Positions 1-64,000 of a stretch of DNA of 64,000 bases are shown piece by piece. The translations under genes were made by a program, and so were the position numbers. Position 1 is the stretch's first letter; each line of letters begins with the position of its first letter. Source of the DNA: Roseibacillus persicicus (GTDB lineage: Bacteria; Verrucomicrobiota; Verrucomicrobiia; Verrucomicrobiales; Akkermansiaceae); assembly GCF_014651675.1 (NCBI RefSeq), contig NZ_BMXI01000007.1, positions 186,001-250,000 of the forward strand, given 5' to 3'. The notes beneath the pieces were generated by a model, which saw nothing but the letters and a program-made list of their open reading frames with translations, ran no database searches and was not told the origin of the DNA.

Positions 1-1
1 G

Positions 2-373
2 CTGGGGCTGTGGATTGCGTATGAGAATAACAAGGACAACGACCTCATTGGGCTGGCCTTCGGGATGGTAGCCTACACTTTCGGTCCCTTGCTGGGCATC
101 CTGCTCGCCGCAATTTTCTTGAAAGGGCGGAACCTCACTCCCGGACTGATTATTGGGTCGTTTCTTTCCATTTTCTTCGTTGCTTGGTTCCGTCCCGAGA
201 TCTTGATATTTTTCGAGAGCGTGGGAGCCAAAGACGTGGCTGAGGCCATCGTAAACAGCCGTCCCACCTTGGTCTCCGAATGGTTCTTTCCCATCAATGC
301 CGGTCTCACGCTGTTCTGTGGCTGGATTGGAAAAGTGATTCTGGATTCGATCGCCAGAAGAAAAGCCGACTAG
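2..373 (+). CDS. Sodium:solute symporter (SSS family), C-terminal part
   Basis: The open frame runs in from the left edge, so only the last 123 residues are seen. They contain hydrophobic segments typical of the last transmembrane helices of an SSS-family symporter: the GLAFGMVAYTFGPLLGILLAA stretch, the LIIGSFLSIFFVAW helix and a final NAGLTLFCGWIGKVIL helix, ending in a short basic tail (ARRKAD). The family couples sodium import to uptake of sugars, sialic acids, nucleosides or other solutes across the inner membrane. The substrate cannot be judged from this fragment. The internal ATG at 65 lies inside a helix and is not a believable start. Family assignment is by overall pattern. Confidence 0.7.
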   Translation: MGLWIAYENNKDNDLIGLAFGMVAYTFGPLLGILLAAIFLKGRNLTPGLIIGSFLSIFFVAWFRPEILIFFESVGAKDVAEAIVNSRPTLVSEWFFPINAGLTLFCGWIGKVILDSIARRKAD

Positions 374-459
374 GTGTTTTTTCGATAGGAGAAGGATCCG
401 GGGGAAAATGAAATTTCAGCCTTTATGGCACAATTTCGCGAAAAAAGTCTCCTGCGCGT

Positions 460-488
460 TTGACACTGGGGGCGCAAGTTTATTTAAC
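460..488 (+). promoter_or_regulatory. Candidate sigma70-type promoter
   Basis: A perfect TTGACA lies at 460-465 and is followed 17 bp later by TTTAAC (483-488), a four-of-six match to the -10 box. The start codon of the Ala/Pro-rich protein is 58 bp downstream. The match is by eye only. Confidence 0.45.
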
Positions 489-545
489 TACTAACACGAT
501 TATCACCAAGAACTGGAGAAGTTCGTAAACACACACCATCACACT

Positions 546-1238
546 ATGAGCGACGAGGCACCAAAACCACCAAAGCCGATGACCAAAACTTCGGCTGTTC
601 CATTGAAGAAAGAAACTGTGCGGGTTACCCTGAAGGCTTCTGACGCACCTGCTCCTTCGGCGTCTACTCCGCCTGCGCCAGCGGCTCCCTCCGCACCCGC
701 AGCGCCTTCTGCTCCAGCCGCTCCTTCGGCCCCGGCAGCACCAGTTGCTCCAAGCGCGCCGATGGCTCCCAAGCCGCCTGCAGCTTCCGTTCCCGCGGGA
801 CCTCCCAAGCCTTCCGCGCCCGCACCTGCTCCGACTGTTGCTTTGAAGACAGCTGGCGGCACGATTGGCGGCGCACCCGCACCGGCTCCTACCGTGCCAT
901 TGAAAGTCGGTGGTGCTGCTCCGGCTTCCGCTCCTTTGAAGACCCAGCCTTTGACCGGCGGTCCTGGCACTGCGCAGCTTCCCAAGGCGACCGTTCCTCT
1001 CGGTGGAACCCAGGCCCTTGGCCAGCCGACTGGATTGCAGACTACTCCCGGAACCATCGGCGGCTTCGACGATGATGATGAGGAAGAAGAAAACGCAACA
1101 CTCACCTCCGTCCTCGCCATCCTGGCGCTGGTAGCGGCGATTGCGGCTCTGACTTTCCAGTTTCTGACTGCGAAGACTTGGGTTGATAACACCACCCCTG
1201 ACGCCCGCGTTTGGTCTGACTACACTGGCCTCGAGTAA
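546..1238 (+). CDS. Ala/Pro-rich protein with C-terminal membrane anchor
   Basis: A 230-residue protein of unknown function. Residues 1-30 are charged (lysine, threonine and proline). Residues about 35-75 are a run of APSAPA-type repeats, followed by a longer Ala/Pro/Gly-rich linker up to about residue 170. A short acidic patch (DDDDEEEE) precedes one predicted transmembrane helix, LTSVLAILALVAAIAALTF, near residues 185-205, and a short tail follows. There is no N-terminal signal peptide, so the protein is probably a tail-anchored inner-membrane protein with the long flexible region in the cytoplasm. The low-complexity repeat makes homology calls unsafe. It is followed after 18 bp by a 23-codon membrane peptide and then by trxA, behind a terminator. 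The start ATG at 546 is the first in frame. Confidence 0.75.
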   Translation: MSDEAPKPPKPMTKTSAVPLKKETVRVTLKASDAPAPSASTPPAPAAPSAPAAPSAPAAPSAPAAPVAPSAPMAPKPPAASVPAGPPKPSAPAPAPTVALKTAGGTIGGAPAPAPTVPLKVGGAAPASAPLKTQPLTGGPGTAQLPKATVPLGGTQALGQPTGLQTTPGTIGGFDDDDEEEENATLTSVLAILALVAAIAALTFQFLTAKTWVDNTTPDARVWSDYTGLE

Positions 1239-1256
1239 CCTTAATCTTCACCTATT

Positions 1257-1328
1257 ATGGCTGTATCTATTATTACTTTCGTTCTTGCTCTCGCTGCTGC
1301 TGCCCTTGCTTTTCTTGCGTCGCAGTAG
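1257..1328 (+). CDS. Small membrane peptide, 23 residues
   Basis: An open frame from ATG 1257 to TAG 1326-1328 encodes MAVSIITFVLALAAAALAF followed by LASQ, essentially a single transmembrane helix. It begins 18 bp after the stop of the Ala/Pro-rich protein, itself a membrane-anchored product, and ends about 50 bp before a clear terminator, so the two would be co-transcribed. There is no obvious Shine-Dalgarno sequence, but that is common in this window. The sense-strand hydrophobic pattern with no charged residue is unlikely in random intergenic DNA, which is the main argument for it. Function is unknown; a partner of the neighbouring anchored protein is only an inference. Confidence 0.5.
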   Translation: MAVSIITFVLALAAAALAFLASQ

Positions 1329-1381
1329 GTCGTGGAGAATGAGCCCGACGGGCATTTGAAATTCCTTTTCTGAGAGACAAG

Positions 1382-1405
1382 GGTGGCGCTTGACGCCACC
1401 TTTTT
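1382..1405 (+). terminator. Rho-independent terminator
   Basis: A 7-bp perfect stem GGTGGCG/CGCCACC (1382-1388 with 1394-1400) closes a 5-nt loop and is followed directly by five T residues. It separates the Ala/Pro-rich protein and small-peptide unit from trxA. Confidence 0.8.
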
Positions 1406-1423
1406 GCTGTACATAGTTCTCGC

Positions 1424-1744
1424 ATGGCATTGCAATTTACCAACGATAATTTCCAGACCGAAGTCCTCGAATCCGAAGTCCCCGTGCTGGTCGACTTTTG
1501 GGCCGAGTGGTGTGGACCTTGCAAAAGTGTGGCCCCCCTCGTGGATGCGGTTGCCGGCGAGGTCGAAGGAGTGGCCAAGGTCGGCAAGGTGAACATCGAC
1601 GAAGCAGGAGAACTGGCGCAGAAGTATGGCGTCTCGTCGATTCCGACCTTCTTGTTTTTCAAGGGAGGACAGGTGGTTGATACGATCGTGGGAGCACGCG
1701 TGACGCAGGATAGTTTGCGCGAGCAGCTTGAGGCTTTGGCCTAA
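1424..1744 (+). CDS. trxA: Thioredoxin
   Basis: A 106-residue classical thioredoxin, the normal family length. The active-site WCGPC is present after the VLVDFWAEW strand, and the conserved cis-proline loop is seen in SSIPTFLFF, followed by the KGG turn. It reduces protein disulfides in the cytoplasm and is itself reduced by thioredoxin reductase, which is not in this window. The gene is monocistronic: it lies between two terminators. The longer overlapping frame starting at 1383 is out of frame and not coding. Confidence 0.97.
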   Translation: MALQFTNDNFQTEVLESEVPVLVDFWAEWCGPCKSVAPLVDAVAGEVEGVAKVGKVNIDEAGELAQKYGVSSIPTFLFFKGGQVVDTIVGARVTQDSLREQLEALA

Positions 1745-1813
1745 CTTCCCAGCGAGGTGATTTCGTTCTGAGACCAGAATGGAATTTCCGAGCCCACAAA
1801 TTTTCAATAAAAG

Positions 1814-1844
1814 CTGCTGCCTTCATTTAGGCGGCAGTTTTTTT
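1814..1844. terminator. Terminator between convergent trxA and yqgE-like gene
   Basis: CTGCTGCC (1814-1821) pairs with GGCGGCAG (1830-1837) with one G.T wobble, closing an 8-nt loop. Seven T residues follow on the plus strand. On the minus strand the same hairpin is followed by CTTTTATT, so it can serve both convergent genes. Confidence 0.8.
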
Positions 1845-1873
1845 GTCTGGGTGATGAGGTAATCGATTGAGCC

Positions 1874-2446
1874 TCAGTTCATCCAAGGATGCTCGGGACA
1901 CAGTGCAAGAAGCCGATGAAACGGGGACAGGCCGTTGAGGGTGTCTTCCCAAAGACTTTGGTCATGAGTCATTCCCAACAGACTTTCTGGCGGGGGACTG
2001 ACGACCCATGAGCTGCGTTCAAGCTCGCCCTCCAACTGACCGCCTGACCAACCCGAATAGCCCACGAAGGCCCGCACCAGTGTGCCAGGATTCTTGCTGT
2101 GGCTAATGGCGTCTTGCGCAGAAATCCGGATTGCATAACGAAGCTCGTTCTCAGGCGATTTCCAAAATGCCGCGAAGGTCAGATGTTCGCGAGCGACTGG
2201 TCCTCCGACATGCACAGGGATTCTCGCCAGTGATTGGAAACTTTGATCTTTGAGAAAATCTCCCACTTTGCTGCCTGCCGGTTGATTGAGTATCAATCCG
2301 AAGGCTCCTTCGGCAGAATGCTGGGCCAACAAAATCACGGCCTTCCTGAAGATGCCGTCACGAAGCGAAGGATCGGCGATGAGCAAATCGCCTTGTTTCA
2401 GAATTTGGGAATCGGAAGAAGACTGAGACACACTGTTAGTCTTCAC
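1874..2446 (-). CDS. YqgE/AlgH family protein
   Basis: A 190-residue cytoplasmic protein. Diagnostic family blocks are GDLLIADPSLRDGIFRKAVILL near residues 19-40, GLILNQP (about 50-56), HVGGPV (about 79-84) and RAFVGYSGWSGGQLEGEL near 124-141. The length is normal for the family. The family is widespread and named for a putative regulator of alginate synthesis in Pseudomonas, but no biochemical activity is established, so the role here is unknown. It is monocistronic and convergent with trxA. The first ATG gives a short Ser/Gln-rich tail before the conserved core, so a slightly later start is possible, but none is clearly better. Confidence 0.9.
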   Translation of the reverse strand: MKTNSVSQSSSDSQILKQGDLLIADPSLRDGIFRKAVILLAQHSAEGAFGLILNQPAGSKVGDFLKDQSFQSLARIPVHVGGPVAREHLTFAAFWKSPENELRYAIRISAQDAISHSKNPGTLVRAFVGYSGWSGGQLEGELERSSWVVSPPPESLLGMTHDQSLWEDTLNGLSPFHRLLALCPEHPWMN

Positions 2447-2502
2447 AAACTCGGCAGTGGGTCAAGATGCTGGTTCACAAAAGCGTCGTTGACTCATTTT
2501 TT

Positions 2503-3801
2503 TCATTCTTTCTGTTCCGCAGTCGGTCGAACTGGAAAGGATTTTTCCGTTCGCTCGCCCCGTATCAGATTTCCTCCTTCGCCGGTGAGCCATAAGTAGT
2601 GGTCGCTGGGGAATCCGCCGAAGGTGAGAAAGGGGGTGTCGCCGACGGGTGGATGGTTGCTGCATTTGAAGATGGCGGTTCCTTCGTCGACTTCATCAAA
2701 CATGGCGACATAGACCATCTGGGCGCCTGACTTCTGAGCCGCGATGAACTGAGACCAAAGAAAACGTCCTTCGAGGCGGGGAATCGAATCGAGTTCACGA
2801 GCTGGTTTCAAGTTTTTCCAACTGAACCCGGGAAAGACCACGGGAAGGAAATCAATGGAACGGTCCCGGCACCAGGCGAGGTCGCCGGGGTAGAGTTGCA
2901 ATGCATGGGACCGGGCAGATTCTGGGGTGCGATATCTGCCCGGGGTCCATGGACTGATAACGTCCGCTAGAGCGAGGGCCTCGTGTAGCTTGGGGTCCGG
3001 GGTCGCATCCCGAGTTTGTGTGCGCCACCAAGAGGGGACTCCCAACATCACGGAGCAGCCTTCCGCTTTGAAGAACTCGATTAGCTTTCGACTCTCTGTT
3101 AGAGTATAAGCGCGGTCATCTCCAAAGCCGATTCCCCAAATGGCCACCAGGGGTTTGCCCTCGTGTTGGAGGTAGGCCGGGTCCATCCCCATTTCCATCT
3201 TTTCCCTCAGCATCTTCCAATCATCTGCTACCTGTTGGGTTTCGCCCTTGGCGAGGCCACTTAGATCATACATCACCGCATAAGCCCGCCCCTCAAGGTT
3301 GGCCCCTTCCCGGCAGTGCGAGAGCACGACATCCTTGTGGTGGCGGAAGTCCTTTCTTTGCAACCCGTTCGCAAAGCGCTGCACGAAAACCCCATCGATT
3401 CCATATTCCCGCATCCAACGAAAATGCCTGAGAACCGTGAGTCTGTTGTGGGAGCTGAAAACCGTAGCAGGAGAGCCGTCAGCCATCCGGAAATGAGTAG
3501 GATAATGCTCTTCAACGGTGGCCTCGGACATATCCGGCCACAAATCCACTGTGATATTTCCCGGGCCAAAGGGCTGATTGGCCTGTCTGGCCCAATGGGT
3601 CCAGCCAAGACCTGAGCCGTCTTGGGGGCAATTGAACCAGCCTTGATAGCCCGCCATGACCTTGCCGGTTAAAGTGCTTCGATCAGCCCCGCTTTTGGTG
3701 ACTCCGCGAAAGGGGGCGAGAGGCTCTTTGGTCTCATCAGCCATCAGACTTGTGGTCAGGAATGAGACCACCAGCGCGGTGGGGAAAAAGTGGTTCTTCA
3801 T
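2503..3801 (-). CDS. Secreted glycoside hydrolase-like protein (GH71/GH99-like)
   Basis: With the start at 3801 the product is 432 residues and opens with a signal peptide, MKNHFFPTALVVSFLTTSLMA, cleaved before DETKEP. An upstream frame extends 24 residues but destroys the signal peptide, so 3801 is preferred. The body carries GKVMAGYQGWFNCPQDGSG, WTHWAR and MREYGIDGVFVQRF, blocks seen in the GH71/GH99-like proteins of Bacteroidota and Planctomycetes that are often labelled xylosidase/arabinosidase. GH99 enzymes are endo-alpha-mannosidases and GH71 are alpha-1,3-glucanases; the substrate here is not predictable. Acidic residues in VYVAMFDEVDEGTA near the C-terminus are plausible active-site residues. 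The gene stands alone, 56 bp upstream of the yqgE-like gene on the same strand. Confidence 0.75.
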   Translation of the reverse strand: MKNHFFPTALVVSFLTTSLMADETKEPLAPFRGVTKSGADRSTLTGKVMAGYQGWFNCPQDGSGLGWTHWARQANQPFGPGNITVDLWPDMSEATVEEHYPTHFRMADGSPATVFSSHNRLTVLRHFRWMREYGIDGVFVQRFANGLQRKDFRHHKDVVLSHCREGANLEGRAYAVMYDLSGLAKGETQQVADDWKMLREKMEMGMDPAYLQHEGKPLVAIWGIGFGDDRAYTLTESRKLIEFFKAEGCSVMLGVPSWWRTQTRDATPDPKLHEALALADVISPWTPGRYRTPESARSHALQLYPGDLAWCRDRSIDFLPVVFPGFSWKNLKPARELDSIPRLEGRFLWSQFIAAQKSGAQMVYVAMFDEVDEGTAIFKCSNHPPVGDTPFLTFGGFPSDHYLWLTGEGGNLIRGERTEKSFPVRPTAEQKE

Positions 3802-4016
3802 GCGGAGCAGGAGGGCAATTTCCCCTTCGTGAGGATGAAAGCCATCGCTAGTGAACGAACCAAAGCCGTCCAATCTATCTGTCCGTCCGATTGATGGTCG
3901 CTCTGGAAAAAGGTGGTGACGTGTGACTCGGGCTTTTCAGCGCTCGTCTCCTCTTCTCTCAATGGAAGTCAAAAATGCGCTGTTCGGAACCGATCTCCCG
4001 CTGTTCAATTGGGTCA

Positions 4017-4421
4017 ATGAGTCGGAAGAAGAAAAGAAGGGGGAGCGATGAAGAGGAAGCTCCCATGCCCAACGCCTTCGGAGCCTTGGATGCTCTCGGT
4101 GACCTTCCTACAGGTCCGCAAGGCCACTTGCCAATTCTCCCGGTCAAGACTTCCAAGCGGGGTCAGAAAAACACCTCACGGGGCCGCGTGGATATCGTTC
4201 GCCAGACTGCCCATCGGGGAGGAAAAGCAGTCACGGTGGCAAAGAACTTTAAAGGCATTGGTTTGCCTGAAAAGCAAGAGCTCGCGAAGAAAATTCAGAG
4301 AGCTTGCGGGGTCGGCGGAACGGTAAAGGATGGGTGTATCGAGATTCAGGGAGACAAGAGGGAAGAAATGAAGCGCATTCTAACAGAAGCGGGATTCAAC
4401 CCTGTGTTTGCAGGTGGGTAG
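4017..4421 (+). CDS. SUI1/YciH-family translation initiation factor
   Basis: Starting at ATG 4017 the product is 134 residues: a lysine-rich N-terminus (MSRKKKRRG), an acidic patch and then a SUI1 fold. Key family segments are GKAVTVAKNFKGIG, LAKKIQRACGVGGTVKDGCIEIQG and the C-terminal KRILTEAGF. The GGTVKDG turn is the signature of bacterial YciH and eukaryotic eIF1. The family is thought to influence start-codon selection fidelity on the small ribosomal subunit. The frame extends 14 codons upstream, but that extension is Cys/Ser-rich and not conserved-looking, so the later start is chosen. Confidence 0.9.
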   Translation: MSRKKKRRGSDEEEAPMPNAFGALDALGDLPTGPQGHLPILPVKTSKRGQKNTSRGRVDIVRQTAHRGGKAVTVAKNFKGIGLPEKQELAKKIQRACGVGGTVKDGCIEIQGDKREEMKRILTEAGFNPVFAGG

Positions 4422-4580
4422 GAGCTGCCTTTCGTTCGATGACAAAGGGAGCGAGGTGGGCCGCCGGTTCCGGATTCCCAACTGGCTCCCTATTCGCGGC
4501 TGGTGGGATTGGCAGCCTGTTATGAGGCTAACTGAATTTTGACGCCAAGCTCATTGTTAGGAGAGATTCAACAAGTGGGG

Positions 4581-4970
4581 TCAGAGGAGTGCATTTGTCG
4601 GTGAACCGGTCTGAGGGGCTTCGCTATTGGCGGCTTTCAGGTAGTTGAGGAGGTCTTGCTCTTCGTCTTCACTGAGGCCGGCATTCCAGGACATGTGGGG
4701 CACAATTTTCTGCCAACCTTCATCGGAGATGTCCTGTGGATGTTTCTTCTGGTGGCACTCCCCGCATTTGCGCATGTAGAGGCCCCAGCCATCGTGCAGC
4801 TTTTCCAGAGAAATACCGCTGCGAGTTGCCATCGCGGAGTTGGGCATGTCGCGGAAGGGGTTCTCTTCGGCTGGCTCGGCGGGAGGGACCGGGCCACAGC
4901 TGGCGATGAAACTAGCGGCGCAAATGACGCTGGTGACGGCGATCATGGGCTGGAGAGAACTCGATGTCAT
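4581..4970 (-). CDS. Small cytochrome c lipoprotein
   Basis: A 129-residue protein with a hydrophobic N-terminus and an IASC lipobox (Cys25), so it is probably a lipoprotein on the periplasmic side. One class I heme c site, C69-G-E-C72-H73, is followed by Met93 in IVPHMSW, a plausible sixth ligand. GLSEDEEQDLLNYLKA near the C-terminus is the typical final helix of such domains. It is likely a soluble-domain electron carrier or sensor tethered to a membrane. No respiratory partner gene is adjacent. It is divergent from the SpoIIAA-like gene and monocistronic. Confidence 0.85.
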   Translation of the reverse strand: MTSSSLQPMIAVTSVICAASFIASCGPVPPAEPAEENPFRDMPNSAMATRSGISLEKLHDGWGLYMRKCGECHQKKHPQDISDEGWQKIVPHMSWNAGLSEDEEQDLLNYLKAANSEAPQTGSPTNALL

Positions 4971-5131
4971 AGGCCGGAAAGCCTAACTGCATTGCAAGGC
5001 TCTGCCGAGCATGTTCTGCTTAGGATTGAGCGTCGATTGCGTGCAAAATTTGCCGAGAAAGGGGCAAGATGGAGCGTGCCAAAGGGGGGGAGTCTGGGCT
5101 CTAATCAGGGCTGCCCGGTAGTGGGTCTATT

Positions 5132-5503
5132 ATGGCTGTAACATTTCACGAATCCAAACAGCAGGGAGTCTGGACCCTGGAGCTTAGTGGCATCATCGAA
5201 CCGCATGAGCACGAGGAGGTGATTCCCGCTCTCAAGAATCTTTTGGAAAAGATTGAGGGAGTATCATTGCTGGTGGACATGCGTGATTTGGTAAGCTGGC
5301 AGCCATCGGCGGTTTGGGAGGAGCTTCAGTTTGACCTCCACTTCCTTCGCTCATTTCGACGAATTGCCATGGTCAGTGACCGGGACTATCAAAAGTGGCT
5401 GGCCACCTTGGCCAAGCGTTTCGGGGTGGCCGAGATACGCTACTTCCACAGCTCTGCTCACGAGCAGGCTTTGGCTTGGCTGGGCGAGTCGTCGGACGAA
5501 TAG
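5132..5503 (+). CDS. SpoIIAA-like (STAS-fold) protein
   Basis: A 123-residue cytoplasmic protein matching the SpoIIAA-like family (Pfam PF11964): GVWTLELSGIIEPHEHEEVIPALKNLL, VSLLVDMRDL, then FRRIAMVSDRDYQKWLATLAK and the C-terminal HEQALAWL. Members are small single-domain proteins found in stress-related gene neighbourhoods; a precise function is not known. It lies 209 bp upstream of a PocR-AraC regulator and two stress proteins follow nearby, which fits a stress context but proves nothing. Confidence 0.8.
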   Translation: MAVTFHESKQQGVWTLELSGIIEPHEHEEVIPALKNLLEKIEGVSLLVDMRDLVSWQPSAVWEELQFDLHFLRSFRRIAMVSDRDYQKWLATLAKRFGVAEIRYFHSSAHEQALAWLGESSDE

Positions 5504-5712
5504 GGGACGCTTCGCGAAAAGGGGGCGGAATCGGTGCTGGGTATGGCTCGGCGGTCGCTTGGTGCTGGTTTGAGGGGCTTTTGGGAAGGGCATAGGGATT
5601 TTGCTTAGAGGCCGACAAGGAGCTCTCCCAATTTACCAATCTGGCCGTTTGGATAGGATGAGCGCCGTTGCAGGGAGATTCTTTCCTTCTGCGTCCAACC
5701 GCTCTCCATCCG

Positions 5713-6636
5713 ATGAACACAACCACCAATGCCGCCATTCACGAAACCGCTCTTCTCTTTCGCCATCAAAAATTGGTGGAGCGTTTGCAGGGGGCCGCTT
5801 TTTTCCAAAGTTACTCCGAAGTTTTTCAGCAGATGACGGGCCTGCCCTTGGAGCTGCATCCGGTGGCTGACCAGCGGGTTCAGGTTTGCGGCGGGAGCGT
5901 GAACCAGAATCGATTCTGCCACCTGGTCAACCGGGGCGAGGGAGGATGCGCGCAATGTCTCATGTCTCAGCGCTGTCTCGGCCAGGGCGAGGCGCGTTCG
6001 CGGGTGCAGTCGATTTCTTGCTTTGCAGGTTTGCAGGAAACTGCGGTTCCTTTGGTCTATGACGGACGGGTGATTGCGCAGTTGAAGACCGGGCAGATTT
6101 TTCATGAGCAAGCAACGGAGGCCGAGTGGAACAATGTGCAGAACCTTTTGCAGATGGACCCCGCGGAATCGAAAGAACTAGAGGAGGCCTATCTCGCCAC
6201 TCCAGTGATGGAGAAAGGCAAATACCGCGCCATGGTGACCTTGCTTGCGGCCTTTTCTCTGCAGCTTGGCAAGCTGCTCAATCGACTGGCTCTGGAGATT
6301 GAAAATGAGGAGGGCAACTTGGTGGCGCGGGCGAAAAATCTCATCGAGGAGCACCTCACGGAATCTTTGGCCTTGGACGATCTTGCGGAGAATCTCGGTG
6401 TCAGTCCCTTTCACTTGTGTCGCAAGTTCAAGGAAGGCACGGGTGAGACTTTGACCCTTTACTTGACGAGCCGGAGAGTCGAGTTGGCGAAGGAAGCGCT
6501 CTTGAAAGGAGAGTCGCGCATCACAGACATTGCCTACGAAGTGGGCTTCCAATCACTCTCGCAGTTCAACCGGAGTTTCCACAAGATCACCGGCATGAAC
6601 CCTACTGAGTTTCGACGCCAGGAAGTGGCGGCCTAG
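5713..6636 (+). CDS. PocR-domain AraC-family transcriptional regulator
   Basis: From ATG 5713 the protein has 307 residues. Residues about 15-170 are a PocR sensory domain (a PAS-like fold first described in PocR) with a cysteine cluster: Cys59, Cys69, the C79-A-Q-C82 pair, Cys88 and Cys103. Such domains are thought to bind small hydrocarbon ligands such as 1,3-propanediol or to hold a metal centre. Residues about 210-305 are an AraC DNA-binding domain with two helix-turn-helix units: LALDDLAENLGVSPFHLCRKFK, then ITDIAYEVGFQSLSQFNRSFHK. The frame reads 15 codons further upstream, but that part looks non-coding. The stop codon overlaps that of the convergent membrane-protein gene in the palindrome CTAG. 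A shortened homologue is at 9500. Confidence 0.92.
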   Translation: MNTTTNAAIHETALLFRHQKLVERLQGAAFFQSYSEVFQQMTGLPLELHPVADQRVQVCGGSVNQNRFCHLVNRGEGGCAQCLMSQRCLGQGEARSRVQSISCFAGLQETAVPLVYDGRVIAQLKTGQIFHEQATEAEWNNVQNLLQMDPAESKELEEAYLATPVMEKGKYRAMVTLLAAFSLQLGKLLNRLALEIENEEGNLVARAKNLIEEHLTESLALDDLAENLGVSPFHLCRKFKEGTGETLTLYLTSRRVELAKEALLKGESRITDIAYEVGFQSLSQFNRSFHKITGMNPTEFRRQEVAA

Positions 6637-7259
6637 GACTGGGAGGAGCTCGTCCGGAAGCGGATGATGCCTAGGGCGATTAGGCCACCCATAAGGTTGA
6701 AAACCATATCCCAAGCGGTGTTGGCGTAATCCCCGACATTGGTATCCTCGATGAAAAGGGTGGCGACAAATTCGATCACCTCGTTGAGCGCGCCTAGGCC
6801 TGAGCCTGCGAAGAGGACAATAAGAAGGGGACCCGGCTGCGGGCGGGCGGGTTGGCCCCCGTGTTTCTGGAACAGGTAGGAAAGGCAATGCCAGCACACC
6901 AGAGTGGCAACGCAAAATCCGTAGGCGTGGACTACCTGGTCATACTTCAGATAATTGGGGATGAGCCATAGGCTGTAGAGCACTCGAACTGGACCGCCAA
7001 TCTTCCAGGTTTCGGGCACCGGAACCATGCCTCCCATCACGTGGAGAAGTCCCCAGATGGAGAGCGCCCAGAGCAGGGAACTGGTGAGTTGCACCTGTCG
7101 ATGGAGTCGACTGATGAGAGCCGCGAGAATGATGAGAACGACGAGGTAGAAGACAAACTCTCCATTCTCCGTTAGGTAAGCGGTCACCCCACCCAAGACC
7201 ATATAGAGAGCCGAGAAAATAATGAGCGGCCGAAGGTTGGGGGAGGTGTTGTGGGTCAT
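6633..7259 (-). CDS. Multipass membrane protein, DUF2238/YjdF-like
   Basis: A 208-residue integral membrane protein with about six transmembrane helices. The LKYDQVVHAYGFCVATLV segment, the GSGLGALNEVIEFVATLF segment and the AWDMVFNLMGGLIAL end match the DUF2238 (YjdF-like) family. Conserved His, Asn and Glu residues inside predicted helices (DQVVHAYG, NEVIEF) are usual for the family. Function is not established. It sits 4 bp downstream of the first universal stress protein on the same strand and is probably co-transcribed with it. Confidence 0.75.
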   Translation of the reverse strand: MTHNTSPNLRPLIIFSALYMVLGGVTAYLTENGEFVFYLVVLIILAALISRLHRQVQLTSSLLWALSIWGLLHVMGGMVPVPETWKIGGPVRVLYSLWLIPNYLKYDQVVHAYGFCVATLVCWHCLSYLFQKHGGQPARPQPGPLLIVLFAGSGLGALNEVIEFVATLFIEDTNVGDYANTAWDMVFNLMGGLIALGIIRFRTSSSQS

Positions 7260-7263
7260 GGTT

Positions 7264-8178
7264 TCAGGTGGAAAGGTCTCGTTCTTTCACGACTAAGATA
7301 GAGCCCGGTCCGTCTCTAACAAGTCTTTCTGCCGTGGTCCCGAGCAGGAATTCCTTGATGCGGGAATGTCCCCGGGAACCAATGACTACGAGTGATTCCT
7401 TCTTTTTCTCGCAAAAGCTTTGGATGGCCTTGGCGGCGCTGGTGTGGCTGAGGAGATGGGGCTCAACTTTCAGCTCGTGGTGGTTCTCCCGAACGACATT
7501 CGCCAATTCGTTGAGTGAACTCAGGCGCTGGTCGGTCAGCTGTTGGGGAGTGGCAGTGTCGACCATCTCCGCAAGGTCGCAGAAGGTGTAGTCCGCGAGG
7601 TGCAGGGCGGGCGTGTAAACGTGAAGAAGATGCAAGGTGGCCCCTTGCCCCGCAGCCAGCTCTGCGGCGAAGCGGGTGGCGAAGTCGGAGGAGGGCGAAA
7701 AATCAGTGGCGGAAATGATGTGGTCGAATGAGTGGCCGTGATTCTCGCTCACGATGAGCACGGGTAGGTCGGCATTGCGGAGACACTTGGTTGTAATGGA
7801 ACCGAGCTGATGGTCGCCCTCCGTCCGGCCAGTTCGCCCTAGAACGAGGAGGGTGGTTTCAATATCCCGCGTGAGCTGGCAAAGTTCCGTGAAGGGATTG
7901 CCCACCATGAGGTGATACTCAATTTCGGTGAAGACCTCGATTTCTTGCAAGGTGAGTTTCTGCAACTCGTCCTTCAAGCGATCGCGAATCAGGTTGATGG
8001 CAGTCGAGTATTCGGGGGGAGTGCCTCCGGCTTTGGCGTAGCCAATGACATGCGCAACATGCAGGGGGCACCCGTGGCAATGGGCGAGTCGTGCCGCTTC
8101 CCTGAGGGCGGAAAGAGAAGCCGCCGAGAAGTCGATGCCCACCACGATGGAGCTCCAGTCTGTGAAGTCGATCTTCAT
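7264..8178 (-). CDS. Universal stress protein, tandem UspA domains
   Basis: A 304-residue cytoplasmic protein with two UspA domains (about 8-150 and 155-300). Domain 1 opens SSIVVGIDFSAAS and domain 2 IISATDFSPSS. The second domain has an intact ATP-binding signature G-SR-G-(9)-G-T in VIGSRGHSRIKEFLLGTTAE. The first has the weaker VLGRTGRTEGDHQLGS, so ATP binding by it is less certain. Such proteins promote survival in growth arrest or oxidative stress. A paralogue lies 126 bp upstream with a strong hairpin between them, and the YjdF-like gene follows after 4 bp. Confidence 0.93.
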   Translation of the reverse strand: MKIDFTDWSSIVVGIDFSAASLSALREAARLAHCHGCPLHVAHVIGYAKAGGTPPEYSTAINLIRDRLKDELQKLTLQEIEVFTEIEYHLMVGNPFTELCQLTRDIETTLLVLGRTGRTEGDHQLGSITTKCLRNADLPVLIVSENHGHSFDHIISATDFSPSSDFATRFAAELAAGQGATLHLLHVYTPALHLADYTFCDLAEMVDTATPQQLTDQRLSSLNELANVVRENHHELKVEPHLLSHTSAAKAIQSFCEKKKESLVVIGSRGHSRIKEFLLGTTAERLVRDGPGSILVVKERDLST

Positions 8179-8237
8179 CGGTCAGTTTAGGGAGAGAGGT
8201 TTGTTAGTTGAGAACTCTTTTCGCAAAGAATGCTGAA

Positions 8238-8277
8238 AGAGGGGCGACCCCTTGGGGGGTGGGTCGTGATCCCCTCT
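8238..8277. terminator. Strong hairpin between the two stress-protein genes
   Basis: AGAGGGG (8238-8244) pairs with CCCCTCT (8271-8277), and inside this CGACCC (8245-8250) pairs with GGGTCG (8261-8266), with a 4-nt bulge on one side. On the minus strand, the coding strand of both flanking genes, only a weak T-tract follows. It may therefore act as an attenuator or RNA 3'-end stabiliser for the upstream stress-protein transcript, not as a full terminator. Confidence 0.55.
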
Positions 8278-8304
8278 GACAGTTTTTGGGGAAAGGTAGA
8301 GACG

Positions 8305-9192
8305 CTACTGGCCCCTGACCGCAAGGATGGAGACGGGAGCGTCGTGAAGAAGGCGCTCCGCATTGGTGCCCAGGAAGAATCCGGCCAAGCGGCTGTGGCC
8401 GCGGGTGCCGAGAACAACCAGATCCGCCCCGTTGGTGAGCACGTGGTTGGTCAGGGCCGTGGCCGTGTGGGCCGATTCCAGGATCAGTGTTTCATACGAC
8501 ACCTGCGCAAGGCTGTCCGCATGGCGCAGGAGGAAAGCCTTCATGCGTTCGGCTGTTTCCTTGTTGCATTCCTCGGTGTAACTCAGGGGGGATTCTTCCC
8601 GGTGGGAGAGAACCATACCCCACTCATCCATCTCAGGGGGATACATCACGTGGACGATCTCGAGCTTGGCTTCGTGCTCTTGTGCAAGTAATGCCGCTCG
8701 CTCGAGGGCGATTCCGGAGCTGGTCGAAAAGTCCACGCAGACGAGGATTTTTGAAAAGTTACAGCCTTGCCAGTCGCGTAGAACGAGAACGTCGCAAGGA
8801 GCGGTGCGAACGCATTGGGAAGCGATGGAGCCCAGACGCTTCTTGGTGAGGTCATTCGCGGCGATGAGCAAGAGGTCGGCCTGATTTTCCTCAATCACCC
8901 GATTGAGGGTATCGACAGGGCGCCCGATGCGGACCACGGGACGAATCTCTACCGCGTGTTTTTCCGTGCCAATGAGCGCTTCCAGTTTCTTCAAGCCCTC
9001 GGCCTGAATCGCAGAGGAGTCCGCCACCCTGTAGCCGGAAGCCCGACGTTCGGCGAGGCCGCTGGAGGGAAAGACGTGAATCGCCAACACGGACGTTCCT
9101 AATAAGGAGGCCGCGTGAATGGCGTGCCGGAGCACAAGAGGAGAGGAGTCCGAGAAGTCGATGCCGGCGATGATAGGTGGAGGGGTATTCAT
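8305..9192 (-). CDS. Universal stress protein, tandem UspA domains
   Basis: A 295-residue paralogue of the downstream stress protein. Domain 1 (IIAGIDFSDSSPLVLRHA, about residues 6-145) has lost the glycine-rich ATP motif: the equivalent stretch reads IAANDLTKKRLGSIASQ. Domain 2 (ILVCVDFSTSSGIALERA, about 150-290) keeps it as VLGTRGHSRLAGFFLGTNAE, that is G-TR-G-(9)-G-T. This half-degenerate pattern is common in tandem Usp proteins, where one half binds nucleotide. It faces the divergent AraC-type gene at 9500 across a 307-bp gap that probably holds both promoters. Confidence 0.92.
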   Translation of the reverse strand: MNTPPPIIAGIDFSDSSPLVLRHAIHAASLLGTSVLAIHVFPSSGLAERRASGYRVADSSAIQAEGLKKLEALIGTEKHAVEIRPVVRIGRPVDTLNRVIEENQADLLLIAANDLTKKRLGSIASQCVRTAPCDVLVLRDWQGCNFSKILVCVDFSTSSGIALERAALLAQEHEAKLEIVHVMYPPEMDEWGMVLSHREESPLSYTEECNKETAERMKAFLLRHADSLAQVSYETLILESAHTATALTNHVLTNGADLVVLGTRGHSRLAGFFLGTNAERLLHDAPVSILAVRGQ

Positions 9193-9499
9193 GTTTTGGT
9201 AGGTTTTTGCTGCTGTCGTTGGTTGAAGATTGATGAGCGCGAGCGTCCTCAGCGCGATTTCAGAGTTTGGCTGTCTAGGATTGGGATGTTGCCCCGACTT
9301 TTCTATCGGAGGCTCCGCATCGATTGCCCAAAATCGGACTTCTTTTGCAGGGAAAAGAAAATGCTATCGGTCCTCCTATCGGCCTCTAAAGAAATTCCCT
9401 ATTGGGCTAGTTCGCTAGCGACGATGCGACTGGGCGGGTCCCCAATAGACCGGGAAAGGAGAATTTGGCAGAGTATCGGCGCCTTCGAAAAATAACGCT
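9193..9499. promoter_or_regulatory. Divergent regulatory region, stress protein versus AraC-type gene
   Basis: No gene is seen in these 307 bp. They contain three copies of CTATCGG (9303-9309, 9364-9370, 9376-9382), the last two 12 bp apart, plus a further TATCGG near 9475. They also contain an 8-bp inverted repeat CTATTGGG/CCCAATAG (9399-9406 and 9441-9448). AraC-family proteins commonly bind direct repeats, so these are candidate sites for the neighbouring regulator. This is pattern-based only. Confidence 0.35.
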
Positions 9500-10165
9500 A
9501 TGAAAAAGGATTCCACCCACACTCTCTTGCTTGAAAAGGTTTCTTCCTCCAGCCTTTTTCAAACCTATGCTGGTGCTTTTCAGGATGCCTCTGGACTAAA
9601 GTTGGGGCTGGTAGTGAGTAGCGATTCCGCTGCCATTGAAGCGGCCGCGCTGAAGGTCCCGGTCTCCTTGGGGCGACAGACTCTCTTGATGTTGGTGGCG
9701 GGTCAAGCGGGTGAAGAGACTGCGAAAGAGGAGCTTTGCCTCGGTCTGTTAGAGGCTTTTGCCATGCAGTTGGGTGATGAGATCAACCGCATTCTATTGG
9801 CTGATAGTGGTAATGAACCAGCGGTGGTGAAGGGGGCCAAGGGGCACATTCGCTCCAATCTGGCTTCCAAGTTTTGTCTAGACGACCTCGCGGCCGGGTT
9901 ACAGGTCTGCCCCTTTCATCTCTGTCGCGTTTTTAAAGAGCGTACTGGGTTGACCATGACCGAATATGGCAATCGTCTCCGGGTGGAACGTGCCCGACGA
10001 TTGCTCTCCGACCCTGGCGCGGCGGTGTCTGAGGTTGCCGACGAGGTGGGTTTCAGCTCCCTCTCGCAGTTCAATCGCACTTTCCTCAAGTATGCGGGGG
10101 AATCTCCCTCGGAATACCGTGCGCGTTTGGACGAACTTGAGCACTGCATTCTTCATGCTGCTTAG
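9500..10165 (+). CDS. AraC-family regulator with degenerate PocR-like N-terminus
   Basis: A 221-residue protein. The C-terminal 100 residues are a full AraC domain: KFCLDDLAAGLQVCPFHLCRVFKE, then VSEVADEVGFSSLSQFNRTFLKYAGESPSEYR, very similar to the regulator at 5713. The N-terminal 105 residues keep the start of the PocR-like fold (LLEKVSSSSLFQTYAGAFQDASGLKL aligns with the matching part of the 5713 protein) and its last helix (LLEAFAMQLGDEINRILL), but the middle with all the cysteines is gone. It therefore probably cannot bind the ligand or metal the longer paralogue may bind. It lies 17 bp upstream of the soluble histidine kinase and may lead that operon. Confidence 0.88.
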   Translation: MKKDSTHTLLLEKVSSSSLFQTYAGAFQDASGLKLGLVVSSDSAAIEAAALKVPVSLGRQTLLMLVAGQAGEETAKEELCLGLLEAFAMQLGDEINRILLADSGNEPAVVKGAKGHIRSNLASKFCLDDLAAGLQVCPFHLCRVFKERTGLTMTEYGNRLRVERARRLLSDPGAAVSEVADEVGFSSLSQFNRTFLKYAGESPSEYRARLDELEHCILHAA

Positions 10166-10182
10166 TTAGGCTGGTGCCTGAT

Positions 10183-11373
10183 ATGACTCCACCTGCTTCT
10201 CTGTCCGAGACTGAAAAGTTGCTCCTGAAAGCCACCCGGGAGGTGCACGACTTCAAGACAGCCTTGGATGAACATGCCATTGTGGCCATTACGGATCCGC
10301 GGGGAAAAATCACTTATGTGAACGAGAAGTTCTGCGCCATTTCCCAGTACAACGAGGAGGAGTTGATTGGGCAGGACCACCGGATTCTGAACTCTTCCCA
10401 TCATCCCAAGGCGTTCTTTCAAGAGCTGTGGCAAACGATTCAAAGTGGCGAAGTGTGGCGGGGAGAGATTCGCAATCGGCGCAAGGATGGGAGTTACTAT
10501 TGGGTCGATACGACCATTGTTCCCTTTGTCGACAGCGAAGGCCGGCCGGTTCAGCATATCGCCATTCGTGCCGATATTACTGAGAGAAAGCTTTATGAGG
10601 AAGAGCTCGCGAAGTTGGCGGCGGAGCTGGATAGCAAGAACAAGGAACTGGAGACCGTGATCTATGCCGCCTCCCACGACCTGCGTTCGCCCTTGGTCAA
10701 TGTGCAAGGATTTGCATCCGTCATTGGCGAGGAAATGGCTGACCTCAAAAAGCTCGTGCAGGCGTGTGCCAATGGGGAAACTCCGGAGCTGAGTCAAGTG
10801 CAAGCCATTGAGGGGGAGATTGAGCGTGCACTGGATTTCATCATCGCCGGGACGACCAAAATGGATGCTCTGTTAGGCGGCCTGTTAGTGATTTCCCGTC
10901 TGGGGCAACTAGAGGTCAGAGATGTGGCGGTCGATGTGGGCAGGGTCGTCGAGATGAATCTATCTGCAATGCGTTACCAGCTTGAGGAGGCGGGAGCCAC
11001 GGTATTGGTTGAAGACTTGCCCATGGCCCGGGGCGACGCGGACTTGCTAGGCCAGGTGTTTGGAAATCTATTTGGCAACGCGATCAAGTATTCCAGCAAG
11101 GAAAGGAGCCTCGTCCTCAAGGTTCGGGGCAAGGATTTTGGCGACAAAGTACGATACGAGGTGTCGGATAACGGAATCGGGATCTCGAAGCAGCATCAGG
11201 ATCGTATTTTCAATCTTTTCCATCGCTTGAACCCGACAGACACCGAGGGGCATGGAGTGGGACTGGCAATTGTGAAGCGGGCATTGGACCGGATGAATGG
11301 AACGGTTGAGGTGGATTCCGAGCCTGGTAGAGGAACCACCTTTTCAATCGTATTACCCAAGTCTGCCGTTTGA
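10183..11373 (+). CDS. Soluble PAS-domain sensor histidine kinase
   Basis: About 396 residues from ATG 10183 (a GTG three codons earlier is an alternative). There is no transmembrane helix. Domain order: a PAS/PAC domain (about 30-135, with DHRILNSSHHP and VDTTIVPF), a short coiled-coil linker, a HisKA dimerisation domain whose phospho-acceptor is the His in YAASHDLRSPL (about 165), and an HATPase domain with N box NLFGNAIKYSS, G1 box DNGIGI and G2 box GHGVGLAI. The overall layout resembles bacteriophytochrome-like kinases that pair with small Rcp1-type regulators, and the next gene is exactly such a regulator. The signal sensed by the PAS domain, such as redox, gas or a ligand, is unknown. 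Confidence 0.92.
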   Translation: MTPPASLSETEKLLLKATREVHDFKTALDEHAIVAITDPRGKITYVNEKFCAISQYNEEELIGQDHRILNSSHHPKAFFQELWQTIQSGEVWRGEIRNRRKDGSYYWVDTTIVPFVDSEGRPVQHIAIRADITERKLYEEELAKLAAELDSKNKELETVIYAASHDLRSPLVNVQGFASVIGEEMADLKKLVQACANGETPELSQVQAIEGEIERALDFIIAGTTKMDALLGGLLVISRLGQLEVRDVAVDVGRVVEMNLSAMRYQLEEAGATVLVEDLPMARGDADLLGQVFGNLFGNAIKYSSKERSLVLKVRGKDFGDKVRYEVSDNGIGISKQHQDRIFNLFHRLNPTDTEGHGVGLAIVKRALDRMNGTVEVDSEPGRGTTFSIVLPKSAV

Positions 11374-11467
11374 GCCGCTGATTGGAGAAGTGAACTTGAG
11401 GAATGTGAGCTTGTAGAAAAGGGCGCTTTCCTCCAAAAGTAAGCGCTCTCAATGGAGAGAAACAGTG

Positions 11468-11911
11468 ATGAGTCCTGAGACGATAATTTTAATGGCTGAG
11501 GACGATGAGGGGCACGCGCTACTCATCGAACGCGCATTGCGAAAAACCGGTATCAATAACCCGATCCGGCGTTTTCGGGACGGGCAGGAATTTATTGATT
11601 TTTGCGAAAGTCAAGCCGGCCCCGGATGCTCTGTTAGAGAGGCTTTCGTTCTCTTGCTCGATATCAGAATGCCCAAGATAGACGGAGTGGAAGTGCTCAG
11701 AATGGTTAAAAATAGCGAGAGGCTCCGGAATCTTCCGGTGGTGATGTTGACCACGACGGAGAACCCCCGGGAAGTCGACCTCTGTCACGAGATTGGGTGC
11801 AATGCCTATATCGTCAAGCCAGTGACCCCCAATGATTTCACGGAGACCATTCGCAGTCTGGGTGAGTTCTTGCGGAAGATGGAGGTGCCTTCTCTGGCCG
11901 GAGTGTCCTGA
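11468..11911 (+). CDS. Single-domain response regulator, Rcp1-like
   Basis: A 147-residue receiver domain with no output domain. The acidic pocket is E11-D12-D13, the phospho-acceptor is Asp65 in LLLDIRMP, and the conserved Lys is Lys117 in AYIVKPV. Sequence style (EDDEGHALLIERAL, RDGQEFIDF) is that of the Rcp1 group that receives phosphate from phytochrome-like kinases. The ATG at 11468 has a GGAGAGA Shine-Dalgarno sequence 7 bp upstream, better than the GTG one codon earlier. The stop codon overlaps the next start (TGATG), so translation of the two is coupled. Confidence 0.92.
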   Translation: MSPETIILMAEDDEGHALLIERALRKTGINNPIRRFRDGQEFIDFCESQAGPGCSVREAFVLLLDIRMPKIDGVEVLRMVKNSERLRNLPVVMLTTTENPREVDLCHEIGCNAYIVKPVTPNDFTETIRSLGEFLRKMEVPSLAGVS

Positions 11912-13326
11912 TGACCTCGTATTCTCACTCGAACGAGCCACTCATTCTGATTGTAGAGGATGAGGCGGGGCTCTTGGCACTTCTCAGCCGGGCTTTTCGA
12001 AAGGCAGGGAGGGAAGCCCGTGGAGTCTCTTCTGGGGCGGAAGCGCTGGAATTTCTCCGCGAAAACCAAGTGGGCCTGATGGTTCTCGATCTGGGCCTGC
12101 CCGATATTACGGGCCAAGAATTGATAGAGGCTTTGCGCGAGCAGGGGCGGCAGATTCCCTTCATCGTGATGAGCGGAATGAACGATGTTCGGCTCACTGT
12201 TAAGATGATGCGGGAGGGCGCTCTCGACTTCGTGCTGAAGGATTCGAATTTTTTGGAATTGGTGGTGCCCGTAGTACAGCGCGTTCTGGAGGGACTGGAA
12301 GTGCGCCGCAAATTTGACGAAACCGAAGTTCGCTTCCGACAGATTAGCGAAACCATCAACGATGTTTTCTGGCTGATGGGTCCTGACCGTTCCCAGTATC
12401 TTTACGTGAATCCCGCTTTCGAAAAGATTTGGGGAACTCCGGCCAATGCGCTGTTAGACGATCGGGAGCTCTGGGGTAAGGCCATCGTGGCGGAGGATCG
12501 GAACAAGTATTTGCAGGCTACGGGAGAGCTGTGGTCCGGAGAAAGAGAGGACTACAACGTCATCTACCGCATTCGGGATGCTGGAGGGCAGTTGCGTTGG
12601 ATCAACGATCGGGGCTATGCGCGGCGCGATCAATCCGGGAAGCTGATTCGGTTCATTGGCGTTGCCACCGATGTGAGCGACCAAAAGGCTCTGGAAGGAC
12701 AAGTTCTGGAAGCCACCGAAAATGAACGCATTCGCATCGGACAGGATATTCATGACGACCTTTGCCAGCGGCTGGCCGCGCTCAAGCTCAAGTGCAGCCT
12801 GATCCAAGCCAGCGTGTCTGGGAGCCCGGAGAAGCAGAAGGAACTCTTGGCGGAAGCGTCTTCGGACCTCCAGCAAGCCACAACCTTGGCTCGGGGGATT
12901 GCCAAGGGCTTGTCGCCGGTTTCTTTGGAGGCCGAGGGCCTGATGCATGCCTTGGGTGAGTTGGCGGAGGTCACTGCCAGTCGCTTTGGGATTTCGTGCC
13001 GCTTTGACTGTCCCGACCCGGTCTCGGTGCCGAACTCGACGGTTGCGACCCATCTCTTTCGCATTGCGCAGGAACTGGTCAATAATGCGGCCAAACATGC
13101 CGGGCCCAAGGAGATTCAAATCGGGCTGCACGAGCACGAAGGGGGCATTCAACTCGAGGTGAGCAATGATGGAATGCCGTTTCAAAAGAGCGATTCCAGT
13201 CGCCGCGGAATGGGGCTGCATTTTATCCAGTTTCGGGCAGACTCGATTGGGGCAGGACTCAGCTTCATCCCCGGAGAAATTCCGGAGGGAGGCACCCGGG
13301 CCCTCTGCACCTTGGCAAACCTTTAA
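11911..13326 (+). CDS. Receiver-PAS-HisKA_3 hybrid kinase
   Basis: A 471-residue soluble protein. An N-terminal receiver (about 10-125) has Asp60 in MVLDLGLPD as phospho-acceptor. A PAS/PAC domain follows (about 140-260, RDAGGQLRWINDRGYARRD). The C-terminal half is a NarX/DegS-type kinase: HisKA_3 with His281 in IGQDIHDDLCQRLAALKLK and a HATPase_c domain with ELVNNAAKHA and RRGMGLHF. The receiver-first layout lets an upstream kinase, most simply the PAS kinase two genes before, control this one, which would then phosphorylate the LuxR-type regulator 20 bp downstream. That makes a soluble multistep relay. The pathway order is inferred from gene order. Confidence 0.9.
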   Translation: MTSYSHSNEPLILIVEDEAGLLALLSRAFRKAGREARGVSSGAEALEFLRENQVGLMVLDLGLPDITGQELIEALREQGRQIPFIVMSGMNDVRLTVKMMREGALDFVLKDSNFLELVVPVVQRVLEGLEVRRKFDETEVRFRQISETINDVFWLMGPDRSQYLYVNPAFEKIWGTPANALLDDRELWGKAIVAEDRNKYLQATGELWSGEREDYNVIYRIRDAGGQLRWINDRGYARRDQSGKLIRFIGVATDVSDQKALEGQVLEATENERIRIGQDIHDDLCQRLAALKLKCSLIQASVSGSPEKQKELLAEASSDLQQATTLARGIAKGLSPVSLEAEGLMHALGELAEVTASRFGISCRFDCPDPVSVPNSTVATHLFRIAQELVNNAAKHAGPKEIQIGLHEHEGGIQLEVSNDGMPFQKSDSSRRGMGLHFIQFRADSIGAGLSFIPGEIPEGGTRALCTLANL

Positions 13327-13346
13327 TTACGAGACTATAGAAAACG

Positions 13347-14009
13347 ATGGAAGAGAGAACGGTCGCAATCGTCGATGATCACACCATGATGCGCGAGGGC
13401 TTGGCGGGCTTGGTGAATTCCTTGGAGGGCTTTTGCTGTTGCTGGTCTGCCGGAGATGCGACGGAGGCGATGAGCCAGCTGGAGAACGAGTGCCCCAAAC
13501 TCCTCATGGTGGACATGACTCTCCCGGGCCGGAATGGCTTGGAGCTGACCAAGGACGCCTTGGCGCTGCATCCCAGCTTGCCGGTGTTGGTTGTCTCGAT
13601 GCACGACGAGACTCTCTATGCCCAGCGGGTGCTTCGGGCGGGGGCGAAGGGATACATCATGAAGGATGCACCTACCGAGCAACTCATCGAAGCGATCCAA
13701 AAGACGGCCGCCGGCGGGATGTGGGTCAGTGGGGCGATGTCGGCAAAAATCATCGAAGCCTTTTCAAGTCAACCGGGCACCGAAAAGGTGGAAGGAGTGC
13801 ATCGGCTTTCCGATCGGGAGTTCGAAATTTTCCAGCTGATTGGGGAAGGAAAGTCCAAGAGCGCGATAGCCGAAGGACTCAATATCAGCCCCAAGACAGT
13901 CGACGTACACAAAGCCCACATTCGGGAGAAGCTGGAGCTGGAAGATGCGGCGGCGGTCCTGCGCTATGCCATCCGTTGGGTGGAGATGAAGAACCTGCCT
14001 TCCGAATAG
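13347..14009 (+). CDS. LuxR/NarL-family response regulator
   Basis: A 220-residue regulator. The receiver has DD10-11 and Asp56 in LLMVDMTLP; the output is a C-terminal LuxR helix-turn-helix (about 150-212) with LSDREFEIFQLIGEGKSKSAIA and ISPKTVDVHKAHIREKLEL. It is the natural partner of the HisKA_3 kinase encoded just upstream, because this kinase class usually drives NarL-type regulators. The target genes are unknown. Its 3' end overlaps the convergent DksA-type gene by 46 bp. Confidence 0.93.
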   Translation: MEERTVAIVDDHTMMREGLAGLVNSLEGFCCCWSAGDATEAMSQLENECPKLLMVDMTLPGRNGLELTKDALALHPSLPVLVVSMHDETLYAQRVLRAGAKGYIMKDAPTEQLIEAIQKTAAGGMWVSGAMSAKIIEAFSSQPGTEKVEGVHRLSDREFEIFQLIGEGKSKSAIAEGLNISPKTVDVHKAHIREKLELEDAAAVLRYAIRWVEMKNLPSE

Positions 14010-14293
14010 AAGGGGCTCTCGATTTGCTTTTTCTCAAGAACTTCCTGGCATGCGAGGCAGTTGGATACGACCGGGCGGGCCATGAGACGAGGGAGTGGGA
14101 TCTGGCTTCCGCAGCTCTCACACAGTCCATAGCCTCCCTCCCGCATCCTCTTCAAGGCTGCATTGGTCTTGGCTTGCAGGGCAGTGTGGTCGGAGCCCTT
14201 GGCCTGTGACAGTTCGGCCAGCATCTTTTCCTGGAGGACCACCAGATCAATGGCCTGGCTGGATGGAGAGGAGGGGAGAATCACGATAAACAT
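13964..14293 (-). CDS. DksA/TraR-type zinc-finger protein
   Basis: A 109-residue protein with an N-terminal helical part and a C4 zinc finger: CESC in GGYGLCESCGSQIPLPRL and CLAC in VVSNCLACQEVLEKK. The 17-residue spacing is typical of DksA/TraR proteins, which bind the RNA polymerase secondary channel and modulate transcription with ppGpp. The N-terminal coiled coil is shorter than in canonical DksA (about 150 residues) and the tip motif is not recognisable, so it may be a divergent relative. The 46-bp overlap with the convergent regulator gene is unusual; a later stop is not possible in this frame. ATG 14293 is used, though Met24 could also start. Confidence 0.8.
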   Translation of the reverse strand: MFIVILPSSPSSQAIDLVVLQEKMLAELSQAKGSDHTALQAKTNAALKRMREGGYGLCESCGSQIPLPRLMARPVVSNCLACQEVLEKKQIESPFYSEGRFFISTQRMA

Positions 14294-14367
14294 TGAAGCG
14301 GACTCGCTCGATATTCGCTCGGCATGAGTTGACTGAGACTCGCCATTTTTTGCCTCATGGCTGTTTG

Positions 14368-14516
14368 CTAGCGGTTCTGCTCACGCAGTTTGCGTAGCTC
14401 CTCGTCGCAGTGGGCGGTCACAAAATGCCCCCCTGACAAATTCCTCAAACATCTCGGGATGCAACTCACAGCAGCGTGTAGCCTCCTCCCAATCGATGGG
14501 AGTCGCGAAAGGTCAT
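14368..14516 (-). pseudogene. Possible frameshifted small gene after dksA-like gene
   Basis: An ATG at 14516 overlaps the stop of the upstream dksA-like gene (ATGA), a normal coupled arrangement, but its frame ends after 16 codons. Another frame from about 14500 reads TPIDWEEATRCCELHPEM then FEEFVRG. At a run of six C residues (14428-14433 on the plus strand) it would have to shift to give HFVTAHCDEELRKLREQNR and the stop at 14368. The assembled string looks like a real soluble peptide of about 45 residues, but it needs two frame corrections. Either the gene is broken, the homopolymer was misread, or the pattern is chance. Confidence 0.3.
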
Positions 14517-14872
14517 GGGCGTTTTGTCTGTTGACTCTCGTGTTTGATTTGACAGTCGAGACAGAGTGACACGGAAGGCTTGGCCTCCAGCCGGGCGAGA
14601 GGAATGACTTCGCCGCAACTCCCGCATTGGTCGTAGGTTCCGTCCTTGATTCGTTGGAGAGCGAGCTTGATCTTGGCGATGAGCTTGACCTCGCTTTCGC
14701 TGACTCGGTCGAGAACTTCTGCCCGAGAGTCGAGGGCGTGGTCAATCTGGTCACCCACCTGCGGAGGTTGTAGCTCCCGTTCTTCATCGAATTGTCCCCC
14801 GAGTTGCTGTTCCAATTCAGCAAGTTGCTTAGTCAGTTTTTTCTCGAAGGTATCAAGTAGACTTTGATTCAT
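14513..14872 (-). CDS. DksA/TraR-type zinc-finger protein
   Basis: A 119-residue member of the DksA/TraR family. A helical hairpin (residues about 1-75, LLDTFEKKLTKQLAELEQQLGG, RVSESEVKLIAKIKLALQRI) precedes the zinc finger CGSC in GTYDQCGSCGEVIPLARLEA and CLDC in VSLCLDCQIKHE. It is closer to the standard family pattern than its neighbour at 13964: the GTYGxCxxCG and ARLEAxPxxxxCxxC signatures are almost intact. Expected to act on RNA polymerase during starvation or to be a YbiI/TraR-like accessory. Two such genes in one kilobase suggest duplication and divergence. Confidence 0.88.
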   Translation of the reverse strand: MNQSLLDTFEKKLTKQLAELEQQLGGQFDEERELQPPQVGDQIDHALDSRAEVLDRVSESEVKLIAKIKLALQRIKDGTYDQCGSCGEVIPLARLEAKPSVSLCLDCQIKHESQQTKRP

Positions 14873-14997
14873 TTGTGGATGAATACGAGCAAGCGTTCGT
14901 CTTCACTCCGCGTGCCTTGCTGTTGGCTACGCACCTTTTGCAGAAGGGTTTCGTGGTCTTTCGTGCAGTCCAGAGAGGGGTGAATTCTTCGGGTCTG

Positions 14998-16422
14998 TTA
15001 GGATTTAGGAAGTCTCACTTTTGCGGTTGTTCCGTTAGAGTCATCGCTGGTGATTGTCAGGGAACCTCCCAATTTTCTGGCAATCGATTGGGCGATGGAA
15101 AGGCCGAGCCCACTGTGGTTCTGGCTTTGGCTGCGAGCCTTGTCGACTTGGTAGAAGCGGTCGCAGAGATGTGGCAGGTGTTCGGAAGGAATTCCGGGGC
15201 CTTGGTCGTGGATGGCTAGGATAACCTCTTCACCAACGACCTTGGTGCGAAGAGTAACAGGCGTTCCCGGGGGAGTGTGAGTCAAGGCATTGGAGAGAAG
15301 GGTGTGGGTGAGGGTCTCCAGATCGGCAGCGGTGCCCTCAACTTGGGCGGGAGTGATGTCGAGGGTGAGTCTTGATTGGTGGGCATCGGCCAGGGGGGAG
15401 AGTTCCCGCGCTGCATCAAAGGCTATATCGGCCAGGTCGACGAGTTCCACGCTGCCATTTGTCAGGTCTTCGCGAGCAAGCTGGAGCAGGGAATCGACGA
15501 GGCGCCGCATGCGCTCGGCGGCCGTTTGACAATTGGCGATGATGCCACGGTAGGACTCCGCGTTGCGCTCGTGACGGAGACCGCGCTGGGTTTCGGAAAG
15601 AATGATCGTGAGAGGGGTGCGCAGTTCGTGCGAGGCATCGGCAGTGAAGCGTTTCTGCCTTTCGATGGAATCGGAAAGCTTGTCGAAGGTGCCGTTGAGA
15701 ACCGCTGCCAAGCGATTGAGCTCACTGTCGCTCTCATCGATTTCAATGCGTTCGTCCAGGTTGCCGTCCGCAATTCGAGAGGCTGTTAGAGCGATGGTGT
15801 CGATGGGGACCAGTGCGCGACCCGCCAACCACCAGCCGCCGGCTAGAGCAACGAGAAAGATCGCACTTCCTCCGAGGGCGAGGAGAAGTCGAAACCGGGT
15901 TAGGGCCGCCAAGTCGTCGGAGATATCCCGACCGACCAGGATTTTCAGCCCCGAGCGATGGCTGCGCGTAAGGAGGAGATTTTTGTTCTCCTGGCTTTCC
16001 TCCCACCGATACCTTTCGGCGACGTCGGCTGGTGCAGTGACTCGAGGCGGGGTGTTCGCGGCTCGAAAGATATTGCTGCCGTCCTCTCCCCAATAGGCGA
16101 TGTAGGGCTTCCTTGGATCGTCTTCGAAGAGATGAAGAAAAGAGGGGGGAGCGGCCTCCTTGCTGAGGGAGAAATCCTGCAGGGCTTGTTTGATCATCTG
16201 CAGGGTGGGTGGAGTGTCTTTGGAATCATTTGGTCGGTGGTCAGCCAATCCATGGGTGAAGAAAGAACGCTCGAAGTCGAAGAGCTCGCGCTTGATTCCC
16301 TCAAACCGTTCTCGAGTCACCAGCCGGTCCGCGAGCAGGCAGGCGGCGACGATGAGAACCAGCGAAATGAGGGCGTGCCAAAGCTGGAGTCGCCAGCGCA
16401 GAGAATGGAGGGGGATTTTCAT
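14998..16422 (-). CDS. Sensor histidine kinase with HAMP domain (CusS-like)
   Basis: A 474-residue inner-membrane kinase. TM1 is about residues 15-33, a periplasmic sensor runs to about 175, and TM2 is about 178-200. HAMP follows (GRALVPIDTIALTASRIADGN), then HisKA with His265 in DASHELRTPLTII and HATPase with LSNALTHTPPGTPV, DQGPGIP and SGLGLSIAQSIARKLGG. The layout is that of the CusS/heavy-metal or efflux-pump sensor class. Its start overlaps the stop of the response regulator (ATGA), and both follow an efflux pump in one minus-strand run. It most likely senses an envelope stress or toxic compound removed by that pump. The ligand is unknown. Confidence 0.93.
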   Translation of the reverse strand: MKIPLHSLRWRLQLWHALISLVLIVAACLLADRLVTRERFEGIKRELFDFERSFFTHGLADHRPNDSKDTPPTLQMIKQALQDFSLSKEAAPPSFLHLFEDDPRKPYIAYWGEDGSNIFRAANTPPRVTAPADVAERYRWEESQENKNLLLTRSHRSGLKILVGRDISDDLAALTRFRLLLALGGSAIFLVALAGGWWLAGRALVPIDTIALTASRIADGNLDERIEIDESDSELNRLAAVLNGTFDKLSDSIERQKRFTADASHELRTPLTIILSETQRGLRHERNAESYRGIIANCQTAAERMRRLVDSLLQLAREDLTNGSVELVDLADIAFDAARELSPLADAHQSRLTLDITPAQVEGTAADLETLTHTLLSNALTHTPPGTPVTLRTKVVGEEVILAIHDQGPGIPSEHLPHLCDRFYQVDKARSQSQNHSGLGLSIAQSIARKLGGSLTITSDDSNGTTAKVRLPKS

Positions 16423-17069
16423 GAGATGAAGTAGCCATGGCCCCGGCGGGTGGTGATGAAATCGGAACCGAGTTTCTTGCGAATGTTAGAAACATGGACG
16501 TCCAAGAGGTTGGAGAGGCTGTCCTCGTTTTCATCAAAGAGGTGCTCGTAGAGTTCGGTGCGGCTGATGACTTTACCAATGTGAAGGGCCAAGTGTTCGA
16601 CGAGGGCATACTCGCGCGGGGTGAGGGAGACGGGTTGGCCGGAGCGGTGGAGAGTGCGGGTGGCGAGATCGAGGGTGATGTCGCCCAGTTCGATGGTGTT
16701 CCGGCCTTGCCCGCGATTGCGCCGAATCAAGGCCCGCAAGCGAGCAAGGAGTTCGTCGAAATCAAAGGGCTTGGTGAGATAATCGTCCGCGCCAGTATCC
16801 AATCCCCGGATCCGATCTTCCACCGCATCCCGGGCGGTGAGCATCAAGACGGGGGTCAGCTTGGTAGCCCGAAGTTGCGCGAGCAAATCCCAACCATCCA
16901 GGTGGGGAAGCATCCCGTCGAGGATGATGGCATCAAAGTCGATCTCTTGGGCCAAGCTGAGCCCTGACTGTCCATCGGTGGCGGTGTCGACGGCATAGTT
17001 TTCCTCGCGAAGGCCTTCGGAAAGACTGTGGAGAAGGAGTGGGTCGTCTTCGACTAGGAGGAGGCGCAT
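16419..17069 (-). CDS. OmpR-family response regulator
   Basis: A 216-residue regulator from ATG 17069, chosen because MRLLLVEDDP is the canonical receiver start; the longer frame adds 30 unlikely residues. The phospho-acceptor is Asp51 in AIILDGMLPHLDGW, the conserved Lys is in DYLTKPF, and a winged-helix domain (about 125-215) carries SLTPREYALVEHLA and VSNIRKKLG. It is translationally coupled to the downstream HAMP kinase and lies 13 bp after the efflux permease gene. It is probably the local activator of the pump operon. Confidence 0.94.
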   Translation of the reverse strand: MRLLLVEDDPLLLHSLSEGLREENYAVDTATDGQSGLSLAQEIDFDAIILDGMLPHLDGWDLLAQLRATKLTPVLMLTARDAVEDRIRGLDTGADDYLTKPFDFDELLARLRALIRRNRGQGRNTIELGDITLDLATRTLHRSGQPVSLTPREYALVEHLALHIGKVISRTELYEHLFDENEDSLSNLLDVHVSNIRKKLGSDFITTRRGHGYFIS

Positions 17070-17082
17070 GGAACTCGGGGGG

Positions 17083-18309
17083 TTATTCGTGGCGGAGGGC
17101 TTCAATCGGATCAAGTTTGGAAGCTCGTCGGGCGGGCATAAATCCGAAAAGCACTCCAATCGTGGCTGAAAAGATGAAGGAAAGCGAATTGATATTGGGA
17201 TCGAAGACGAAGGGGATGGAGGTCATTCGAGCCAGGCCCACGCAAAGTCCGAAGGCTAAAATGATTCCTGTGAGCCCCCCGGCGCAGGAGATGGTGATGG
17301 CTTCGACCAGGAACTGCAGCAGGACCTCGCGCGCTCGCGCTCCAATCGCGAGACGAATGCCAATCTCCCGCGTGCGCTCGGTTACGGAAACCAACATGAT
17401 GTTCATGATGCCAATCCCACCCACCAGCATGCTGACTCCGGCCACCGCTCCTAACAGAGTGGTCATTACCTTGGTCGAGGAACTGAGGGTTTCGGCAATT
17501 TGTTGAGTGTCGCGCACCGAGAAATTATCGTCCTCGTTGTCGCCTAGATTGCGGCGTTCGCGCATCAGGGAGCCAATGTCCGTCGTCACGGCGGTGGTGT
17601 TCCACCCATCGACCACCGAGATAATGATTTGACCGATGCTTTGATTGGAAGTGCGTCCCACCAAACGACGCTGCAAGGTCGTGAGGGGAACCACAATAGT
17701 GTCGTCGGGATCGGGGCCGAAGCCGGATTGTCCTTTCGCTTTGAGCACCCCGATGATCTGGATAGAGGCTTTCCCCAGTCGGATACTGGCGCCAATTGGG
17801 TCTTCGGTTCCGAAGAGTTCGGTGCGGGTGGTTGCTCCGATCACCCCGACGGCCGCGCCACTGGTGTAGTCGTCCTCGGTGAAAAAGCGGCCATCAGAGA
17901 GCTCCCAATAGCTGATGTCGAAGTAGTTGCTGGTGGTCCCGACGACCTGTCCGCTGCGGGCTTCATCGCGATAGATGGCGCTGGTGTTGGTGGAGGCCAC
18001 GGGGGCCACATCCTCGATGCCGGGGACCTGACTGGCAATTGCTTCGGCGTCGTCTTCGGAGAAATTAGGAACTCCCGCCGTCGAACGTCCGGGCCCAAAT
18101 CCCGCGCCGGGACGAAGTGTGAGCACATTGGAGCCGAGTCCGGAGATCTGCTCCTTGATAGAAGTGGTCGCGCCATTGCCGAGTGTGACCATGGTGATAA
18201 CGGCCGCCACTCCGATCACGACACCCAGGACGGTGAGAAAAGCCCGTGTGAGGTTTCGCCGGATTTCGCGCAGGGCAATGACGAAGGCGTTCCAGAGCAT
18301 GGTGATCAT
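17083..18309 (-). CDS. MacB-type ABC transporter permease
   Basis: A 408-residue permease with the MacB/FtsX topology: TM1 near residues 20-42 (LTVLGVVIGVAAVITMVTLGNG), a large periplasmic domain (about 45-280), then three helices with VAGVSMLVGGIGIMNIMLVSVTERTREIGIRLAIGA, the FtsX-family signature. The protein ends with PARRASKLDPIEALRHE, also characteristic. The ATPase is on a separate gene (adjacent, 4-bp overlap), unlike E. coli MacB in which they are fused. With the adaptor and outer-membrane channel encoded upstream it would form a tripartite mechanotransmission pump exporting a periplasmic substrate such as a peptide, lipid or antibiotic. ATG 18309 and the ATG three codons later are both possible. 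Confidence 0.93.
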   Translation of the reverse strand: MITMLWNAFVIALREIRRNLTRAFLTVLGVVIGVAAVITMVTLGNGATTSIKEQISGLGSNVLTLRPGAGFGPGRSTAGVPNFSEDDAEAIASQVPGIEDVAPVASTNTSAIYRDEARSGQVVGTTSNYFDISYWELSDGRFFTEDDYTSGAAVGVIGATTRTELFGTEDPIGASIRLGKASIQIIGVLKAKGQSGFGPDPDDTIVVPLTTLQRRLVGRTSNQSIGQIIISVVDGWNTTAVTTDIGSLMRERRNLGDNEDDNFSVRDTQQIAETLSSSTKVMTTLLGAVAGVSMLVGGIGIMNIMLVSVTERTREIGIRLAIGARAREVLLQFLVEAITISCAGGLTGIILAFGLCVGLARMTSIPFVFDPNINSLSFIFSATIGVLFGFMPARRASKLDPIEALRHE

Positions 18310-19016
18310 GTGCGTTTGGGTGTAGTTTTGTTAGTGATGTCAGAGGCGATGAGGCCGTCGCGAACTGTAACGATGCGCGCCGCGTGGGAGGCCACTTCGT
18401 CCTCGTGGGTGACCATCAGAATGGTGATGTTCTGTTCAGAATTCAGTTGGGCGAGTAGACCCATAATTTCGTCCGTTGTTCGGGTGTCGAGATTGCCGGT
18501 GGGTTCGTCGGCAAAGAGTGTTCCAGGCGAAGTCGCGAGGGCTCGCGCAATGGCGACGCGCTGCTGCTGGCCACCGGATAGTTCGGCGGGGGTGTTGCGG
18601 GCTTTGTCCGGGAGGCCCACTTTGCATAAAGCTTCGTAGGCAAGTTCCCGTCGCTTCTTTCGAGAGTGGCCGCGATAGAGAAGAGGGAGCTCGACATTCT
18701 CCAGCGCGGAGGTCCGTGCGAGCAAATTGAAGCCTTGGAAAATGAAGCCAAGAGCGTGGCGCCGGAGCAGGGACCGCTGGTCGGCGTCGAGAGTCTCCAC
18801 GGAGATGCCTTGAAAAGAGTAGTTCCCGCCGCTGGGAGTATCCAGGCAACCGAGGAGATTCATCAGGGTCGACTTTCCCGAACCACTGGGACCCATCACC
18901 GCCACGAACTCTCCAGTGTTGATGCTCAGATCGACTCCGCGCAAGGCCTTGAAGGCTGCGGGTCCGGTTCCGTAGACTTTGGTGAGATTACGAACTTGGA
19001 TAATGGGGTTCATCAT
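18306..19016 (-). CDS. ABC transporter ATP-binding protein (MacB/LolD class)
   Basis: A 236-residue nucleotide-binding subunit. Walker A is GPSGSGKST, the Q loop FIFQGFNLL, the ABC signature LSGGQQQR, Walker B TLFADEPTGNLD and the switch His in VTHEDEV. The tight FNLLARTSALENVELPL block is typical of the MacB/LolD subfamily that partners FtsX-like permeases. It overlaps the permease start by 4 bp and the adaptor stop by 4 bp, so the three are translationally coupled. Confidence 0.95.
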   Translation of the reverse strand: MMNPIIQVRNLTKVYGTGPAAFKALRGVDLSINTGEFVAVMGPSGSGKSTLMNLLGCLDTPSGGNYSFQGISVETLDADQRSLLRRHALGFIFQGFNLLARTSALENVELPLLYRGHSRKKRRELAYEALCKVGLPDKARNTPAELSGGQQQRVAIARALATSPGTLFADEPTGNLDTRTTDEIMGLLAQLNSEQNITILMVTHEDEVASHAARIVTVRDGLIASDITNKTTPKRT

Positions 19017-20329
19017 TCGGTGGAAGTTTGAGCTGCGGTGATGACCTCGGTGTCAACATGGAGATCCGGTCCGGAAACCTCAGTGAAGCGTCCGTTGGTG
19101 ATGCCCGTTTCGACCCGGATTGGAGCCGGGTGACCGTCGGTGAGGGTCCATACGATCTGGGGCTTCCCTTCTTCGCTATTGGGAGATTCACCTTCAGGGC
19201 GCTTGCGTCCTCCCGAGTTGCCTCCCCGGGGAGGTCTAGGCGTCAGACTATCCAAGAGAGACTTTTTCTGCTCCTTCGCGGGAGCTTGACTGGCCATCGC
19301 AGTCTTGGGGTCGAAGCGCAGGGCGGTATTGGGAACGAGTAAGACATCCTTGCTCTGGGCGACCGCTATCGTCGCTGTGGCCGTCATTCCGGGACGAAGG
19401 CTGTGGTCCGTGTTGGAGACCGCCAGTTCCGTTTCGTAGGTCACGACGTTGTCGGTGATCTCGGACCCGTATGAGACCGTTTGCACCTCGGCGGAAAAGG
19501 TTCGCTTGGGCCAGGCATCCACAGTGAAGTTGGCCTCCTGACCATCCTCCACCCGACCGATGTCGGCTTCCGCAACCGCGACGGTGAGAACCATGGAGGA
19601 CAAATCTTCCGCGATGATGAAGAGCTCGGGTGCAGTGAATTGTGCCGCTACCGTTTGCCCGGGTTCAACACTACGAGTCAATACCACTCCATCAACGGGT
19701 GAGGTGAGGATGGTCTTGCTCAGGTCGCTTTCGGCGGAGACCAACGCGGCTTGATTTTGAGAGACATCGGCTTGTGCGGAAAGCAGATCGGCTTTGCCCC
19801 GGTCAAGGGTGGCGAGAGCGGAATCGAGGTCGGCTTGGGACGGGGTGCGCCCATTGCTGACTTTGTGCAATTGCTGCAGGCGCTTCAAGTTGGCCTCCGC
19901 TTCCTTTAAGGATGCCTCAGCTTGCGCGACCTTAGCCTCGGAAGCACGGAGGGCGGCGCGGTTTTGCTCCGCTTGCTGGGTGAGCTTGGTCGGATCGAGC
20001 TTGGCAAGGGCTTGTCCCTTGGTGACGCGGTCGTTGATGTCGACGTAGACCTCTTCCACTGTTCCGGAGACTTCACTACCGATGGTTACTTGATTGGTGG
20101 GTTCCAAGGTTCCCGTAGTGGTGATAGTCAGGGCAATGTCGCCGCGAGAGACCTTTTGGGTCGTAAACTTAGGTCCAGTGGGTTGCTTTTCGCTGTTGCT
20201 CCGGTGCCAGTAGTAGGCTCCCACGCCGATGGCGATGAGGAGCAGGAGGCTGATCCAGCGTCCGGTCGCCTTCGAGCGGTGGGCGGACTGGATGATGTCG
20301 GCGAGGTCGTTGTCTGATTCGGTCTTCAT
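19013..20329 (-). CDS. Periplasmic adaptor (MacA/HlyD family)
   Basis: About 438 residues from ATG 20329 (MKTESDND); an upstream frame adds 15 residues but gives no better signal. One N-terminal membrane anchor (about residues 22-42, WISLLLLIAIGVGAYYW) is followed by a lipoyl half-motif (GSEVSGTVEEVYVDINDRVTKGQALAKLD). A long alpha-hairpin rich in Ala, Glu and Gln comes next (about 110-210), then the second lipoyl half (SPVDGVVLTRSVEPGQTV), a beta-barrel, and a membrane-proximal domain. Near the C-terminus is an unusual low-complexity insert, PRPPRGGNSGGRKRPEG. It bridges the MacB-type permease and the outer-membrane channel. Confidence 0.93.
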   Translation of the reverse strand: MKTESDNDLADIIQSAHRSKATGRWISLLLLIAIGVGAYYWHRSNSEKQPTGPKFTTQKVSRGDIALTITTTGTLEPTNQVTIGSEVSGTVEEVYVDINDRVTKGQALAKLDPTKLTQQAEQNRAALRASEAKVAQAEASLKEAEANLKRLQQLHKVSNGRTPSQADLDSALATLDRGKADLLSAQADVSQNQAALVSAESDLSKTILTSPVDGVVLTRSVEPGQTVAAQFTAPELFIIAEDLSSMVLTVAVAEADIGRVEDGQEANFTVDAWPKRTFSAEVQTVSYGSEITDNVVTYETELAVSNTDHSLRPGMTATATIAVAQSKDVLLVPNTALRFDPKTAMASQAPAKEQKKSLLDSLTPRPPRGGNSGGRKRPEGESPNSEEGKPQIVWTLTDGHPAPIRVETGITNGRFTEVSGPDLHVDTEVITAAQTSTE

Positions 20330-20418
20330 TTTAAGAAATTGGATTTGGTGGAAAGTGAGAAAGAGGAAGGACACTTTCGCGGGATTGATTTTTTGATTTT
20401 GGGGAAAGGACGAAAAGC

Positions 20419-21777
20419 TTACCAGCCTCCGCCGAGGGCCCGGTAGAGCTCGACATAGGCTGTGGCATTATCGAGCCGGGTGCTGACAAGGTCCCGTTGT
20501 AGGGTGATCTCGTTCCGTTGGGTCTCGAGGACCTGAGTGATGTCGATAACTCCGGCCTCATACTTTTGCGAAGCGAGGTCGGCGGCTGACTTGGCGAGCT
20601 TTGAGGCTGAGCTGACAGTTACGATTCTTTCCTGAGTGCGGCGGGCGGCGATGAGCGCATCCTCGACCTCTGACAGCGCAGTCAGCAAGGTGAGCCGGTA
20701 GGAGGCAAAGGCCTGCTCCTCCGCCGCATTCTGGACGGCGATTTGGGAGCGAATGCGTCCGGCGTCGAAGATTGGGCCCGTCAGACCCGCAATGATGTTT
20801 CCTGCAACCGACTGGGCATTGAAAATCTTGGAGGCGCCCAGAGAGCTAAGACCGAGATTGCCCGAGAGGGTGAGGGAGGGATATTGGTCGGCGTTTGCAG
20901 AACGGGTCAGCGCTATCGCTTGCACCCAGCGATAGCCTGCGGACCGCACATCCGGGCGCTGGCGAATGGTGTCGGTAGGGATGCTCTTTGCGAAGCTGTT
21001 AGACGGGGTTGGGATCTCGCCGTTCGAGGCAAAGCTGAGGCTGCCGGGAGGTTGCCCCGTGAGGAGGTTGAGCCGGTTGCGGAGCTCCTCGGTGCTTTGG
21101 CGCAAGGTGCTGAGTGAGGCTTGCGAGCTTTCCAAGGCGGAACGAGCTTGGTCGGCAGCCAGGGAATCGGCGGTTCCGGCTTGTTCGCGCCATTGGGCTA
21201 ATTGGGTGGTTTCCTCCTGCGACTTGATAGAATCTTGTAGCAGCGACAGGTCGCTCTCCGCTGCCCGAAGCTGAAGATAAGCAAGCGCGGTCTCGGCGGC
21301 GAGAGAGGCTCGGACGGAAGCAAAGTCAGCCTTGGCCGCCTGCACGGTGGCATCGGAGGCCAGAAGCTCTTGTTGATTTTTTCCAAAAAGATCCGCCTCC
21401 CAGCTAGCCGAGAGGCCGGTGGAGAACGACGGGGTGGTGGAGTCATTGCCGTTGTTCCAAGTGCGATTGGAACTGGTGGAAACAGAGTAGTCGAGAGAAG
21501 GGAAGAGACTGGCTTGAGTGACCTGTCGTTGAGCCTGAGCCCCGCGAACGGCCGCGATAGCTGAATCAATGCTCGGGTGTTGCTGAAGGGAAAGGTTGAC
21601 CAACCGGGTGAGCTGGGAGTCGTTGAAAGAGCTCCACCATGAACGCAAGTTGGGCTGCGGCTGTTCGTTCCACCAACTGGACGTCGTGGCCAGTTGGTGG
21701 GAAGTCGCGGTTTCTTCGAGAGGGATGCTTGCGCAAGAGGCAAGGAGCAGGGGGGCGGCTATCAAAAGGAGTTTCAT
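20419..21777 (-). CDS. Outer-membrane efflux lipoprotein (NodT/OprM family)
   Basis: A 452-residue TolC-type channel. The signal peptide MKLLLIAAPLLLASCAS ends in a clear LASC lipobox (Cys15). Two repeated OEP domains follow: the first with LVNLSLQQHPSIDSAIAAVRGAQAQ and the second with IRQRPDVRSAGYRWVQA, and the family's typical ends PILDAGRIR-like (PIFDAGRIRSQI) and YEAGVIDITQVLETQR. It is the first gene of the minus-strand pump operon, 89 bp before the adaptor, and forms the exit duct of the tripartite pump. Confidence 0.93.
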   Translation of the reverse strand: MKLLLIAAPLLLASCASIPLEETATSHQLATTSSWWNEQPQPNLRSWWSSFNDSQLTRLVNLSLQQHPSIDSAIAAVRGAQAQRQVTQASLFPSLDYSVSTSSNRTWNNGNDSTTPSFSTGLSASWEADLFGKNQQELLASDATVQAAKADFASVRASLAAETALAYLQLRAAESDLSLLQDSIKSQEETTQLAQWREQAGTADSLAADQARSALESSQASLSTLRQSTEELRNRLNLLTGQPPGSLSFASNGEIPTPSNSFAKSIPTDTIRQRPDVRSAGYRWVQAIALTRSANADQYPSLTLSGNLGLSSLGASKIFNAQSVAGNIIAGLTGPIFDAGRIRSQIAVQNAAEEQAFASYRLTLLTALSEVEDALIAARRTQERIVTVSSASKLAKSAADLASQKYEAGVIDITQVLETQRNEITLQRDLVSTRLDNATAYVELYRALGGGW

Positions 21778-21872
21778 GCCGGGAGAATGGCATGGCGAAC
21801 CTTTAGAGAAGATTAAGGCCCCTCAGTTTTGCGGACTTTGTTTTGCCCGGAGATGGAAGAGATTCCGTTGTT

Positions 21873-23225
21873 CTATTGGGCCTCTGCTTTCAGCTCTGCA
21901 AAGCGTTGGCGCATTTCGGCGAGGACTTCGGCGTGCCGGGGATCGTTGATGAGGTCGTTCTCTTCGATGGGGTCTGTCGTGAGGTGGAAGAGTTGCTCAA
22001 CCTTTTGCTCGGGCCAGTAGAAATATTTGTAGTCCTTCCTCACGAGAGCCTCGGAGGCAGGAATGAACTCGGCGTTCCTGAGCGTAGGATGCTGATAGAA
22101 GAACTCACTGCGCCATTCGGGAGCTTTTTCAGCAAGGTAGAGAGGGGCGATATCCTGACCCTGCATGGTCTGGGAAGGCTTGATTCCGGTGGCGGAAAGA
22201 ATGGTGGGCGCAAGGTCGACATTGAGGGTGAACTCGTCGTTGGTGGAACCTTTTTTCTCAGCGGGCATTCTGGGGTCGTTGATAATGAGAGGCACGCGAA
22301 TGCTCTCCTGATGAGGATACCACTTGTCACCGAGTCCGTGCTCCGCGTGGTAGTATCCGTTGTCGGTGGTGAAGATGACGAGGGTGTTGTCGAGGACCCC
22401 CTGCTTCTCAAGTTCGGCCACCACCTTGCCACAAACTTCGTCTACTTCAGTGGCGAGGCGGTAGTAATTTTTCATCATGCGCTGAAATTTTTCGGGGGTA
22501 TCAAAGCGCCAGCCCCAGCGGTTGCGCCCTTCATTCTTCTCATTAAAAAAGTCAGGCAAGCGTTCCCAAGATTCCTGGGTCGCGTTGGGGGGGACGGGGA
22601 CTTCGATGTCCTGATAGAGTTTCATGCTGTGCGGTTGCGGCAGAAACTGATCGGGGTGGTGGTCCTCGGCGTGAGTGGCGAAGAAGGCAAGGGTGAGACA
22701 GAAGGGCTTGTCCTCGGGACGCTCGCTGAGAAACTCCATGGCGTCGTTCTCGTTTCGCTTCGTGACGTGGATTTTTTCACCATCGATTTCATACCAATGC
22801 TTTCCGGAATAGTCGCGGGCGAAGTCATATTCCTTTTTAGGAATCTTGCCGTTGTGCCACTTGCCAACATGTCCGACGTGGTAGCCGTTGGCGCGAAGGA
22901 GTCCGGGGTAGGTCTCTGCGAAAGGAGTCTTGAAGGCTTTGAAATCGCGACAACCGTGACGCGACATCCACTGTCCGGTAAAAAGTGACGCGCGGCTGAC
23001 TCCGCAAATCGCAGTGGTCACACAGTTCTCGGTGAAGCGAACTCCGGTGGAGGCGAGTTTATCGATGTGGGGCGTTTTGACCACAGGATTGCCAGCTACG
23101 CCCAAGGTGTCGTGCCGCCAATCGTCGGCATAGAGAATGACCACGTTCATCGGCTTGTCGTCGGGAGCAGCAAGGAGTCCGGTAGTGGTGAAAGCGAGAA
23201 GGCTGATAGTGAGAAGCTTTTTCAT
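21873..23225 (-). CDS. Secreted sulfatase (S1 family) with CGVSR motif
   Basis: A 450-residue type I sulfatase with a signal peptide ([19 protein letters not shown]). Metal-binding Asp residues are in ILYADDW, and the region that is modified to formylglycine is C74-G-V-S-R78-ASLFTG. The usual proline after CX is valine here; the Cys and Arg needed for maturation and catalysis are kept. [16 protein letters not shown] carries the conserved DNG metal and His region. It hydrolyses sulfate esters, here probably on a polysaccharide fragment in the periplasm, given the rhamnose genes nearby. It follows a second sulfatase after 21 bp and is co-transcribed with it. A dedicated formylglycine-generating enzyme is not in the window. 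Confidence 0.9.
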
Positions 23226-23246
23226 AGTCTGATGGGGGTGCTGGGT

Positions 23247-24845
23247 TTAGCGGAGGTCTTGAAAGGGGAATGGAAGTTCCTTGTCCTGAGGATTGAAATC
23301 GGGGTTGAGAGTTGGGAGATATTGTTCGGAAACATTCTCCCCAAGCCAAGTCTTAAGCTGGGAGTGAAGTTTTTGGGTGAGTTCGGGTTGTTCTTTCGCA
23401 AGGTCCCTTTGTTCAAAAGGATCGGCTTCGATGTTGTAAAGAAGCAGGCGGCCGTGCCAGTCCCAAATGAGTTTGTGGGCTCCCTTCCGAATTGCCGAAT
23501 GGGGGGTGAGGGGTGTTCCGTATTCGGGGTTTTTGACGATGACGTTGTAAGGGTAGTGCCAATAGAGCGTGCGGGGCTCCGTCTTGCTCATGGGATTTCT
23601 CAAGAGGGGAACCATGCTCCGTCCGTCAAGGTCGCGAGGGAGTGGATTGTTTGTGAGTTCGGCAAGAGTAGGGAGAAAGTCCGTGGCATCGATGACCTCG
23701 TTGCACCAGGTCCCTCCCTCGAAGCGTCCAGGCCAGTAGACGATGGTGGGGACGCGGATGCCGCCCTCGTTGAGGCAGGCTTTCCCTCCCTTGAAGGGCT
23801 GGTTGTCGGTGGCAGCGGGATTGGTATATTCGACCCCACCATTGTCGGAGGTGAAGATGATGAGAGTGCTTTCAGCAAGCCCGGTTTCCTGCAGGGTCTG
23901 GCGGATTGCTCCGATGGAGTCGTCCAAATGCCTTACCATTGCCGCATAGGTCGCGTTGCGATGCCCGAGGGTTCCAATCTGAGATTTTCCTTCGAAAGCT
24001 GCAATGGATTCTCGCGGTGCCTGCAAGGGAGTGTGAACCGCGAAGGGGCAGTAGTAGAGAAAGAACGGTTTTTTATCTTTGGGTTCTTGGGATTGTTTGA
24101 CGAGATAGCGGCAAGCCTGAGCGCTCAGGTCGTCGGTGAGATAGTCTTTACCGGTGGGGGATCCACTTTTTCCAGCACGATACTCGCCAGGCATGGAGGG
24201 AAAAGGGGGGGTCTTCTTCTCCCAGTGACTGCGCCAATTGAAGTAGGCCGATCCACCGGCATCATTGAAGGCAATTTCCTCGAAACCATGGGCACTAGGC
24301 TGTAGATCGGCCACTCCATGCCCCCCCAGGTGCCACTTTCCGAGAAAAGCGGATCGGTGGGTCTTGAGCACTCGGGGGAGAGTGGAGATTCGTGGGTCCA
24401 GCGCGGTGTTGGTGTGGCCATTGAGCCAGGCTTGCGAAATCTTGATGGCGTCTTTATGACCAAAGGCATCGTGGGGGCTCGCTCCTTCGGGGACCGGAAG
24501 GGCTTGATTGAAATAGGTGCGAGTGTTGGGGGTCGCCGTGGTGAAGCCGACTCGGGCGGCAAAACGTCCACTCATGATCGCTGCTCGGGTGGGGGAACAG
24601 AGTTGATTGGAATAGGACTGGGAAAAAGGAATGCCATCGGCGGCCAACTGATCGAGGTGAGGTGTCTCGTAGAAAAGCTCATCTTTGGCGTGCTCCGTGA
24701 AGTGACTTGCGAAGGCGTTGATATCGGTAATGCCCAGATCGTCCGCAAGAATGAAGACGATATTGGGATGTCTCTCCTCCCCGGGGAGAAAGGCTCCACT
24801 TCCCAAGAAGATTAGAAGAATTGAGAATAAAGCTGAAATTTTCAA
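23247..24845 (-). CDS. Secreted sulfatase (S1 family) with CSPTR motif
   Basis: A 532-residue arylsulfatase-like enzyme with a signal peptide (MKISALFSILLIFLGSGAFLPG). The maturation motif is the canonical C83-S-P-T-R87-AAIMSGR. Other family blocks are FILADDLGITD, FLGKWHLGGHG and FTSDNGGVEYTNPAATDNQPFKGGK with the catalytic-site Lys and His. CSPTR and the GGK region resemble S1_16-type polysaccharide sulfatases. A copy of the proposed rhamnose operator ends 5 bp before the start codon (24851-24865). It forms a two-gene unit with the sulfatase at 21873 and lies downstream of the rhamnulose-1-phosphate aldolase gene on the same strand. Confidence 0.93.
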   Translation of the reverse strand: MKISALFSILLIFLGSGAFLPGEERHPNIVFILADDLGITDINAFASHFTEHAKDELFYETPHLDQLAADGIPFSQSYSNQLCSPTRAAIMSGRFAARVGFTTATPNTRTYFNQALPVPEGASPHDAFGHKDAIKISQAWLNGHTNTALDPRISTLPRVLKTHRSAFLGKWHLGGHGVADLQPSAHGFEEIAFNDAGGSAYFNWRSHWEKKTPPFPSMPGEYRAGKSGSPTGKDYLTDDLSAQACRYLVKQSQEPKDKKPFFLYYCPFAVHTPLQAPRESIAAFEGKSQIGTLGHRNATYAAMVRHLDDSIGAIRQTLQETGLAESTLIIFTSDNGGVEYTNPAATDNQPFKGGKACLNEGGIRVPTIVYWPGRFEGGTWCNEVIDATDFLPTLAELTNNPLPRDLDGRSMVPLLRNPMSKTEPRTLYWHYPYNVIVKNPEYGTPLTPHSAIRKGAHKLIWDWHGRLLLYNIEADPFEQRDLAKEQPELTQKLHSQLKTWLGENVSEQYLPTLNPDFNPQDKELPFPFQDLR

Positions 24846-24850
24846 TTGAA

Positions 24851-24865
24851 AGAAAGGATTCTTAA
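24851..24865. promoter_or_regulatory. Candidate rhamnose-regulon operator before sulfatase genes
   Basis: AGAAAGGATTCTTAA matches the repeated 15-mer GGAAAGGATTCTTAT found twice ahead of rhaA at 13 of 15 positions. It sits 5 bp upstream of the sulfatase ATG (24845), in the same orientation relative to the gene as the other copies. Confidence 0.45.
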
Positions 24866-25000
24866 AGAGGGATACGGCATCAGGTTACTGAATCATACGG
24901 TTTCGACCAGAATATCTCTGACCGACCTGCTCCGGGAAAAGAAATCCCCACTCCACTCAACGGGAGCTGAGTGAAGTGAGGATGAGAAATGCGAAGAGTG

Positions 25001-27187
25001 CTAGCGCAGGAACGCCTCGTGGAGACCGCCGTCGACGCTGATGATTTGGCCGGTGGTTTTTGACAGCTTGTCACTGGCCAGGAGGTAAGCGGCTTCGGCT
25101 TGGTCGGCGGGGGTGATGGGGGCTTTTGTCAAAGTGCGCTGAGCGTAGAATTCAGCGAGCTTGTTCCGCAGGCTCTCGGTGTCCTCGGATTCGTCATGAG
25201 CGATATCGTATTTGGTGAGTGACGCGATCACGCGGTCGCGGGGGAACATGGCGGAACCCTTGACCACGGTGGCGGGAGCGAGTCCGTTCACCCTAACGAG
25301 GGGAGAAAGCTCAACCGCCAGCTCGCGCACCAGGTGATTGGCGGCTGCCTTCGAGCAATCGTATGCGACACTCCCTTTCTTTGCCACCACGGCATTAACC
25401 GAGGTCGTGAGAACGAGAGAACCGGAGAGGTTCTGCTTCTTCCAGATTTTCTCTGCTTCTTGAGCCACAATGTAGAGCCCTTTGACATTGATGTCGAAGC
25501 TCAGGCTAAACTGATCGTCGGTGACCTGGCCTTCTTTGGAAGGGGGGACGAAGATGCCGGCGGTAACGATGACGGTATCGATGCCACCATAGGCGAGCAC
25601 TACTTGCTCGAACATTGCCTTCACGTTTTCGCGGTCAGTCATGTTGGCGGAAAGGCCGATGGCGGGACCGCAACCAGAGATGCCAGAACCGGCGACTCCG
25701 ATGCCTTGCCCGTAAATGTCGGTGAGTTCCTTCGCGGTCTCTTCGGCTGCGTCCAGCTTGAGGTCTACACAGACGACATGCGCTCGTTCCTGGGCCATGC
25801 GGTGGGCCACTTCTCTGCCGATGCCGCTTCCTGCTCCCACCACAACCACGACCTTGCGCTCGAACTCCTTTTCGGGAGGCATGCGCTGGAGCTTGGCTTC
25901 TTCCAAAGCCCAATACTCAATGTCGAAAGCTTCTTGCATGGGGAGTGCATCGTAGGTGCTGATGGCCTCTGCTCCGCGCATGACCTCGACGGCGCAGTTG
26001 TAGAACTCGGCAGTTACGCGGCTTTCGGACTTGTTTTTGCCGAAGGCGACCATCCCGATTCCCGGGATAAGAATGACGGTGGGGTTCTGGTCTCGCATCG
26101 CGGGACTGCCGGGACGCTTGTGGGTCTCGTAGTAATCCGCGTAGTCGGAACGATACTTTTCGAGACCGGTGGTGAGCTTTTCCTTGAGCGCGGCCGCGTC
26201 TTCGGTCTGGGGATTCCAGTCCACAAAGAGAGGCTTGATTTTGGTGCGCAAGAAGTGGTCCGGGCAACTGGTACCAAGCTCGGCGAGGCGGGCAGCATCG
26301 TTGCTATTGACGAAGCGTTGAATGGTTTCGTCGGTTTGGATGGTGCCGATGAATCGTTTGTTCTGGCTGACCTGCCCGCGCAACCAGGGTAGAACGTCGA
26401 TGAGGGTTGCTTCCAAATCCTCCTGCGAAAGAGGACTGTATTTTTGACCGCCAAAGGTTTGTTCGCCTTTGTCGTGGTCCTCGATGTAGCGGGCGGCTTT
26501 TTCGATGAGTTCGAGCGAGAGTTCGTAGCATTCCTTGTCGTCGTCGGACCAGTTGATGAGGCCATGTTGGCCCATGATGAGTCCTTTGAGATTGGGGTTG
26601 GCGAGGGCTTCTTCGCGCATCACGAGGCCGAGGTCAAAGCCAGGACGCTGCCAGCCGACATAGCCCACTTCTCCACCATAGATTTTTTGAGTCAACTCGA
26701 CTTGATCCTTACACGCCGCAACCGCGATCGCGGCGTTGGGGTGGGTGTGGTCGACATGCTTGTAGGGGATGAACCCGTGGAGCGGGGTATCGATGGAAGA
26801 GGCCCGGGGGTTGAGGTTGAAGGTGACATGGTTATACATGCCCACCATCGCATCTTCGATTTCAGTCTTCACTCCCTTTTCCGGAGCACGATTGTAGACG
26901 TCGATGAGCGACATGAGCTTGTCCATGTAGAGGGAAGAAAAGTTCTCGCGCTTGGAGGTCCGAAGGTCACCACCCGAACCTTTCACCCACATGACCTCGA
27001 CCTGCTCGCCGGAGATGGGGTCGATTTCAAGCGCTTTTGAAGAGGTGTTTCCACCGCCAGTATTGGTGACGCGCCCGTCGTCACCGAGAATGTTGGAGCG
27101 ATAAGTCAGGCGATCTGCGGCATCGAGATTTTCGACATCAGCATCATTCCAGCGGTATTCGACGTGTTTGAATTCTTCAGGTTTCAC
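25001..27187 (-). CDS. Bifunctional rhamnulose-1-phosphate aldolase / L-lactaldehyde dehydrogenase
   Basis: About 728 residues if the GTG at 27187 is the start (MKPEEFKHVEYRWNDAD). The ATG at 27262 would put the coding sequence over the operator region. Residues about 1-420 are a class II aldolase domain; zinc-binding His are in KHVDHTHPNA (144, 147, 149) and MGQHGL (208). Residues about 440-728 are a short-chain dehydrogenase with GAGSGIG (451-457) and the catalytic Y609-xxx-K613 in VAYDCSKAA. The aldolase splits L-rhamnulose-1-phosphate to DHAP and L-lactaldehyde, and the dehydrogenase oxidises lactaldehyde to L-lactate. Such fusions are known from rhamnose clusters of several phyla. It is divergent from the DeoR regulator. 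Confidence 0.9.
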   Translation of the reverse strand: MKPEEFKHVEYRWNDADVENLDAADRLTYRSNILGDDGRVTNTGGGNTSSKALEIDPISGEQVEVMWVKGSGGDLRTSKRENFSSLYMDKLMSLIDVYNRAPEKGVKTEIEDAMVGMYNHVTFNLNPRASSIDTPLHGFIPYKHVDHTHPNAAIAVAACKDQVELTQKIYGGEVGYVGWQRPGFDLGLVMREEALANPNLKGLIMGQHGLINWSDDDKECYELSLELIEKAARYIEDHDKGEQTFGGQKYSPLSQEDLEATLIDVLPWLRGQVSQNKRFIGTIQTDETIQRFVNSNDAARLAELGTSCPDHFLRTKIKPLFVDWNPQTEDAAALKEKLTTGLEKYRSDYADYYETHKRPGSPAMRDQNPTVILIPGIGMVAFGKNKSESRVTAEFYNCAVEVMRGAEAISTYDALPMQEAFDIEYWALEEAKLQRMPPEKEFERKVVVVVGAGSGIGREVAHRMAQERAHVVCVDLKLDAAEETAKELTDIYGQGIGVAGSGISGCGPAIGLSANMTDRENVKAMFEQVVLAYGGIDTVIVTAGIFVPPSKEGQVTDDQFSLSFDINVKGLYIVAQEAEKIWKKQNLSGSLVLTTSVNAVVAKKGSVAYDCSKAAANHLVRELAVELSPLVRVNGLAPATVVKGSAMFPRDRVIASLTKYDIAHDESEDTESLRNKLAEFYAQRTLTKAPITPADQAEAAYLLASDKLSKTTGQIISVDGGLHEAFLR

Positions 27188-27195
27188 AATCTTTT

Positions 27196-27236
27196 TTCGT
27201 TGACGAAACGGTTCTTGTCCCAGAAAAGTCAACGAA
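27196..27236. promoter_or_regulatory. Divergent operator region of the rha genes
   Basis: A perfect 9-bp inverted repeat TTCGTTGAC/GTCAACGAA (27196-27204 and 27228-27236) lies between the aldolase GTG (27187) and the DeoR ATG (27275). Inside it, 27204-27218 reads CGAAACGGTTCTTGT, a copy of the 15-nt motif seen before rhaA. The inverted repeat suits a dimeric DeoR-type repressor acting on both directions; the inner motif suits the LacI-type regulator. Binding is inferred. Confidence 0.55.
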
Positions 27237-27274
27237 GCAAGCGAAAACCCACAAATTCCCACAACCCTGATTTT

Positions 27275-28039
27275 ATGTTAGCGGCAGAGCGCCAAAGCCA
27301 CATTCTACTGCGTAGTCAAGCGTTGGGGGTGGTAAGGACCCGTGTCTTGGCGAAAGAATTGGGGGTGGTAGAAGAAACGATTCGCAGAGACTTGGACAAG
27401 CTTGCGGAGTTGGGTGCTTTGGTCAGAGTTCATGGCGGAGCAGCTGTCAACGATTTCGGGCACCGCGATCTGGCCTACGAAGAACGTGAGGTGAGCCAGC
27501 AGAAAGAAAAGGTCGCGATAGCCAGATGCGCGGCTCAAGCGATCAAGGTGGGTGAGACGATCTTATTCGACGCGAGTTCGACCTGCCTTCAAATGGCGAA
27601 GTTGATCCCTCCAAATCTGAGAGTTCGAGTGGTCACCTACTCACTCCCGATCTTTGAAATTTTCAAAGACCGTAAACAGGTGGACCTTGTTCTCTTGGGG
27701 GGTGATTATGAGTCGAGAGGGCGGCGTTTCGGTGGTCCTTTGACCGAGGAAGGGCTTTTGAGTTGTCGAATCGACCGCTTTTTTTTCTCCGCCAAAGGGT
27801 TCGATACAACCAAGGGGGCGAGTGAGGCTAATGAAGAGCAGGCACGCTTGAAAACGGTGGGATTGATTCGGTCTTCATGGGGCGCATTGCTGGTGGACGG
27901 GACCAAGCTGGGAAGCGACTCCAGCTATCATTTTGCGCAAACTCATGAATTGAGCGCGGTCTTCACCGACGAATTGGGGGGGGAGTATTTCGAGCGCGCC
28001 CCACTGAGAGAAAGCCGGAAGGTCACGATTGCAGATTAA
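27275..28039 (+). CDS. DeoR-family transcriptional regulator of rhamnose genes
   Basis: A 254-residue regulator from ATG 27275 (MLAAERQSHILLRSQ); the longer frame would run through the divergent promoter. Residues 1-57 are the DeoR winged helix (VRTRVLAKELGVVEETIRRDLDKL, ALVRVHGGA). The rest is the DeoRC sugar-phosphate sensor with DASSTCLQMAKLI, GGDYESRGRRFGG and the effector-site region KGFDTTKGASEANEEQARLK. DeoR-type regulators of rhamnose catabolism are known in rhizobia. Here the inducer could be rhamnulose-1-phosphate or DHAP. It is the first gene of a plus-strand operon with rhaB, the lactate enzyme and rhaM. Confidence 0.93.
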   Translation: MLAAERQSHILLRSQALGVVRTRVLAKELGVVEETIRRDLDKLAELGALVRVHGGAAVNDFGHRDLAYEEREVSQQKEKVAIARCAAQAIKVGETILFDASSTCLQMAKLIPPNLRVRVVTYSLPIFEIFKDRKQVDLVLLGGDYESRGRRFGGPLTEEGLLSCRIDRFFFSAKGFDTTKGASEANEEQARLKTVGLIRSSWGALLVDGTKLGSDSSYHFAQTHELSAVFTDELGGEYFERAPLRESRKVTIAD

Positions 28040-28044
28040 AGAAG

Positions 28045-29514
28045 ATGAAGGTGCATTTAGCAGTAGATTTGGGGGCAGGTTCCGGCCGGGTTTTGGCAGG
28101 AAAGGTGAGGGAGGGAAAAGTGGAGTTGGAGGAGCTTCATCGCTTTGAAAATCCGGGGACGAGCCTTCCGAGTGGGTTGCATTGGAACATTTTGGGGCTG
28201 TATCGTGAAATTCTGAAGGGGATTGCCACCGGAGTGGAACGCTATGGCAAGATCGAGTCTCTTGGAATCGACACTTGGGGGGTGGACTATGGATTGTTGG
28301 ACAAGGACGGCCGCCTCTTGGGGTTGCCGCAACAGTACCGCGACCCGCGCACGCAAGGCTTTGAAGCGCGAGCCGACGAGTTGGTGGGGAATGATGCTCT
28401 CTATGATGCTACAGGCATCATGCCGTTTTTTCTCAATACCTCGGTCCAGTTGCTCGCGGAGAAAGAGCTGACTCCGGATGCCTTGAATGTGGCTTCCCAA
28501 ATTTTGTTAATACCGGACTTGTTAGCCTATTGGTTGACTGGGGAATTGGCTGTCGAGCGAACCAATGCTTCGACCACGCAGCTGTTTTCGCCCATTACCA
28601 ATGATTGGGCGTGGGAGATGATTGAGGGACTTTCTTTACCAAAAAATATCTTCGGACGGGTCGTGGAATCGGGGACTCTGTTAGGAAATTTGCGTCCAGA
28701 AGTGGCTGAAGAAGTCGGTGCTACGATTCCCGTCATTGCGACAGCAACCCATGATACCGCTGCGGCAGTGGCGGGTATTCCCGGTGAGGAGTGCTATGCC
28801 TTTCTCTCATCGGGCACTTGGACCATCATTGGCTGTGAATTGATGGAGCCTATCATCACCGCGCGTTCCCGCGAGCTGGGATTTGCCAACGAGCTGGGTG
28901 TGGAAAAGACTGTCCGTTTCCTCAAAAATATCAGCGGTCTTTGGCTCATTCAGGAGTGCAAACGCTCTTGGGCGTCCCATGGAGAGGACATTGACTATGC
29001 CGGCTTGGCTGAGTTGGCTTCTGTTGCGGAGCCATTCATTGCGTTCGTCGATCCCGATGCCGAGGAGTTTGCCAGTCCAGGCAAGATGCCGGAGAAGATT
29101 CAGGCTTTCTGTGACCGAACCGGGCAAAAGGTGCCCTCTACTAAGGGTGAAATTTTGCGAGTAGCAACCGAGAGTATCGCACTCAAGCATCGCCTTCGCT
29201 TTCAACAGCTGCGCGAACTCACGGGCAAGGATCTCAAGCGCGTTCACATGGGAGGCGGAGGGATCAAGAACAGCTTGCTAACCCAGGCGATTGCCGACGC
29301 CTGCGGGGTGCCGGTTTATGCCGGCCCTGTGGAGGCGACTGCTTGCGGGAATTTAATCACGCAAATGGTCGCGACTGGTGACTTGGCGTCGATTGCAGAG
29401 GGGCGCGAGTTGATCCGAAATTCTTTGCCCTTGGAGGTTTACGAGCCTAAGGAGGCTGGGAAGTGGGACGAGGTCGCCAAGCATTTCGAGGCGATTCTAG
29501 TGCTTGTGAAATGA
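28045..29514 (+). CDS. rhaB: L-rhamnulokinase
   Basis: A 489-residue FGGY-family sugar kinase, the usual rhamnulokinase length. The N-terminal phosphate loop is VDLGAGSGRVLAG; the catalytic region is SLGIDTWGVDYGLLD. Then come QQYRDPRT, TNASTTQLFSP and the second nucleotide-binding part with THDTAAAVAGIP, SSGTWTIIG and HMGGGGIKNSLLTQAIADACG. AGPVEATACGN near the C-terminus is shared with RhaB proteins. It phosphorylates L-rhamnulose with ATP to L-rhamnulose-1-phosphate in the cytoplasm. It starts 5 bp after the DeoR gene stop, so the two are co-transcribed. Confidence 0.96.
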   Translation: MKVHLAVDLGAGSGRVLAGKVREGKVELEELHRFENPGTSLPSGLHWNILGLYREILKGIATGVERYGKIESLGIDTWGVDYGLLDKDGRLLGLPQQYRDPRTQGFEARADELVGNDALYDATGIMPFFLNTSVQLLAEKELTPDALNVASQILLIPDLLAYWLTGELAVERTNASTTQLFSPITNDWAWEMIEGLSLPKNIFGRVVESGTLLGNLRPEVAEEVGATIPVIATATHDTAAAVAGIPGEECYAFLSSGTWTIIGCELMEPIITARSRELGFANELGVEKTVRFLKNISGLWLIQECKRSWASHGEDIDYAGLAELASVAEPFIAFVDPDAEEFASPGKMPEKIQAFCDRTGQKVPSTKGEILRVATESIALKHRLRFQQLRELTGKDLKRVHMGGGGIKNSLLTQAIADACGVPVYAGPVEATACGNLITQMVATGDLASIAEGRELIRNSLPLEVYEPKEAGKWDEVAKHFEAILVLVK

Positions 29515-29535
29515 GATGCAGAACAATCGAATTCA

Positions 29536-30708
29536 ATGAGTGAAGAAATAGATTCCAGATATCCATCGACCGAGCATCTGATGGCGAAGGCCAAGCGCAG
29601 GACACCCGGTTTTGCCTTTGATTATCTTTCCGGTGGCTGCTTTTCAGAGGTGAATCTGGCCCGCAATACGAGTGAGATTCGCGAGGTCCGGTTGCAGCCT
29701 TACTACACCCGGGATTTCGCGGGAGCATCTCAGAAGACGACTTTGTTCGGTGAGGAGTATGATGCGCCCTTCGGAATTGCGCCGGTCGGCCTGCAAGGTT
29801 TGATGTGGCCAAAGTCCTGCGAGATTTTGGCGCAGGCGGCGGCGGATCACAATGTGCCTTTTTGTTTGTCCACCGTAGGGACTGCCGACATCGAGACGGT
29901 GGCGGAGATCACCAAGGGAAAGGCGTGGTTCCAGCTCTATCATCCTGCCGAGGATGAGCTGCGGGATAAGATTTTGGAACGGGCTTGGGCTGCAGGAGTC
30001 AAGACCCTCGTGATTCTCGCGGACACTCCTACTTTTGGATGGAGACCGAAAGAGATTAAGAATGGTTTGTCGATTCCTCCTCGCATGACGCTTAAGAATA
30101 TCTTTCAGATGACGACTCATCCGACGTGGTCATTCGCCCAGCTCGCTGCGGGTGCTCCCGAGTTCAAGACGATGAAGCCCTACATCCCCAAGGGGCTGAA
30201 CATGAAGCATCTCGGGTTGTTCATGAACAAGACCTTTTCCGGTCGACTCACAACCGAAAAGATTGAAGCGCTGCGCGAGCGTTGGAAGGGGAATTTGGTC
30301 GTGAAGGGTATCGTTAATCATGAGGACGCGGACCGGGTTCTAGCTCTGGGTGCGGATGGCTTTATCGTCTCGAATCATGGTGGTCGGCAACTCGATTCGG
30401 GGCCGTCGACTATTTCCTCGCTGCAATCGATTGCAAAGGACTACCGGGATAAGACCACAGTCATGTTTGATAGCGGCTTGCGGGCCGGCCCCGATATTGC
30501 GTCGGCTCTCGCTTGCGGAGCGCACTTCACCTTCCTTGGTCGCACACCCATGTATGGAGTATTGGCGATGGGGGAAAAGGGAGGGAATCATGTTCTAGCC
30601 ATGCTCAAGAGGCAGTTGCAACAGGTGATGGAACAAGTGGCTTGTGAGCGCGTGGAAGACTTTCCAAAGTACTTGTTAGAAACCAAAAGCAGCTGCCAAG
30701 AGTCCTGA
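29536..30708 (+). CDS. FMN-dependent alpha-hydroxy-acid oxidase/dehydrogenase (L-lactate)
   Basis: A 390-residue TIM-barrel flavoprotein of the LldD/glycolate-oxidase family. Seen are FDYLSGG (about 28-34), PFGIAPVGLQGLMWP, the FMN-phosphate region and the active-site VSNHGGRQLDSGPST with catalytic His281 and Arg284; Lys257 in VVKGI fits the flavin N1 contact. It probably oxidises L-lactate, the product of the lactaldehyde dehydrogenase half of the aldolase fusion, to pyruvate. That would finish conversion of the lower half of rhamnose. Electrons would go to quinone or oxygen; the class cannot be told apart here. It lies between rhaB and rhaM in one operon. A related hydroxy acid is also possible as substrate. 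Confidence 0.9.
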   Translation: MSEEIDSRYPSTEHLMAKAKRRTPGFAFDYLSGGCFSEVNLARNTSEIREVRLQPYYTRDFAGASQKTTLFGEEYDAPFGIAPVGLQGLMWPKSCEILAQAAADHNVPFCLSTVGTADIETVAEITKGKAWFQLYHPAEDELRDKILERAWAAGVKTLVILADTPTFGWRPKEIKNGLSIPPRMTLKNIFQMTTHPTWSFAQLAAGAPEFKTMKPYIPKGLNMKHLGLFMNKTFSGRLTTEKIEALRERWKGNLVVKGIVNHEDADRVLALGADGFIVSNHGGRQLDSGPSTISSLQSIAKDYRDKTTVMFDSGLRAGPDIASALACGAHFTFLGRTPMYGVLAMGEKGGNHVLAMLKRQLQQVMEQVACERVEDFPKYLLETKSSCQES

Positions 30709-30726
30709 ATTGAAGTGTGTGAACTG

Positions 30727-31038
30727 ATGAGAAAGGCCTTTGTTATGACGATTCACAAGGGTGCGGGGGCTGAATATGAAAGGCGCCATCGTCCTATCTG
30801 GAAAGAGCTCGAAATGACGCTCAAGGCTCATGGCGTGAGCAATTACTCGATCTTCCTGAACAACGAAACGAGGCAGCTTTTCGGATACGTGGAGATCGAG
30901 TCAGAGAAACGCTGGCAGGAGATTGCCGATACTGAGGTTTGTCAGCGTTGGTGGCAGTTTATGCGAGAGCTGATGCCGACCAACGAAGATGGCAGTCCTG
31001 TCCAGAAGGAGCTGCAAGAAGTCTTCCACCTCGACTAG
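30727..31038 (+). CDS. rhaM: L-rhamnose mutarotase
   Basis: A 103-residue protein, the normal family length, from ATG 30727 (MRKAFVMTIHKGAGAEYERRH); a GTG four codons earlier is less likely. It aligns clearly with E. coli YiiL/RhaM from memory: EYERRHRPIWKELE with the catalytic His, NYSIFL, EIESEKRWQEIADTEVCQRWWQFM and the end SPVQKELQEVFHLD. It interconverts alpha- and beta-L-rhamnose, giving the isomerase its preferred anomer. It is the last gene of the DeoR-rhaB operon. Confidence 0.95.
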   Translation: MRKAFVMTIHKGAGAEYERRHRPIWKELEMTLKAHGVSNYSIFLNNETRQLFGYVEIESEKRWQEIADTEVCQRWWQFMRELMPTNEDGSPVQKELQEVFHLD

Positions 31039-31172
31039 CCGGGTGCACTAGGACCCGTCCAAGGATCTTGTTGGCATCAGTTCTTTCGGCAAACTTGGTC
31101 GGGAGCCGGGTTGCTATGGTCTTCGCTTGGAGTTTGCCAACCGGCCTCATCCGACTTCGTTTGTTCTCCTTG

Positions 31173-33908
31173 TTAGTCTTGGAGATAGCTGCCAGAGAAG
31201 GAGTAGGTGCCGGAGCCTAAAGTCTGGGGAGAAAAGTCGGCAATCGGAAGAGATACGACCGCTTTGGTATTCGGCGGAATCGTGATTGAGGCCTTGAAGG
31301 TGCCGTCTGTGAGGTTCCATGCGGTTGCGACTTTGCCATGTCGGACTTGAGTTGAGACCTTGCAGTGGGTCAGGGTTCCGGCAGGTCGTGGTGCGATGCG
31401 GATCAGGTCATAGCCGGGAGCGAGTTGAGAAATCCCTCCGAGCTCGGCAAACATCCATTCCGAGACTGCACCGAAGGCATAGTGGGAAAAGGAGTTCATG
31501 CCGGGCTCGTGGACTCCTTCGTCTTTGATGAAGGAGTTCCAGCGTTCCCAGATGGTTGTCGCGCCATTTTCCACTTCGTAGCCCCAGCTGGGATACTCGG
31601 TCTGCTGCATCAGGATGCCAGCAAGGTCGTGATGACCGTGGGAGGAGAGAACGGGCAGTAGCGGGCGAGTTCCGAGAAAGCCGGTCTGCATCTTATTGCC
31701 GTTATCCCGAATCAGTTTGGCGAGATTATTCGCCGCGTTTTGCTTCAACCCGTCGGGAATGAGACCAAAGTAAAGGGCCATTGCATACTTCGACTGGTTC
31801 GCTTCAGTAAGGGAGCCGTCCGGTTGAACATGGAGTTTGGCAAAGGAGGCGGAAAGAGCCCTATGACGGTCCCGATAGTATTTGGCCCGCTCCGTTTTTC
31901 CCAAGGCCATCGCCATCTCGGACATCAGTTGGGAGGTGTGGGCGTGATAGGCGAGGTCGATGAATTCAACCGGGGTCTTGGGCTGATAGAGAGCGAGCCA
32001 ATCACCGAATCCGCTGTCTCCGACTTTGGTGCCGACGTTTTGCGGATCGCGTTCTTTCCGGAAAGTCATAAACTTTTCCATCTGTTCCCAGTGTTCTTCG
32101 AGCACGGTAGTATCTCCGTAGACTTGCCAGAAATGCCAGGGACAGATGATGCCGGCATCTCCCCAAGCGGCGGCAAAGTTCATCCCCTTACGGATAAATG
32201 GTGAAGGGGCGAAGTTCGGGTAGGGGCCAAAGTCCCACTGGTCATCATTGAGATCACGCAGCCACTTGGTGGTGAAGCTGGCAATATCGGCATTGTAGGT
32301 CGCGGCCTTGATGTAGACTTGGGCGTCGCCGGTCCATCCCATACGCTCGTCTCGCTGGGGGCAGTCGGTTGGAATCTCAAAGTAGTTGGCACGTTGGGTC
32401 CAAACGATGTTCGAGTGAATCTGATTGAGGATGGGGTCGGAGGATTCGAACTCGCTGATCAGGGGGGTGTCCGAGTGGATAACGACTCCGGTGATATCAT
32501 CAAGGGTTGGAGTGCCAGGGTATCCGGTGACTTCGACATACTGAAAGCCGTGAAACGTGAAGTCGGGAAGATATATTTCTCCTTCGGGATCGCCTTTGAG
32601 AATGTAGGTGTCAATGGCACGCGCGCAGCGGAGGTTCTCGGTGGACATGCGGCCATCGTTATGAAGGATTTCGGCAAAGCGGAGGGTGACCCGGTCGCCT
32701 GCCTTTCCCTTGACCTTTAGCTTGGCGAGACCAGAGATGTTTTGACCGAGGTTAAAGATGAACACGCCCGGTTTGTGCTCCGTGACAGAGACAGGCTTGA
32801 TTTCTTCGATAGCGCGAAGAGGGACACCGGGATGGGGCTCGAGTTTACCTTTGTGACCTTCGTCGAGGATCGCATTCTTCCAAGCGGAGTCATCGAATCC
32901 AGGAGATGACCAGCCATCCTGTTCGAGCCTGGCATCGTAGGTTTCTCCCATCAGGGTGTCAGCCTCGGTGTGGGGCGCGAAAGCGGTTTTCCAAGAAGGG
33001 TCGGTTCCAATGACCTTGGTGGAACCATCGGAATATTGAAGCTCCAGCTGAAGGCGGAGCGCGGGATATTTGCCGTAGTAGGAGCGGCCCGGTCGGGAGG
33101 GGTCGAGTCCGGCTACGTTTACGAACAACCCGTAGGCAACATATCCCGCATACCATCCGTCGGCTATGGTAGCGCCGAGGGTGTTCCCGCCTTCTTGAAT
33201 CCTCTCGGTGACGTCGTAGGTGAGATAGTGGAGGCGATTGTGGTAGCTCGTCCAACCGGGAGCGAGATTCCAATCTCCGATGCGTTTTCCGTTGAGCTCA
33301 ATGGTGTTGACCCCCAGCGAGGTGGCATAGAGAAGAGCTCTAACAGGATTGTTCGCTTCGAAGTCTTTGCGGAAGTGCTTGGCTGGAGTGAGGTGGAGTT
33401 TGCCCTTCGGAGTGCCCTTGAAGTTTTGGACGTTTTCTTCGGTTTCGTGAATGGGATTCTCGGGCGAGGCAATCCATTTGGCTGACCAGTCCGATCCGTT
33501 CAACAGGCCAATCGTGAAGGTGGCAGGAGAGGACCACTCCGAGGGGGAGCCGTCCTGGTCCCAGCAACGAACACGCCAAACGGCTGAGGAACGGGGGCTC
33601 AGAGGCACCCCAGCATAGGTGATTTGATGAGTGCTAGTCGAGGTGACCTTGCCAGTGCTCCAGAGATTTGGTTCGTCGAGTTGTTCTTTGTTGGAGGCAA
33701 CCTGAATTTCGTAGGCTGTCTGATGAAGATCTTTCCCTGCGGGCTTGGTGGCCTCGAGTTGCCATGAAAGACGCGGTTTGGTTGTTCCAAGAGCAATAGG
33801 GGATTCCTGATACTCCACCTGCAGATTTGAAGGGGCAAGAGTTTGCGCCCAGGAATGGGGCGCTAACATCAGGAGAAGTGAGTAGAAAGGAAGACGGATG
33901 AAATTCAT
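31173..33908 (-). CDS. Secreted alpha-L-rhamnosidase (GH78)
   Basis: A 911-residue GH78 enzyme with a signal peptide (MNFIRLPFYSLLLMLAPHSWA). Order: an N-terminal fibronectin-like domain (25-135), carbohydrate-binding beta-sandwich domains with GWYAGYVAYGLF and the family's NGKRIGDW, then the (alpha/alpha)6 barrel. The signature TDCPQRDERMGWTGDAQ places the general acid at about Glu521. ATTIWERWNSF is the conserved block with the second catalytic Glu, and a C-terminal beta-domain follows. It releases terminal alpha-L-rhamnose outside the cytoplasm. It lies 113 bp after the aldo/keto-reductase gene on the same strand and is convergent with rhaM. Its upstream region holds only a degenerate version of the operator motif (near 33914-33945). 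Confidence 0.95.
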   Translation of the reverse strand: MNFIRLPFYSLLLMLAPHSWAQTLAPSNLQVEYQESPIALGTTKPRLSWQLEATKPAGKDLHQTAYEIQVASNKEQLDEPNLWSTGKVTSTSTHQITYAGVPLSPRSSAVWRVRCWDQDGSPSEWSSPATFTIGLLNGSDWSAKWIASPENPIHETEENVQNFKGTPKGKLHLTPAKHFRKDFEANNPVRALLYATSLGVNTIELNGKRIGDWNLAPGWTSYHNRLHYLTYDVTERIQEGGNTLGATIADGWYAGYVAYGLFVNVAGLDPSRPGRSYYGKYPALRLQLELQYSDGSTKVIGTDPSWKTAFAPHTEADTLMGETYDARLEQDGWSSPGFDDSAWKNAILDEGHKGKLEPHPGVPLRAIEEIKPVSVTEHKPGVFIFNLGQNISGLAKLKVKGKAGDRVTLRFAEILHNDGRMSTENLRCARAIDTYILKGDPEGEIYLPDFTFHGFQYVEVTGYPGTPTLDDITGVVIHSDTPLISEFESSDPILNQIHSNIVWTQRANYFEIPTDCPQRDERMGWTGDAQVYIKAATYNADIASFTTKWLRDLNDDQWDFGPYPNFAPSPFIRKGMNFAAAWGDAGIICPWHFWQVYGDTTVLEEHWEQMEKFMTFRKERDPQNVGTKVGDSGFGDWLALYQPKTPVEFIDLAYHAHTSQLMSEMAMALGKTERAKYYRDRHRALSASFAKLHVQPDGSLTEANQSKYAMALYFGLIPDGLKQNAANNLAKLIRDNGNKMQTGFLGTRPLLPVLSSHGHHDLAGILMQQTEYPSWGYEVENGATTIWERWNSFIKDEGVHEPGMNSFSHYAFGAVSEWMFAELGGISQLAPGYDLIRIAPRPAGTLTHCKVSTQVRHGKVATAWNLTDGTFKASITIPPNTKAVVSLPIADFSPQTLGSGTYSFSGSYLQD

Positions 33909-34021
33909 GGTTGTTGAACGGTTGAAAAAAAGTCGGTTTTCTTGTGGGAGCGGGAAAAGTTTTCAAGCTTCACTCGGAGGAATAATCCGGCGAGAGGTGC
34001 TGACCAACGGCAATTGCAGCT

Positions 34022-35029
34022 CTAGGATTTGTAGTGCTCCAATGCGCGATGATAGAGAGACTCGGTCTTGGTGAGGAGTGTCTCTTGAGCTGTTTGGTTC
34101 AGGGACTTGAAGGAGGTCAGAGCTTTCACGTTTTCCTCCAGCTGAGAAATGCTTTCGCATCCCGAGCAGAGCGAGGTGATGGGCAACGAGTAGACGAAAT
34201 GGTGCATGTCTTCGACTGATATCCCCGAATTCGTGAGGGAGAGATTCAACTCCCTGAGTTGCTGCTCCTGAGGACCATTGCCGAAGAAGCTCCCAAAGCC
34301 CATGGTCTTCATAGCAAAGACCCCGTAGTCGCGTTTCTTCAGCTCGGGAAGAACGTGAGTGATGAAGGAGTCGTAGTGGGGATCAACGAGGCTCATGGGC
34401 ATGAGGCAGGTGTCCAGTTCGATGCCCAGTTCGTGAAGTCGTTTGAGAAAGTGGAGGTGGGTCTTGTAAGATGAATGCCCGGTGAATCCCAAGTGGCGGA
34501 CTTTTCCTTCGTCCCGGGCCTTCAGGAAGGCGTCGAGAACCCCTGCATTGATCCGTTCGTCTACGTCTTGAATGGTGGTGATGGCGTGGATGTTCCAGAG
34601 ATCGAGGTGATCGGTCTTCATCCATCGCAGGGAGTTTTCCAATTGCTCGCGAACCGCCTTCCCTGTCTTCTGGGAGGATTTGGAAGTGAGGTAGATGTAG
34701 TCGCGATATCGAGGAGTCAGATACTTGCCGTAGAGCTTCTCGGAAGCTCCGTCGCCGTAGTCCCGCGCGTTGTCGAAGGTTCGCACCCCGAGCTCAATGG
34801 CGCGGTCAATGAGCGCTTCCTGTTGGTGTGCGGGAGCTTTCCAGGCATGGAAACCCCCTAGGGTAAATTGCGTAATCCGCTGGTCCAAGCGACCGAGTTT
34901 ACGTGTGGGGAGGGTCTTGCCGATTTTGTCTGTCGAGGGCTGTGCAAGGAGGTTTCTGGCCGAAGCGAGACCCGCCAGGGCGACCAGGAATTCACGCCGT
35001 TTTGGAAATGGGCGGGAAGATTCAGGCAT
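34022..35029 (-). CDS. Aldo/keto reductase with Tat-like signal
   Basis: About 335 residues from ATG 35029. The N-terminus MPESSRPFPKRREFLVALAG is a twin-arginine type signal (KRREFLVAL), suggesting export in folded form. The body is an AKR barrel: RKLGRLDQRITQFTLGG, RTFDNARDYGDGASEKLYGKYL with the Asp and Tyr of the tetrad, LTSKSSQ with the Lys, and LDLWNIHAI with the His. The C-terminal part has Cys pairs (SLCSGCES) seen in ferredoxin-like AKRs. Its substrate is unknown; a link to rhamnose or its oligosaccharides is suggested by its place between the permease unit and a rhamnosidase. Confidence 0.85.
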   Translation of the reverse strand: MPESSRPFPKRREFLVALAGLASARNLLAQPSTDKIGKTLPTRKLGRLDQRITQFTLGGFHAWKAPAHQQEALIDRAIELGVRTFDNARDYGDGASEKLYGKYLTPRYRDYIYLTSKSSQKTGKAVREQLENSLRWMKTDHLDLWNIHAITTIQDVDERINAGVLDAFLKARDEGKVRHLGFTGHSSYKTHLHFLKRLHELGIELDTCLMPMSLVDPHYDSFITHVLPELKKRDYGVFAMKTMGFGSFFGNGPQEQQLRELNLSLTNSGISVEDMHHFVYSLPITSLCSGCESISQLEENVKALTSFKSLNQTAQETLLTKTESLYHRALEHYKS

Positions 35030-35043
35030 CACGACGAGTGCTG

Positions 35044-35253
35044 CTAGATTGAAGGGTTGTGCTTTTCCCCCAAATCCTCCTTGGGGGAAGCGAGGCCGAT
35101 CCAAGGAGTGGCTCCGAGATACCAGAAAACCATCCCGACGATCATGAGCGTCTTGCTCAACCCGAGGTCAATGGCTCCAAGGAGAAGGAGGAGCGAAGGT
35201 AGAAGGGTTAAAGCGAGACCCAAAAGAGCGAGGGGTTTGAAGAGCTTGTTCAT
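35044..35253 (-). CDS. Small two-helix membrane protein
   Basis: A 69-residue hydrophobic protein: helix 1 about residues 8-27 (LALLGLALTLLPSLLLLLGA) and helix 2 about 33-52 (KTLMIVGMVFWYLGATPWIG), with a short charged tail (SPKEDLGEKHNPSI). It lies 22 bp after the NCS1 permease gene and 14 bp before the aldo/keto reductase, so it belongs to the rhaA operon. Small proteins of this type often accompany transporters as accessory subunits. I do not recognise a family. Confidence 0.7.
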   Translation of the reverse strand: MNKLFKPLALLGLALTLLPSLLLLLGAIDLGLSKTLMIVGMVFWYLGATPWIGLASPKEDLGEKHNPSI

Positions 35254-35275
35254 TGTATGAGTTATCGAGTTGCGG

Positions 35276-36661
35276 TTAGGCTACTTTCTTTTGGAGAAGC
35301 TTGCTGAGAACGACATGTAGGATGCCGCAAGCGACCCAACAGGGGAGAATACAGAACCAAGTGGCGATCCCTTGAAACTTGATGAAATAGAGGGCAATTG
35401 CGACGGGGCAAAGCCAGGCGAGTAGAACAATTACGTTGATGGGACTGTTGATGCGTTCGGCGTAAAACTTCTGGAATCCCATTCGTCCCGAAAGGTGCCA
35501 GTCTGCAAAAATGATCGCGCCCATGGGAGCGAGAATTGTTCCATAGAGGCCCACGAACCCAAGGAGTTTCCAAGCAAAGGCGGGGAAGATTCCCGCCACG
35601 GTGGCAAGGATGCCCGCTACTAAAGTCATGGTAGTTCGCTTGGAACCTGGGATCATCGCCTGAAATGCCAGACCCGCGCGGTAGATGGTCGGGTTGGCAG
35701 TGGTCCAGCCGGCTACGATTACACAGATGATCCCTGCGAGCCCTGCCACGTTGGCAGCCATTGGTCCGGGAACGGGGTTGGAATCACCGGTAGCTTTGAT
35801 TTGTGCCGCGAGCATGAAGGCCGCGGCAATCCAGGCCATGTAGTGACCGACAAACATGCCGGCGGTGGTGGCCCAGCCAGCGGAAGCCTTCTTTGCATAG
35901 CGAAAGACGGAAAGGTCCGCCATTCCGATATGCATTGCCGCATTGCAGAACCAGGCGAACAAGAGGACAGACCAAAAGCCCATGGTGGACTTGGCTTCGC
36001 CTCCCTGGGCGGTGATGATGGATTCATTCCAGATAGCATTGAGGCCTTCCCAGTTGGCTGCACCAAGTTGATGGAGGGCGACCAAACCGCAGGAGAGGAA
36101 AACTAGGACCATCCAAGGTGCCGCAACATTGGCGAAGCGAGCAACGGTGTCGTAGCCACGGGCGGCAACTACCGCGATCACCGCTCCGACCAGAAGGGTG
36201 ATCACGACGAAAGCGGCATTGGACGGCAATACGTCCTCGACTCCCGGCATAGGGATATTGAAGGGAATCCCGACCGCAGTGGCGGACACTGTGATCATGG
36301 CCCCGGCAAGGAAGCAGAAGAGAATTCCGTTCGCGAGGTTGTAGAGCTTGACCAGGCCTGAACCAGCAATTTTCTCCAGTTGATAATAGAGAGTCATGCG
36401 TGCTTGAACTGCGATGGGGGCACAGAGAAAGCGCCAGGAAAGAACGGCAAGCAGGTTGCCAATCAGGAGGCCCAGAAAGATGTCCTTCAAGGCCACCCCA
36501 GCCAGGAGGAAGAGGGGCCCAATCATAAATTCGGTTCCTGCCGCATGCTCGCCGGCATACATACCCCAGAATTTTCCATGGCCCTTCCGGGCTCCCTCTG
36601 GGACTGGGCGGCGTTCGAACTCGTCGCCGGGCTGGATGATCTCTTCGCTTGTGTCGCTCAT
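35276..36661 (-). CDS. NCS1-family permease, candidate L-rhamnose transporter
   Basis: A 461-residue integral membrane protein with about 12 predicted helices. The N-terminal GKFWGMYAGEHAAGTEFMIGPLF and the following GLLIGNLLAVLSW fit the nucleobase:cation symporter-1 (NCS1, cytosine/purine permease) fold. NCS1 proteins normally move nucleobases, hydantoins or thiamine. Here the gene is 24 bp after rhaA and in one operon with it, and no other sugar transporter is present in the locus. Uptake of L-rhamnose or a rhamnose derivative is therefore the working guess. The genomic argument is strong; the substrate claim is inference. Confidence 0.8.
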   Translation of the reverse strand: MSDTSEEIIQPGDEFERRPVPEGARKGHGKFWGMYAGEHAAGTEFMIGPLFLLAGVALKDIFLGLLIGNLLAVLSWRFLCAPIAVQARMTLYYQLEKIAGSGLVKLYNLANGILFCFLAGAMITVSATAVGIPFNIPMPGVEDVLPSNAAFVVITLLVGAVIAVVAARGYDTVARFANVAAPWMVLVFLSCGLVALHQLGAANWEGLNAIWNESIITAQGGEAKSTMGFWSVLLFAWFCNAAMHIGMADLSVFRYAKKASAGWATTAGMFVGHYMAWIAAAFMLAAQIKATGDSNPVPGPMAANVAGLAGIICVIVAGWTTANPTIYRAGLAFQAMIPGSKRTTMTLVAGILATVAGIFPAFAWKLLGFVGLYGTILAPMGAIIFADWHLSGRMGFQKFYAERINSPINVIVLLAWLCPVAIALYFIKFQGIATWFCILPCWVACGILHVVLSKLLQKKVA

Positions 36662-36685
36662 GGTTTTTTAAAGGAACTAGTCGGG

Positions 36686-37957
36686 CTAGGCTGCGGCAAT
36701 TTTGGCAGGCTGGGAAGATTCGCGCTGGGCAAGGACGGTGTTTTCGTAGTCTCTGACTTCATTGAGCCAAGCGTGAGAGCCGGGGACGTTCTGCCGTTCG
36801 CAATATTCTTCCCATACGTCTCCGAAGGGCATCATCTTGAGGTCTTCCATGAGAGCAAGTCGGCCGGTGTAGTCACCCTCGTTTTCCAGATTTTGCAAAG
36901 TTTCGGTCGGTTCGAGAAGAGCGATCAAGAGAGCCTTGATCATTGCGCGGGTGCCGATGGTCCAAGCCGCAACCCGGTTGATAGATGCGTCGAAGAAATC
37001 GAGGCCGATATGTGTTTTATCCAAAAGCCCGCCCCGAACAAGTTCGCGGGCGATATCGAGAAGGAGGTCGTCGAGGACGATGACGTGGTCGCTGTCCCAC
37101 CGGACTCCACGAGAAACATGAAGAAGAATTTCGGGGACATGGAGCGAGACCGAGGAAAGCTTGTCAGCGATGGACTCGGTCGGGTGGAAGTGACCGGCGT
37201 CGAGACAAAGGAGGGTCTGATTTTTTACTGCGTATCCCATGTAGAATTCGTGCGAGCCCACAACATAGGACTCGGAACCGATTCCGAAAAGTTTGCATTC
37301 CACCGCGTCGAGATTGTGCTCCATGGGCTTGGAGAAAAGCTCATCCAGTGCGCTCTCCAATCTTTTGCGGGGAGAGAGACGGTCCGCGGGTAAATCCTTA
37401 TACCCGTCGGGAACCCAGACATTGTTCGCACAATGGCTGTTGAGCGCCTGCCCCATCGCTTCGCCGATTTCGCGGCAACGTTTTCCATGTTCAATCCAGA
37501 AATCGCGGATGCCTTCGTCCCCGCTGGAAAGGGTGAATCCTGAGTCTGCCTTGGGGTGGGCGAAAAACGTGGGGTTGAAGTCGAGACCGTGGTTGTTGGC
37601 TTTGGCCCAGTCGATCCAATTTTGAAAATGGCAGACTTCGTATTCATCACGGTCGACGACCTTGCCTCCAAACTCACCATAAAAGGAATGGAGATTGAGG
37701 CGATGGTTGCCGGGAAGGATGGAATAGACCTTGTCGAGGTCGGAGCGGAGTTCTTCCGGGTTGCGGGCCTTGCCGGGGTGATTGCCGGTGACGGCGATGC
37801 CACCGGAGAGCTCAGTCGAGGTGGTTTCGAAGCCTCCGACATCATCTCCTTGCCAGCAGTGGAGAGAGATGGGGATGGTGGCGAGTTGAGCGAGGGCTGA
37901 TTCTGTATCGACGCCTAGGTCGGCATAGCGCTGTTTGGCGGTTTGGTAGGGCGACAT
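36686..37957 (-). CDS. rhaA: L-rhamnose isomerase
   Basis: A 423-residue protein, the size of E. coli RhaA (about 419) and clearly of the same type: ISLHCWQGDDVGGFE, GGIAVTGNHPGKARN, LDFNPTFFAHPKA, WIPDG-like VWVPDGYKD, ECKLFGIGSESYVVGSHEFY and LCLDAGHFHPTE with metal-binding Glu, Asp and His. The C-terminal VIGTRA-type block appears as AAWTIGTRAMIKALLIALLEPT. It converts L-rhamnose to L-rhamnulose with divalent metals. It is the first gene of a minus-strand operon (isomerase, permease, two-helix protein, aldo/keto reductase, probably rhamnosidase). Two direct repeats of the candidate operator stand 20-55 bp upstream. Confidence 0.97.
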   Translation of the reverse strand: MSPYQTAKQRYADLGVDTESALAQLATIPISLHCWQGDDVGGFETTSTELSGGIAVTGNHPGKARNPEELRSDLDKVYSILPGNHRLNLHSFYGEFGGKVVDRDEYEVCHFQNWIDWAKANNHGLDFNPTFFAHPKADSGFTLSSGDEGIRDFWIEHGKRCREIGEAMGQALNSHCANNVWVPDGYKDLPADRLSPRKRLESALDELFSKPMEHNLDAVECKLFGIGSESYVVGSHEFYMGYAVKNQTLLCLDAGHFHPTESIADKLSSVSLHVPEILLHVSRGVRWDSDHVIVLDDLLLDIARELVRGGLLDKTHIGLDFFDASINRVAAWTIGTRAMIKALLIALLEPTETLQNLENEGDYTGRLALMEDLKMMPFGDVWEEYCERQNVPGSHAWLNEVRDYENTVLAQRESSQPAKIAAA

Positions 37958-37977
37958 ATTCGTTTGGGTATTTTATG

Positions 37978-38012
37978 GGAAAGGATTCTTATCGCGAGGA
38001 AAGGATTCTTAT
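37978..38012. promoter_or_regulatory. Tandem operator candidate ahead of rhaA
   Basis: The 15-mer GGAAAGGATTCTTAT occurs twice without mismatch (37978-37992 and 37998-38012), with a 20-bp period. It is in the gap between the LacI-type regulator gene and rhaA, 20 bp before the rhaA start codon. Two turns of spacing would place two bound proteins on the same face of the helix. Confidence 0.6.
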
Positions 38013-38084
38013 GAAAGGTGAAGGAGGACCGGAAAGAAAGAAAAAAGTCGCCGTTTGATTCTCTTATTCTGCCGCTTCCTTGTG

Positions 38085-39134
38085 CTAAGACGCCGCTGGG
38101 CCAATGCTTTCTCGTGCGACGAAGTGGGTCGGAAAGACCACCTGTCGAGGGCCTGAGATGTTGTCCGAGGAGTTTTTGTCCAAGCGTGAAATCAGCATCT
38201 CGATCGCAGTGCGGCAGATTTTCTCATAACGCTGACGGACGGAAGAGAGAGAAACATAGGAGTAGGAGGAGAAGGGCACATCATCGACCCCGACCACTGA
38301 AAGATCCTGGGGGATTTTCAACCCCGCTTCAACCGCTGCCCGCATCCCACCAAAGGCCGAAAGGTCATTCATCGCGATCAAGGCAGTTGGTCTGGGGGAG
38401 ATGTTTTTCTTCAAATACTCCGCGAAGACTTGATAGGCGGAGTCTATGGTCGGTCCACAGTTGAGCATGGTGACATTTCCATCTGGGATTTCAGAATCAT
38501 TCAGAAACTCGCGGACCAGGGTCGTTCGGTCGCCATCGTCCACCCCCTCCGAGATGGCATGCAGGAAGACGAAATGCTGATGGCCTAGCTTGCGCAGTTG
38601 CTTGATGCCTTCTTCCAGACCAAAGGAGAAATCACTGAGAATGGAATCGACGGGCAGGGGAAGGGTTGGAATCCCTGAGCCGAGAGCCACTACCGGATGC
38701 GCGGTTTGAGAGTGTCGCACGAGCTCGTCGCGGTATTTCTCATTATCGCTCAGACAAAGAATCGACCCATCAACACCTATCTCTTTGAGCTCTTCCAGCA
38801 AGCGTTCTTCGCGTGGAATGGATGAGCGGCAGTTTTGAATGAGGAGATCGTAGTTGTGTTCCTCGGCCACGCGCGAAAGTGTTTCGACGAGGGAGGCATA
38901 GAAGGGGTTCGTGAGGTCCTGAACTAAGATTCCGATTGTCTGGTAAGAGCCCGAACGCAGGGCTCGAGCGGCTTTGTTGGGACGATAGTTCAGTTCTTTG
39001 GCTGCCTTGAAAACTCTCTCCTCAGTTTCCTTGGAGGCCCACGAATTAGGGCGTCGGTTGAGGATGGTGGATGCCGTATTGACTGCGACTCCGGCTCGTT
39101 CTGCTACGTCCTTCAGACGAATCTTTTTCTGCAT
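38085..39134 (-). CDS. LacI-family transcriptional regulator
   Basis: A 349-residue regulator. The N-terminal helix-turn-helix is IRLKDVAERAGVAVNTASTILN, and the hinge follows at ELNYRPNKAARALRSG. The remainder is a periplasmic-binding-protein-like sensor (QTIGILVQDLTNPFYASLVETLSRVAEEHNY, DGSILCLSDNEKYRDEL, PTALIAMNDLSAFGGMRAAVEAGL, VVGVDDVPFSSYSYVSLSSV). It lies directly upstream of rhaA on the same strand, with the duplicated 15-mer in between. It is the best candidate to bind that motif; the likely effector is rhamnose, rhamnulose or an oligosaccharide. Two regulators for one pathway (with the DeoR protein) is notable. Confidence 0.93.
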   Translation of the reverse strand: MQKKIRLKDVAERAGVAVNTASTILNRRPNSWASKETEERVFKAAKELNYRPNKAARALRSGSYQTIGILVQDLTNPFYASLVETLSRVAEEHNYDLLIQNCRSSIPREERLLEELKEIGVDGSILCLSDNEKYRDELVRHSQTAHPVVALGSGIPTLPLPVDSILSDFSFGLEEGIKQLRKLGHQHFVFLHAISEGVDDGDRTTLVREFLNDSEIPDGNVTMLNCGPTIDSAYQVFAEYLKKNISPRPTALIAMNDLSAFGGMRAAVEAGLKIPQDLSVVGVDDVPFSSYSYVSLSSVRQRYEKICRTAIEMLISRLDKNSSDNISGPRQVVFPTHFVARESIGPAAS

Positions 39135-39496
39135 GGGTGTGGGATTTACTCAGGACAGTATAGGAAGTTTCTTAGGAAAAATGAAGAAAAAATGCGAGCT
39201 GAGATTTGCAGGCTTTTCAAACTAAGGGAACCTCCCCGTTCTGCCCGCAAATCCTAGATTCTTAGGTCGTTCATCTAGGTCACAAGGGGCTTGGAGAACC
39301 GCTGAAGGGGAGACGCTTGAACCTCTAGCCTCCCAGAGAGCTCTCGGGTCTTCTCGCTTTATTCGCCTTTTATACAGAGGAGAGCTTTTCGGCCCTTCAC
39401 AGCTTCTTGGAGCAGGTCGTTGCTTGCTACTTAGTTTTGATAGCTGAATTTTTTGGAACGCCGAAGCGGTTGCGTCACTAGACGGCGGTCAGGGAC
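39135..39496. other. Non-coding gap before the LacI-type gene
   Basis: No credible gene is seen in these 362 bp. The right side must hold the end of the DUF5722 transcript and the left side the promoter of the LacI-type gene. It contains TAGGAAGTTTCTTAG about 25 bp before the LacI start codon, a weak relative of the 15-nt operator, and CCTAGATTCTTAGG near 39253-39266, a short inverted repeat. Neither is strong enough to call a site. Confidence 0.4.
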
Positions 39497-41572
39497 CTAT
39501 TTTGTTGCTGCAGTCGAGAGAACCTCTCCCCAAGAAGAGACGCCAATCATCGGTAGGTAGGGCTTGCAGGCTTCGTCCTCTTTGTCTGTTGCCAGATCTC
39601 GATAGAGGAAATAGATGGGCTTCCTGCCCAGAGGATCTTTTTCATCGTCGGGAAATTTGCGCAAGCCGATGCGCAGACCACCCTCTTTTCGGTTATCGAT
39701 ATGGTTATGATACTGCCAAGTCACTACCGACGAGAGTGGCTGAATCTTTTTCCAAGCGTAAGCCATGCCGGCCGCTTGCTCGCGAAGGGATTTCTCCGAA
39801 TAATCGGGGGAGTTGAAACCGTTTTCCGACAGGTGAATCGGCCTGACCGCGCCCCCTTTGTCGAGCATTGCGGGAGATCTCATCCAGGCATCCAAGACCT
39901 CGATATTGCGGGGCGTGATTCGGTCTGAATCAAAGTCAAAGGTCACCCCGTCTTCCCAAGTGCGGGGATTGCGCAGGGACGCGGGATAGGGGTGATAGGC
40001 AAGGGCCCAGGGAAAATCGCCCTCCGCGCGCGTCCACTTGGTGAGCTCTAACAGCATATTCTTGGAGCCGTAGAACCGGCGGTTTCCGGGGGCGGCCCAG
40101 TGGTGGGTCAGCGTGATGAAGGGGCGGGCATTCGAGCTTTCGCTTCGTGTGATGAGGTCGACGAGCCGCATCGAACGGTGATAGAGATCGAAAAAGTAGG
40201 AGAGCGGCTTTTCTCCGCAATTGGTCCAGGACCAACCGGCATCAACCTCGTTGTGAACGATATAATTGTGGATGGAGCCAAATTTGCGGTCGGGACGGGA
40301 GTAGCGCTGGGCCAACAGGTGGAGGGCGGCTCCGTAGGTGGCCACGCCCTCCTGACTGTCCATATTGGGCATCGCATAAGGGGCGGATGGGTCGGCATCG
40401 GGGTGCCCCATGATGGAGGTGATGGCATTGGCATTTTTCTCGCGGTTGGGGTTGGGGAGGAGAAGAACGACGTCGACCAGAATGTTATGTCTGGCTGCTT
40501 CTTGAAAAGTGCGGTCGTGCCTGTGAAGAGTGGTCAGGTTGGCGTGAAAGGTTCGCCCTTGCCATTGGAAGGATTCGGTAGACTTGGAAGGATGGGGCGA
40601 GAGGAGAGAATTGAGGAGAATGTTCACGGTGATCGCGGTGATTCCCAATTCCCCCAGGTCTTCCGGAGAACGGTTGTGAGCCCATCCACCGAGTCCTTTC
40701 TTATTGGCGGGGACGGGAACGGTGAGATGTGAATACTTGCTTGGAAAGACGTCGGGATAGCGCGCATGGGATTGGGGGATTCGCTTTCCTTTCTCATCTA
40801 TGGAGATCAACTGCCAACGGGAGAAGATGCGATCGTAGTTGTGGCCATCTCTTTCGCGGTGGCGTGGTAAGGTGATTTTGCCTGCTTTGAGTTGTTCGGA
40901 GTTGATTGGGACGGGTTCTTCGAAACGGGTCGGGTCGTCGGGAGCCCGAAAGAGAGGAACTTCGGCGAGAAAAATCTCTTGGGAACTGTGAGAGGCATGG
41001 AATGAAATGGTAGCTTCATCCTCGCTCAGTGAGACACTTTGGATTCGAGCAGGGAAATCAGTGGCGAGATAGGTCTGGAGAAAGTGGTCCCGCCTGTCGA
41101 CCCGACTGAGATCCTTTTCCTCAAACTCGCCGGGATTGGGTGGCCGGAGACGTGCATTGCGGAGACTGAGGGCGGCTTGCGGAGAAAGGGCGAGATCCAG
41201 CCGAAGTTCATTCCAATTCTCAGGCTGCTTGGCTAGAAGAGTGGTATAGACGCTCCAGCGTTCGGAGTGATCGATGGGCGCAATCTGGCAGGCTTTATCG
41301 CCGCCTTGGAAAACGGGGCCATAGAGGACGTGCGCATTGTCGCAACCACCGAGACTGAAGCTCTCGAACTCCAACACGGTGTGAGTGGACGGAACGGAGG
41401 TCCCTGCCACGGCCCGGAGAGAAAGTCCTCCCCCGGGGGAGATTTTAAGGGTGCCGTCTTGTTCAACCTGAACCCGGGGGCTGTCGTCGAAGGCGCTGAG
41501 CTCAAGTTCGACTGGTTGCAAGGCGAGAACAACTTGAGGCCAGAGAACGAATGCCAGGAGGCGGAGAATCAT
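39497..41572 (-). CDS. DUF5722 protein, putative glycoside hydrolase
   Basis: A 691-residue secreted protein (signal MILRLLAFVLWPQVVLA). Residues about 20-290 are beta-rich. The C-terminal 400 residues look like a TIM barrel matching DUF5722 (Pfam), a family found in polysaccharide-utilisation loci. Two glutamates stand in the positions expected for a retaining clan-A glycosidase: Glu442 in YIVHNEVDAGW (Asn-Glu, acid/base) and Glu583 in HLSENGFN (nucleophile). It is the last gene of a four-gene operon with two sulfatases and a GH78 enzyme, spacing 21-34 bp, so it likely cuts a backbone of the same sulfated polymer. Activity is inferred. Confidence 0.75.
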   Translation of the reverse strand: MILRLLAFVLWPQVVLALQPVELELSAFDDSPRVQVEQDGTLKISPGGGLSLRAVAGTSVPSTHTVLEFESFSLGGCDNAHVLYGPVFQGGDKACQIAPIDHSERWSVYTTLLAKQPENWNELRLDLALSPQAALSLRNARLRPPNPGEFEEKDLSRVDRRDHFLQTYLATDFPARIQSVSLSEDEATISFHASHSSQEIFLAEVPLFRAPDDPTRFEEPVPINSEQLKAGKITLPRHRERDGHNYDRIFSRWQLISIDEKGKRIPQSHARYPDVFPSKYSHLTVPVPANKKGLGGWAHNRSPEDLGELGITAITVNILLNSLLSPHPSKSTESFQWQGRTFHANLTTLHRHDRTFQEAARHNILVDVVLLLPNPNREKNANAITSIMGHPDADPSAPYAMPNMDSQEGVATYGAALHLLAQRYSRPDRKFGSIHNYIVHNEVDAGWSWTNCGEKPLSYFFDLYHRSMRLVDLITRSESSNARPFITLTHHWAAPGNRRFYGSKNMLLELTKWTRAEGDFPWALAYHPYPASLRNPRTWEDGVTFDFDSDRITPRNIEVLDAWMRSPAMLDKGGAVRPIHLSENGFNSPDYSEKSLREQAAGMAYAWKKIQPLSSVVTWQYHNHIDNRKEGGLRIGLRKFPDDEKDPLGRKPIYFLYRDLATDKEDEACKPYLPMIGVSSWGEVLSTAATK

Positions 41573-41593
41573 CGGTTTGATAGTGGGGCAGGT

Positions 41594-43471
41594 TTACTTC
41601 TCCAAGGATGAAGTGGTGCGGAATCGAAACCAGCGTGCGCCATCATTGAGCCCTTCAAGAGGCTTCTGATTGATGCGGGCGAATCCGGTGTCTGAGAGAA
41701 GAAAGTAGCTGGTGTCTGGTTGCAGTTTTGGCAAATTGTCAAAGGTGATCGAGAGAGCTCCTTGAGCAGGATGATTGGGTTCCGGGTCAGCAGTCCAGAC
41801 CGGGGTGGTGGGGTCTTGTATTCGATACAGGCGAATGGTTTTTCCTTTTGTATTGGTGAAGTCGAGCGGTTGCTTGAAAGCGAGGGTGAGGGGAGTCTGC
41901 AACGGAACGTCACCTTCGGAACAGAGCGGAACGGAGGTGTCAAAGGGCCAGATCTTGGTGAGGCGATGGTAGCCCCAGCCATGTTTTTCCGTCCGTAAGG
42001 GCGTTTTCCAAGAGGGGGGGATCTTGGTTTTGTTCTCTGCGAAATCGAGCCAGGATTTTGCGAGCTTCGCGAGTTGCTGGGGATTGCTCGATGCGAGGTC
42101 GATTGCTTCGACAGGGTCACGTTTCAGATTATAGAGCGCCCATGGTCCTTCGTTGATGGAGACGATCTTCCAGGGGTAATCCAGATAGCCCCGGCTGGTG
42201 TCGGAGAAAGACCAGAAGACAGGATGTTCGATATCCGCTGAGGGTAGCCTGGAGTCCTCAAAGAGAGGCAATAATGAGCGTCCAATGATTGGGACCTGGG
42301 GTGGGGCTGGCTCGTAGGTTGTTCCCGCCAATTGAAGAAAGGTCGGGTAGAGGTCTGTGATGTGTGCCTGCTGGAAACTGATCAGGCCCGGGTCATGTTT
42401 GAGTCCCTTGGGCCAGCGCATGATGAATGGCACCCGGACGCCCCCCTCGTAGCAACTGGATTTATAAAACCGGAAGGGAGCGCATCGAAGGGAAGCCCAA
42501 CCATTGGAAAGGTATGGAATGGAATTACGCTCCCAAGGGATGACTGAACGGTCGACCTTAATGTGTCCGTTGCCGTAGTCGCCTCCATTGTCGGAAAGAA
42601 AAACCACCAGAGTGTTCTCGCGCAGTCCTTTCTTGTCGAGGTGAGCGAGCAGACGGCCGACATTGGTATCGAGGTTGTCGATCACGGCGGCATAGGCTTG
42701 CATGCGAAAGGCCTCGTGCTCTTGAGTCTCCTTGGGAAGCTCGTGCCAAGGACGCACATCAGGAGTGGGAGGGGAGTTGATGTGGCGCTCGTCTATGAGT
42801 CCAAGCTGACGGAGGCGCTGAAACCGTTTTTCACGAAGTTGGTCCCAGCCTTCATCGAAGCGACCCTCATACTTTTCAACCAGTTCTCTGGAGACATTCA
42901 GGGGTGTGTGGGGAGCGTTGAAGGCAAGGTAGGCGAAGAAGGGCTTACCCTGAGCAGAGGCCACATCAATGGACTCGATAGTGTGGTCGGTGAAGGCATC
43001 GGTGGCGAACCAATCGGCAGGAACTTCTTCTGGTTCGCGCTGGCGAACGATGCTCCCCGAGCCGGTGAAGTTATTGATTTGTCCCCCTAGGAATCCGTAG
43101 AATCGTTGGAACCCGTGGTCGAGCGGGTGCCTTGGCTGGTGCCACTTTCCCGATATGGATGTTGCATAGCCGGCTTCCTCCAGCGCCTTGGAGAGAGGTA
43201 GGGAGCGCTTGTAGTGGTCGGACTGGGTGTGAGTCTGCCCCGTCATTAGCGAAGTGCGCGAGACCACACACATGGGATTGACGCGAAAGTTGGCCAGGCG
43301 AGTGCCTTCGCCGGCAAGTTGATCCAAATGCGGAGTGTCGAACTCAGCACCATAACAGCCGAGGTCCGAGTAGCCCATGTCGTCCGCAACGATGAGGAGA
43401 ATGTTCGGGCGATCCTCGGCGAGAGCATAGTCGGTGAAGGCGAGAAGCAGTGCGCTGAGAAGAAGTCTCAT
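41594..43471 (-). CDS. Secreted sulfatase (S1 family) with CVVSR motif and C-terminal Ig-like domain
   Basis: About 625 residues from ATG 43471 (MRLLLSALLLAFTDYALA, a signal peptide); a TTG-started upstream frame is rejected. The sulfatase domain has NILLIVADDMGYSDLGCYG, then C68-V-V-S-R72 in NPMCVVSRTSLMTGQ and FLSDNGGDYGNGHIKVDR. Again Val replaces the usual Pro. The last 120 residues (from about 515) form a beta-rich domain with AFKQPLDFTNTKGKTIRLYR and FDNLPKLQPDTSYFLL, a Big_5/SbsA Ig-like pattern that may bind carbohydrate. It is 34 bp after another sulfatase and 21 bp before the DUF5722 gene. Confidence 0.92.
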   Translation of the reverse strand: MRLLLSALLLAFTDYALAEDRPNILLIVADDMGYSDLGCYGAEFDTPHLDQLAGEGTRLANFRVNPMCVVSRTSLMTGQTHTQSDHYKRSLPLSKALEEAGYATSISGKWHQPRHPLDHGFQRFYGFLGGQINNFTGSGSIVRQREPEEVPADWFATDAFTDHTIESIDVASAQGKPFFAYLAFNAPHTPLNVSRELVEKYEGRFDEGWDQLREKRFQRLRQLGLIDERHINSPPTPDVRPWHELPKETQEHEAFRMQAYAAVIDNLDTNVGRLLAHLDKKGLRENTLVVFLSDNGGDYGNGHIKVDRSVIPWERNSIPYLSNGWASLRCAPFRFYKSSCYEGGVRVPFIMRWPKGLKHDPGLISFQQAHITDLYPTFLQLAGTTYEPAPPQVPIIGRSLLPLFEDSRLPSADIEHPVFWSFSDTSRGYLDYPWKIVSINEGPWALYNLKRDPVEAIDLASSNPQQLAKLAKSWLDFAENKTKIPPSWKTPLRTEKHGWGYHRLTKIWPFDTSVPLCSEGDVPLQTPLTLAFKQPLDFTNTKGKTIRLYRIQDPTTPVWTADPEPNHPAQGALSITFDNLPKLQPDTSYFLLSDTGFARINQKPLEGLNDGARWFRFRTTSSLEK

Positions 43472-43505
43472 TGATTGAATTCGGACGGAGAAAAATGGGG
43501 GGGTG

Positions 43506-44801
43506 TTAGTTTGATTCTTGTCGGGTTGAGGAGCGGAGGAGGTCGTCAATCAAGCCGGAGAGCTTCTCTACTTTTTCGGGGTTTTGAGAGGAAAGGTTCT
43601 TTCGGTCGTCGGGGTCGGTCTGGAGGTTGTAGAGTTCTTTCCTATCCGTCCATGCGATGAGCTTGTCCCATCCGTCGATGACGACGCGAGCCCGCAAGCC
43701 ATCATCGAGATTGTCCAGTTGATCGATGTCGCTATCGTGCTCGTAAACATCGACGAAGATGCGATCCCGTTCTTGGAGATTTTGGGGGGAAAGGAGATCG
43801 AGCCCTTTCATCTCGGCGGGGATTTTAATTCCGCAGGCTTTCAGAATGGTAGGAGCGATGTCGAGGTTGCTCGCGAGGGTGGTGGTATCGCGGCGGGGTT
43901 CGATCTGGTCTCCGTGGGTCAAGAAGATGGGCGTGCGAATACCGGCTTCAACGGGTTCGCGCTTCGAGCGGATGGAAACGTTTTTCTTTTCAGGATCTTG
44001 CACCCACCCATTGTCGCAAGTGTAAACGAAGAGGGTGTTTTCATAGGTTCCGGTCTCCTTCAGATGGTTGATGAGCTCGCCGCAAGTCTCGTCGAGCCAT
44101 TCCACATTTGCCCAATACCAAGCGGTGGGCTCATTGGGAGCGATGTCCTTGTATTTGTTGAAAAGTCGCTCGGGGGCATTGTGGGGAGCGTGGGGGAGAA
44201 AAACTCCGTACCAAATGAAAAAGGGTTTCTTCTGAGCCTGGGATTCCGCCACGAAGTCGTAGATGGGCTTCATGGTAGTTCGTCCGATTTTGAGACCAAG
44301 GTCACCATGGCGACCGCCTTTCGTGATGTCGCCGTGGGTCATGGCGTGGGTGAAGCCGTGCTCCTTGGGATCGCCTTCCCACCATTTTCCCGTTTGAAGG
44401 GTGTTGTAGCCATTCTCCTTGAGCAATTGTATGAAGGAAGGTTTGCCTTCCATGGTCTTGTCCATGCGATTGGTGAACTCAGCCCATAGCTCCCGATTGC
44501 TGGTGCGGGTGGCGTTGTTAGGGAGGACGGGATCATTGCCGCGGACCCCCGTCTGATGAGGGTATTGACCGGAGACGATGCTGGCGAGTGAAGGTCGGCA
44601 GAGAGGCGCGGTGACGTAGCCGCGTTCATAGAGGAGCCCGTTGCTCGCCAACTCATCGAGGTGCGGTGTCTCGATGTGCGGGTGGTCCATGAAGCCGTAG
44701 TCACCCCAGGACTGGTCGTCGCTGAGAAGAAAGACGACATTGGGCGCAGCGACAGTTCCAAGAACGGTTGCGAGCAAGAGTGCGATGATTTTAACTGACA
44801 T
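43506..44801 (-). CDS. Secreted sulfatase (S1 family) with CRPSL motif
   Basis: About 431 residues from ATG 44801 (MSVKIIALLLATVLGTVAAP, signal peptide); the upstream frame is the shadow of the GH78 gene. Family blocks: VVFLLSDDQSWGDYG, IETPHLDELASNGLLYERGYVTAPL, then C68-R-P-S-L72-ASIVSGQ. The Arg of the C-X-P-S-R motif is replaced by Leu, a variant also seen in other CRxSL-type sulfatases. QTGKWWEGDPKEHGF and YTCDNGWVQDPEKKN hold further active-site residues. It probably removes sulfate from rhamnose or uronate residues. It lies 22 bp after the GH78 gene. Confidence 0.9.
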   Translation of the reverse strand: MSVKIIALLLATVLGTVAAPNVVFLLSDDQSWGDYGFMDHPHIETPHLDELASNGLLYERGYVTAPLCRPSLASIVSGQYPHQTGVRGNDPVLPNNATRTSNRELWAEFTNRMDKTMEGKPSFIQLLKENGYNTLQTGKWWEGDPKEHGFTHAMTHGDITKGGRHGDLGLKIGRTTMKPIYDFVAESQAQKKPFFIWYGVFLPHAPHNAPERLFNKYKDIAPNEPTAWYWANVEWLDETCGELINHLKETGTYENTLFVYTCDNGWVQDPEKKNVSIRSKREPVEAGIRTPIFLTHGDQIEPRRDTTTLASNLDIAPTILKACGIKIPAEMKGLDLLSPQNLQERDRIFVDVYEHDSDIDQLDNLDDGLRARVVIDGWDKLIAWTDRKELYNLQTDPDDRKNLSSQNPEKVEKLSGLIDDLLRSSTRQESN

Positions 44802-44823
44802 TAGGTGTTTGGTGTTGTTCGGT

Positions 44824-46617
44824 CTATTTGACTTCCAGTTGGGCTTTGCCGGTGACGGGAGCATCCAGAACCCATCTTTCTTTCTCTTGGGTGGCAGAAA
44901 CGGCCTTGCCATTGAGCAAGACTTGGGTGGAGCCTTTGATGAGGGGGAGGTCGACGAGGGCGAGGATGTTCTCGGGGAGCTCCAGGGACATCTGGAATCC
45001 ATCCTTTTGACTCCAGTCGATAAGAATGGGGCCGTGTCGAGTGGGAACCTTTCCTTTTGCCGATTCCAAATCCGCGATCCTGGGGGAAATACGTGCGGTG
45101 TTCCATCCGGGGGTCAGCGGTTGTGCTCCGAGTAGGTAGCGTGGGAAAAGGTTGGCGGGCGCGGCTCCCCACGGGTGGTTCCAATCCTGGTTGGCCTTAT
45201 ACTTCATGTCCCAGGCTTCCCACGTTATGGTGGTCCCGCTGTCGAGCATGTGCTTCCAGCTGCGGTCTCCATCGGCGGTGATCAGGGCGAGGGCCTCGGC
45301 GTCTGCGCCATTTTCAAAAAGAGCTTCCAGAAAATACTGGGCGGCATAGACCGACATTGTCATCCCGCGCTCAGCCAGCCATTTTACGTGTTTTTCACGG
45401 AGGTTCTCGGGAGTGATTCCGAAGGCGAGGGGGAAGAAGTTGGCGTGGGAGGATGAGTGTTTGGTTCCGATCCCGTCGCGGTAGAGTCCTGTTTCTTTGT
45501 CGAGGAAAGTTTCGTTAAAGGCCTTTTTGCTCGCGGCCAATTGCAGCTCGAACTGAGCGAGGTCGTCAACCGCCCGGACTTCACGCGCCATCTTGATCAT
45601 GAGCTGAAGGGTTCGAATGTGGAAGGAGTTCACGACCGTGTTTCGAGGGGTAAAGACGTATTTGTCCCGTTCACCTTTGGGCCAGTCGACGATGTCGTGC
45701 CGGCTCATGTCGAGTTCTTCACTGAAGATGAGGTGGTCCTCACCGCGGCGGTGGAAAAGCATGCGTTCCTTGAGAATATTGTATCGCCCGGCCATCCAAT
45801 TGAGATCGCCGGTGTGGAGATAATCCAAGTAGACCATGAAGACCATGTGGGGAGCCCATTCCGTAGGCCAAGTGCCGTTGAGGAGCAGATGGTCTATGGA
45901 GTCGCGGCCCATCTCTTTGTCACTATCGGTGTAGTAGTGGCTGAGCTGATTGAGGTAGGCATCGGCTTCGTAAGGGATTCGCTCGCGGTCACCATCGATA
46001 TAGATGCCGGCTACGTTTGTGGCTTTGATGGAGTATTTGCAGAGGTCCCAGATGCGGTTGAGAAGCTGGTCCGAGGATTCGAAGTGGGCGGCCTCATCAT
46101 CCCAGTTGACGAGGTAGGCGGTTTGACGAGCGATTTGGTCGGGGGAGATTTCGCCCGACCAACCCTCCAGTTCAACCCAGCGAAATGGAAGCACCACGCC
46201 CCACTCGGGGGGAGTGAGAATTGCGGGCGGGTGGGGAAACTTGCGAGTGGAGATGAGTTCGGTATTGCGTGGATCCGGGGGAGGGTTGGCGACGATGGCC
46301 TTGTCTCCCGAGAGGGTCACGGTGGCTAGATTGTAACGAACAGTTCCCGGTGGTTTGCGATTGATGCGCCCGTCTTGAAGATCCTCTCCGTAGTGAACGG
46401 TAACTTCTCCCTTGGCATCTGCGGTGGGCATCAAACGAACGTTTCCGTATGCAGCTTTTCCAAAGTCGATGAGGATGGTGTCTTTGTCGATGCGGCTGAT
46501 CGCGACAGGTTCTTCATCGATCAAGTGAGTGGGTGCGGCAGAAACGGCTGTGAAGCTGATTCCAACAATGATCAGAGGAATCGTGCTCGAGCTGAGTGAG
46601 AAGGGGAACGCGGTCAT
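44824..46617 (-). CDS. Alpha-L-rhamnosidase-like enzyme (GH78)
   Basis: A 597-residue secreted protein (signal about 1-28), shorter than the other two GH78 enzymes because it lacks the N-terminal Ig-like domain. The barrel region has NRIWDLCKYSIKATNVAGIYIDGDRERIPYEADAY, with Glu212 in the place of the general acid of the GH78 DCPQRDER motif; the motif is DGDRER-IPYEAD here. The second conserved block is TTITWEAWDMKYKANQDWNHPWGAAPANLF. This variant suggests a different subgroup, perhaps acting on sulfated or uronate-linked rhamnose. A copy of the operator motif is 18 bp upstream. First gene of an operon with two sulfatases and DUF5722. Confidence 0.85.
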   Translation of the reverse strand: MTAFPFSLSSSTIPLIIVGISFTAVSAAPTHLIDEEPVAISRIDKDTILIDFGKAAYGNVRLMPTADAKGEVTVHYGEDLQDGRINRKPPGTVRYNLATVTLSGDKAIVANPPPDPRNTELISTRKFPHPPAILTPPEWGVVLPFRWVELEGWSGEISPDQIARQTAYLVNWDDEAAHFESSDQLLNRIWDLCKYSIKATNVAGIYIDGDRERIPYEADAYLNQLSHYYTDSDKEMGRDSIDHLLLNGTWPTEWAPHMVFMVYLDYLHTGDLNWMAGRYNILKERMLFHRRGEDHLIFSEELDMSRHDIVDWPKGERDKYVFTPRNTVVNSFHIRTLQLMIKMAREVRAVDDLAQFELQLAASKKAFNETFLDKETGLYRDGIGTKHSSSHANFFPLAFGITPENLREKHVKWLAERGMTMSVYAAQYFLEALFENGADAEALALITADGDRSWKHMLDSGTTITWEAWDMKYKANQDWNHPWGAAPANLFPRYLLGAQPLTPGWNTARISPRIADLESAKGKVPTRHGPILIDWSQKDGFQMSLELPENILALVDLPLIKGSTQVLLNGKAVSATQEKERWVLDAPVTGKAQLEVK

Positions 46618-46635
46618 GGATTTTTAAGACTTAAG

Positions 46636-46650
46636 GGAAACGGTTCTTAT
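46636..46650. promoter_or_regulatory. Candidate rhamnose-regulon operator before the GH78-sulfatase operon
   Basis: GGAAACGGTTCTTAT differs from the rhaA repeats (GGAAAGGATTCTTAT) at two positions and has a near-palindromic GAAACGGTTC core with a central CG, as many LacI-family operators do. It lies 18 bp upstream of the start codon at 46617. Confidence 0.5.
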
Positions 46651-46843
46651 GGCCAGTTCTTTCTTGAATTGGAAAAAAAATTTCACGGGCAAATGCAATT
46701 GCGGAGGTTCAGTTTGCCCGAGAAGGGGGAAGTCGTCCGAGTCGAATGACTGAGGTCGGGAGTAGCAGCGAAATTGCGTCGATGAGACTTCCGTTCAGCG
46801 GAGGACGGAAACAGGCGTTTGGGTCCGGTGCGCGGGGTTACTT

Positions 46844-47518
46844 TCAGGCGGGACGTTGCAGAGCGTTCGGCTTGAACTGAACATAGACTGCGGTGGCTTG
46901 GGCGCGGGAATGGACGTGCAGCTTCTCGTAGATGCGTCGACGATAGGTGTCGACGGTATTGTGACTCACGCCCAGTTTATCGGAGATCTCCTTGCACAGG
47001 TAGCCTTGGGCCAAGAGGTCGAGTACTTCTTCTTCTCTTTTTGAAAGTTTACTCAACTTGTTGTCCTCCTCGCTCGGAAGGGGCTTGCGGAAGCATTTCA
47101 CAACCTTTCGCGCGATGCCACTGCTCATGGGGGAACCGCCTTCGTAGACCTCTTTGAGAGATGCCAGGAGACTTTCGCAAGGAGTTTGTTTGAGGAGATA
47201 TCCGGTGGCACCGGCCTCCAAGGCCTTGAAGATGCGATTGGAATCCTCGTAGACCGTGATCATAACAAACTGAATTTTGGGATATTGCATTTTGAGGCCC
47301 CGAACCATCTCGACCCCGTTCATTCCCGGGAGGTTGATATCGCTCAAGACGACGTCGGGTTGTTCCTTGGGAATGCCCTCGAAGGCCTCTTGTCCGTCGT
47401 CATATTGGCCCACCAATTCGAAACCCGGCGCATTCCCAATCCACTCCGCGTAGATTGTTCTCAGCGTTGCATCATCTTCCACGATGGTCACGCGAATGTC
47501 GTTGTCAGGTTCGGCCAT
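46844..47518 (-). CDS. LuxR/NarL-family response regulator
   Basis: A 224-residue regulator. Receiver with EDD 14-16, Asp60 in VVLSDINLPGMNG and Lys in GYLLKQTP; LuxR helix-turn-helix near residues 155-210 with LSKREEEVLDLLAQGYLCKEIS and VSHNTVDTYRRRIYEKL. It is 93 bp downstream of the large sensor kinase gene on the same strand and is the expected partner. Its placement beside the polysaccharide operon suggests a role in sensing substrate, but its targets are unknown. Confidence 0.93.
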   Translation of the reverse strand: MAEPDNDIRVTIVEDDATLRTIYAEWIGNAPGFELVGQYDDGQEAFEGIPKEQPDVVLSDINLPGMNGVEMVRGLKMQYPKIQFVMITVYEDSNRIFKALEAGATGYLLKQTPCESLLASLKEVYEGGSPMSSGIARKVVKCFRKPLPSEEDNKLSKLSKREEEVLDLLAQGYLCKEISDKLGVSHNTVDTYRRRIYEKLHVHSRAQATAVYVQFKPNALQRPA

Positions 47519-47611
47519 GGTTGGAGTGTATCGTAAACGGGCAAATATGCTTGTCGCTAGTTTGGGTGACAGTTGTAGCAGCTTTGGAGAGAGGCGGCGA
47601 GGACGAGTTGC

Positions 47612-50600
47612 CTAGATGACTCCCCGAAGGGGAACCTGAAAGGTGATGGCAGTTCCTTTCTCGGGTGAGCTTTCCACCACACAGGTCCCCCCGATTTCTT
47701 TCATGCGAGTGTTCATGTTTTCCAGACCGCGACCCGAGGCAGGGCGGTTTGGGTCGGACTCCGCCATGGGATTGATCCCGCTTCCGTTGTCTTCCAGTTT
47801 GAGAATGAGCTCTTCATTTTCCGATTCCAACGTCACTTTGACCTCGGTGGCTTCGGCATACTTGACGATGTTGTTGAGTGCTTCCTTAAAGGCGAGCAAG
47901 AGGTTGTGGCGCAATTGAGCGGACAGGGAGTGCTCCGGCAGCTCGAGGGGCATCCGGATGCGACAGGTGATGCCTGCCACTTCGAGAAAATCCTGCGCGT
48001 AGCTGCTCAAGTAACTGGCGAGGTCGTCGCAGGTGTCGTGTTCTGGATCAATTGCCCACACGACTCCGTCCATGGAGCGCATGAGGTGTCTTGCGGTGGA
48101 GTGAATCTGCCCCAGCTTTTTCTTGATGGTCTCATCTTTAGGTTCAACGGCTGGTTGGGCCAGCAAGCTGATGCGGGTGAGACTGGCCCCCAGTTCGTCA
48201 TGAATATCCCGCGCGATGCGGCTTCGTTCTTGCTCCAGAGCGCGCTTGGTCCGGATGCGTTGCATCACGAGTCGATGCCTGCGTCGTAGACCAAGAAATA
48301 CAAGCCCGCCGGCGATGAGGGCGGTAAAGGCTCCCACCCCGAGCTTGAACCACCAGGTTTGCCAAAAGAAAGGAGAGACGGTGATCAGGAGAGAAGCCTT
48401 CTCTCTGGACCAGGAGCCATTGTTGTTGGCAGCGATGACTTCGAACTCATATTTCCCAGCGGGCAGGCGGGAGAATTGCGCTTCATATTGATTGTCCGAG
48501 ATTTCCCACTTGTCGCTGAGGCCCTTCAGGCGATAGCGGATATTGACTGTCTCTGGAGAGGCCAAGCTCAATGTCGCAAAGTCAATGTTGACCCGGTTGT
48601 GATCGGGAGGCAGACGAAGGATTGCTCCCCTGGAACTGAGGTCGAGGAGGTTGGCTCCTTCGGCCGTGAAGGCCCGCGCATCCCGTTTGCGGTAACTGCC
48701 AACCAGTTGGTGGTCGACGAGCACTCTTTCCAGGCGCACGGGGGGAACAAGCACATCACCGCGATACTTCTTCGGGTTGACTCGGAGGAGTCCGTTGTAA
48801 GTGCTGAAGTAGAGATTGCCAGAGGAGTCCTTGGCAGAGGTGGGAGAATAATTTCGACTGATCTGCAGGCTGGGCAGTCCGTCATTCCGGCCGAAAGTTC
48901 GCATGCGAATCGCCCGGCTCCCGAATTGAGAGGGGTTCTGAAGCTGGGAGCGTTCCACTTGGAAAAGGCCCCGGTTGCCCGCTAGCCAGAGAGACCCGAA
49001 GTCGTCGTGTTGTATCTGGGAAATGTAGTTGTCACGCAGGCCTTCTTCAGTGGTGATTCTCTGATACTTGCCGTCTTTGATGTGCCCCAGCCCGTCGCCT
49101 GCGTAGCCAATCCAGAGGCTGCCATCTGGGGTCGCATGAAGGGTGCGGATGGAGATGAGAGCACTCCCTTCGACTCCGGTCTTGCTCACAAGTTTGGAGT
49201 CGACAACCCGCAGCAGTCGGCCATTTGATGTGCCGACCCAAACGGTTCCGTCAGTCGTCTCCGCGAGCCCTCGAATCGCCTGGAGCGAGCCTTCATGCGA
49301 GATGGCCTCGAACTTGCCATCTGAATGACGAAGAAGCTGATCGGGACCATCCGTGCCGATCCAAAGATCTCCGTTTTTTGCGACCAGAAGGGCGCGAACA
49401 TAGTTGCTGCCAATGCCTTGCTCGGAACGAAATATTTCTGTTCGTTCGTTTGTTATTTTGAAAAGCCCATGCTGTCTGGAACCTGCCCAGATGTGACCAG
49501 CGGGGTCCGAGGCTACACAGAGAAATCTCACTCCTGCCTGTTTTGGTTGATAGAATTGCCATTGGCCATCCCTTTGAAAAGCAAGTCGCCCATCGCGATT
49601 CACCGCCCAAATTTTTCCGTCTGAATTGATGGTGAGTGAATTCAGGGAGGAGACGGGGGGGCTTATTTGTGGGTCGGAGAGCTGAACCGCCCGCGACTTA
49701 ATCACATTGAGCCCGCCGCCGAACGTTCCAACCCAAATGTTTCCCTCGTGGTCCTCGGTGATGCCTTCGACCCACGGGTAGGAGGTGGGAATAGCCTCCA
49801 AGCGTTTGTCTGCATATCGAAAAAGACCGTTAGTCTGGGTGCAGATCCAGATGGCTCCCTTGCTGTCTTCCAATAGGTTGGTGACTTGACTGGAATCGGG
49901 GAGGGAAACTTCGGGGCTGATTTGATTCTCTGAGTCGAGATGTATCAGTTGGGAATCCACGGTCACCCAAAGTCCTCCTTGGCTTGCTTTGGTCATTTGC
50001 AGGGAGGAGTCCTTGAACTCTGCAATGAGATGAAATTTGCCTTCTTTGCGGAGGTGGAGCCTTCCTCCGTTGGCGAGCCAGATTCGACCCATGTCATCGC
50101 AGAGCAGCCTTGGCGTTTCGCCAACCGGAGTTCGATTCGGGAGCTTCCGGGAGATGACCTTGTTGTCCGCGATGTGACAGATTTCATCATAATAGGCGAC
50201 CCAAAGGCCCCCCTCGTCATCGTCGGTGATGCTGTGAACCCTTTTCTCCGGCAATCCTTCGCTTTCGCCAAAAACTAGAAAATTGTCTTCTCCCAGACCG
50301 ACCAGCGGTCCTCGTTCGAAGGCGGTCCATACCCGTCCGTTCCGGTCCTGAAACATTGCCCGGATCTCGCGGCTGGGAAGGTCTAGGATATCTTGCAAGG
50401 GGATGGGCTCGAACTCGTGTCCGTTGAAGCGCAAGAGCCCGTTGGAGCCCAGCCAGAGATAACCGTCCGAGGTTTGTGTGACTTCGAGAATGCTGTTAGA
50501 GGGAAGTCCGTCTTCGGTTTCCCAGCTTCGGAAGAACCAATCCGACGAGCGCGATTCGTTTGATTGGCCGCTTGCGCTCCCAATCAGAATCCAGAAAATC

Positions 50601-50626
50601 AGGAGGATGCTTCCGAAGTGATGCAT
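47612..50626 (-). CDS. Two-component propeller sensor histidine kinase
   Basis: A 1004-residue membrane kinase (signal MHHFGSILLIFWILIGSASG). About residues 30-620 are Reg_prop repeats, recurring as DxxGxLWVGTxGG-like motifs (GYLWLGSNGL, GNIWVGTFGGG, GDLWIGTDGPD, GSLWIGYAGDG), that is two seven-bladed propellers. A Y_Y_Y domain (about 650-740) and one TM helix (about 755-775, FTALIAGGLVFLGL) come next. Last is HisKA_3/HATPase with His809 in IARDIHDELGASLTRI, ALNNIVKYAEATEV, DNGSGI and GRGLENM. Periplasmic Reg_prop/Y_Y_Y domains sense oligosaccharides in Bacteroidota; here the output is a separate LuxR-type regulator rather than a fused AraC domain. Confidence 0.93.
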   Translation of the reverse strand: MHHFGSILLIFWILIGSASGQSNESRSSDWFFRSWETEDGLPSNSILEVTQTSDGYLWLGSNGLLRFNGHEFEPIPLQDILDLPSREIRAMFQDRNGRVWTAFERGPLVGLGEDNFLVFGESEGLPEKRVHSITDDDEGGLWVAYYDEICHIADNKVISRKLPNRTPVGETPRLLCDDMGRIWLANGGRLHLRKEGKFHLIAEFKDSSLQMTKASQGGLWVTVDSQLIHLDSENQISPEVSLPDSSQVTNLLEDSKGAIWICTQTNGLFRYADKRLEAIPTSYPWVEGITEDHEGNIWVGTFGGGLNVIKSRAVQLSDPQISPPVSSLNSLTINSDGKIWAVNRDGRLAFQRDGQWQFYQPKQAGVRFLCVASDPAGHIWAGSRQHGLFKITNERTEIFRSEQGIGSNYVRALLVAKNGDLWIGTDGPDQLLRHSDGKFEAISHEGSLQAIRGLAETTDGTVWVGTSNGRLLRVVDSKLVSKTGVEGSALISIRTLHATPDGSLWIGYAGDGLGHIKDGKYQRITTEEGLRDNYISQIQHDDFGSLWLAGNRGLFQVERSQLQNPSQFGSRAIRMRTFGRNDGLPSLQISRNYSPTSAKDSSGNLYFSTYNGLLRVNPKKYRGDVLVPPVRLERVLVDHQLVGSYRKRDARAFTAEGANLLDLSSRGAILRLPPDHNRVNIDFATLSLASPETVNIRYRLKGLSDKWEISDNQYEAQFSRLPAGKYEFEVIAANNNGSWSREKASLLITVSPFFWQTWWFKLGVGAFTALIAGGLVFLGLRRRHRLVMQRIRTKRALEQERSRIARDIHDELGASLTRISLLAQPAVEPKDETIKKKLGQIHSTARHLMRSMDGVVWAIDPEHDTCDDLASYLSSYAQDFLEVAGITCRIRMPLELPEHSLSAQLRHNLLLAFKEALNNIVKYAEATEVKVTLESENEELILKLEDNGSGINPMAESDPNRPASGRGLENMNTRMKEIGGTCVVESSPEKGTAITFQVPLRGVI

Positions 50627-50942
50627 TGGCTCAGTTGGGAAATTATACGTCTACGGTTCCGAATCCCAACTCCAAAAATGAAAAGCGAGAGGAAGTTTCG
50701 AAAGAGTCCTTCTCCCACCTAGCTTGGATGCTCGAATTGCACAGCACAGATAACAAGGTTGTTGGTTTTATTGGGGTTAGCCGGATGTTAGAAACTTGGC
50801 TTCAGGAATGGTCATAGGGCGGACCGGTGAGGCTGAAGGCGAATGGCAACGTCACCGGAACTAGGGACGTGCGTTCCGGACAGATTGGTGCACGCTCGTG
50901 TTGTGCTCAGCCGCTTCCGAGCGAAGCGGCCGCTCAATAGAA
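50627..50942. other. Divergent non-coding region with two hairpins
   Basis: No gene is seen in these 316 bp between the sensor kinase and the DUF1080 gene. Two perfect inverted repeats are present: CCGGAAC/GTTCCGG (50855-50861 with 50873-50879) and, 13 bp before the DUF1080 start codon, CCGCTTC/GAAGCGG (50911-50917 with 50923-50929) around a 5-nt loop. The second lies in the likely 5' leader and could limit translation. There is no T-tract after it, so it is not a terminator. Confidence 0.4.
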
Positions 50943-51716
50943 ATGAAAGATAATCAAATTGCAAAATCTGTGAGTGTCTCAATTGGGGCAGTGATATTGG
51001 CAGCCCTCGGATCGCTTTCCGCAGGAGAGATAGCGGAGAGTCAGCAAGAGTGGTTCAAGCGCTATCAGAAGCAAGTCAACGCTCCTGAACCTGCCTCGAT
51101 GCTGCTGAACCAAACGCCTGAACCTGACCTGGAGACTGGCTATGTGGACTTGTTCAATGGGGTCGACCTGACGGGGTGGACGAGTCGGCAAGGGAAAGCC
51201 TCTTTCGAGGCGAAGGATGGGGTCATCATGGGAACCGCCGTCCCAGGAACTCCCAGCACCTATCTGTGCACCGAGCGCGATGACTATCAGGACTTTGTTT
51301 TCACATGCGAAGTGAAGTGGATCGAGAATCTGAATACCGGAGTGATGTTTCGAGCCCAAGTGCGCAAGACCGAGAAGCTCGCAGAAGAAGTCTATGGTCC
51401 TCAGGTCGAGATGGAGGGCGTGAAAGGAGAGCGCCGCTGGTCGGGAGGAATCTACGGCCAATCCTGTGGTGGATACTACTATCCGGTGTGGCTCAAAGAG
51501 CATGAGGAAGCCCGCAAGGCGATCGAACGCGAAGGCTGGAACCGCGTGACGGTGGAAGCAAAGGGCAAGGTGGTGAAGACCTGGCTCAATGGGGTGCCCA
51601 TCGCCCACTGGGTAGGTGACGGAACTTTCGCCGAGGGCTTTCTCGGGCTGCAAGTTCACAAAGCCAAGTCGGGTCAGGTGGCCTTTCGAAATATTCGAGT
51701 CAAAGAGCTACCATGA
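50943..51716 (+). CDS. Secreted DUF1080 protein (3-keto-disaccharide hydrolase family)
   Basis: About 257 residues from ATG 50943 (MKDNQIAKSVSVSIGAVILAALGSLSAGE); a 15-codon upstream extension is not signal-like. The beta-jelly-roll of Pfam DUF1080/3-keto-disaccharide hydrolase covers residues about 75-255: YVDLFNGVDLTGWTSRQGKASFEAKDGVIMG, FEWRV-like FVFTCEVKWIENLNTGVMFRAQ, GPQVEMEG and the C-terminal GFLGLQVHKAKSGQVAFRNIRVKEL. The family is very abundant in Planctomycetes and Verrucomicrobia. Some members cleave 3-keto-glycosides; others may simply bind glycans. It is monocistronic. Confidence 0.88.
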   Translation: MKDNQIAKSVSVSIGAVILAALGSLSAGEIAESQQEWFKRYQKQVNAPEPASMLLNQTPEPDLETGYVDLFNGVDLTGWTSRQGKASFEAKDGVIMGTAVPGTPSTYLCTERDDYQDFVFTCEVKWIENLNTGVMFRAQVRKTEKLAEEVYGPQVEMEGVKGERRWSGGIYGQSCGGYYYPVWLKEHEEARKAIEREGWNRVTVEAKGKVVKTWLNGVPIAHWVGDGTFAEGFLGLQVHKAKSGQVAFRNIRVKELP

Positions 51717-51760
51717 GATTACCGTGATGTCCCTGTCGGGGATTTGGTTGGGTTGGATTG

Positions 51761-53182
51761 TTAGTTGACCCGGTAATCCATTATAATCAGTGGGGAAGGA
51801 ACCCCGTCGACAGCCTCCGGCTTCTTGGTCCGTATTTTCCGTTTTGGATACTCTTGGAGATAAAGGGAGAGGACCTCCTCCGTTGCCCAGCGGGTCGGAT
51901 CGGGAATGGCATCAGCGGCAATGGACTGTTTTTCCGGCAAGTTCAGACGTTCCCATTTCCACTTTGTGATTTGAGCGTTGGGGGTTCCCTTTGCCAACTG
52001 GAGGGTGTCGTTGTCCGAGAAAATGAGAATCATTTTGCGCTGGGGAGTTGCCAGCAATTTGGGCCGGTTGCCGCCGAAGGGCAGGGCTTGATGGAGCCAC
52101 CTCCCGGCACTCGTTCGCCAATAGTGCTGGTAGCGGCGCTCCCGGGAGCCCTCTGCGCGATGGAAGACCACGATATGGATGCTTCCGTCGGGAAAGGCGT
52201 AGTGGGTGGTTTGGTTGGAGAGCCCACTCGCCAGAGGGATGGGGGCAACGACCAGGCCTTCCGTATCGAGATGGATGGGGGCCTTGCCGGTGGAGCCAAT
52301 CATTTTTCCCGCAGAGTTGTGCCACGTTCGTCCATGATCATCGCTGTAGGCGTAACAGAGGCTGTGGTTGTTTAGAGCGAGGGTTTTCTCAAAACGGTCC
52401 CGCCAGACCCACGAGGCATGGAGGCGGTTGCCAGCGTAGGAAAGGCAGTTCATGTAGGGGCACCGGTTGTGGCTCGTTTGACCATTGCTTTTGAGGATAC
52501 CTTTGTCTCTCGAAATAAACTTGCCGAGCCCCGGAGTCCATTGGTGACTCCCGCCATCGTATTCTTCGATGAAACCGTCGCCGTTGGCCGAGGTGACGGA
52601 GCGGTAGTAGAGCATGAGGTTGCCATTGGGGGCCGCGAAAAATCGAGGATAGGTCACTCGCTCGGCAGCCGAGACCTTTCCCAGACTATGCTGCTTTTCT
52701 CCGAAGAGCTTCTTCGTCCATTCTGTGGTCTTGGGATTGTGGGCGGCTCCGATTTGAGAGACTCGATAGTTGAGCTGGCTCGCGTGGTGGTCAAAGGCCA
52801 TGTGGATAGTGCCGTCTTTATCGCAAATGCCGAGGACAGCGGTGTTGTGCGAGTCGTTCGTCTCAAAACGATGGTCGTCAAAAGCAATCACGTCCCATAA
52901 ACCATTGGGAAGCTTCCGGCGCCCGATGCAGACTTGGCGACTGGCGTTGAAGTAGGTGACATACTGGTATCCACGATAGCTCACTAGTGGCCACTGCTGA
53001 TGACTGCGGCCGTTCACGCTAATTCCGAAGCGGGTCGCGGGACCTGCTGCGAAGGTGAGCGCCTTTCGGTCCACGATGGTCTTGGAGAGAGACTGGACTT
53101 CATCGCCGGGGGAGGAAGTCAGAGTCATCCCCAGAATGAGAAGAGAGGAAAGAGCCCGTAGCGGTTTGATGGGAGGGAGCAT
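51761..53182 (-). CDS. BNR_4 propeller protein, candidate polysaccharide lyase
   Basis: A 473-residue secreted protein with signal MLPPIKPLRALSSLLILGMTLTSS. It matches the BNR-repeat family BNR_4 (Pfam PF15892): HQQWPLVSYRGYQYVTYFNASRQVCIGRRKL, FDDHRFETNDSHNTAVLGI, HMAFDHHASQLNYRVS, RVTYPRFF, YRSVTSANGDGFIEEYDG, CPYMNCLSY, SYSDDHGRTWHNSAGK. Ulvan lyases of families PL24 and PL25 are built on this propeller; several His, Arg and Tyr residues here (HNTA, HHAS, YPRF) fit such an active site. Together with sulfatases and rhamnosidases this hints at ulvan or a related rhamnan. The lyase claim is inference; many BNR_4 proteins have no known activity. Confidence 0.7.
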   Translation of the reverse strand: MLPPIKPLRALSSLLILGMTLTSSPGDEVQSLSKTIVDRKALTFAAGPATRFGISVNGRSHQQWPLVSYRGYQYVTYFNASRQVCIGRRKLPNGLWDVIAFDDHRFETNDSHNTAVLGICDKDGTIHMAFDHHASQLNYRVSQIGAAHNPKTTEWTKKLFGEKQHSLGKVSAAERVTYPRFFAAPNGNLMLYYRSVTSANGDGFIEEYDGGSHQWTPGLGKFISRDKGILKSNGQTSHNRCPYMNCLSYAGNRLHASWVWRDRFEKTLALNNHSLCYAYSDDHGRTWHNSAGKMIGSTGKAPIHLDTEGLVVAPIPLASGLSNQTTHYAFPDGSIHIVVFHRAEGSRERRYQHYWRTSAGRWLHQALPFGGNRPKLLATPQRKMILIFSDNDTLQLAKGTPNAQITKWKWERLNLPEKQSIAADAIPDPTRWATEEVLSLYLQEYPKRKIRTKKPEAVDGVPSPLIIMDYRVN

Positions 53183-53490
53183 GAGTTCAAAGTTTTACCC
53201 CGGGACTAGCTGAATTCTTTCTTTCCTCCGGTGAAAGTGAAGAGAGATTTCCGGCAATTGTCCGAAGCGAACGAAAGCGGCGGAAAGACTCTTGTTTAAG
53301 CCTTTGCCCGCCGCTTTCGTGTTTCCTGACGGGAGCATCGAGAGAGAGAAATGGAGGTCCAAGTCTTCTTTCCCGAGCGTCTTTCCTTCCGAATTTCGGA
53401 GGCCGGGATGTGAGCGGCAACAAGGTCCGCGAGTCAGCAAGCCCTCGTTCGCAGTAGCGGTGTTCGGATTGGTTACAACGACCGGTTCAA
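53183..53490. other. Gap with a long perfect inverted repeat
   Basis: No gene is seen in these 308 bp. A 13-bp perfect inverted repeat, ACGAAAGCGGCGG (53271-53283) with CCGCCGCTTTCGT (53308-53320), encloses 24 nt. No T-tract follows on either strand, so a normal intrinsic terminator is not supported. It lies after the stop of the cupin gene and before the BNR_4 gene, both minus strand, and could stabilise the cupin transcript end or be a leader structure. Confidence 0.45.
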
Positions 53491-53889
53491 TCAGGTAGGG
53501 TCGACTTGGAGAGCGGGGGAACTCTCGTTCTTGTTGGCTTCTTCTTCGTAGAAGAAATCTTTGTCGTCGTGCTTGGGGACCGGAATATTAACTAGAGTCA
53601 TTTGGCCTACGGCACGATGCCGGCAGCCGGGCTGAATGAGAATGGAAGACATGGGTTTGACCGGCACCATCTCGCCATCGAGTTCCAGAACGCCTTCGCC
53701 CTCGAGGATGAGATATATTTCAGCAGTCTTCTGGTGGTAGTGAGAAGTGGGCTCGTCCTTGACCTTGAGGAGGTGGATGGATGCGGGGGCGTCGGGGAGA
53801 TCGGCGAAGCCGCGGCGGGTGGTGCCGCAACAGCATTCGATCTCGGGAAGGTCGTCGAGTTGGACTTTGTGGTAGCGCGGTTGGGACAT
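53491..53889 (-). CDS. Small cupin-domain protein
   Basis: A 132-residue single-cupin protein from ATG 53889 (MSQPRYHKVQLDD); the longer frame adds 35 unlikely residues. Cupin motif 1 is SHYHQKTAEIYLILEGEG (metal His, His, Glu) and motif 2 is PGCRHRAVG (His). An IECCCG triple-cysteine stretch near residue 18 is unusual. The protein could bind or isomerise a small sugar or acid, but no substrate is indicated. It is divergent from the GH78 gene at 54181. Confidence 0.85.
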   Translation of the reverse strand: MSQPRYHKVQLDDLPEIECCCGTTRRGFADLPDAPASIHLLKVKDEPTSHYHQKTAEIYLILEGEGVLELDGEMVPVKPMSSILIQPGCRHRAVGQMTLVNIPVPKHDDKDFFYEEEANKNESSPALQVDPT

Positions 53890-54010
53890 GGTCGGAGTGC
53901 GGTCTGTTAGGTTAAATGGCAATAGGACCCCAGCGGGTGGTGAGCGAACTTGATTGCTCCGCAAGGAGTGGATGCGATGACGGCGCGATTCCATCGCGGC
54001 ACCTATTTTT

Positions 54011-54045
54011 TGTCACGAACAATGCGGTGTTCAGCTGTCACGAAC
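54011..54045. promoter_or_regulatory. Direct repeat TGTCACGAAC before GH78 gene
   Basis: The 10-mer TGTCACGAAC occurs without mismatch at 54011-54020 and 54036-54045 (25-bp period), 136-170 bp before the GH78 start codon and between two divergent genes. Similar TGTCACG elements precede the next two genes. Confidence 0.5.
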
Positions 54046-54180
54046 TTACGTTACAATTTTAGGGCTCACTTTTTCGACATGGGGTGGCTACCTTGATAGG
54101 AGTTGGCGGGGGCACTCCATGAAGCCCATGCCAAGTGGACAGTAACCGAACGGAATCCCTCTTTACTCAACTGATACCCC

Positions 54181-56811
54181 ATGCGCGCAATTCACCGACT
54201 TTCAATCATGTTTCTGACGGCTGTGACTTTCAATAATAGTAGTTTTGCTGCGGAAGTTCCTCACTCTCTAACAGTCGGGGAGGGATTTGTTGATCCCGTA
54301 GGCTATCACGACGCCACCCCCGTGTTCTCATGGAAGTTGCCGAACGGTGTTCGCAGGCAGAGCGGCTATCGTATCGAGGTAACCGAGGGAGAGCGGATTC
54401 TGTGGGATAGCGGATGGGTGGAGTCTGCGCAATCTCTCTTGATTCCTTATGGCGGCGCGCCTCTTCAATCGCGTGAGAGAGTGAGCTGGAGGGTGGATTT
54501 CCGCGATGAGGAGGGAAAGGCATCGGGGTGGAGCGAACCTGCCTTTCTGGAGCTCGGACTGCTTTCTAACAAGGATTGGGAAGGGCGCTGGATACGGCCC
54601 CAGGCGGACCTGCCCGAGCTGGAGTCCACTTCCTATTTGCGGCGCGATTTTTCGTTGGAGGGGTCGATTGAAAGAGCCCGTCTTTATGTGACTGCGCGAG
54701 GGCTTTGTGAAGTTCATCTGAATGGTTCAAAAGTGGGACAGGATGAGTTCGTGCCGGGGTGGACCTCCTACGCCAATCGCTTGGATACCATGACCTATGA
54801 TGTCACAGAACAGCTCCAAGAAGGAAAGAATACAGTGGGTGCGCTCTTGGGAACGGGATGGTATGCTGGCAAAATTGGTTTTCGAGAAGAGGCCAACCGC
54901 TATGGCAGCCAGCCCGAATTGCTCCTGCAGCTGGAGGTCACACTGAAGGATGGAAAGAGATTACTGATTGGCTCCGATGAGGGGTGGAAGTCTACCTTCG
55001 ATGGGCCCATTCGCGATTCCAGTATTTACGATGGCGAGACCTACGACGCGAACTTGGAACTGCCGGGGTGGAGCAGGCCTGACTTCAATGACGAGGCTTG
55101 GACCCAGGTTCGGACCAGTAGCGAGCTGGGAAAGGCCCAACTTGCGCCCAAGCCCTTTGCACCTGTGCGGGTGAAGGAGAAACTGCCGACAGTGGAGATC
55201 ACAGAACCTGAAAAGGGGCGATACGTATTCGACCTCGGCCAGAATATGGTGGGTTATCCTGAGATTCGGATTCCAGTGAAGAAAGGCGAAAAAATCACCA
55301 CGCGCTTTGCCGAAATGCTGAATCTCGATGGCACGATGTATACCGACAATTACCGTAAGGCAAAGTCGACGAATTTCTATACCGCCGCAGAAACCGGCAC
55401 CATCACTTGGAAGCCGACCTTTACCTTTCATGGTTTTCGGTATGTTGAGTTGTCCGGATTCACCGATGAAGTCGAACCAGAGAAGGATTGGGTCAAAGGG
55501 CTTGTTCTGAGAACCGACATTCCGCAAATCGGACACTTCGAGTCATCGCATGAAAAGTTGAACCAGTTGCAGTCGAACATTACCTGGGGACAACGTGGTA
55601 ATTTCTTGGATATTCCCACGGACTGTCCGCAACGCGATGAGCGCATGGGTTGGACAGGGGACGCACAGGCCTTTCTTTCCACCTCTATGTTCAACTTCGA
55701 CTCCCATGCGTTCTGGAAAAGCTGGCTGGGTTCGATGCGCGACGACCAGCTGCCGAATGGAAAGATTCCTTGCGTGATTCCTGATGTATTTGCTGGCCCG
55801 GATAGCCCGGGATGGATGGATGCGGCTACTATCGTGCCCTGGAATATCTACGTGCGCACCGGTGACCGCGAGGTTCTTGCTGAGAACTATGAGATGATGG
55901 AGGGGCTGGTGGGATTCTATCGCCAGAAGGCGAAGGGGAATTTGATTCCACGCATCAGTGCCTTCGGGGACTGGTTGCAGCCCTATGCAAAGGACAACAA
56001 GGGAGACACCCCATACCCGCTTTTGGGAACGGCATTCTATGCTCATAGTGCCCAGATCTTAGCCGACTCGGCAAAGGCGCTTGGAAACAAAAGCGGTGCG
56101 GAGAAGTATCAAGCGGAAGCGGATGCGGTGAGAGAGGCCTTCGTAGCACATTACTTTGACGAGGATGGAAAGCAAAAGAATGCGCCTGAGACCCAGACCG
56201 CCTATATTCTAGCTTTGGAATTCAATCTTCTCCCCGGGAAGCAACAGGCGAAGGCCGCGGCAAATCTCATGCGTTTGATCGGGGAAGCAGAAGGACATCT
56301 GCGCACGGGATTTTTGGGTACGCCGTATATTGCGAAAGTGCTCGATGAGACCGGCAATGCAGAGACCGCTTTTTCTCTGTTGTTCAAGGAAAGCTATCCC
56401 TCATGGTTCTATTCCATCAACCAAGGGGCGACCACAATGTGGGAACGGTGGGATAGCTACACCTTGAAGGACGGCTTCCATCCCGAGGGTATGAATTCGT
56501 TCAATCACTACGCCTATGGGGCCATCGGGCAGTGGATGTATGAGCGGGTCGCGGGATTGGCCCCTGATCCCGAGCATCCGGGCTATCAGCACTTTTTTGT
56601 CCGACCTCTGGTGGGCGGCCCTTTGACTTCGGCAAGTGCGACTCTCGAGACCGGATATGGCAAGGCTGCCAGTCGGTGGGTTTTGGAAAAGGGGACTTTG
56701 GAATTGGAAGTGGAGGTTCCGCCCAACACCACTGCCACCATCGAATTTCCGAACGGTCGAGATAGTGAAAAGGTGTCTGCTGGTCAGCATCGGTTTGTTA
56801 TCAAGATGTAG
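54181..56811 (+). CDS. Secreted alpha-L-rhamnosidase (GH78)
   Basis: An 876-residue GH78 enzyme with signal MRAIHRLSIMFLTAVTFNNSSFAA. Domains in order: Ig-like (30-125), Bac_rhamnosidase_N-like beta-sandwich (130-310, LNGSKVGQDEFVPGWTSYANR, GTGWYAGKIGF), concanavalin-like (325-440) and the (alpha/alpha)6 barrel. IPTDCPQRDERMGWTGDAQ gives the acid Glu487 and GATTMWERWDSY the second catalytic Glu. The C-terminal domain is regular. Closely related in layout to the enzyme at 31173 but outside its regulon by upstream sequence, as it has TGTCACG sites instead. It cuts terminal alpha-L-rhamnose. Confidence 0.95.
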   Translation: MRAIHRLSIMFLTAVTFNNSSFAAEVPHSLTVGEGFVDPVGYHDATPVFSWKLPNGVRRQSGYRIEVTEGERILWDSGWVESAQSLLIPYGGAPLQSRERVSWRVDFRDEEGKASGWSEPAFLELGLLSNKDWEGRWIRPQADLPELESTSYLRRDFSLEGSIERARLYVTARGLCEVHLNGSKVGQDEFVPGWTSYANRLDTMTYDVTEQLQEGKNTVGALLGTGWYAGKIGFREEANRYGSQPELLLQLEVTLKDGKRLLIGSDEGWKSTFDGPIRDSSIYDGETYDANLELPGWSRPDFNDEAWTQVRTSSELGKAQLAPKPFAPVRVKEKLPTVEITEPEKGRYVFDLGQNMVGYPEIRIPVKKGEKITTRFAEMLNLDGTMYTDNYRKAKSTNFYTAAETGTITWKPTFTFHGFRYVELSGFTDEVEPEKDWVKGLVLRTDIPQIGHFESSHEKLNQLQSNITWGQRGNFLDIPTDCPQRDERMGWTGDAQAFLSTSMFNFDSHAFWKSWLGSMRDDQLPNGKIPCVIPDVFAGPDSPGWMDAATIVPWNIYVRTGDREVLAENYEMMEGLVGFYRQKAKGNLIPRISAFGDWLQPYAKDNKGDTPYPLLGTAFYAHSAQILADSAKALGNKSGAEKYQAEADAVREAFVAHYFDEDGKQKNAPETQTAYILALEFNLLPGKQQAKAAANLMRLIGEAEGHLRTGFLGTPYIAKVLDETGNAETAFSLLFKESYPSWFYSINQGATTMWERWDSYTLKDGFHPEGMNSFNHYAYGAIGQWMYERVAGLAPDPEHPGYQHFFVRPLVGGPLTSASATLETGYGKAASRWVLEKGTLELEVEVPPNTTATIEFPNGRDSEKVSAGQHRFVIKM

Positions 56812-56825
56812 GTTCGTTTCAGCCG

Positions 56826-56844
56826 GTCACGTATTCACGTGACA
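56826..56844. promoter_or_regulatory. GTCACGT/ACGTGAC inverted repeat before the CotH gene
   Basis: GTCACGT (56826-56832) and ACGTGAC (56837-56843) form a perfect 7-bp inverted repeat with a 4-nt spacer, followed by A, so both arms extend to the TGTCACG type on the minus strand. It lies about 102 bp before the start of the giant protein and just after the GH78 stop. No T-tract follows, so an operator is preferred over a terminator. Confidence 0.5.
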
Positions 56845-56945
56845 AATTGGGGTGTGCTCTCTGTGAGTTTAATTCGTTTAATCACAGAGAGCAGTGGGAG
56901 TTTGCCTTCGTTGATGGAGGCCTCGCTCTCGGTGTGTGGTAAGTT

Positions 56946-59900
56946 ATGAAAGAGAGAAAGCGTTTGACGCGGTCCCGCCTGGGGTTTGTCCGGGGGAGGT
57001 TGTGGGTAGCTGCGATTGGGGTGCTTCAGCCGCATCTTTGCTTAGGGCAGCTTCTCATCAATGAGTTTTCTGCCACCAATTCTGATCGTCTGTTGGTTCG
57101 AGAGACAGGGCAATACCCTCGGGTTGGCAATACGGTGCCGTGGCAATCTGCTTCTTACGATGATTCCCAATGGGAGACTGGAGACGGTCCTTTCGGCTTT
57201 GGCAGCGTCGGGGGAGTTTCGTTGGGGACAAATGTTTCCGCGGAAATGCAAAATCAGACTCCTACTCTTTATCTCCGAAAGAGCTTCAATGTCTCATCGG
57301 GAATTGCCGCTAGCACTTCGAATTTGGAGCTGAAGGTGCGCTATAATGATGGCTTTATTGCCTACTTGAATGGAGTCGAGATCGCGCGCCGCAACATGGC
57401 TCTCCCCGGGATGTTCGCTTATCGGGATCAACCGGCCTATAATTCAAGTTCAAGTAGCGCGCTGACTACCATCACTGTAGGTGTGGCGAGCTCCCTTCTT
57501 CAAGACGGCGAAAACCAGCTTGCGATTCAGGTGCACAATTTGACGGCTGGGAATTCATCTCTTCTACTCGCTGCCGATCTCGAGCTCGCCAATGGCACCA
57601 CGGTGGTTGATGGTTCGACTTCTTGGAACTACTTCGCCGGTCTAGCCGAGCCCTCGGGAGGACTGGTTGATTACGGACTACTTGCCAGGGAGGCGGAGGC
57701 TGCACCCGATGTCGTGTGGGCCACTACGAGCTTTGACGATTCTACCTGGGATACAGGGGTAGGGCCGGTGGGGTATGATTCCGCGAACCCACCACACTAC
57801 GTTGTAGGTGTTCCCGGTCTCATCACGCGGATGCGAAATATTACCCCTTCGATTTACGCCCGCATTCCCTTCAGCGTGACTGCGGCAGAAGCTGACTCTG
57901 CTTTTCCGCTTTCTCTCTTGGTGGACTATGACGATGGCATGATCGTCTATCTCAATGGCACTGAGGTCTATCGCGGCAATATGGGGGAGCCCGGCGCTTT
58001 TGCCTCCCACACTGATATTGCCGGTGGCAATCATCCTGCTACGGGAGACGGAGGTAATCCCATGGACCGATCGCAGATGATCACTTTGGGGGAAGCGAGA
58101 GGCTTGCTGCTCGCGGGAGACAATGTTCTGGCAATCCAACTTCACAATGCCTCTTTGGGGAGTTCCGATTTGATCGGGGAAGCCACCCTCAGCAGCACGG
58201 GAACCACTGCGCGTAATCTGGTTTCTCCAACAGATTCGCTACGCTATTTCGTGGGGCTTGCGGAGCCAATCGACCTGGAAGACATCGGTGAAAATGACAT
58301 CGGAACGATCGAGGACCCGCCGGATTCCGAGAATGATTGGATTGAGATTCGAAACACGAGTTCCGGTGAGATTTCTTTGGATGGTTGGTCTATGAGTGAC
58401 GACCCAAGCGACCCGACCAAATGGGAATTTCCTGCTGGGACAACCATTCCAGGGAATGGCTATCTGGTGGTGGTGGCGAGTAGCCTCGATTACAGCCCCG
58501 CGGGGGACGGGACGACCTATGCGCACACGAACTTCAAGCTCTCCTCCACGGGGGAAGATCTTCTGCTTGTTCGTCCGGACGGTCAAATCGAGGATGAGCT
58601 CCCCGGTGAATTTCCCTCGCAGACGTGGCGCTATACCTATGGTAGGCAAGCTGACGGCACCTTCGGCTATCTCGCGCTCGGTACTCCGGGGGCTGAGAAT
58701 GCCGGTTCGGTTTTGGGAGAAGCTCCCGCGCGGCCTGAGGTCGGTCTTGCCGGTGGCTTCTATCCGTCCCCGCTCAGTGTGTCTCTCACAACTCCAACGC
58801 CCAGCGCAATCATTCGCTACACCACCGATGGCACCGATCCCCTTGGAGGGATGATTTACGGCGGTCCTATTCAGGTCGCTTCGAACACCGTTATCAGGGC
58901 CCGGTCATTTCTGCCCGATGCCATCCCTTCGGAAAGTGTGACCCACACCTATTTGATCAATCAGGGCCCTGCCTATCAGAGTATTCCCGCGATGTGCCTT
59001 TCGGGAGATCCTGCTCTCACTTTCTATGGGCCCAATGCGGCTGATGGGCCTGCCAATGGAGAAGGGGTTTTCGCAATCAACGGTGGTAGCTATGACGACG
59101 GAGTGTGGAGCGCCAATGGACAGAGTAGTGCCTACAATCACGCTGCCGCGAGTGGTCGATCCAATGAAAAGTACGGAGCAATGGAATACTTGCCTCTAAC
59201 AGGCGAGCCTTTGCGGACCGAGCTTGGGATGCGAGTGGCGGGCAGTGGGCATACGCGGGCGCGTTTGCGCATTACCGATGCCATGGACGAGCCGTTCACT
59301 TCGACCTCGACGTCTGCCACCAAGTTCGAAAAGCCATCGATGAACATTTTCTTTCGCCCCGAGTTCGGCGAACGACCCATCGACTATCCTTTCTTCGGGA
59401 GTAACACCGTCACCGAGTTCGACAGCTTGCGGGTGAGAGCAGGAAAGAATGATTGGTATAATCCCTTCATTAAGGACGAGTTGATGAGACGTCTTTTCAT
59501 CAACACGGGACAAGTCGGTAGCTACGGCACCATCCACACCCTCTGGATCAATGGAGTTTACAAAGGCTATTACAACACCGCCGAGCGCATTCGGGAGGGT
59601 TTCATGCAAGCGCATTACAATAGCTCCGAGTCTTGGGATGTGCAGCAGGTGAATAGTTTTTCCAGCGGTGACCCGACAAACTGGAATAAGATGCTCAACT
59701 ACCTGCGCACAGCAGACCTGACCACCACTGCAGGCTATGCGGGGGTACTCGACTACCTCGATGTCGACAACTACCTCGATTACATCCTCGTGAACGCCTA
59801 CGCTGCAATGGGGGATTGGCCCCACAACAACTGGATTGCGGCCCGCGAGCGGAGTTCGACGGGACGCTGGCGTTTCTATGTCTGGGATGCGGAAGGTGCC

Positions 59901-62390
59901 TTTGGATTCTCCGAACGCAGCACCTCTACCAATACCTTTACCGAACAATTAACTTTACCTAGCACACGCTTTCCGACAGCCGATGCCCAAACGACGACCA
60001 GTCAATACATCCAGGCAATCTACACCTTGCTGAAGCAGTCGCCGGAGTTTCGGCTCCGAATGGCTGACCGCGCGCAGAAGCATCTCTACAATGGGGGGGC
60101 GTTGGTCACTTCGGAAATCACTGAAGTCTACAACGAGTTGAGGAGCGAGGTGACGCCCATTATTGAAGAAACAATCGGTGGTTCTTTCCGAGACAATTTT
60201 TACAACGGATGGATTGCCAATAACACCCGTTTCAATGCCTTGACTGGCCAACTGGTGAGTGAGAACGCTTGGCCTGCGACCAGCGCGCCCACCTTCAATC
60301 AATACGGTGGCGAGATTTCGCAGGGTTTTCAACTCACCATTGGCAATCCGAATAGTGGGGGAACCATTTACTATACCACTGATGGAAGCGATCCTCGGGG
60401 CTTGGGTGGAATCGTGTTAGGAGATTCCTATTCTTCACCTATTTCCTTAAGCGAAGATACCAGAGTTCGAGCGCGGGTTCTGGCTTCTGGAGTTTGGAGT
60501 CCTGAGATCGACTTCGAGTTCACTCTGCCGTTCGCGTATCCTACCTTCTTGCCGCTAATCAGTGCGGATTGGACTGCGGACGACAATTGGTCGAGTGCGC
60601 CCGGGCCATTTCCGAATAGTGTGGATGCCATTGCAGTGATTCCGGGAGTTTCGGGAGATTCTCGCAATGCCAATATCCGGGAACCGGTCACCCTGGGACG
60701 CTTGATTTTCGAACTCGCCGATAGCGAAAGGCGGAGCCGGGTGCGAGACCGTAGCACCGGCAATACCCTGACGTTTTCTGATACCAGCGGAGAAGCGGAA
60801 ATCCTCGTGACTGGAAATGGAGAGGGCTATGCAGAGTTGGAAGTCGAAGCTGGAGTCACCCTGACTGATAGTGTGCGACTAGATGTCGTGCATCGAAATG
60901 GTGATGGGGATTACGGGGCATTACGGTTGCGAAGCGACTGGAATGGGCCGGGTGGCTTGACCAAGTCAGGCTTGGGTATCGCCTCCTTGACCGGAGATGG
61001 GAAAGACTATTTAGGTGCAACGGTTGTTGAGGAAGGGGTCTTGCAAGTCACCGAGCCGGCCGCGCCCTCGGCAACGAGTTCGGTGAGCGTTCTCTCGGGT
61101 GGGCAGCTGAGATTGACTTCGGGCACAGGGCCTAATGAGCCGCCGCGTGACTATGCTTTCGGAGGAACGCTCGGTCTGGCCGGCTTTGGTCGGGGAAGCG
61201 AGATCTCCGACAATGAAGGCAACGGTAAGAAGGGGGCTTTGCGCTATGAGCCTGGCGACTCTAACAACGTCGCGGTTATTTCTTCTAGGGTTGAATTGGC
61301 AGCTCCGAGCGAGATTCATGTCGCGGGCTCTTCCAACTCGCTGGCTCTTTTGCAGCCACTCGGGGGAGAGCATGCTCTAACCAAATCGGGGGGAGGTTCT
61401 CTCTATCTCGGAGGGGACCAAAGCGCGCGGACTTATCCCATTGCGGTTTCGGCGGGGACTCTTGAAATTCAGGGAGACTTGGGTTCAACGATTGCCTTGG
61501 CACCCAGCGCGACTCTCAGAGGGTTTGGTCGCACTGCGGCAATTTCCGGAGAAGGGAGCATTGTGTTAGAGCAAACTCTGTTGGAGGCACCGTCGTCCAG
61601 CGCCAGTCACTATTCATTCGTTTTTGGAGCTAGCGGTTCTCCCAGCTTGGGGCTTCCTGCGGCTACCACCAATTCGACTATCATTCTGGAGGCTGCTCCT
61701 ACGGGAGTTCTTTCTCTCGATTTCTACCTCATTGGTTCTGCGCAAGGAGCGGGTAGGGTGTCGCAAGGAGGATTTCTCGTTCCGTTTGGGGAGGACTTGG
61801 AGAACTCTCTCTCTTCGGCCACGGTTCGGGTGTATACCCACGATCTGGAAGGCACGCATCAATTTGGTGGTGAGAATTGGAGCCTTGTTCCGGAGTTCAC
61901 CTTGACTTCAGTTGCTGCCGATCTCGGGCAGGCCGCTCCGTTTGAGCAAATCCGTATACTGGAACTGACCAACGGGGATGGTCCTCCGACCAGCTTCGAG
62001 GCTTGGCGTCAGGCCAACTTTGATGCGGCGGAGCTCGCAGATTCCCAGACTTCAGGACCTTTAGCTTCGCCTTATCGCGACGGTGTGAGCAATCTGATGC
62101 GGTATGCGCTCGGGGTGCCAATGGGAGCCAGTGCCTTGGACTACCTGCCGCGTCTTGTTTCCGGGGCCGCGGGTGTGGGGCTTGAGTTTCCCTTTGAGAC
62201 TGGACGTGACGATTTACAGGTCTTCCTTGAGAGCTCCGAAAACCTGGAAGATTGGTCGGAAGCTGCCGCCCTTTTCGATTCCGCTGAGGATTACCCACCT
62301 GAAGCTGACGGAAAAGGATGGATTCTTATCGAAGACACGAGAGCTCCGGTCTTACAACGTTTCTACCGTATTCGGGTGGTAGCGAAGTAA
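56946..62390 (+). CDS. Giant surface protein: lamin-tail, CotH kinase and autotransporter-type repeats
   Basis: A 1814-residue protein with an N-terminal export signal (to about residue 33). Order, by eye: two paralogous beta-sandwich domains (about 50-215 and 220-415, each with LNGxEVYRGNM-like and DGENQLAIQVHN motifs), a lamin-tail domain (about 440-560, NDWIEIRNTSSGEISLDGWSM), a chitobiase/FN3-like domain (RYTTDGTDPLGG), a CotH kinase domain (about 660-1010), another chitobiase-like domain (YYTTDGSDPRG), and beta-helical autotransporter-associated repeats (GLTKSGLGIASLTGDGKDYLG, ALTKSGGGSLYLGGDQ). The C-terminus has SPYRDGVSNLMRYALGV, a frequent verrucomicrobial terminal domain. CotH can phosphorylate proteins; here it may mark a surface partner. 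WDAEGAFGF is the catalytic-loop-like segment. Confidence 0.85.
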   Translation: MKERKRLTRSRLGFVRGRLWVAAIGVLQPHLCLGQLLINEFSATNSDRLLVRETGQYPRVGNTVPWQSASYDDSQWETGDGPFGFGSVGGVSLGTNVSAEMQNQTPTLYLRKSFNVSSGIAASTSNLELKVRYNDGFIAYLNGVEIARRNMALPGMFAYRDQPAYNSSSSSALTTITVGVASSLLQDGENQLAIQVHNLTAGNSSLLLAADLELANGTTVVDGSTSWNYFAGLAEPSGGLVDYGLLAREAEAAPDVVWATTSFDDSTWDTGVGPVGYDSANPPHYVVGVPGLITRMRNITPSIYARIPFSVTAAEADSAFPLSLLVDYDDGMIVYLNGTEVYRGNMGEPGAFASHTDIAGGNHPATGDGGNPMDRSQMITLGEARGLLLAGDNVLAIQLHNASLGSSDLIGEATLSSTGTTARNLVSPTDSLRYFVGLAEPIDLEDIGENDIGTIEDPPDSENDWIEIRNTSSGEISLDGWSMSDDPSDPTKWEFPAGTTIPGNGYLVVVASSLDYSPAGDGTTYAHTNFKLSSTGEDLLLVRPDGQIEDELPGEFPSQTWRYTYGRQADGTFGYLALGTPGAENAGSVLGEAPARPEVGLAGGFYPSPLSVSLTTPTPSAIIRYTTDGTDPLGGMIYGGPIQVASNTVIRARSFLPDAIPSESVTHTYLINQGPAYQSIPAMCLSGDPALTFYGPNAADGPANGEGVFAINGGSYDDGVWSANGQSSAYNHAAASGRSNEKYGAMEYLPLTGEPLRTELGMRVAGSGHTRARLRITDAMDEPFTSTSTSATKFEKPSMNIFFRPEFGERPIDYPFFGSNTVTEFDSLRVRAGKNDWYNPFIKDELMRRLFINTGQVGSYGTIHTLWINGVYKGYYNTAERIREGFMQAHYNSSESWDVQQVNSFSSGDPTNWNKMLNYLRTADLTTTAGYAGVLDYLDVDNYLDYILVNAYAAMGDWPHNNWIAARERSSTGRWRFYVWDAEGAFGFSERSTSTNTFTEQLTLPSTRFPTADAQTTTSQYIQAIYTLLKQSPEFRLRMADRAQKHLYNGGALVTSEITEVYNELRSEVTPIIEETIGGSFRDNFYNGWIANNTRFNALTGQLVSENAWPATSAPTFNQYGGEISQGFQLTIGNPNSGGTIYYTTDGSDPRGLGGIVLGDSYSSPISLSEDTRVRARVLASGVWSPEIDFEFTLPFAYPTFLPLISADWTADDNWSSAPGPFPNSVDAIAVIPGVSGDSRNANIREPVTLGRLIFELADSERRSRVRDRSTGNTLTFSDTSGEAEILVTGNGEGYAELEVEAGVTLTDSVRLDVVHRNGDGDYGALRLRSDWNGPGGLTKSGLGIASLTGDGKDYLGATVVEEGVLQVTEPAAPSATSSVSVLSGGQLRLTSGTGPNEPPRDYAFGGTLGLAGFGRGSEISDNEGNGKKGALRYEPGDSNNVAVISSRVELAAPSEIHVAGSSNSLALLQPLGGEHALTKSGGGSLYLGGDQSARTYPIAVSAGTLEIQGDLGSTIALAPSATLRGFGRTAAISGEGSIVLEQTLLEAPSSSASHYSFVFGASGSPSLGLPAATTNSTIILEAAPTGVLSLDFYLIGSAQGAGRVSQGGFLVPFGEDLENSLSSATVRVYTHDLEGTHQFGGENWSLVPEFTLTSVAADLGQAAPFEQIRILELTNGDGPPTSFEAWRQANFDAAELADSQTSGPLASPYRDGVSNLMRYALGVPMGASALDYLPRLVSGAAGVGLEFPFETGRDDLQVFLESSENLEDWSEAAALFDSAEDYPPEADGKGWILIEDTRAPVLQRFYRIRVVAK

Positions 62391-62620
62391 TTTAAAATCT
62401 TTTCCACTGATAAGGCCGAGTCTTCGCAAATTCCTTTGTGGAATATAGGAAAGAGGCCTGTTTGTTGCTCGTTCGGAAATCTCTTTCAGGTTTTGTATGA
62501 ACCGATTCGCGTCACATCTTTACGTGACGTGACAGAATGGACTCGAGCATTAGCCTAGAGGAGGTTACGGGAGGCTCACTCTGAATTTTCCGCATGCCTT
62601 TTCAAAGAAATTTAAAAACC
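62391..62620. promoter_or_regulatory. Leader and upstream region of the PEP-CTERM gene
   Basis: No gene is seen in this 230-bp stretch. It contains GTCAC-type elements between 62511 and 62534: GTCAC at 62511, then ACGTGAC and GTGACA close together (62522-62534). They are the third set of TGTCACG-type sites after those at 54011 and 56826, and suggest shared regulation of the three genes. Confidence 0.45.
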
Positions 62621-63397
62621 ATGAAGAAAACTAAATTTATACCAGGTCTAGCAGCCTGTTTTGCTGCAACTTCACTGTCCTCTCCGGCTGCAGTGCTCAT
62701 TGCTGGCATCGACACGTGGGCGAGCACGACTGCTCCAACTCCCACGGCAGCAGCGGGGATCACTGCTACAGCAACAGCCTCGGCCACCGGTGGAGATTGG
62801 AGCAATAGCGATGGCACCGGTCGTGGCTCCTCTGACGACGGCACTTGGGGAACCACCGGTCTTGGAACGCCATCTAGCACCGTGAGTGATGTCGGAAGCG
62901 CCAACTTCACCTTGACCAACGCTAAGACAGACGGGCAAATCACCATCACGATCGTGAATGGTAGCGGATTGGACATCGATTTGGACTCCTTTCACTTCGA
63001 CGCTCTCGCCTTCCGCCCCAAAGCGGCCCGGACCTATGCCGTAAACGTGTTGGCTGGCAGCGACATCACCGTTGGAACTGTCGCCAGTTCCGAGGGCAAT
63101 CCCCAGAATGATAACAGCACTAATGATATCACCCACCTTGGCGGTTCTTTGAGTGGTCACAATCAGCACGATGATCTCGACATTGACCTCACTGGACTGG
63201 CTGATTCGATTCTCGAGGCAGGAGGAACGGCTATCTTCCAACTGGCTTTCTCCAACGGAGTAGGCGACAGCTCGGGTGGCCATCATCTGTTTCTTGATAA
63301 CGTGGCTGTCTCTGGAGATTTTATTCCAATTCCCGAGCCCTCTTCTATCGCACTTCTTGGATTGAGTGGACTCGCGCTGCTTCGTCGTCGTCGTTAG
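62621..63397 (+). CDS. PEP-CTERM surface protein
   Basis: About 258 residues from ATG 62621 (MKKTKFIPGLAACFAATSLSSPAA, signal peptide). The middle is a Thr/Ser/Ala/Gly- and Asp-rich beta domain (DSFHFDALAFRPKAARTYAVNVLAGSD). The C-terminus IPEPSSIALLGLSGLALLRRRR is a standard PEP-CTERM sorting signal: the PEP motif, one helix, then an arginine cluster. Such proteins are processed by exosortase (EpsH/XrtA type) and attached to the outer envelope or exopolysaccharide. No exosortase is in this window. The upstream-frame ATG at 62594 adds nine residues and is less likely. It follows the CotH gene. Confidence 0.92.
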   Translation: MKKTKFIPGLAACFAATSLSSPAAVLIAGIDTWASTTAPTPTAAAGITATATASATGGDWSNSDGTGRGSSDDGTWGTTGLGTPSSTVSDVGSANFTLTNAKTDGQITITIVNGSGLDIDLDSFHFDALAFRPKAARTYAVNVLAGSDITVGTVASSEGNPQNDNSTNDITHLGGSLSGHNQHDDLDIDLTGLADSILEAGGTAIFQLAFSNGVGDSSGGHHLFLDNVAVSGDFIPIPEPSSIALLGLSGLALLRRRR

Positions 63398-63427
63398 TGA
63401 GAAGCTGGCATCTATTCTCATTTTTAC

Positions 63428-63465
63428 CGAGGGTCCCGCCGGGAGGCGCGGCCCTCGAATTTTTC
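63428..63465 (+). terminator. Rho-independent terminator after PEP-CTERM gene
   Basis: CGAGGG (63428-63433) pairs with CCCTCG (63452-63457), with an inner TCCC/GGGA pairing, followed by AATTTTTC. It ends the PEP-CTERM transcript. Confidence 0.75.
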
Positions 63466-63478
63466 TACCTTACCTATT

Positions 63479-64000
63479 TTGAACTTCGATTTTCCTCCTC
63501 ATCGTTTCTGTTCTGTAAAATTTATTCTCTTTCAGCTTTTTGGTCTCGTTGGTTTTTTCTCCGTGGCTAGCTCACTGTTTGGAGCGACAGAGATCGTGGC
63601 CCCAGAGGGAGGGCAGGCTTCTCTTTTTTTCCAAGGTGAAGGCACTCGTTTGTTGAAGAAAGACATCGAGGGCGAGAGCAGTTGGAAGCCCATTGCGGAG
63701 ATGCCGTTTTCCAAGGTCTATCGGATGGATATTCCGAAGACCGCCAAGCTGACGAATCAGGTTCAGCTGATTGTTCCTCTTGAGAGAGCGGTGCAGCGGG
63801 GTGATGTCCTGCTGCTTTCGTTTTGGATTCGGCGACCAAGTTCTGGAGGTGAGCCCGGTCCCGCTACGGTTTTTCTTCAAGGCAGGCAGGATCAGCCGCG
63901 CTTCCAGTTCGACTTTTCGGGCTATCGCGAGTGGCAGCAACATGTGCGGGCTTTTAAGGCGCCTGCCTCCTATGTGGTAGGGAAGAGTAGTCTGAGCATC
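63479..64000 (+). CDS. Start of a secreted protein with CBM-like domain (truncated by window end)
   Basis: An open frame runs to the window edge with no stop: KFILFQLFGLVGFFSVASSL then FGATEIVAPEGGQASLFFQG. The first stretch looks like a signal peptide; the rest has a jelly-roll pattern (VYRMDIPKTAKLTNQVQLIV, GDVLLLSFWIRRPSS, WQQHVRAFKAPASYVVG), like CBM_4_9-type carbohydrate-binding domains joined to GH10 or esterase modules. No ATG is available in frame upstream of the signal; TTG 63479 is the best start and GTG 63563 would cut off most of the signal. The catalytic part, if any, lies outside the window. Confidence 0.6.
   Translation, partial: MNFDFPPHRFCSVKFILFQLFGLVGFFSVASSLFGATEIVAPEGGQASLFFQGEGTRLLKKDIEGESSWKPIAEMPFSKVYRMDIPKTAKLTNQVQLIVPLERAVQRGDVLLLSFWIRRPSSGGEPGPATVFLQGRQDQPRFQFDFSGYREWQQHVRAFKAPASYVVGKSSLSI

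Follow-up and report, generated by a model that had tools for sequence, protein, structure and literature searches.

The stretch of Roseibacillus persicicus DNA analysed here (the window) is 64,000 nucleotides long. On its minus strand, at 35276..36661, lies a 461-residue ORF which we identify from a structural model and from structure and profile matches as an NCS1-related transporter with 12 predicted transmembrane helices (TM), and which we propose to be a Na+/L-rhamnose symporter. The ORF is present where an earlier note on this DNA had placed it, and its neighbours are as described there. The L-rhamnose isomerase gene rhaA (36686..37957, minus strand; PF06134, 664 bits) ends 24 bp upstream, and a 69-residue ORF encoding a small two-helix membrane protein, a proposed accessory subunit (35044..35253, minus strand; identified by its ORF, an AlphaFold model and a profile), begins 22 bp downstream. 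A LacI-family regulator is encoded upstream of rhaA (38085..39134, minus strand; family match). Downstream, on the same minus strand, are an aldo/keto reductase (34022..35029; the listed ORF extends to 35104, and the ATG at 35029 is the likely start by inspection) and a GH78 alpha-L-rhamnosidase (31173..33908; family match).

The rha locus is larger than the earlier note had it, with a further group of genes at 25.0–31.0 kb. These are rhaEW, encoding a rhamnulose-1-phosphate aldolase/lactaldehyde dehydrogenase (25004..27115, minus strand; TIGR02632, 981 bits, above cut-off), and, on the plus strand, a DeoR-family regulator (27164..28039, with a possible start at 27275 by inspection), a rhaB-like rhamnulokinase of the FGGY family (28045..29514; TIGR02627, 431 bits against a cut-off of 528), an lldD-like FMN-dependent dehydrogenase (29536..30708; family match) and the L-rhamnose mutarotase gene rhaM (30715..31038; family match). 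The window carries the full rhamnose pathway. A crude scan of hydropathy over a greedy set of ORFs found no other polytopic ORF of at least 90 residues with more than one hydrophobic segment between about 20.4 and 64 kb, in agreement with the previous description of the transporter as the only one in the rhamnose locus; a five-segment protein at 17083–18309 is a MacB-type permease. A second rhamnose transporter elsewhere, the alternative raised in the earlier note, was sought in the whole genome. RhaT (PF06379), positive in 2 of 14 control genomes, gave no match, and no rhamnose ABC binding protein RhaS scored above cut-off (one match, 45.8 bits against a cut-off of 342); both candidates were rejected.

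Around the rha genes are four sulfatases, three GH78 rhamnosidases and a DUF5722 protein (21873–24845, 31173–33908, 41594–46617 and 54181–56811), in what looks like a sulfated-rhamnan utilisation island; the GH78 proteins and the sulfatases together suggest that a rhamnose-rich polysaccharide with sulfate groups is used. At 46844–50626 a short response-regulator-like protein lies beside a Reg_prop/Y_Y_Y sensor histidine kinase, a type of kinase that often controls polysaccharide loci.

Structure prediction and family placement were run as a check on the transporter's assignment to the NCS1 family. A model built from an alignment of 62 proteins, comprising the window's transporter and relatives at 38–79% identity, reached a pLDDT of 88.7 and a pTM of 0.86. 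Its best structural match is CodB (PDB 7qoa; VIA Z 36.0, rmsd 3.3 Å, 393 aligned), followed by Mhp1 (2jln, 4d1a; VIA Z 31.1, rmsd 3.4 Å, 401 aligned), with CodB and Mhp1 chains occupying Foldseek ranks 1–5 and VIA ranks 1–3. Other LeuT-fold families scored lower by VIA, with CHT1 at Z 27.5 and SGLT-type sugar symporters at Z 21–22. The latter (vSGLT and SGLT, SSS family) are a parallel in that they move sugar with Na+ on a LeuT fold, but they belong to another family and match the transporter less well. An hhalign comparison with a canonical NCS1 alignment gave a probability of 99.5 and an E value of 2.5e-22 over 402 columns. Pfam returned no match to the transporter even up to E 10, and both the NCS1 model PF02133 (at E 0.001) and the RhaT model PF06379 were negative for it; PF02133 had no match anywhere in the window's genome and was positive in 4 of 14 control genomes. 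In NCBIfam the cytosine permease model matched at 46 bits (E 2.6e-12), under its cut-off of 326.

Because of the structural matches to CodB and Mhp1 and the hhalign profile match, we regard the transporter as a relative of NCS1 with, by its model, a 12-TM LeuT fold. Within the LeuT-fold (APC) superfamily it stands on a divergent branch related to NCS1 and is no canonical NCS1 member. The earlier assignment to NCS1 thus stands as regards NCS1-type fold and profile homology, and falls as regards canonical membership, since the Pfam model misses the protein and the TM3 Trp is replaced. With CodB and Mhp1 the transporter shares the 12-TM LeuT fold, full-length profile homology and retained Na2-site positions. 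It differs from them in showing only 13–18% identity in the VIA rows, in lacking the stacking Trp of TM3 and the Phe of TM1, in having invariant Glu, His and Thr residues at the TM1 break, and in its rhamnose gene context and two-helix partner.

A profile search of the PDB gave no match at E 10, and the mapping of residues therefore rests on the hhalign alignment to Escherichia coli CodB rather than on superposed coordinates. Passages of PMC9379551 describe two aromatic residues of CodB that sandwich the base and are conserved through the whole NCS1 family. CodB Trp108 (TM3) aligns with L118 of the transporter, a position that is Ile in one of the 62 rows and Leu in the other 61, and residues 105–131 contain no Trp at all in 60 of the 62 rows. 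CodB Phe33 (TM1) aligns with A41, which is conserved in 62/62. In TM6 an alignment gap makes the register unsure, and CodB Phe204 falls on A242 or H244 accordingly; W237 is invariant. Invariant polar residues cluster at the helix breaks, namely E38, H39, T43 and E44 in TM1 and N240, H244 and D249 in TM6, where G246 is also invariant. As for sodium, the same passages give the CodB ligands as the main-chain oxygens of Gly29, Phe32 and Asn275 and the hydroxyls of Thr278 and Thr279 (PMC9379551). These align, by alignment and not by superposition, with G37, A40, A317, T320 and T321. Four of the five (G37, A317, T320 and T321) are invariant in 62/62 rows, including both side-chain ligands, T320 and T321; A40 is variable, and its CodB counterpart is a main-chain ligand. 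Judged from the aligned positions, the Na2 sodium site is retained. The residue pattern as a whole is what would be expected of a Na+-coupled LeuT-fold site that had come to bind a polyhydroxy ligand in place of flat aromatic rings. In three relatives (L020, L156 and L157) about 50 extra residues are found near positions 216–224, in the loop before TM6.

We then surveyed the gene context of relatives. A search of a broad contig collection, seeded with the window's own sequence, found 219 relatives, and the best 80 of the 219 come from at least five phyla: Verrucomicrobiota, Planctomycetota, Lentisphaerota, Bacteroidota and Calditrichota. Eight rha markers (seven pathway enzymes and RhaT) were counted at 110 loci, made up of 77 from the broad set (the best 80 of 219 minus three) and 33 from genomes of the window's phylum; this set, which also served for the tree, derives from 116 loci after L049, L051, L097, L147 and L148 were omitted by hand and L157 as an identical row. 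At least one marker is present at 71/110 loci (54/77 in the broad set and 17/33 in the phylum set), and at 58 of the 110 (44/77 and 14/33) a marker lies no more than 600 bp away on the same strand. The 71 marker loci divide into 35 with rhaA, 31 with rhaI and no rhaA, and 5 with lldD or rhaM alone. The commonest same-strand neighbour is rhaA (25/77 and 8/33), which is found at Planctomycete loci and at many verrucomicrobial loci. Loci of Bacteroidota carry an unrelated rhaI-type isomerase (TIGR02629, 494 bits against a cut-off of 647 in the one representative scanned) together with rhaEW and an FGGY kinase with weak rhamnulokinase likeness. On the tree of the 110 loci, made by a quick method with stops written as X in the rows and long branches flagged, the rhaA label changes 12 times and the rhaI label 16 times, so that each association is clustered and not single. 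The adjacency to rhaA noted in the window thus recurs in Verrucomicrobiota and Planctomycetota, and since the neighbouring isomerase may be of either of two unrelated kinds, the association points to the sugar that both have in common.

In a sample of 194 genomes of the window's phylum, rhaA is present in 18/18 genomes with a transporter match above 590 bits versus 118/194 overall (chance 7.5e-5, kinship uncorrected, with the limit set afterwards from a gap seen in the scores). Taking all 21 matching genomes, rhaA is present in 19 (p 0.0035, kinship again uncorrected). Two counts from this sample speak against the rhamnose role. Only 5 of the 18 strong matches have rhaA no more than about 5 kb away (G000, G142, G250, G172 and G226), and the aldolase-dehydrogenase gene rhaEW is found in only 4/18 strong-match genomes versus 23/176 others (p 0.29), so that most of the strong-match genomes must therefore use another aldolase.

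A candidate regulatory element was found among close relatives. The LacI-type palindrome ATGAAACGTTTCAT, allowing up to 2 mismatches, precedes the transporter gene at 5 of the 10 close loci examined (L019, L020, L021, L144 and L145). Each of 996 shuffled palindromes was found at 2 loci at most versus 5 for ATGAAACGTTTCAT, a motif that was drawn from some of the same loci. In the window itself, no site matches the 16-base form when 3 mismatches are allowed; the 14-base form is matched best at 26349, within rhaEW, and at 27203, with 3 mismatches at each. The palindrome is a candidate operator of the local regulon in the window's clade.

The 69-residue protein is predicted by AlphaFold to form two helices, at residues 5–24 and 30–52 (mean pLDDT 83.3, pTM 0.58). 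It matched no named Pfam or NCBIfam family; up to E 10 the Pfam search returned only PF09163, at E 0.093, and NCBIfam returned nothing at 1e-5. By profile, the protein is encoded just downstream of the transporter at 78/110 testable loci, 67 by strict criteria and 11 by reading, the latter being frames, read from stop to stop, whose beginning lies within the 3′ end of the transporter gene. A separate hydropathy count, for which 110 of 116 loci were testable (3 at an edge and 3 duplicates were set aside), found a small two-segment ORF at 66/110 loci versus 5 in the opposite-strand control. At least one of these 66 ORFs (L093) lies outside the small-protein family, and L093 and L043 were omitted from the profile. 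In 27/66 the start of the small gene overlaps the transporter's stop. An alignment of 48 rows contains a single invariant residue, W44.

In the 194-genome phylum sample the small-protein profile gave 18 matches in 17 genomes (E 1e-4), all of them just downstream of a transporter match; the small protein never occurs in a genome that has no transporter match (Fisher 1.7e-23), and G192 is the only one of the 18 strong-match genomes to lack it. Apart from the fused paralogues described below, the profile had no match elsewhere in the loci examined. The earlier observation that a two-helix protein follows the transporter at once therefore extends to a family of pairs that travel together. Among 28 further hand-picked carriers the small protein was present in 12 and absent genome-wide in 16, and of the Bacteroidota carriers tested it was present in 7/21 and absent from 14/21, which argues that it is not always needed.

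In distant paralogues (37–38% identity) the transporter's own C-terminus bears a two-helix extension that matches the small-protein profile, at 23.4 bits in L143 and 18.3 bits in L140; in L139 and L142 such an extension was seen by eye. The four fused transporters lie at about 8.0–9.7 kb of their loci, and sugar-type regulators adjoin them. When 17 of 20 neighbouring proteins were scanned, three of the four fused paralogues were found to adjoin a mannitol-dehydrogenase-type gene and the fourth to adjoin zinc-dependent dehydrogenases; among NCBIfam models the mannitol-dehydrogenase-type neighbours match fructuronate reductase and D-arabinitol dehydrogenase best, in each case below cut-off. The fused paralogues are a possible polyol or uronate branch. 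A 42%-identical copy at L141:8004–9558, which has a long branch and falls close to the fused paralogues, has a separate two-helix gene and a GH78-like neighbour.

From the constant neighbourhood and the fusion in paralogues, we infer that the two-helix protein is a dedicated physical subunit of the transporter. Precedents are the DUF4212, YhdT and YjcH proteins, two-helix small subunits of Na+/solute symporters that are likewise encoded beside the symporter gene; the 69-residue protein differs from them in having no Pfam or NCBIfam match beyond PF09163 at its marginal E value. Structures of human SGLT1 and SGLT2 include, by their entry titles, the partner MAP17, a small membrane protein, and here the likeness is one of analogy only. 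We know of no small accessory subunit of NCS1-type transporters.

Taken together, gene context and binding-site residues suggest that the transporter carries rhamnose, and we think it probable that it is a Na+-coupled L-rhamnose importer of a divergent NCS1-related branch, equipped with a dedicated small subunit. Fold (by model), residue conservation, gene order, recurrence and co-occurrence are observations; the substrate, the coupling to Na+, the mode of binding and the physical association with the small protein we infer. In the mechanism that we propose, rhamnosidases would release L-rhamnose, which the transporter would bind at the broken TM1 and TM6 helices while taking one Na+ at the conserved Na2 site. 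Alternating access would bring the sugar in, the two-helix protein acting as a dedicated accessory subunit, and the mutarotase, isomerase, kinase, aldolase-dehydrogenase and lactate dehydrogenase would then degrade it. According to passages of PMC3870299, known L-rhamnose transporters include RhaT (DMT), RhaFGHJ (ABC) and RhaY (MFS). These serve L-rhamnose uptake in rha operons, the role proposed here, but belong to other protein superfamilies.

The alternative that survives best, though we hold it unlikely for the window's protein, is that the transporter carries a related saccharide, such as a disaccharide that contains rhamnose, rhamnose with methyl or sulfate groups, or a different methyl pentose (L-fucose, for instance), and that branches may differ. 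None of the eight rha markers lies nearby at 39/110 loci, for which reason some copies may indeed carry related saccharides. When 95 of 108 proteins picked from the neighbourhoods of 31 marker-less loci were scanned, the matches listed included at least seven rhamnosidases (six GH78 and one GH106) and at least seven sulfatases, as well as many genes unrelated to these. Three transporter copies (L038, L039 and L040) occur in Pelagicoccus mobilis, each with a small partner and none beside a rha marker. RhaT also coexists with the transporter in about a third of carriers. In the phylum sample it is present in 6/18 strong-match genomes versus 18/176 others (p 0.013). Carriers thus have RhaT more often than other genomes do, rather than having replaced it, and this weighs against the main reading as well; G108, G157 and G209, three of the six, have RhaT beside rhaA and the transporter on another contig. 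Among other carriers RhaT was found in 16/49, including the close relative behind L019, and none was found in 33/49, among them Indibacter alkaliphilus, Mariniradius saccharolyticus and Rhodopirellula sp. SM50, the last of which has the small gene; in L032, L047 and L049 RhaT (by tblastn, among other searches) and the transporter share one gene row. A clean exclusion of RhaT by the transporter was looked for and not found. Against a different saccharide, rhaA and rhaI, both of which recur beside the transporter, use free L-rhamnose, and no other candidate was found to serve the complete rha pathway of the window. Considering the rhamnosidases and sulfatases near marker-less loci and the coexistence with RhaT, rhamnose, or sugars that contain it, are the probable substrates of the branch, some copies of which would have become specialised in another way.

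Export or import of a pathway end product (L-lactate, lactaldehyde or 1,2-propanediol) seems improbable. An lldD-type gene does occur on the same strand no more than 600 bp away at 11/77 broad-set loci, and lldD is the sole marker at three loci, but the gene most often adjoining the transporter on its own strand is that of the first enzyme, rhaA, and polyhydroxy substrates fit better with the mannitol-dehydrogenase-type neighbours of the distant paralogues. A nucleobase, hydantoin or thiamine transporter placed in the operon by chance, to which the nearest fold and profile matches (CodB and Mhp1) and the weak cytosine permease match might point, is hardly credible and was rejected, given the replacement of the stacking Trp in 62/62 rows and the recurrence of rha adjacency across several phyla with two unrelated isomerases.

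For the family at large, a Na+-coupled rhamnose importer would belong to an NCS1-superfamily branch that turned from bases to sugars or their derivatives, working as a two-part Na+ symporter whose subunit is separate in the rhamnose branch, fused in the possible polyol or uronate paralogues and lost in some Bacteroidota. This wider scenario is finely balanced and we advance it tentatively. A literature search of titles and abstract beginnings, not aimed at small subunits, found no report of an NCS1-type rhamnose transporter, and rhamnose is absent from the main text of PMC9007349. The rhamnose role may nevertheless be known already from mutant fitness data. For Echinicola vietnamensis, GapMind reportedly gives an L-rhamnose transporter assigned by fitness data, Echvi_1617, under which name no paper was found; if Echvi_1617 belongs to this family, a role in rhamnose uptake has already been seen by mutant fitness. 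Textbooks know NCS1 proteins as carriers of bases and similar ring compounds, and a sugar-carrying branch, if true, would show how aromatic stacking at a LeuT-fold site gives way to polar binding of a sugar. It would also add a small accessory subunit to NCS1-type transporters, and would supply the rhamnose-uptake step for those carriers in which no RhaT was found.
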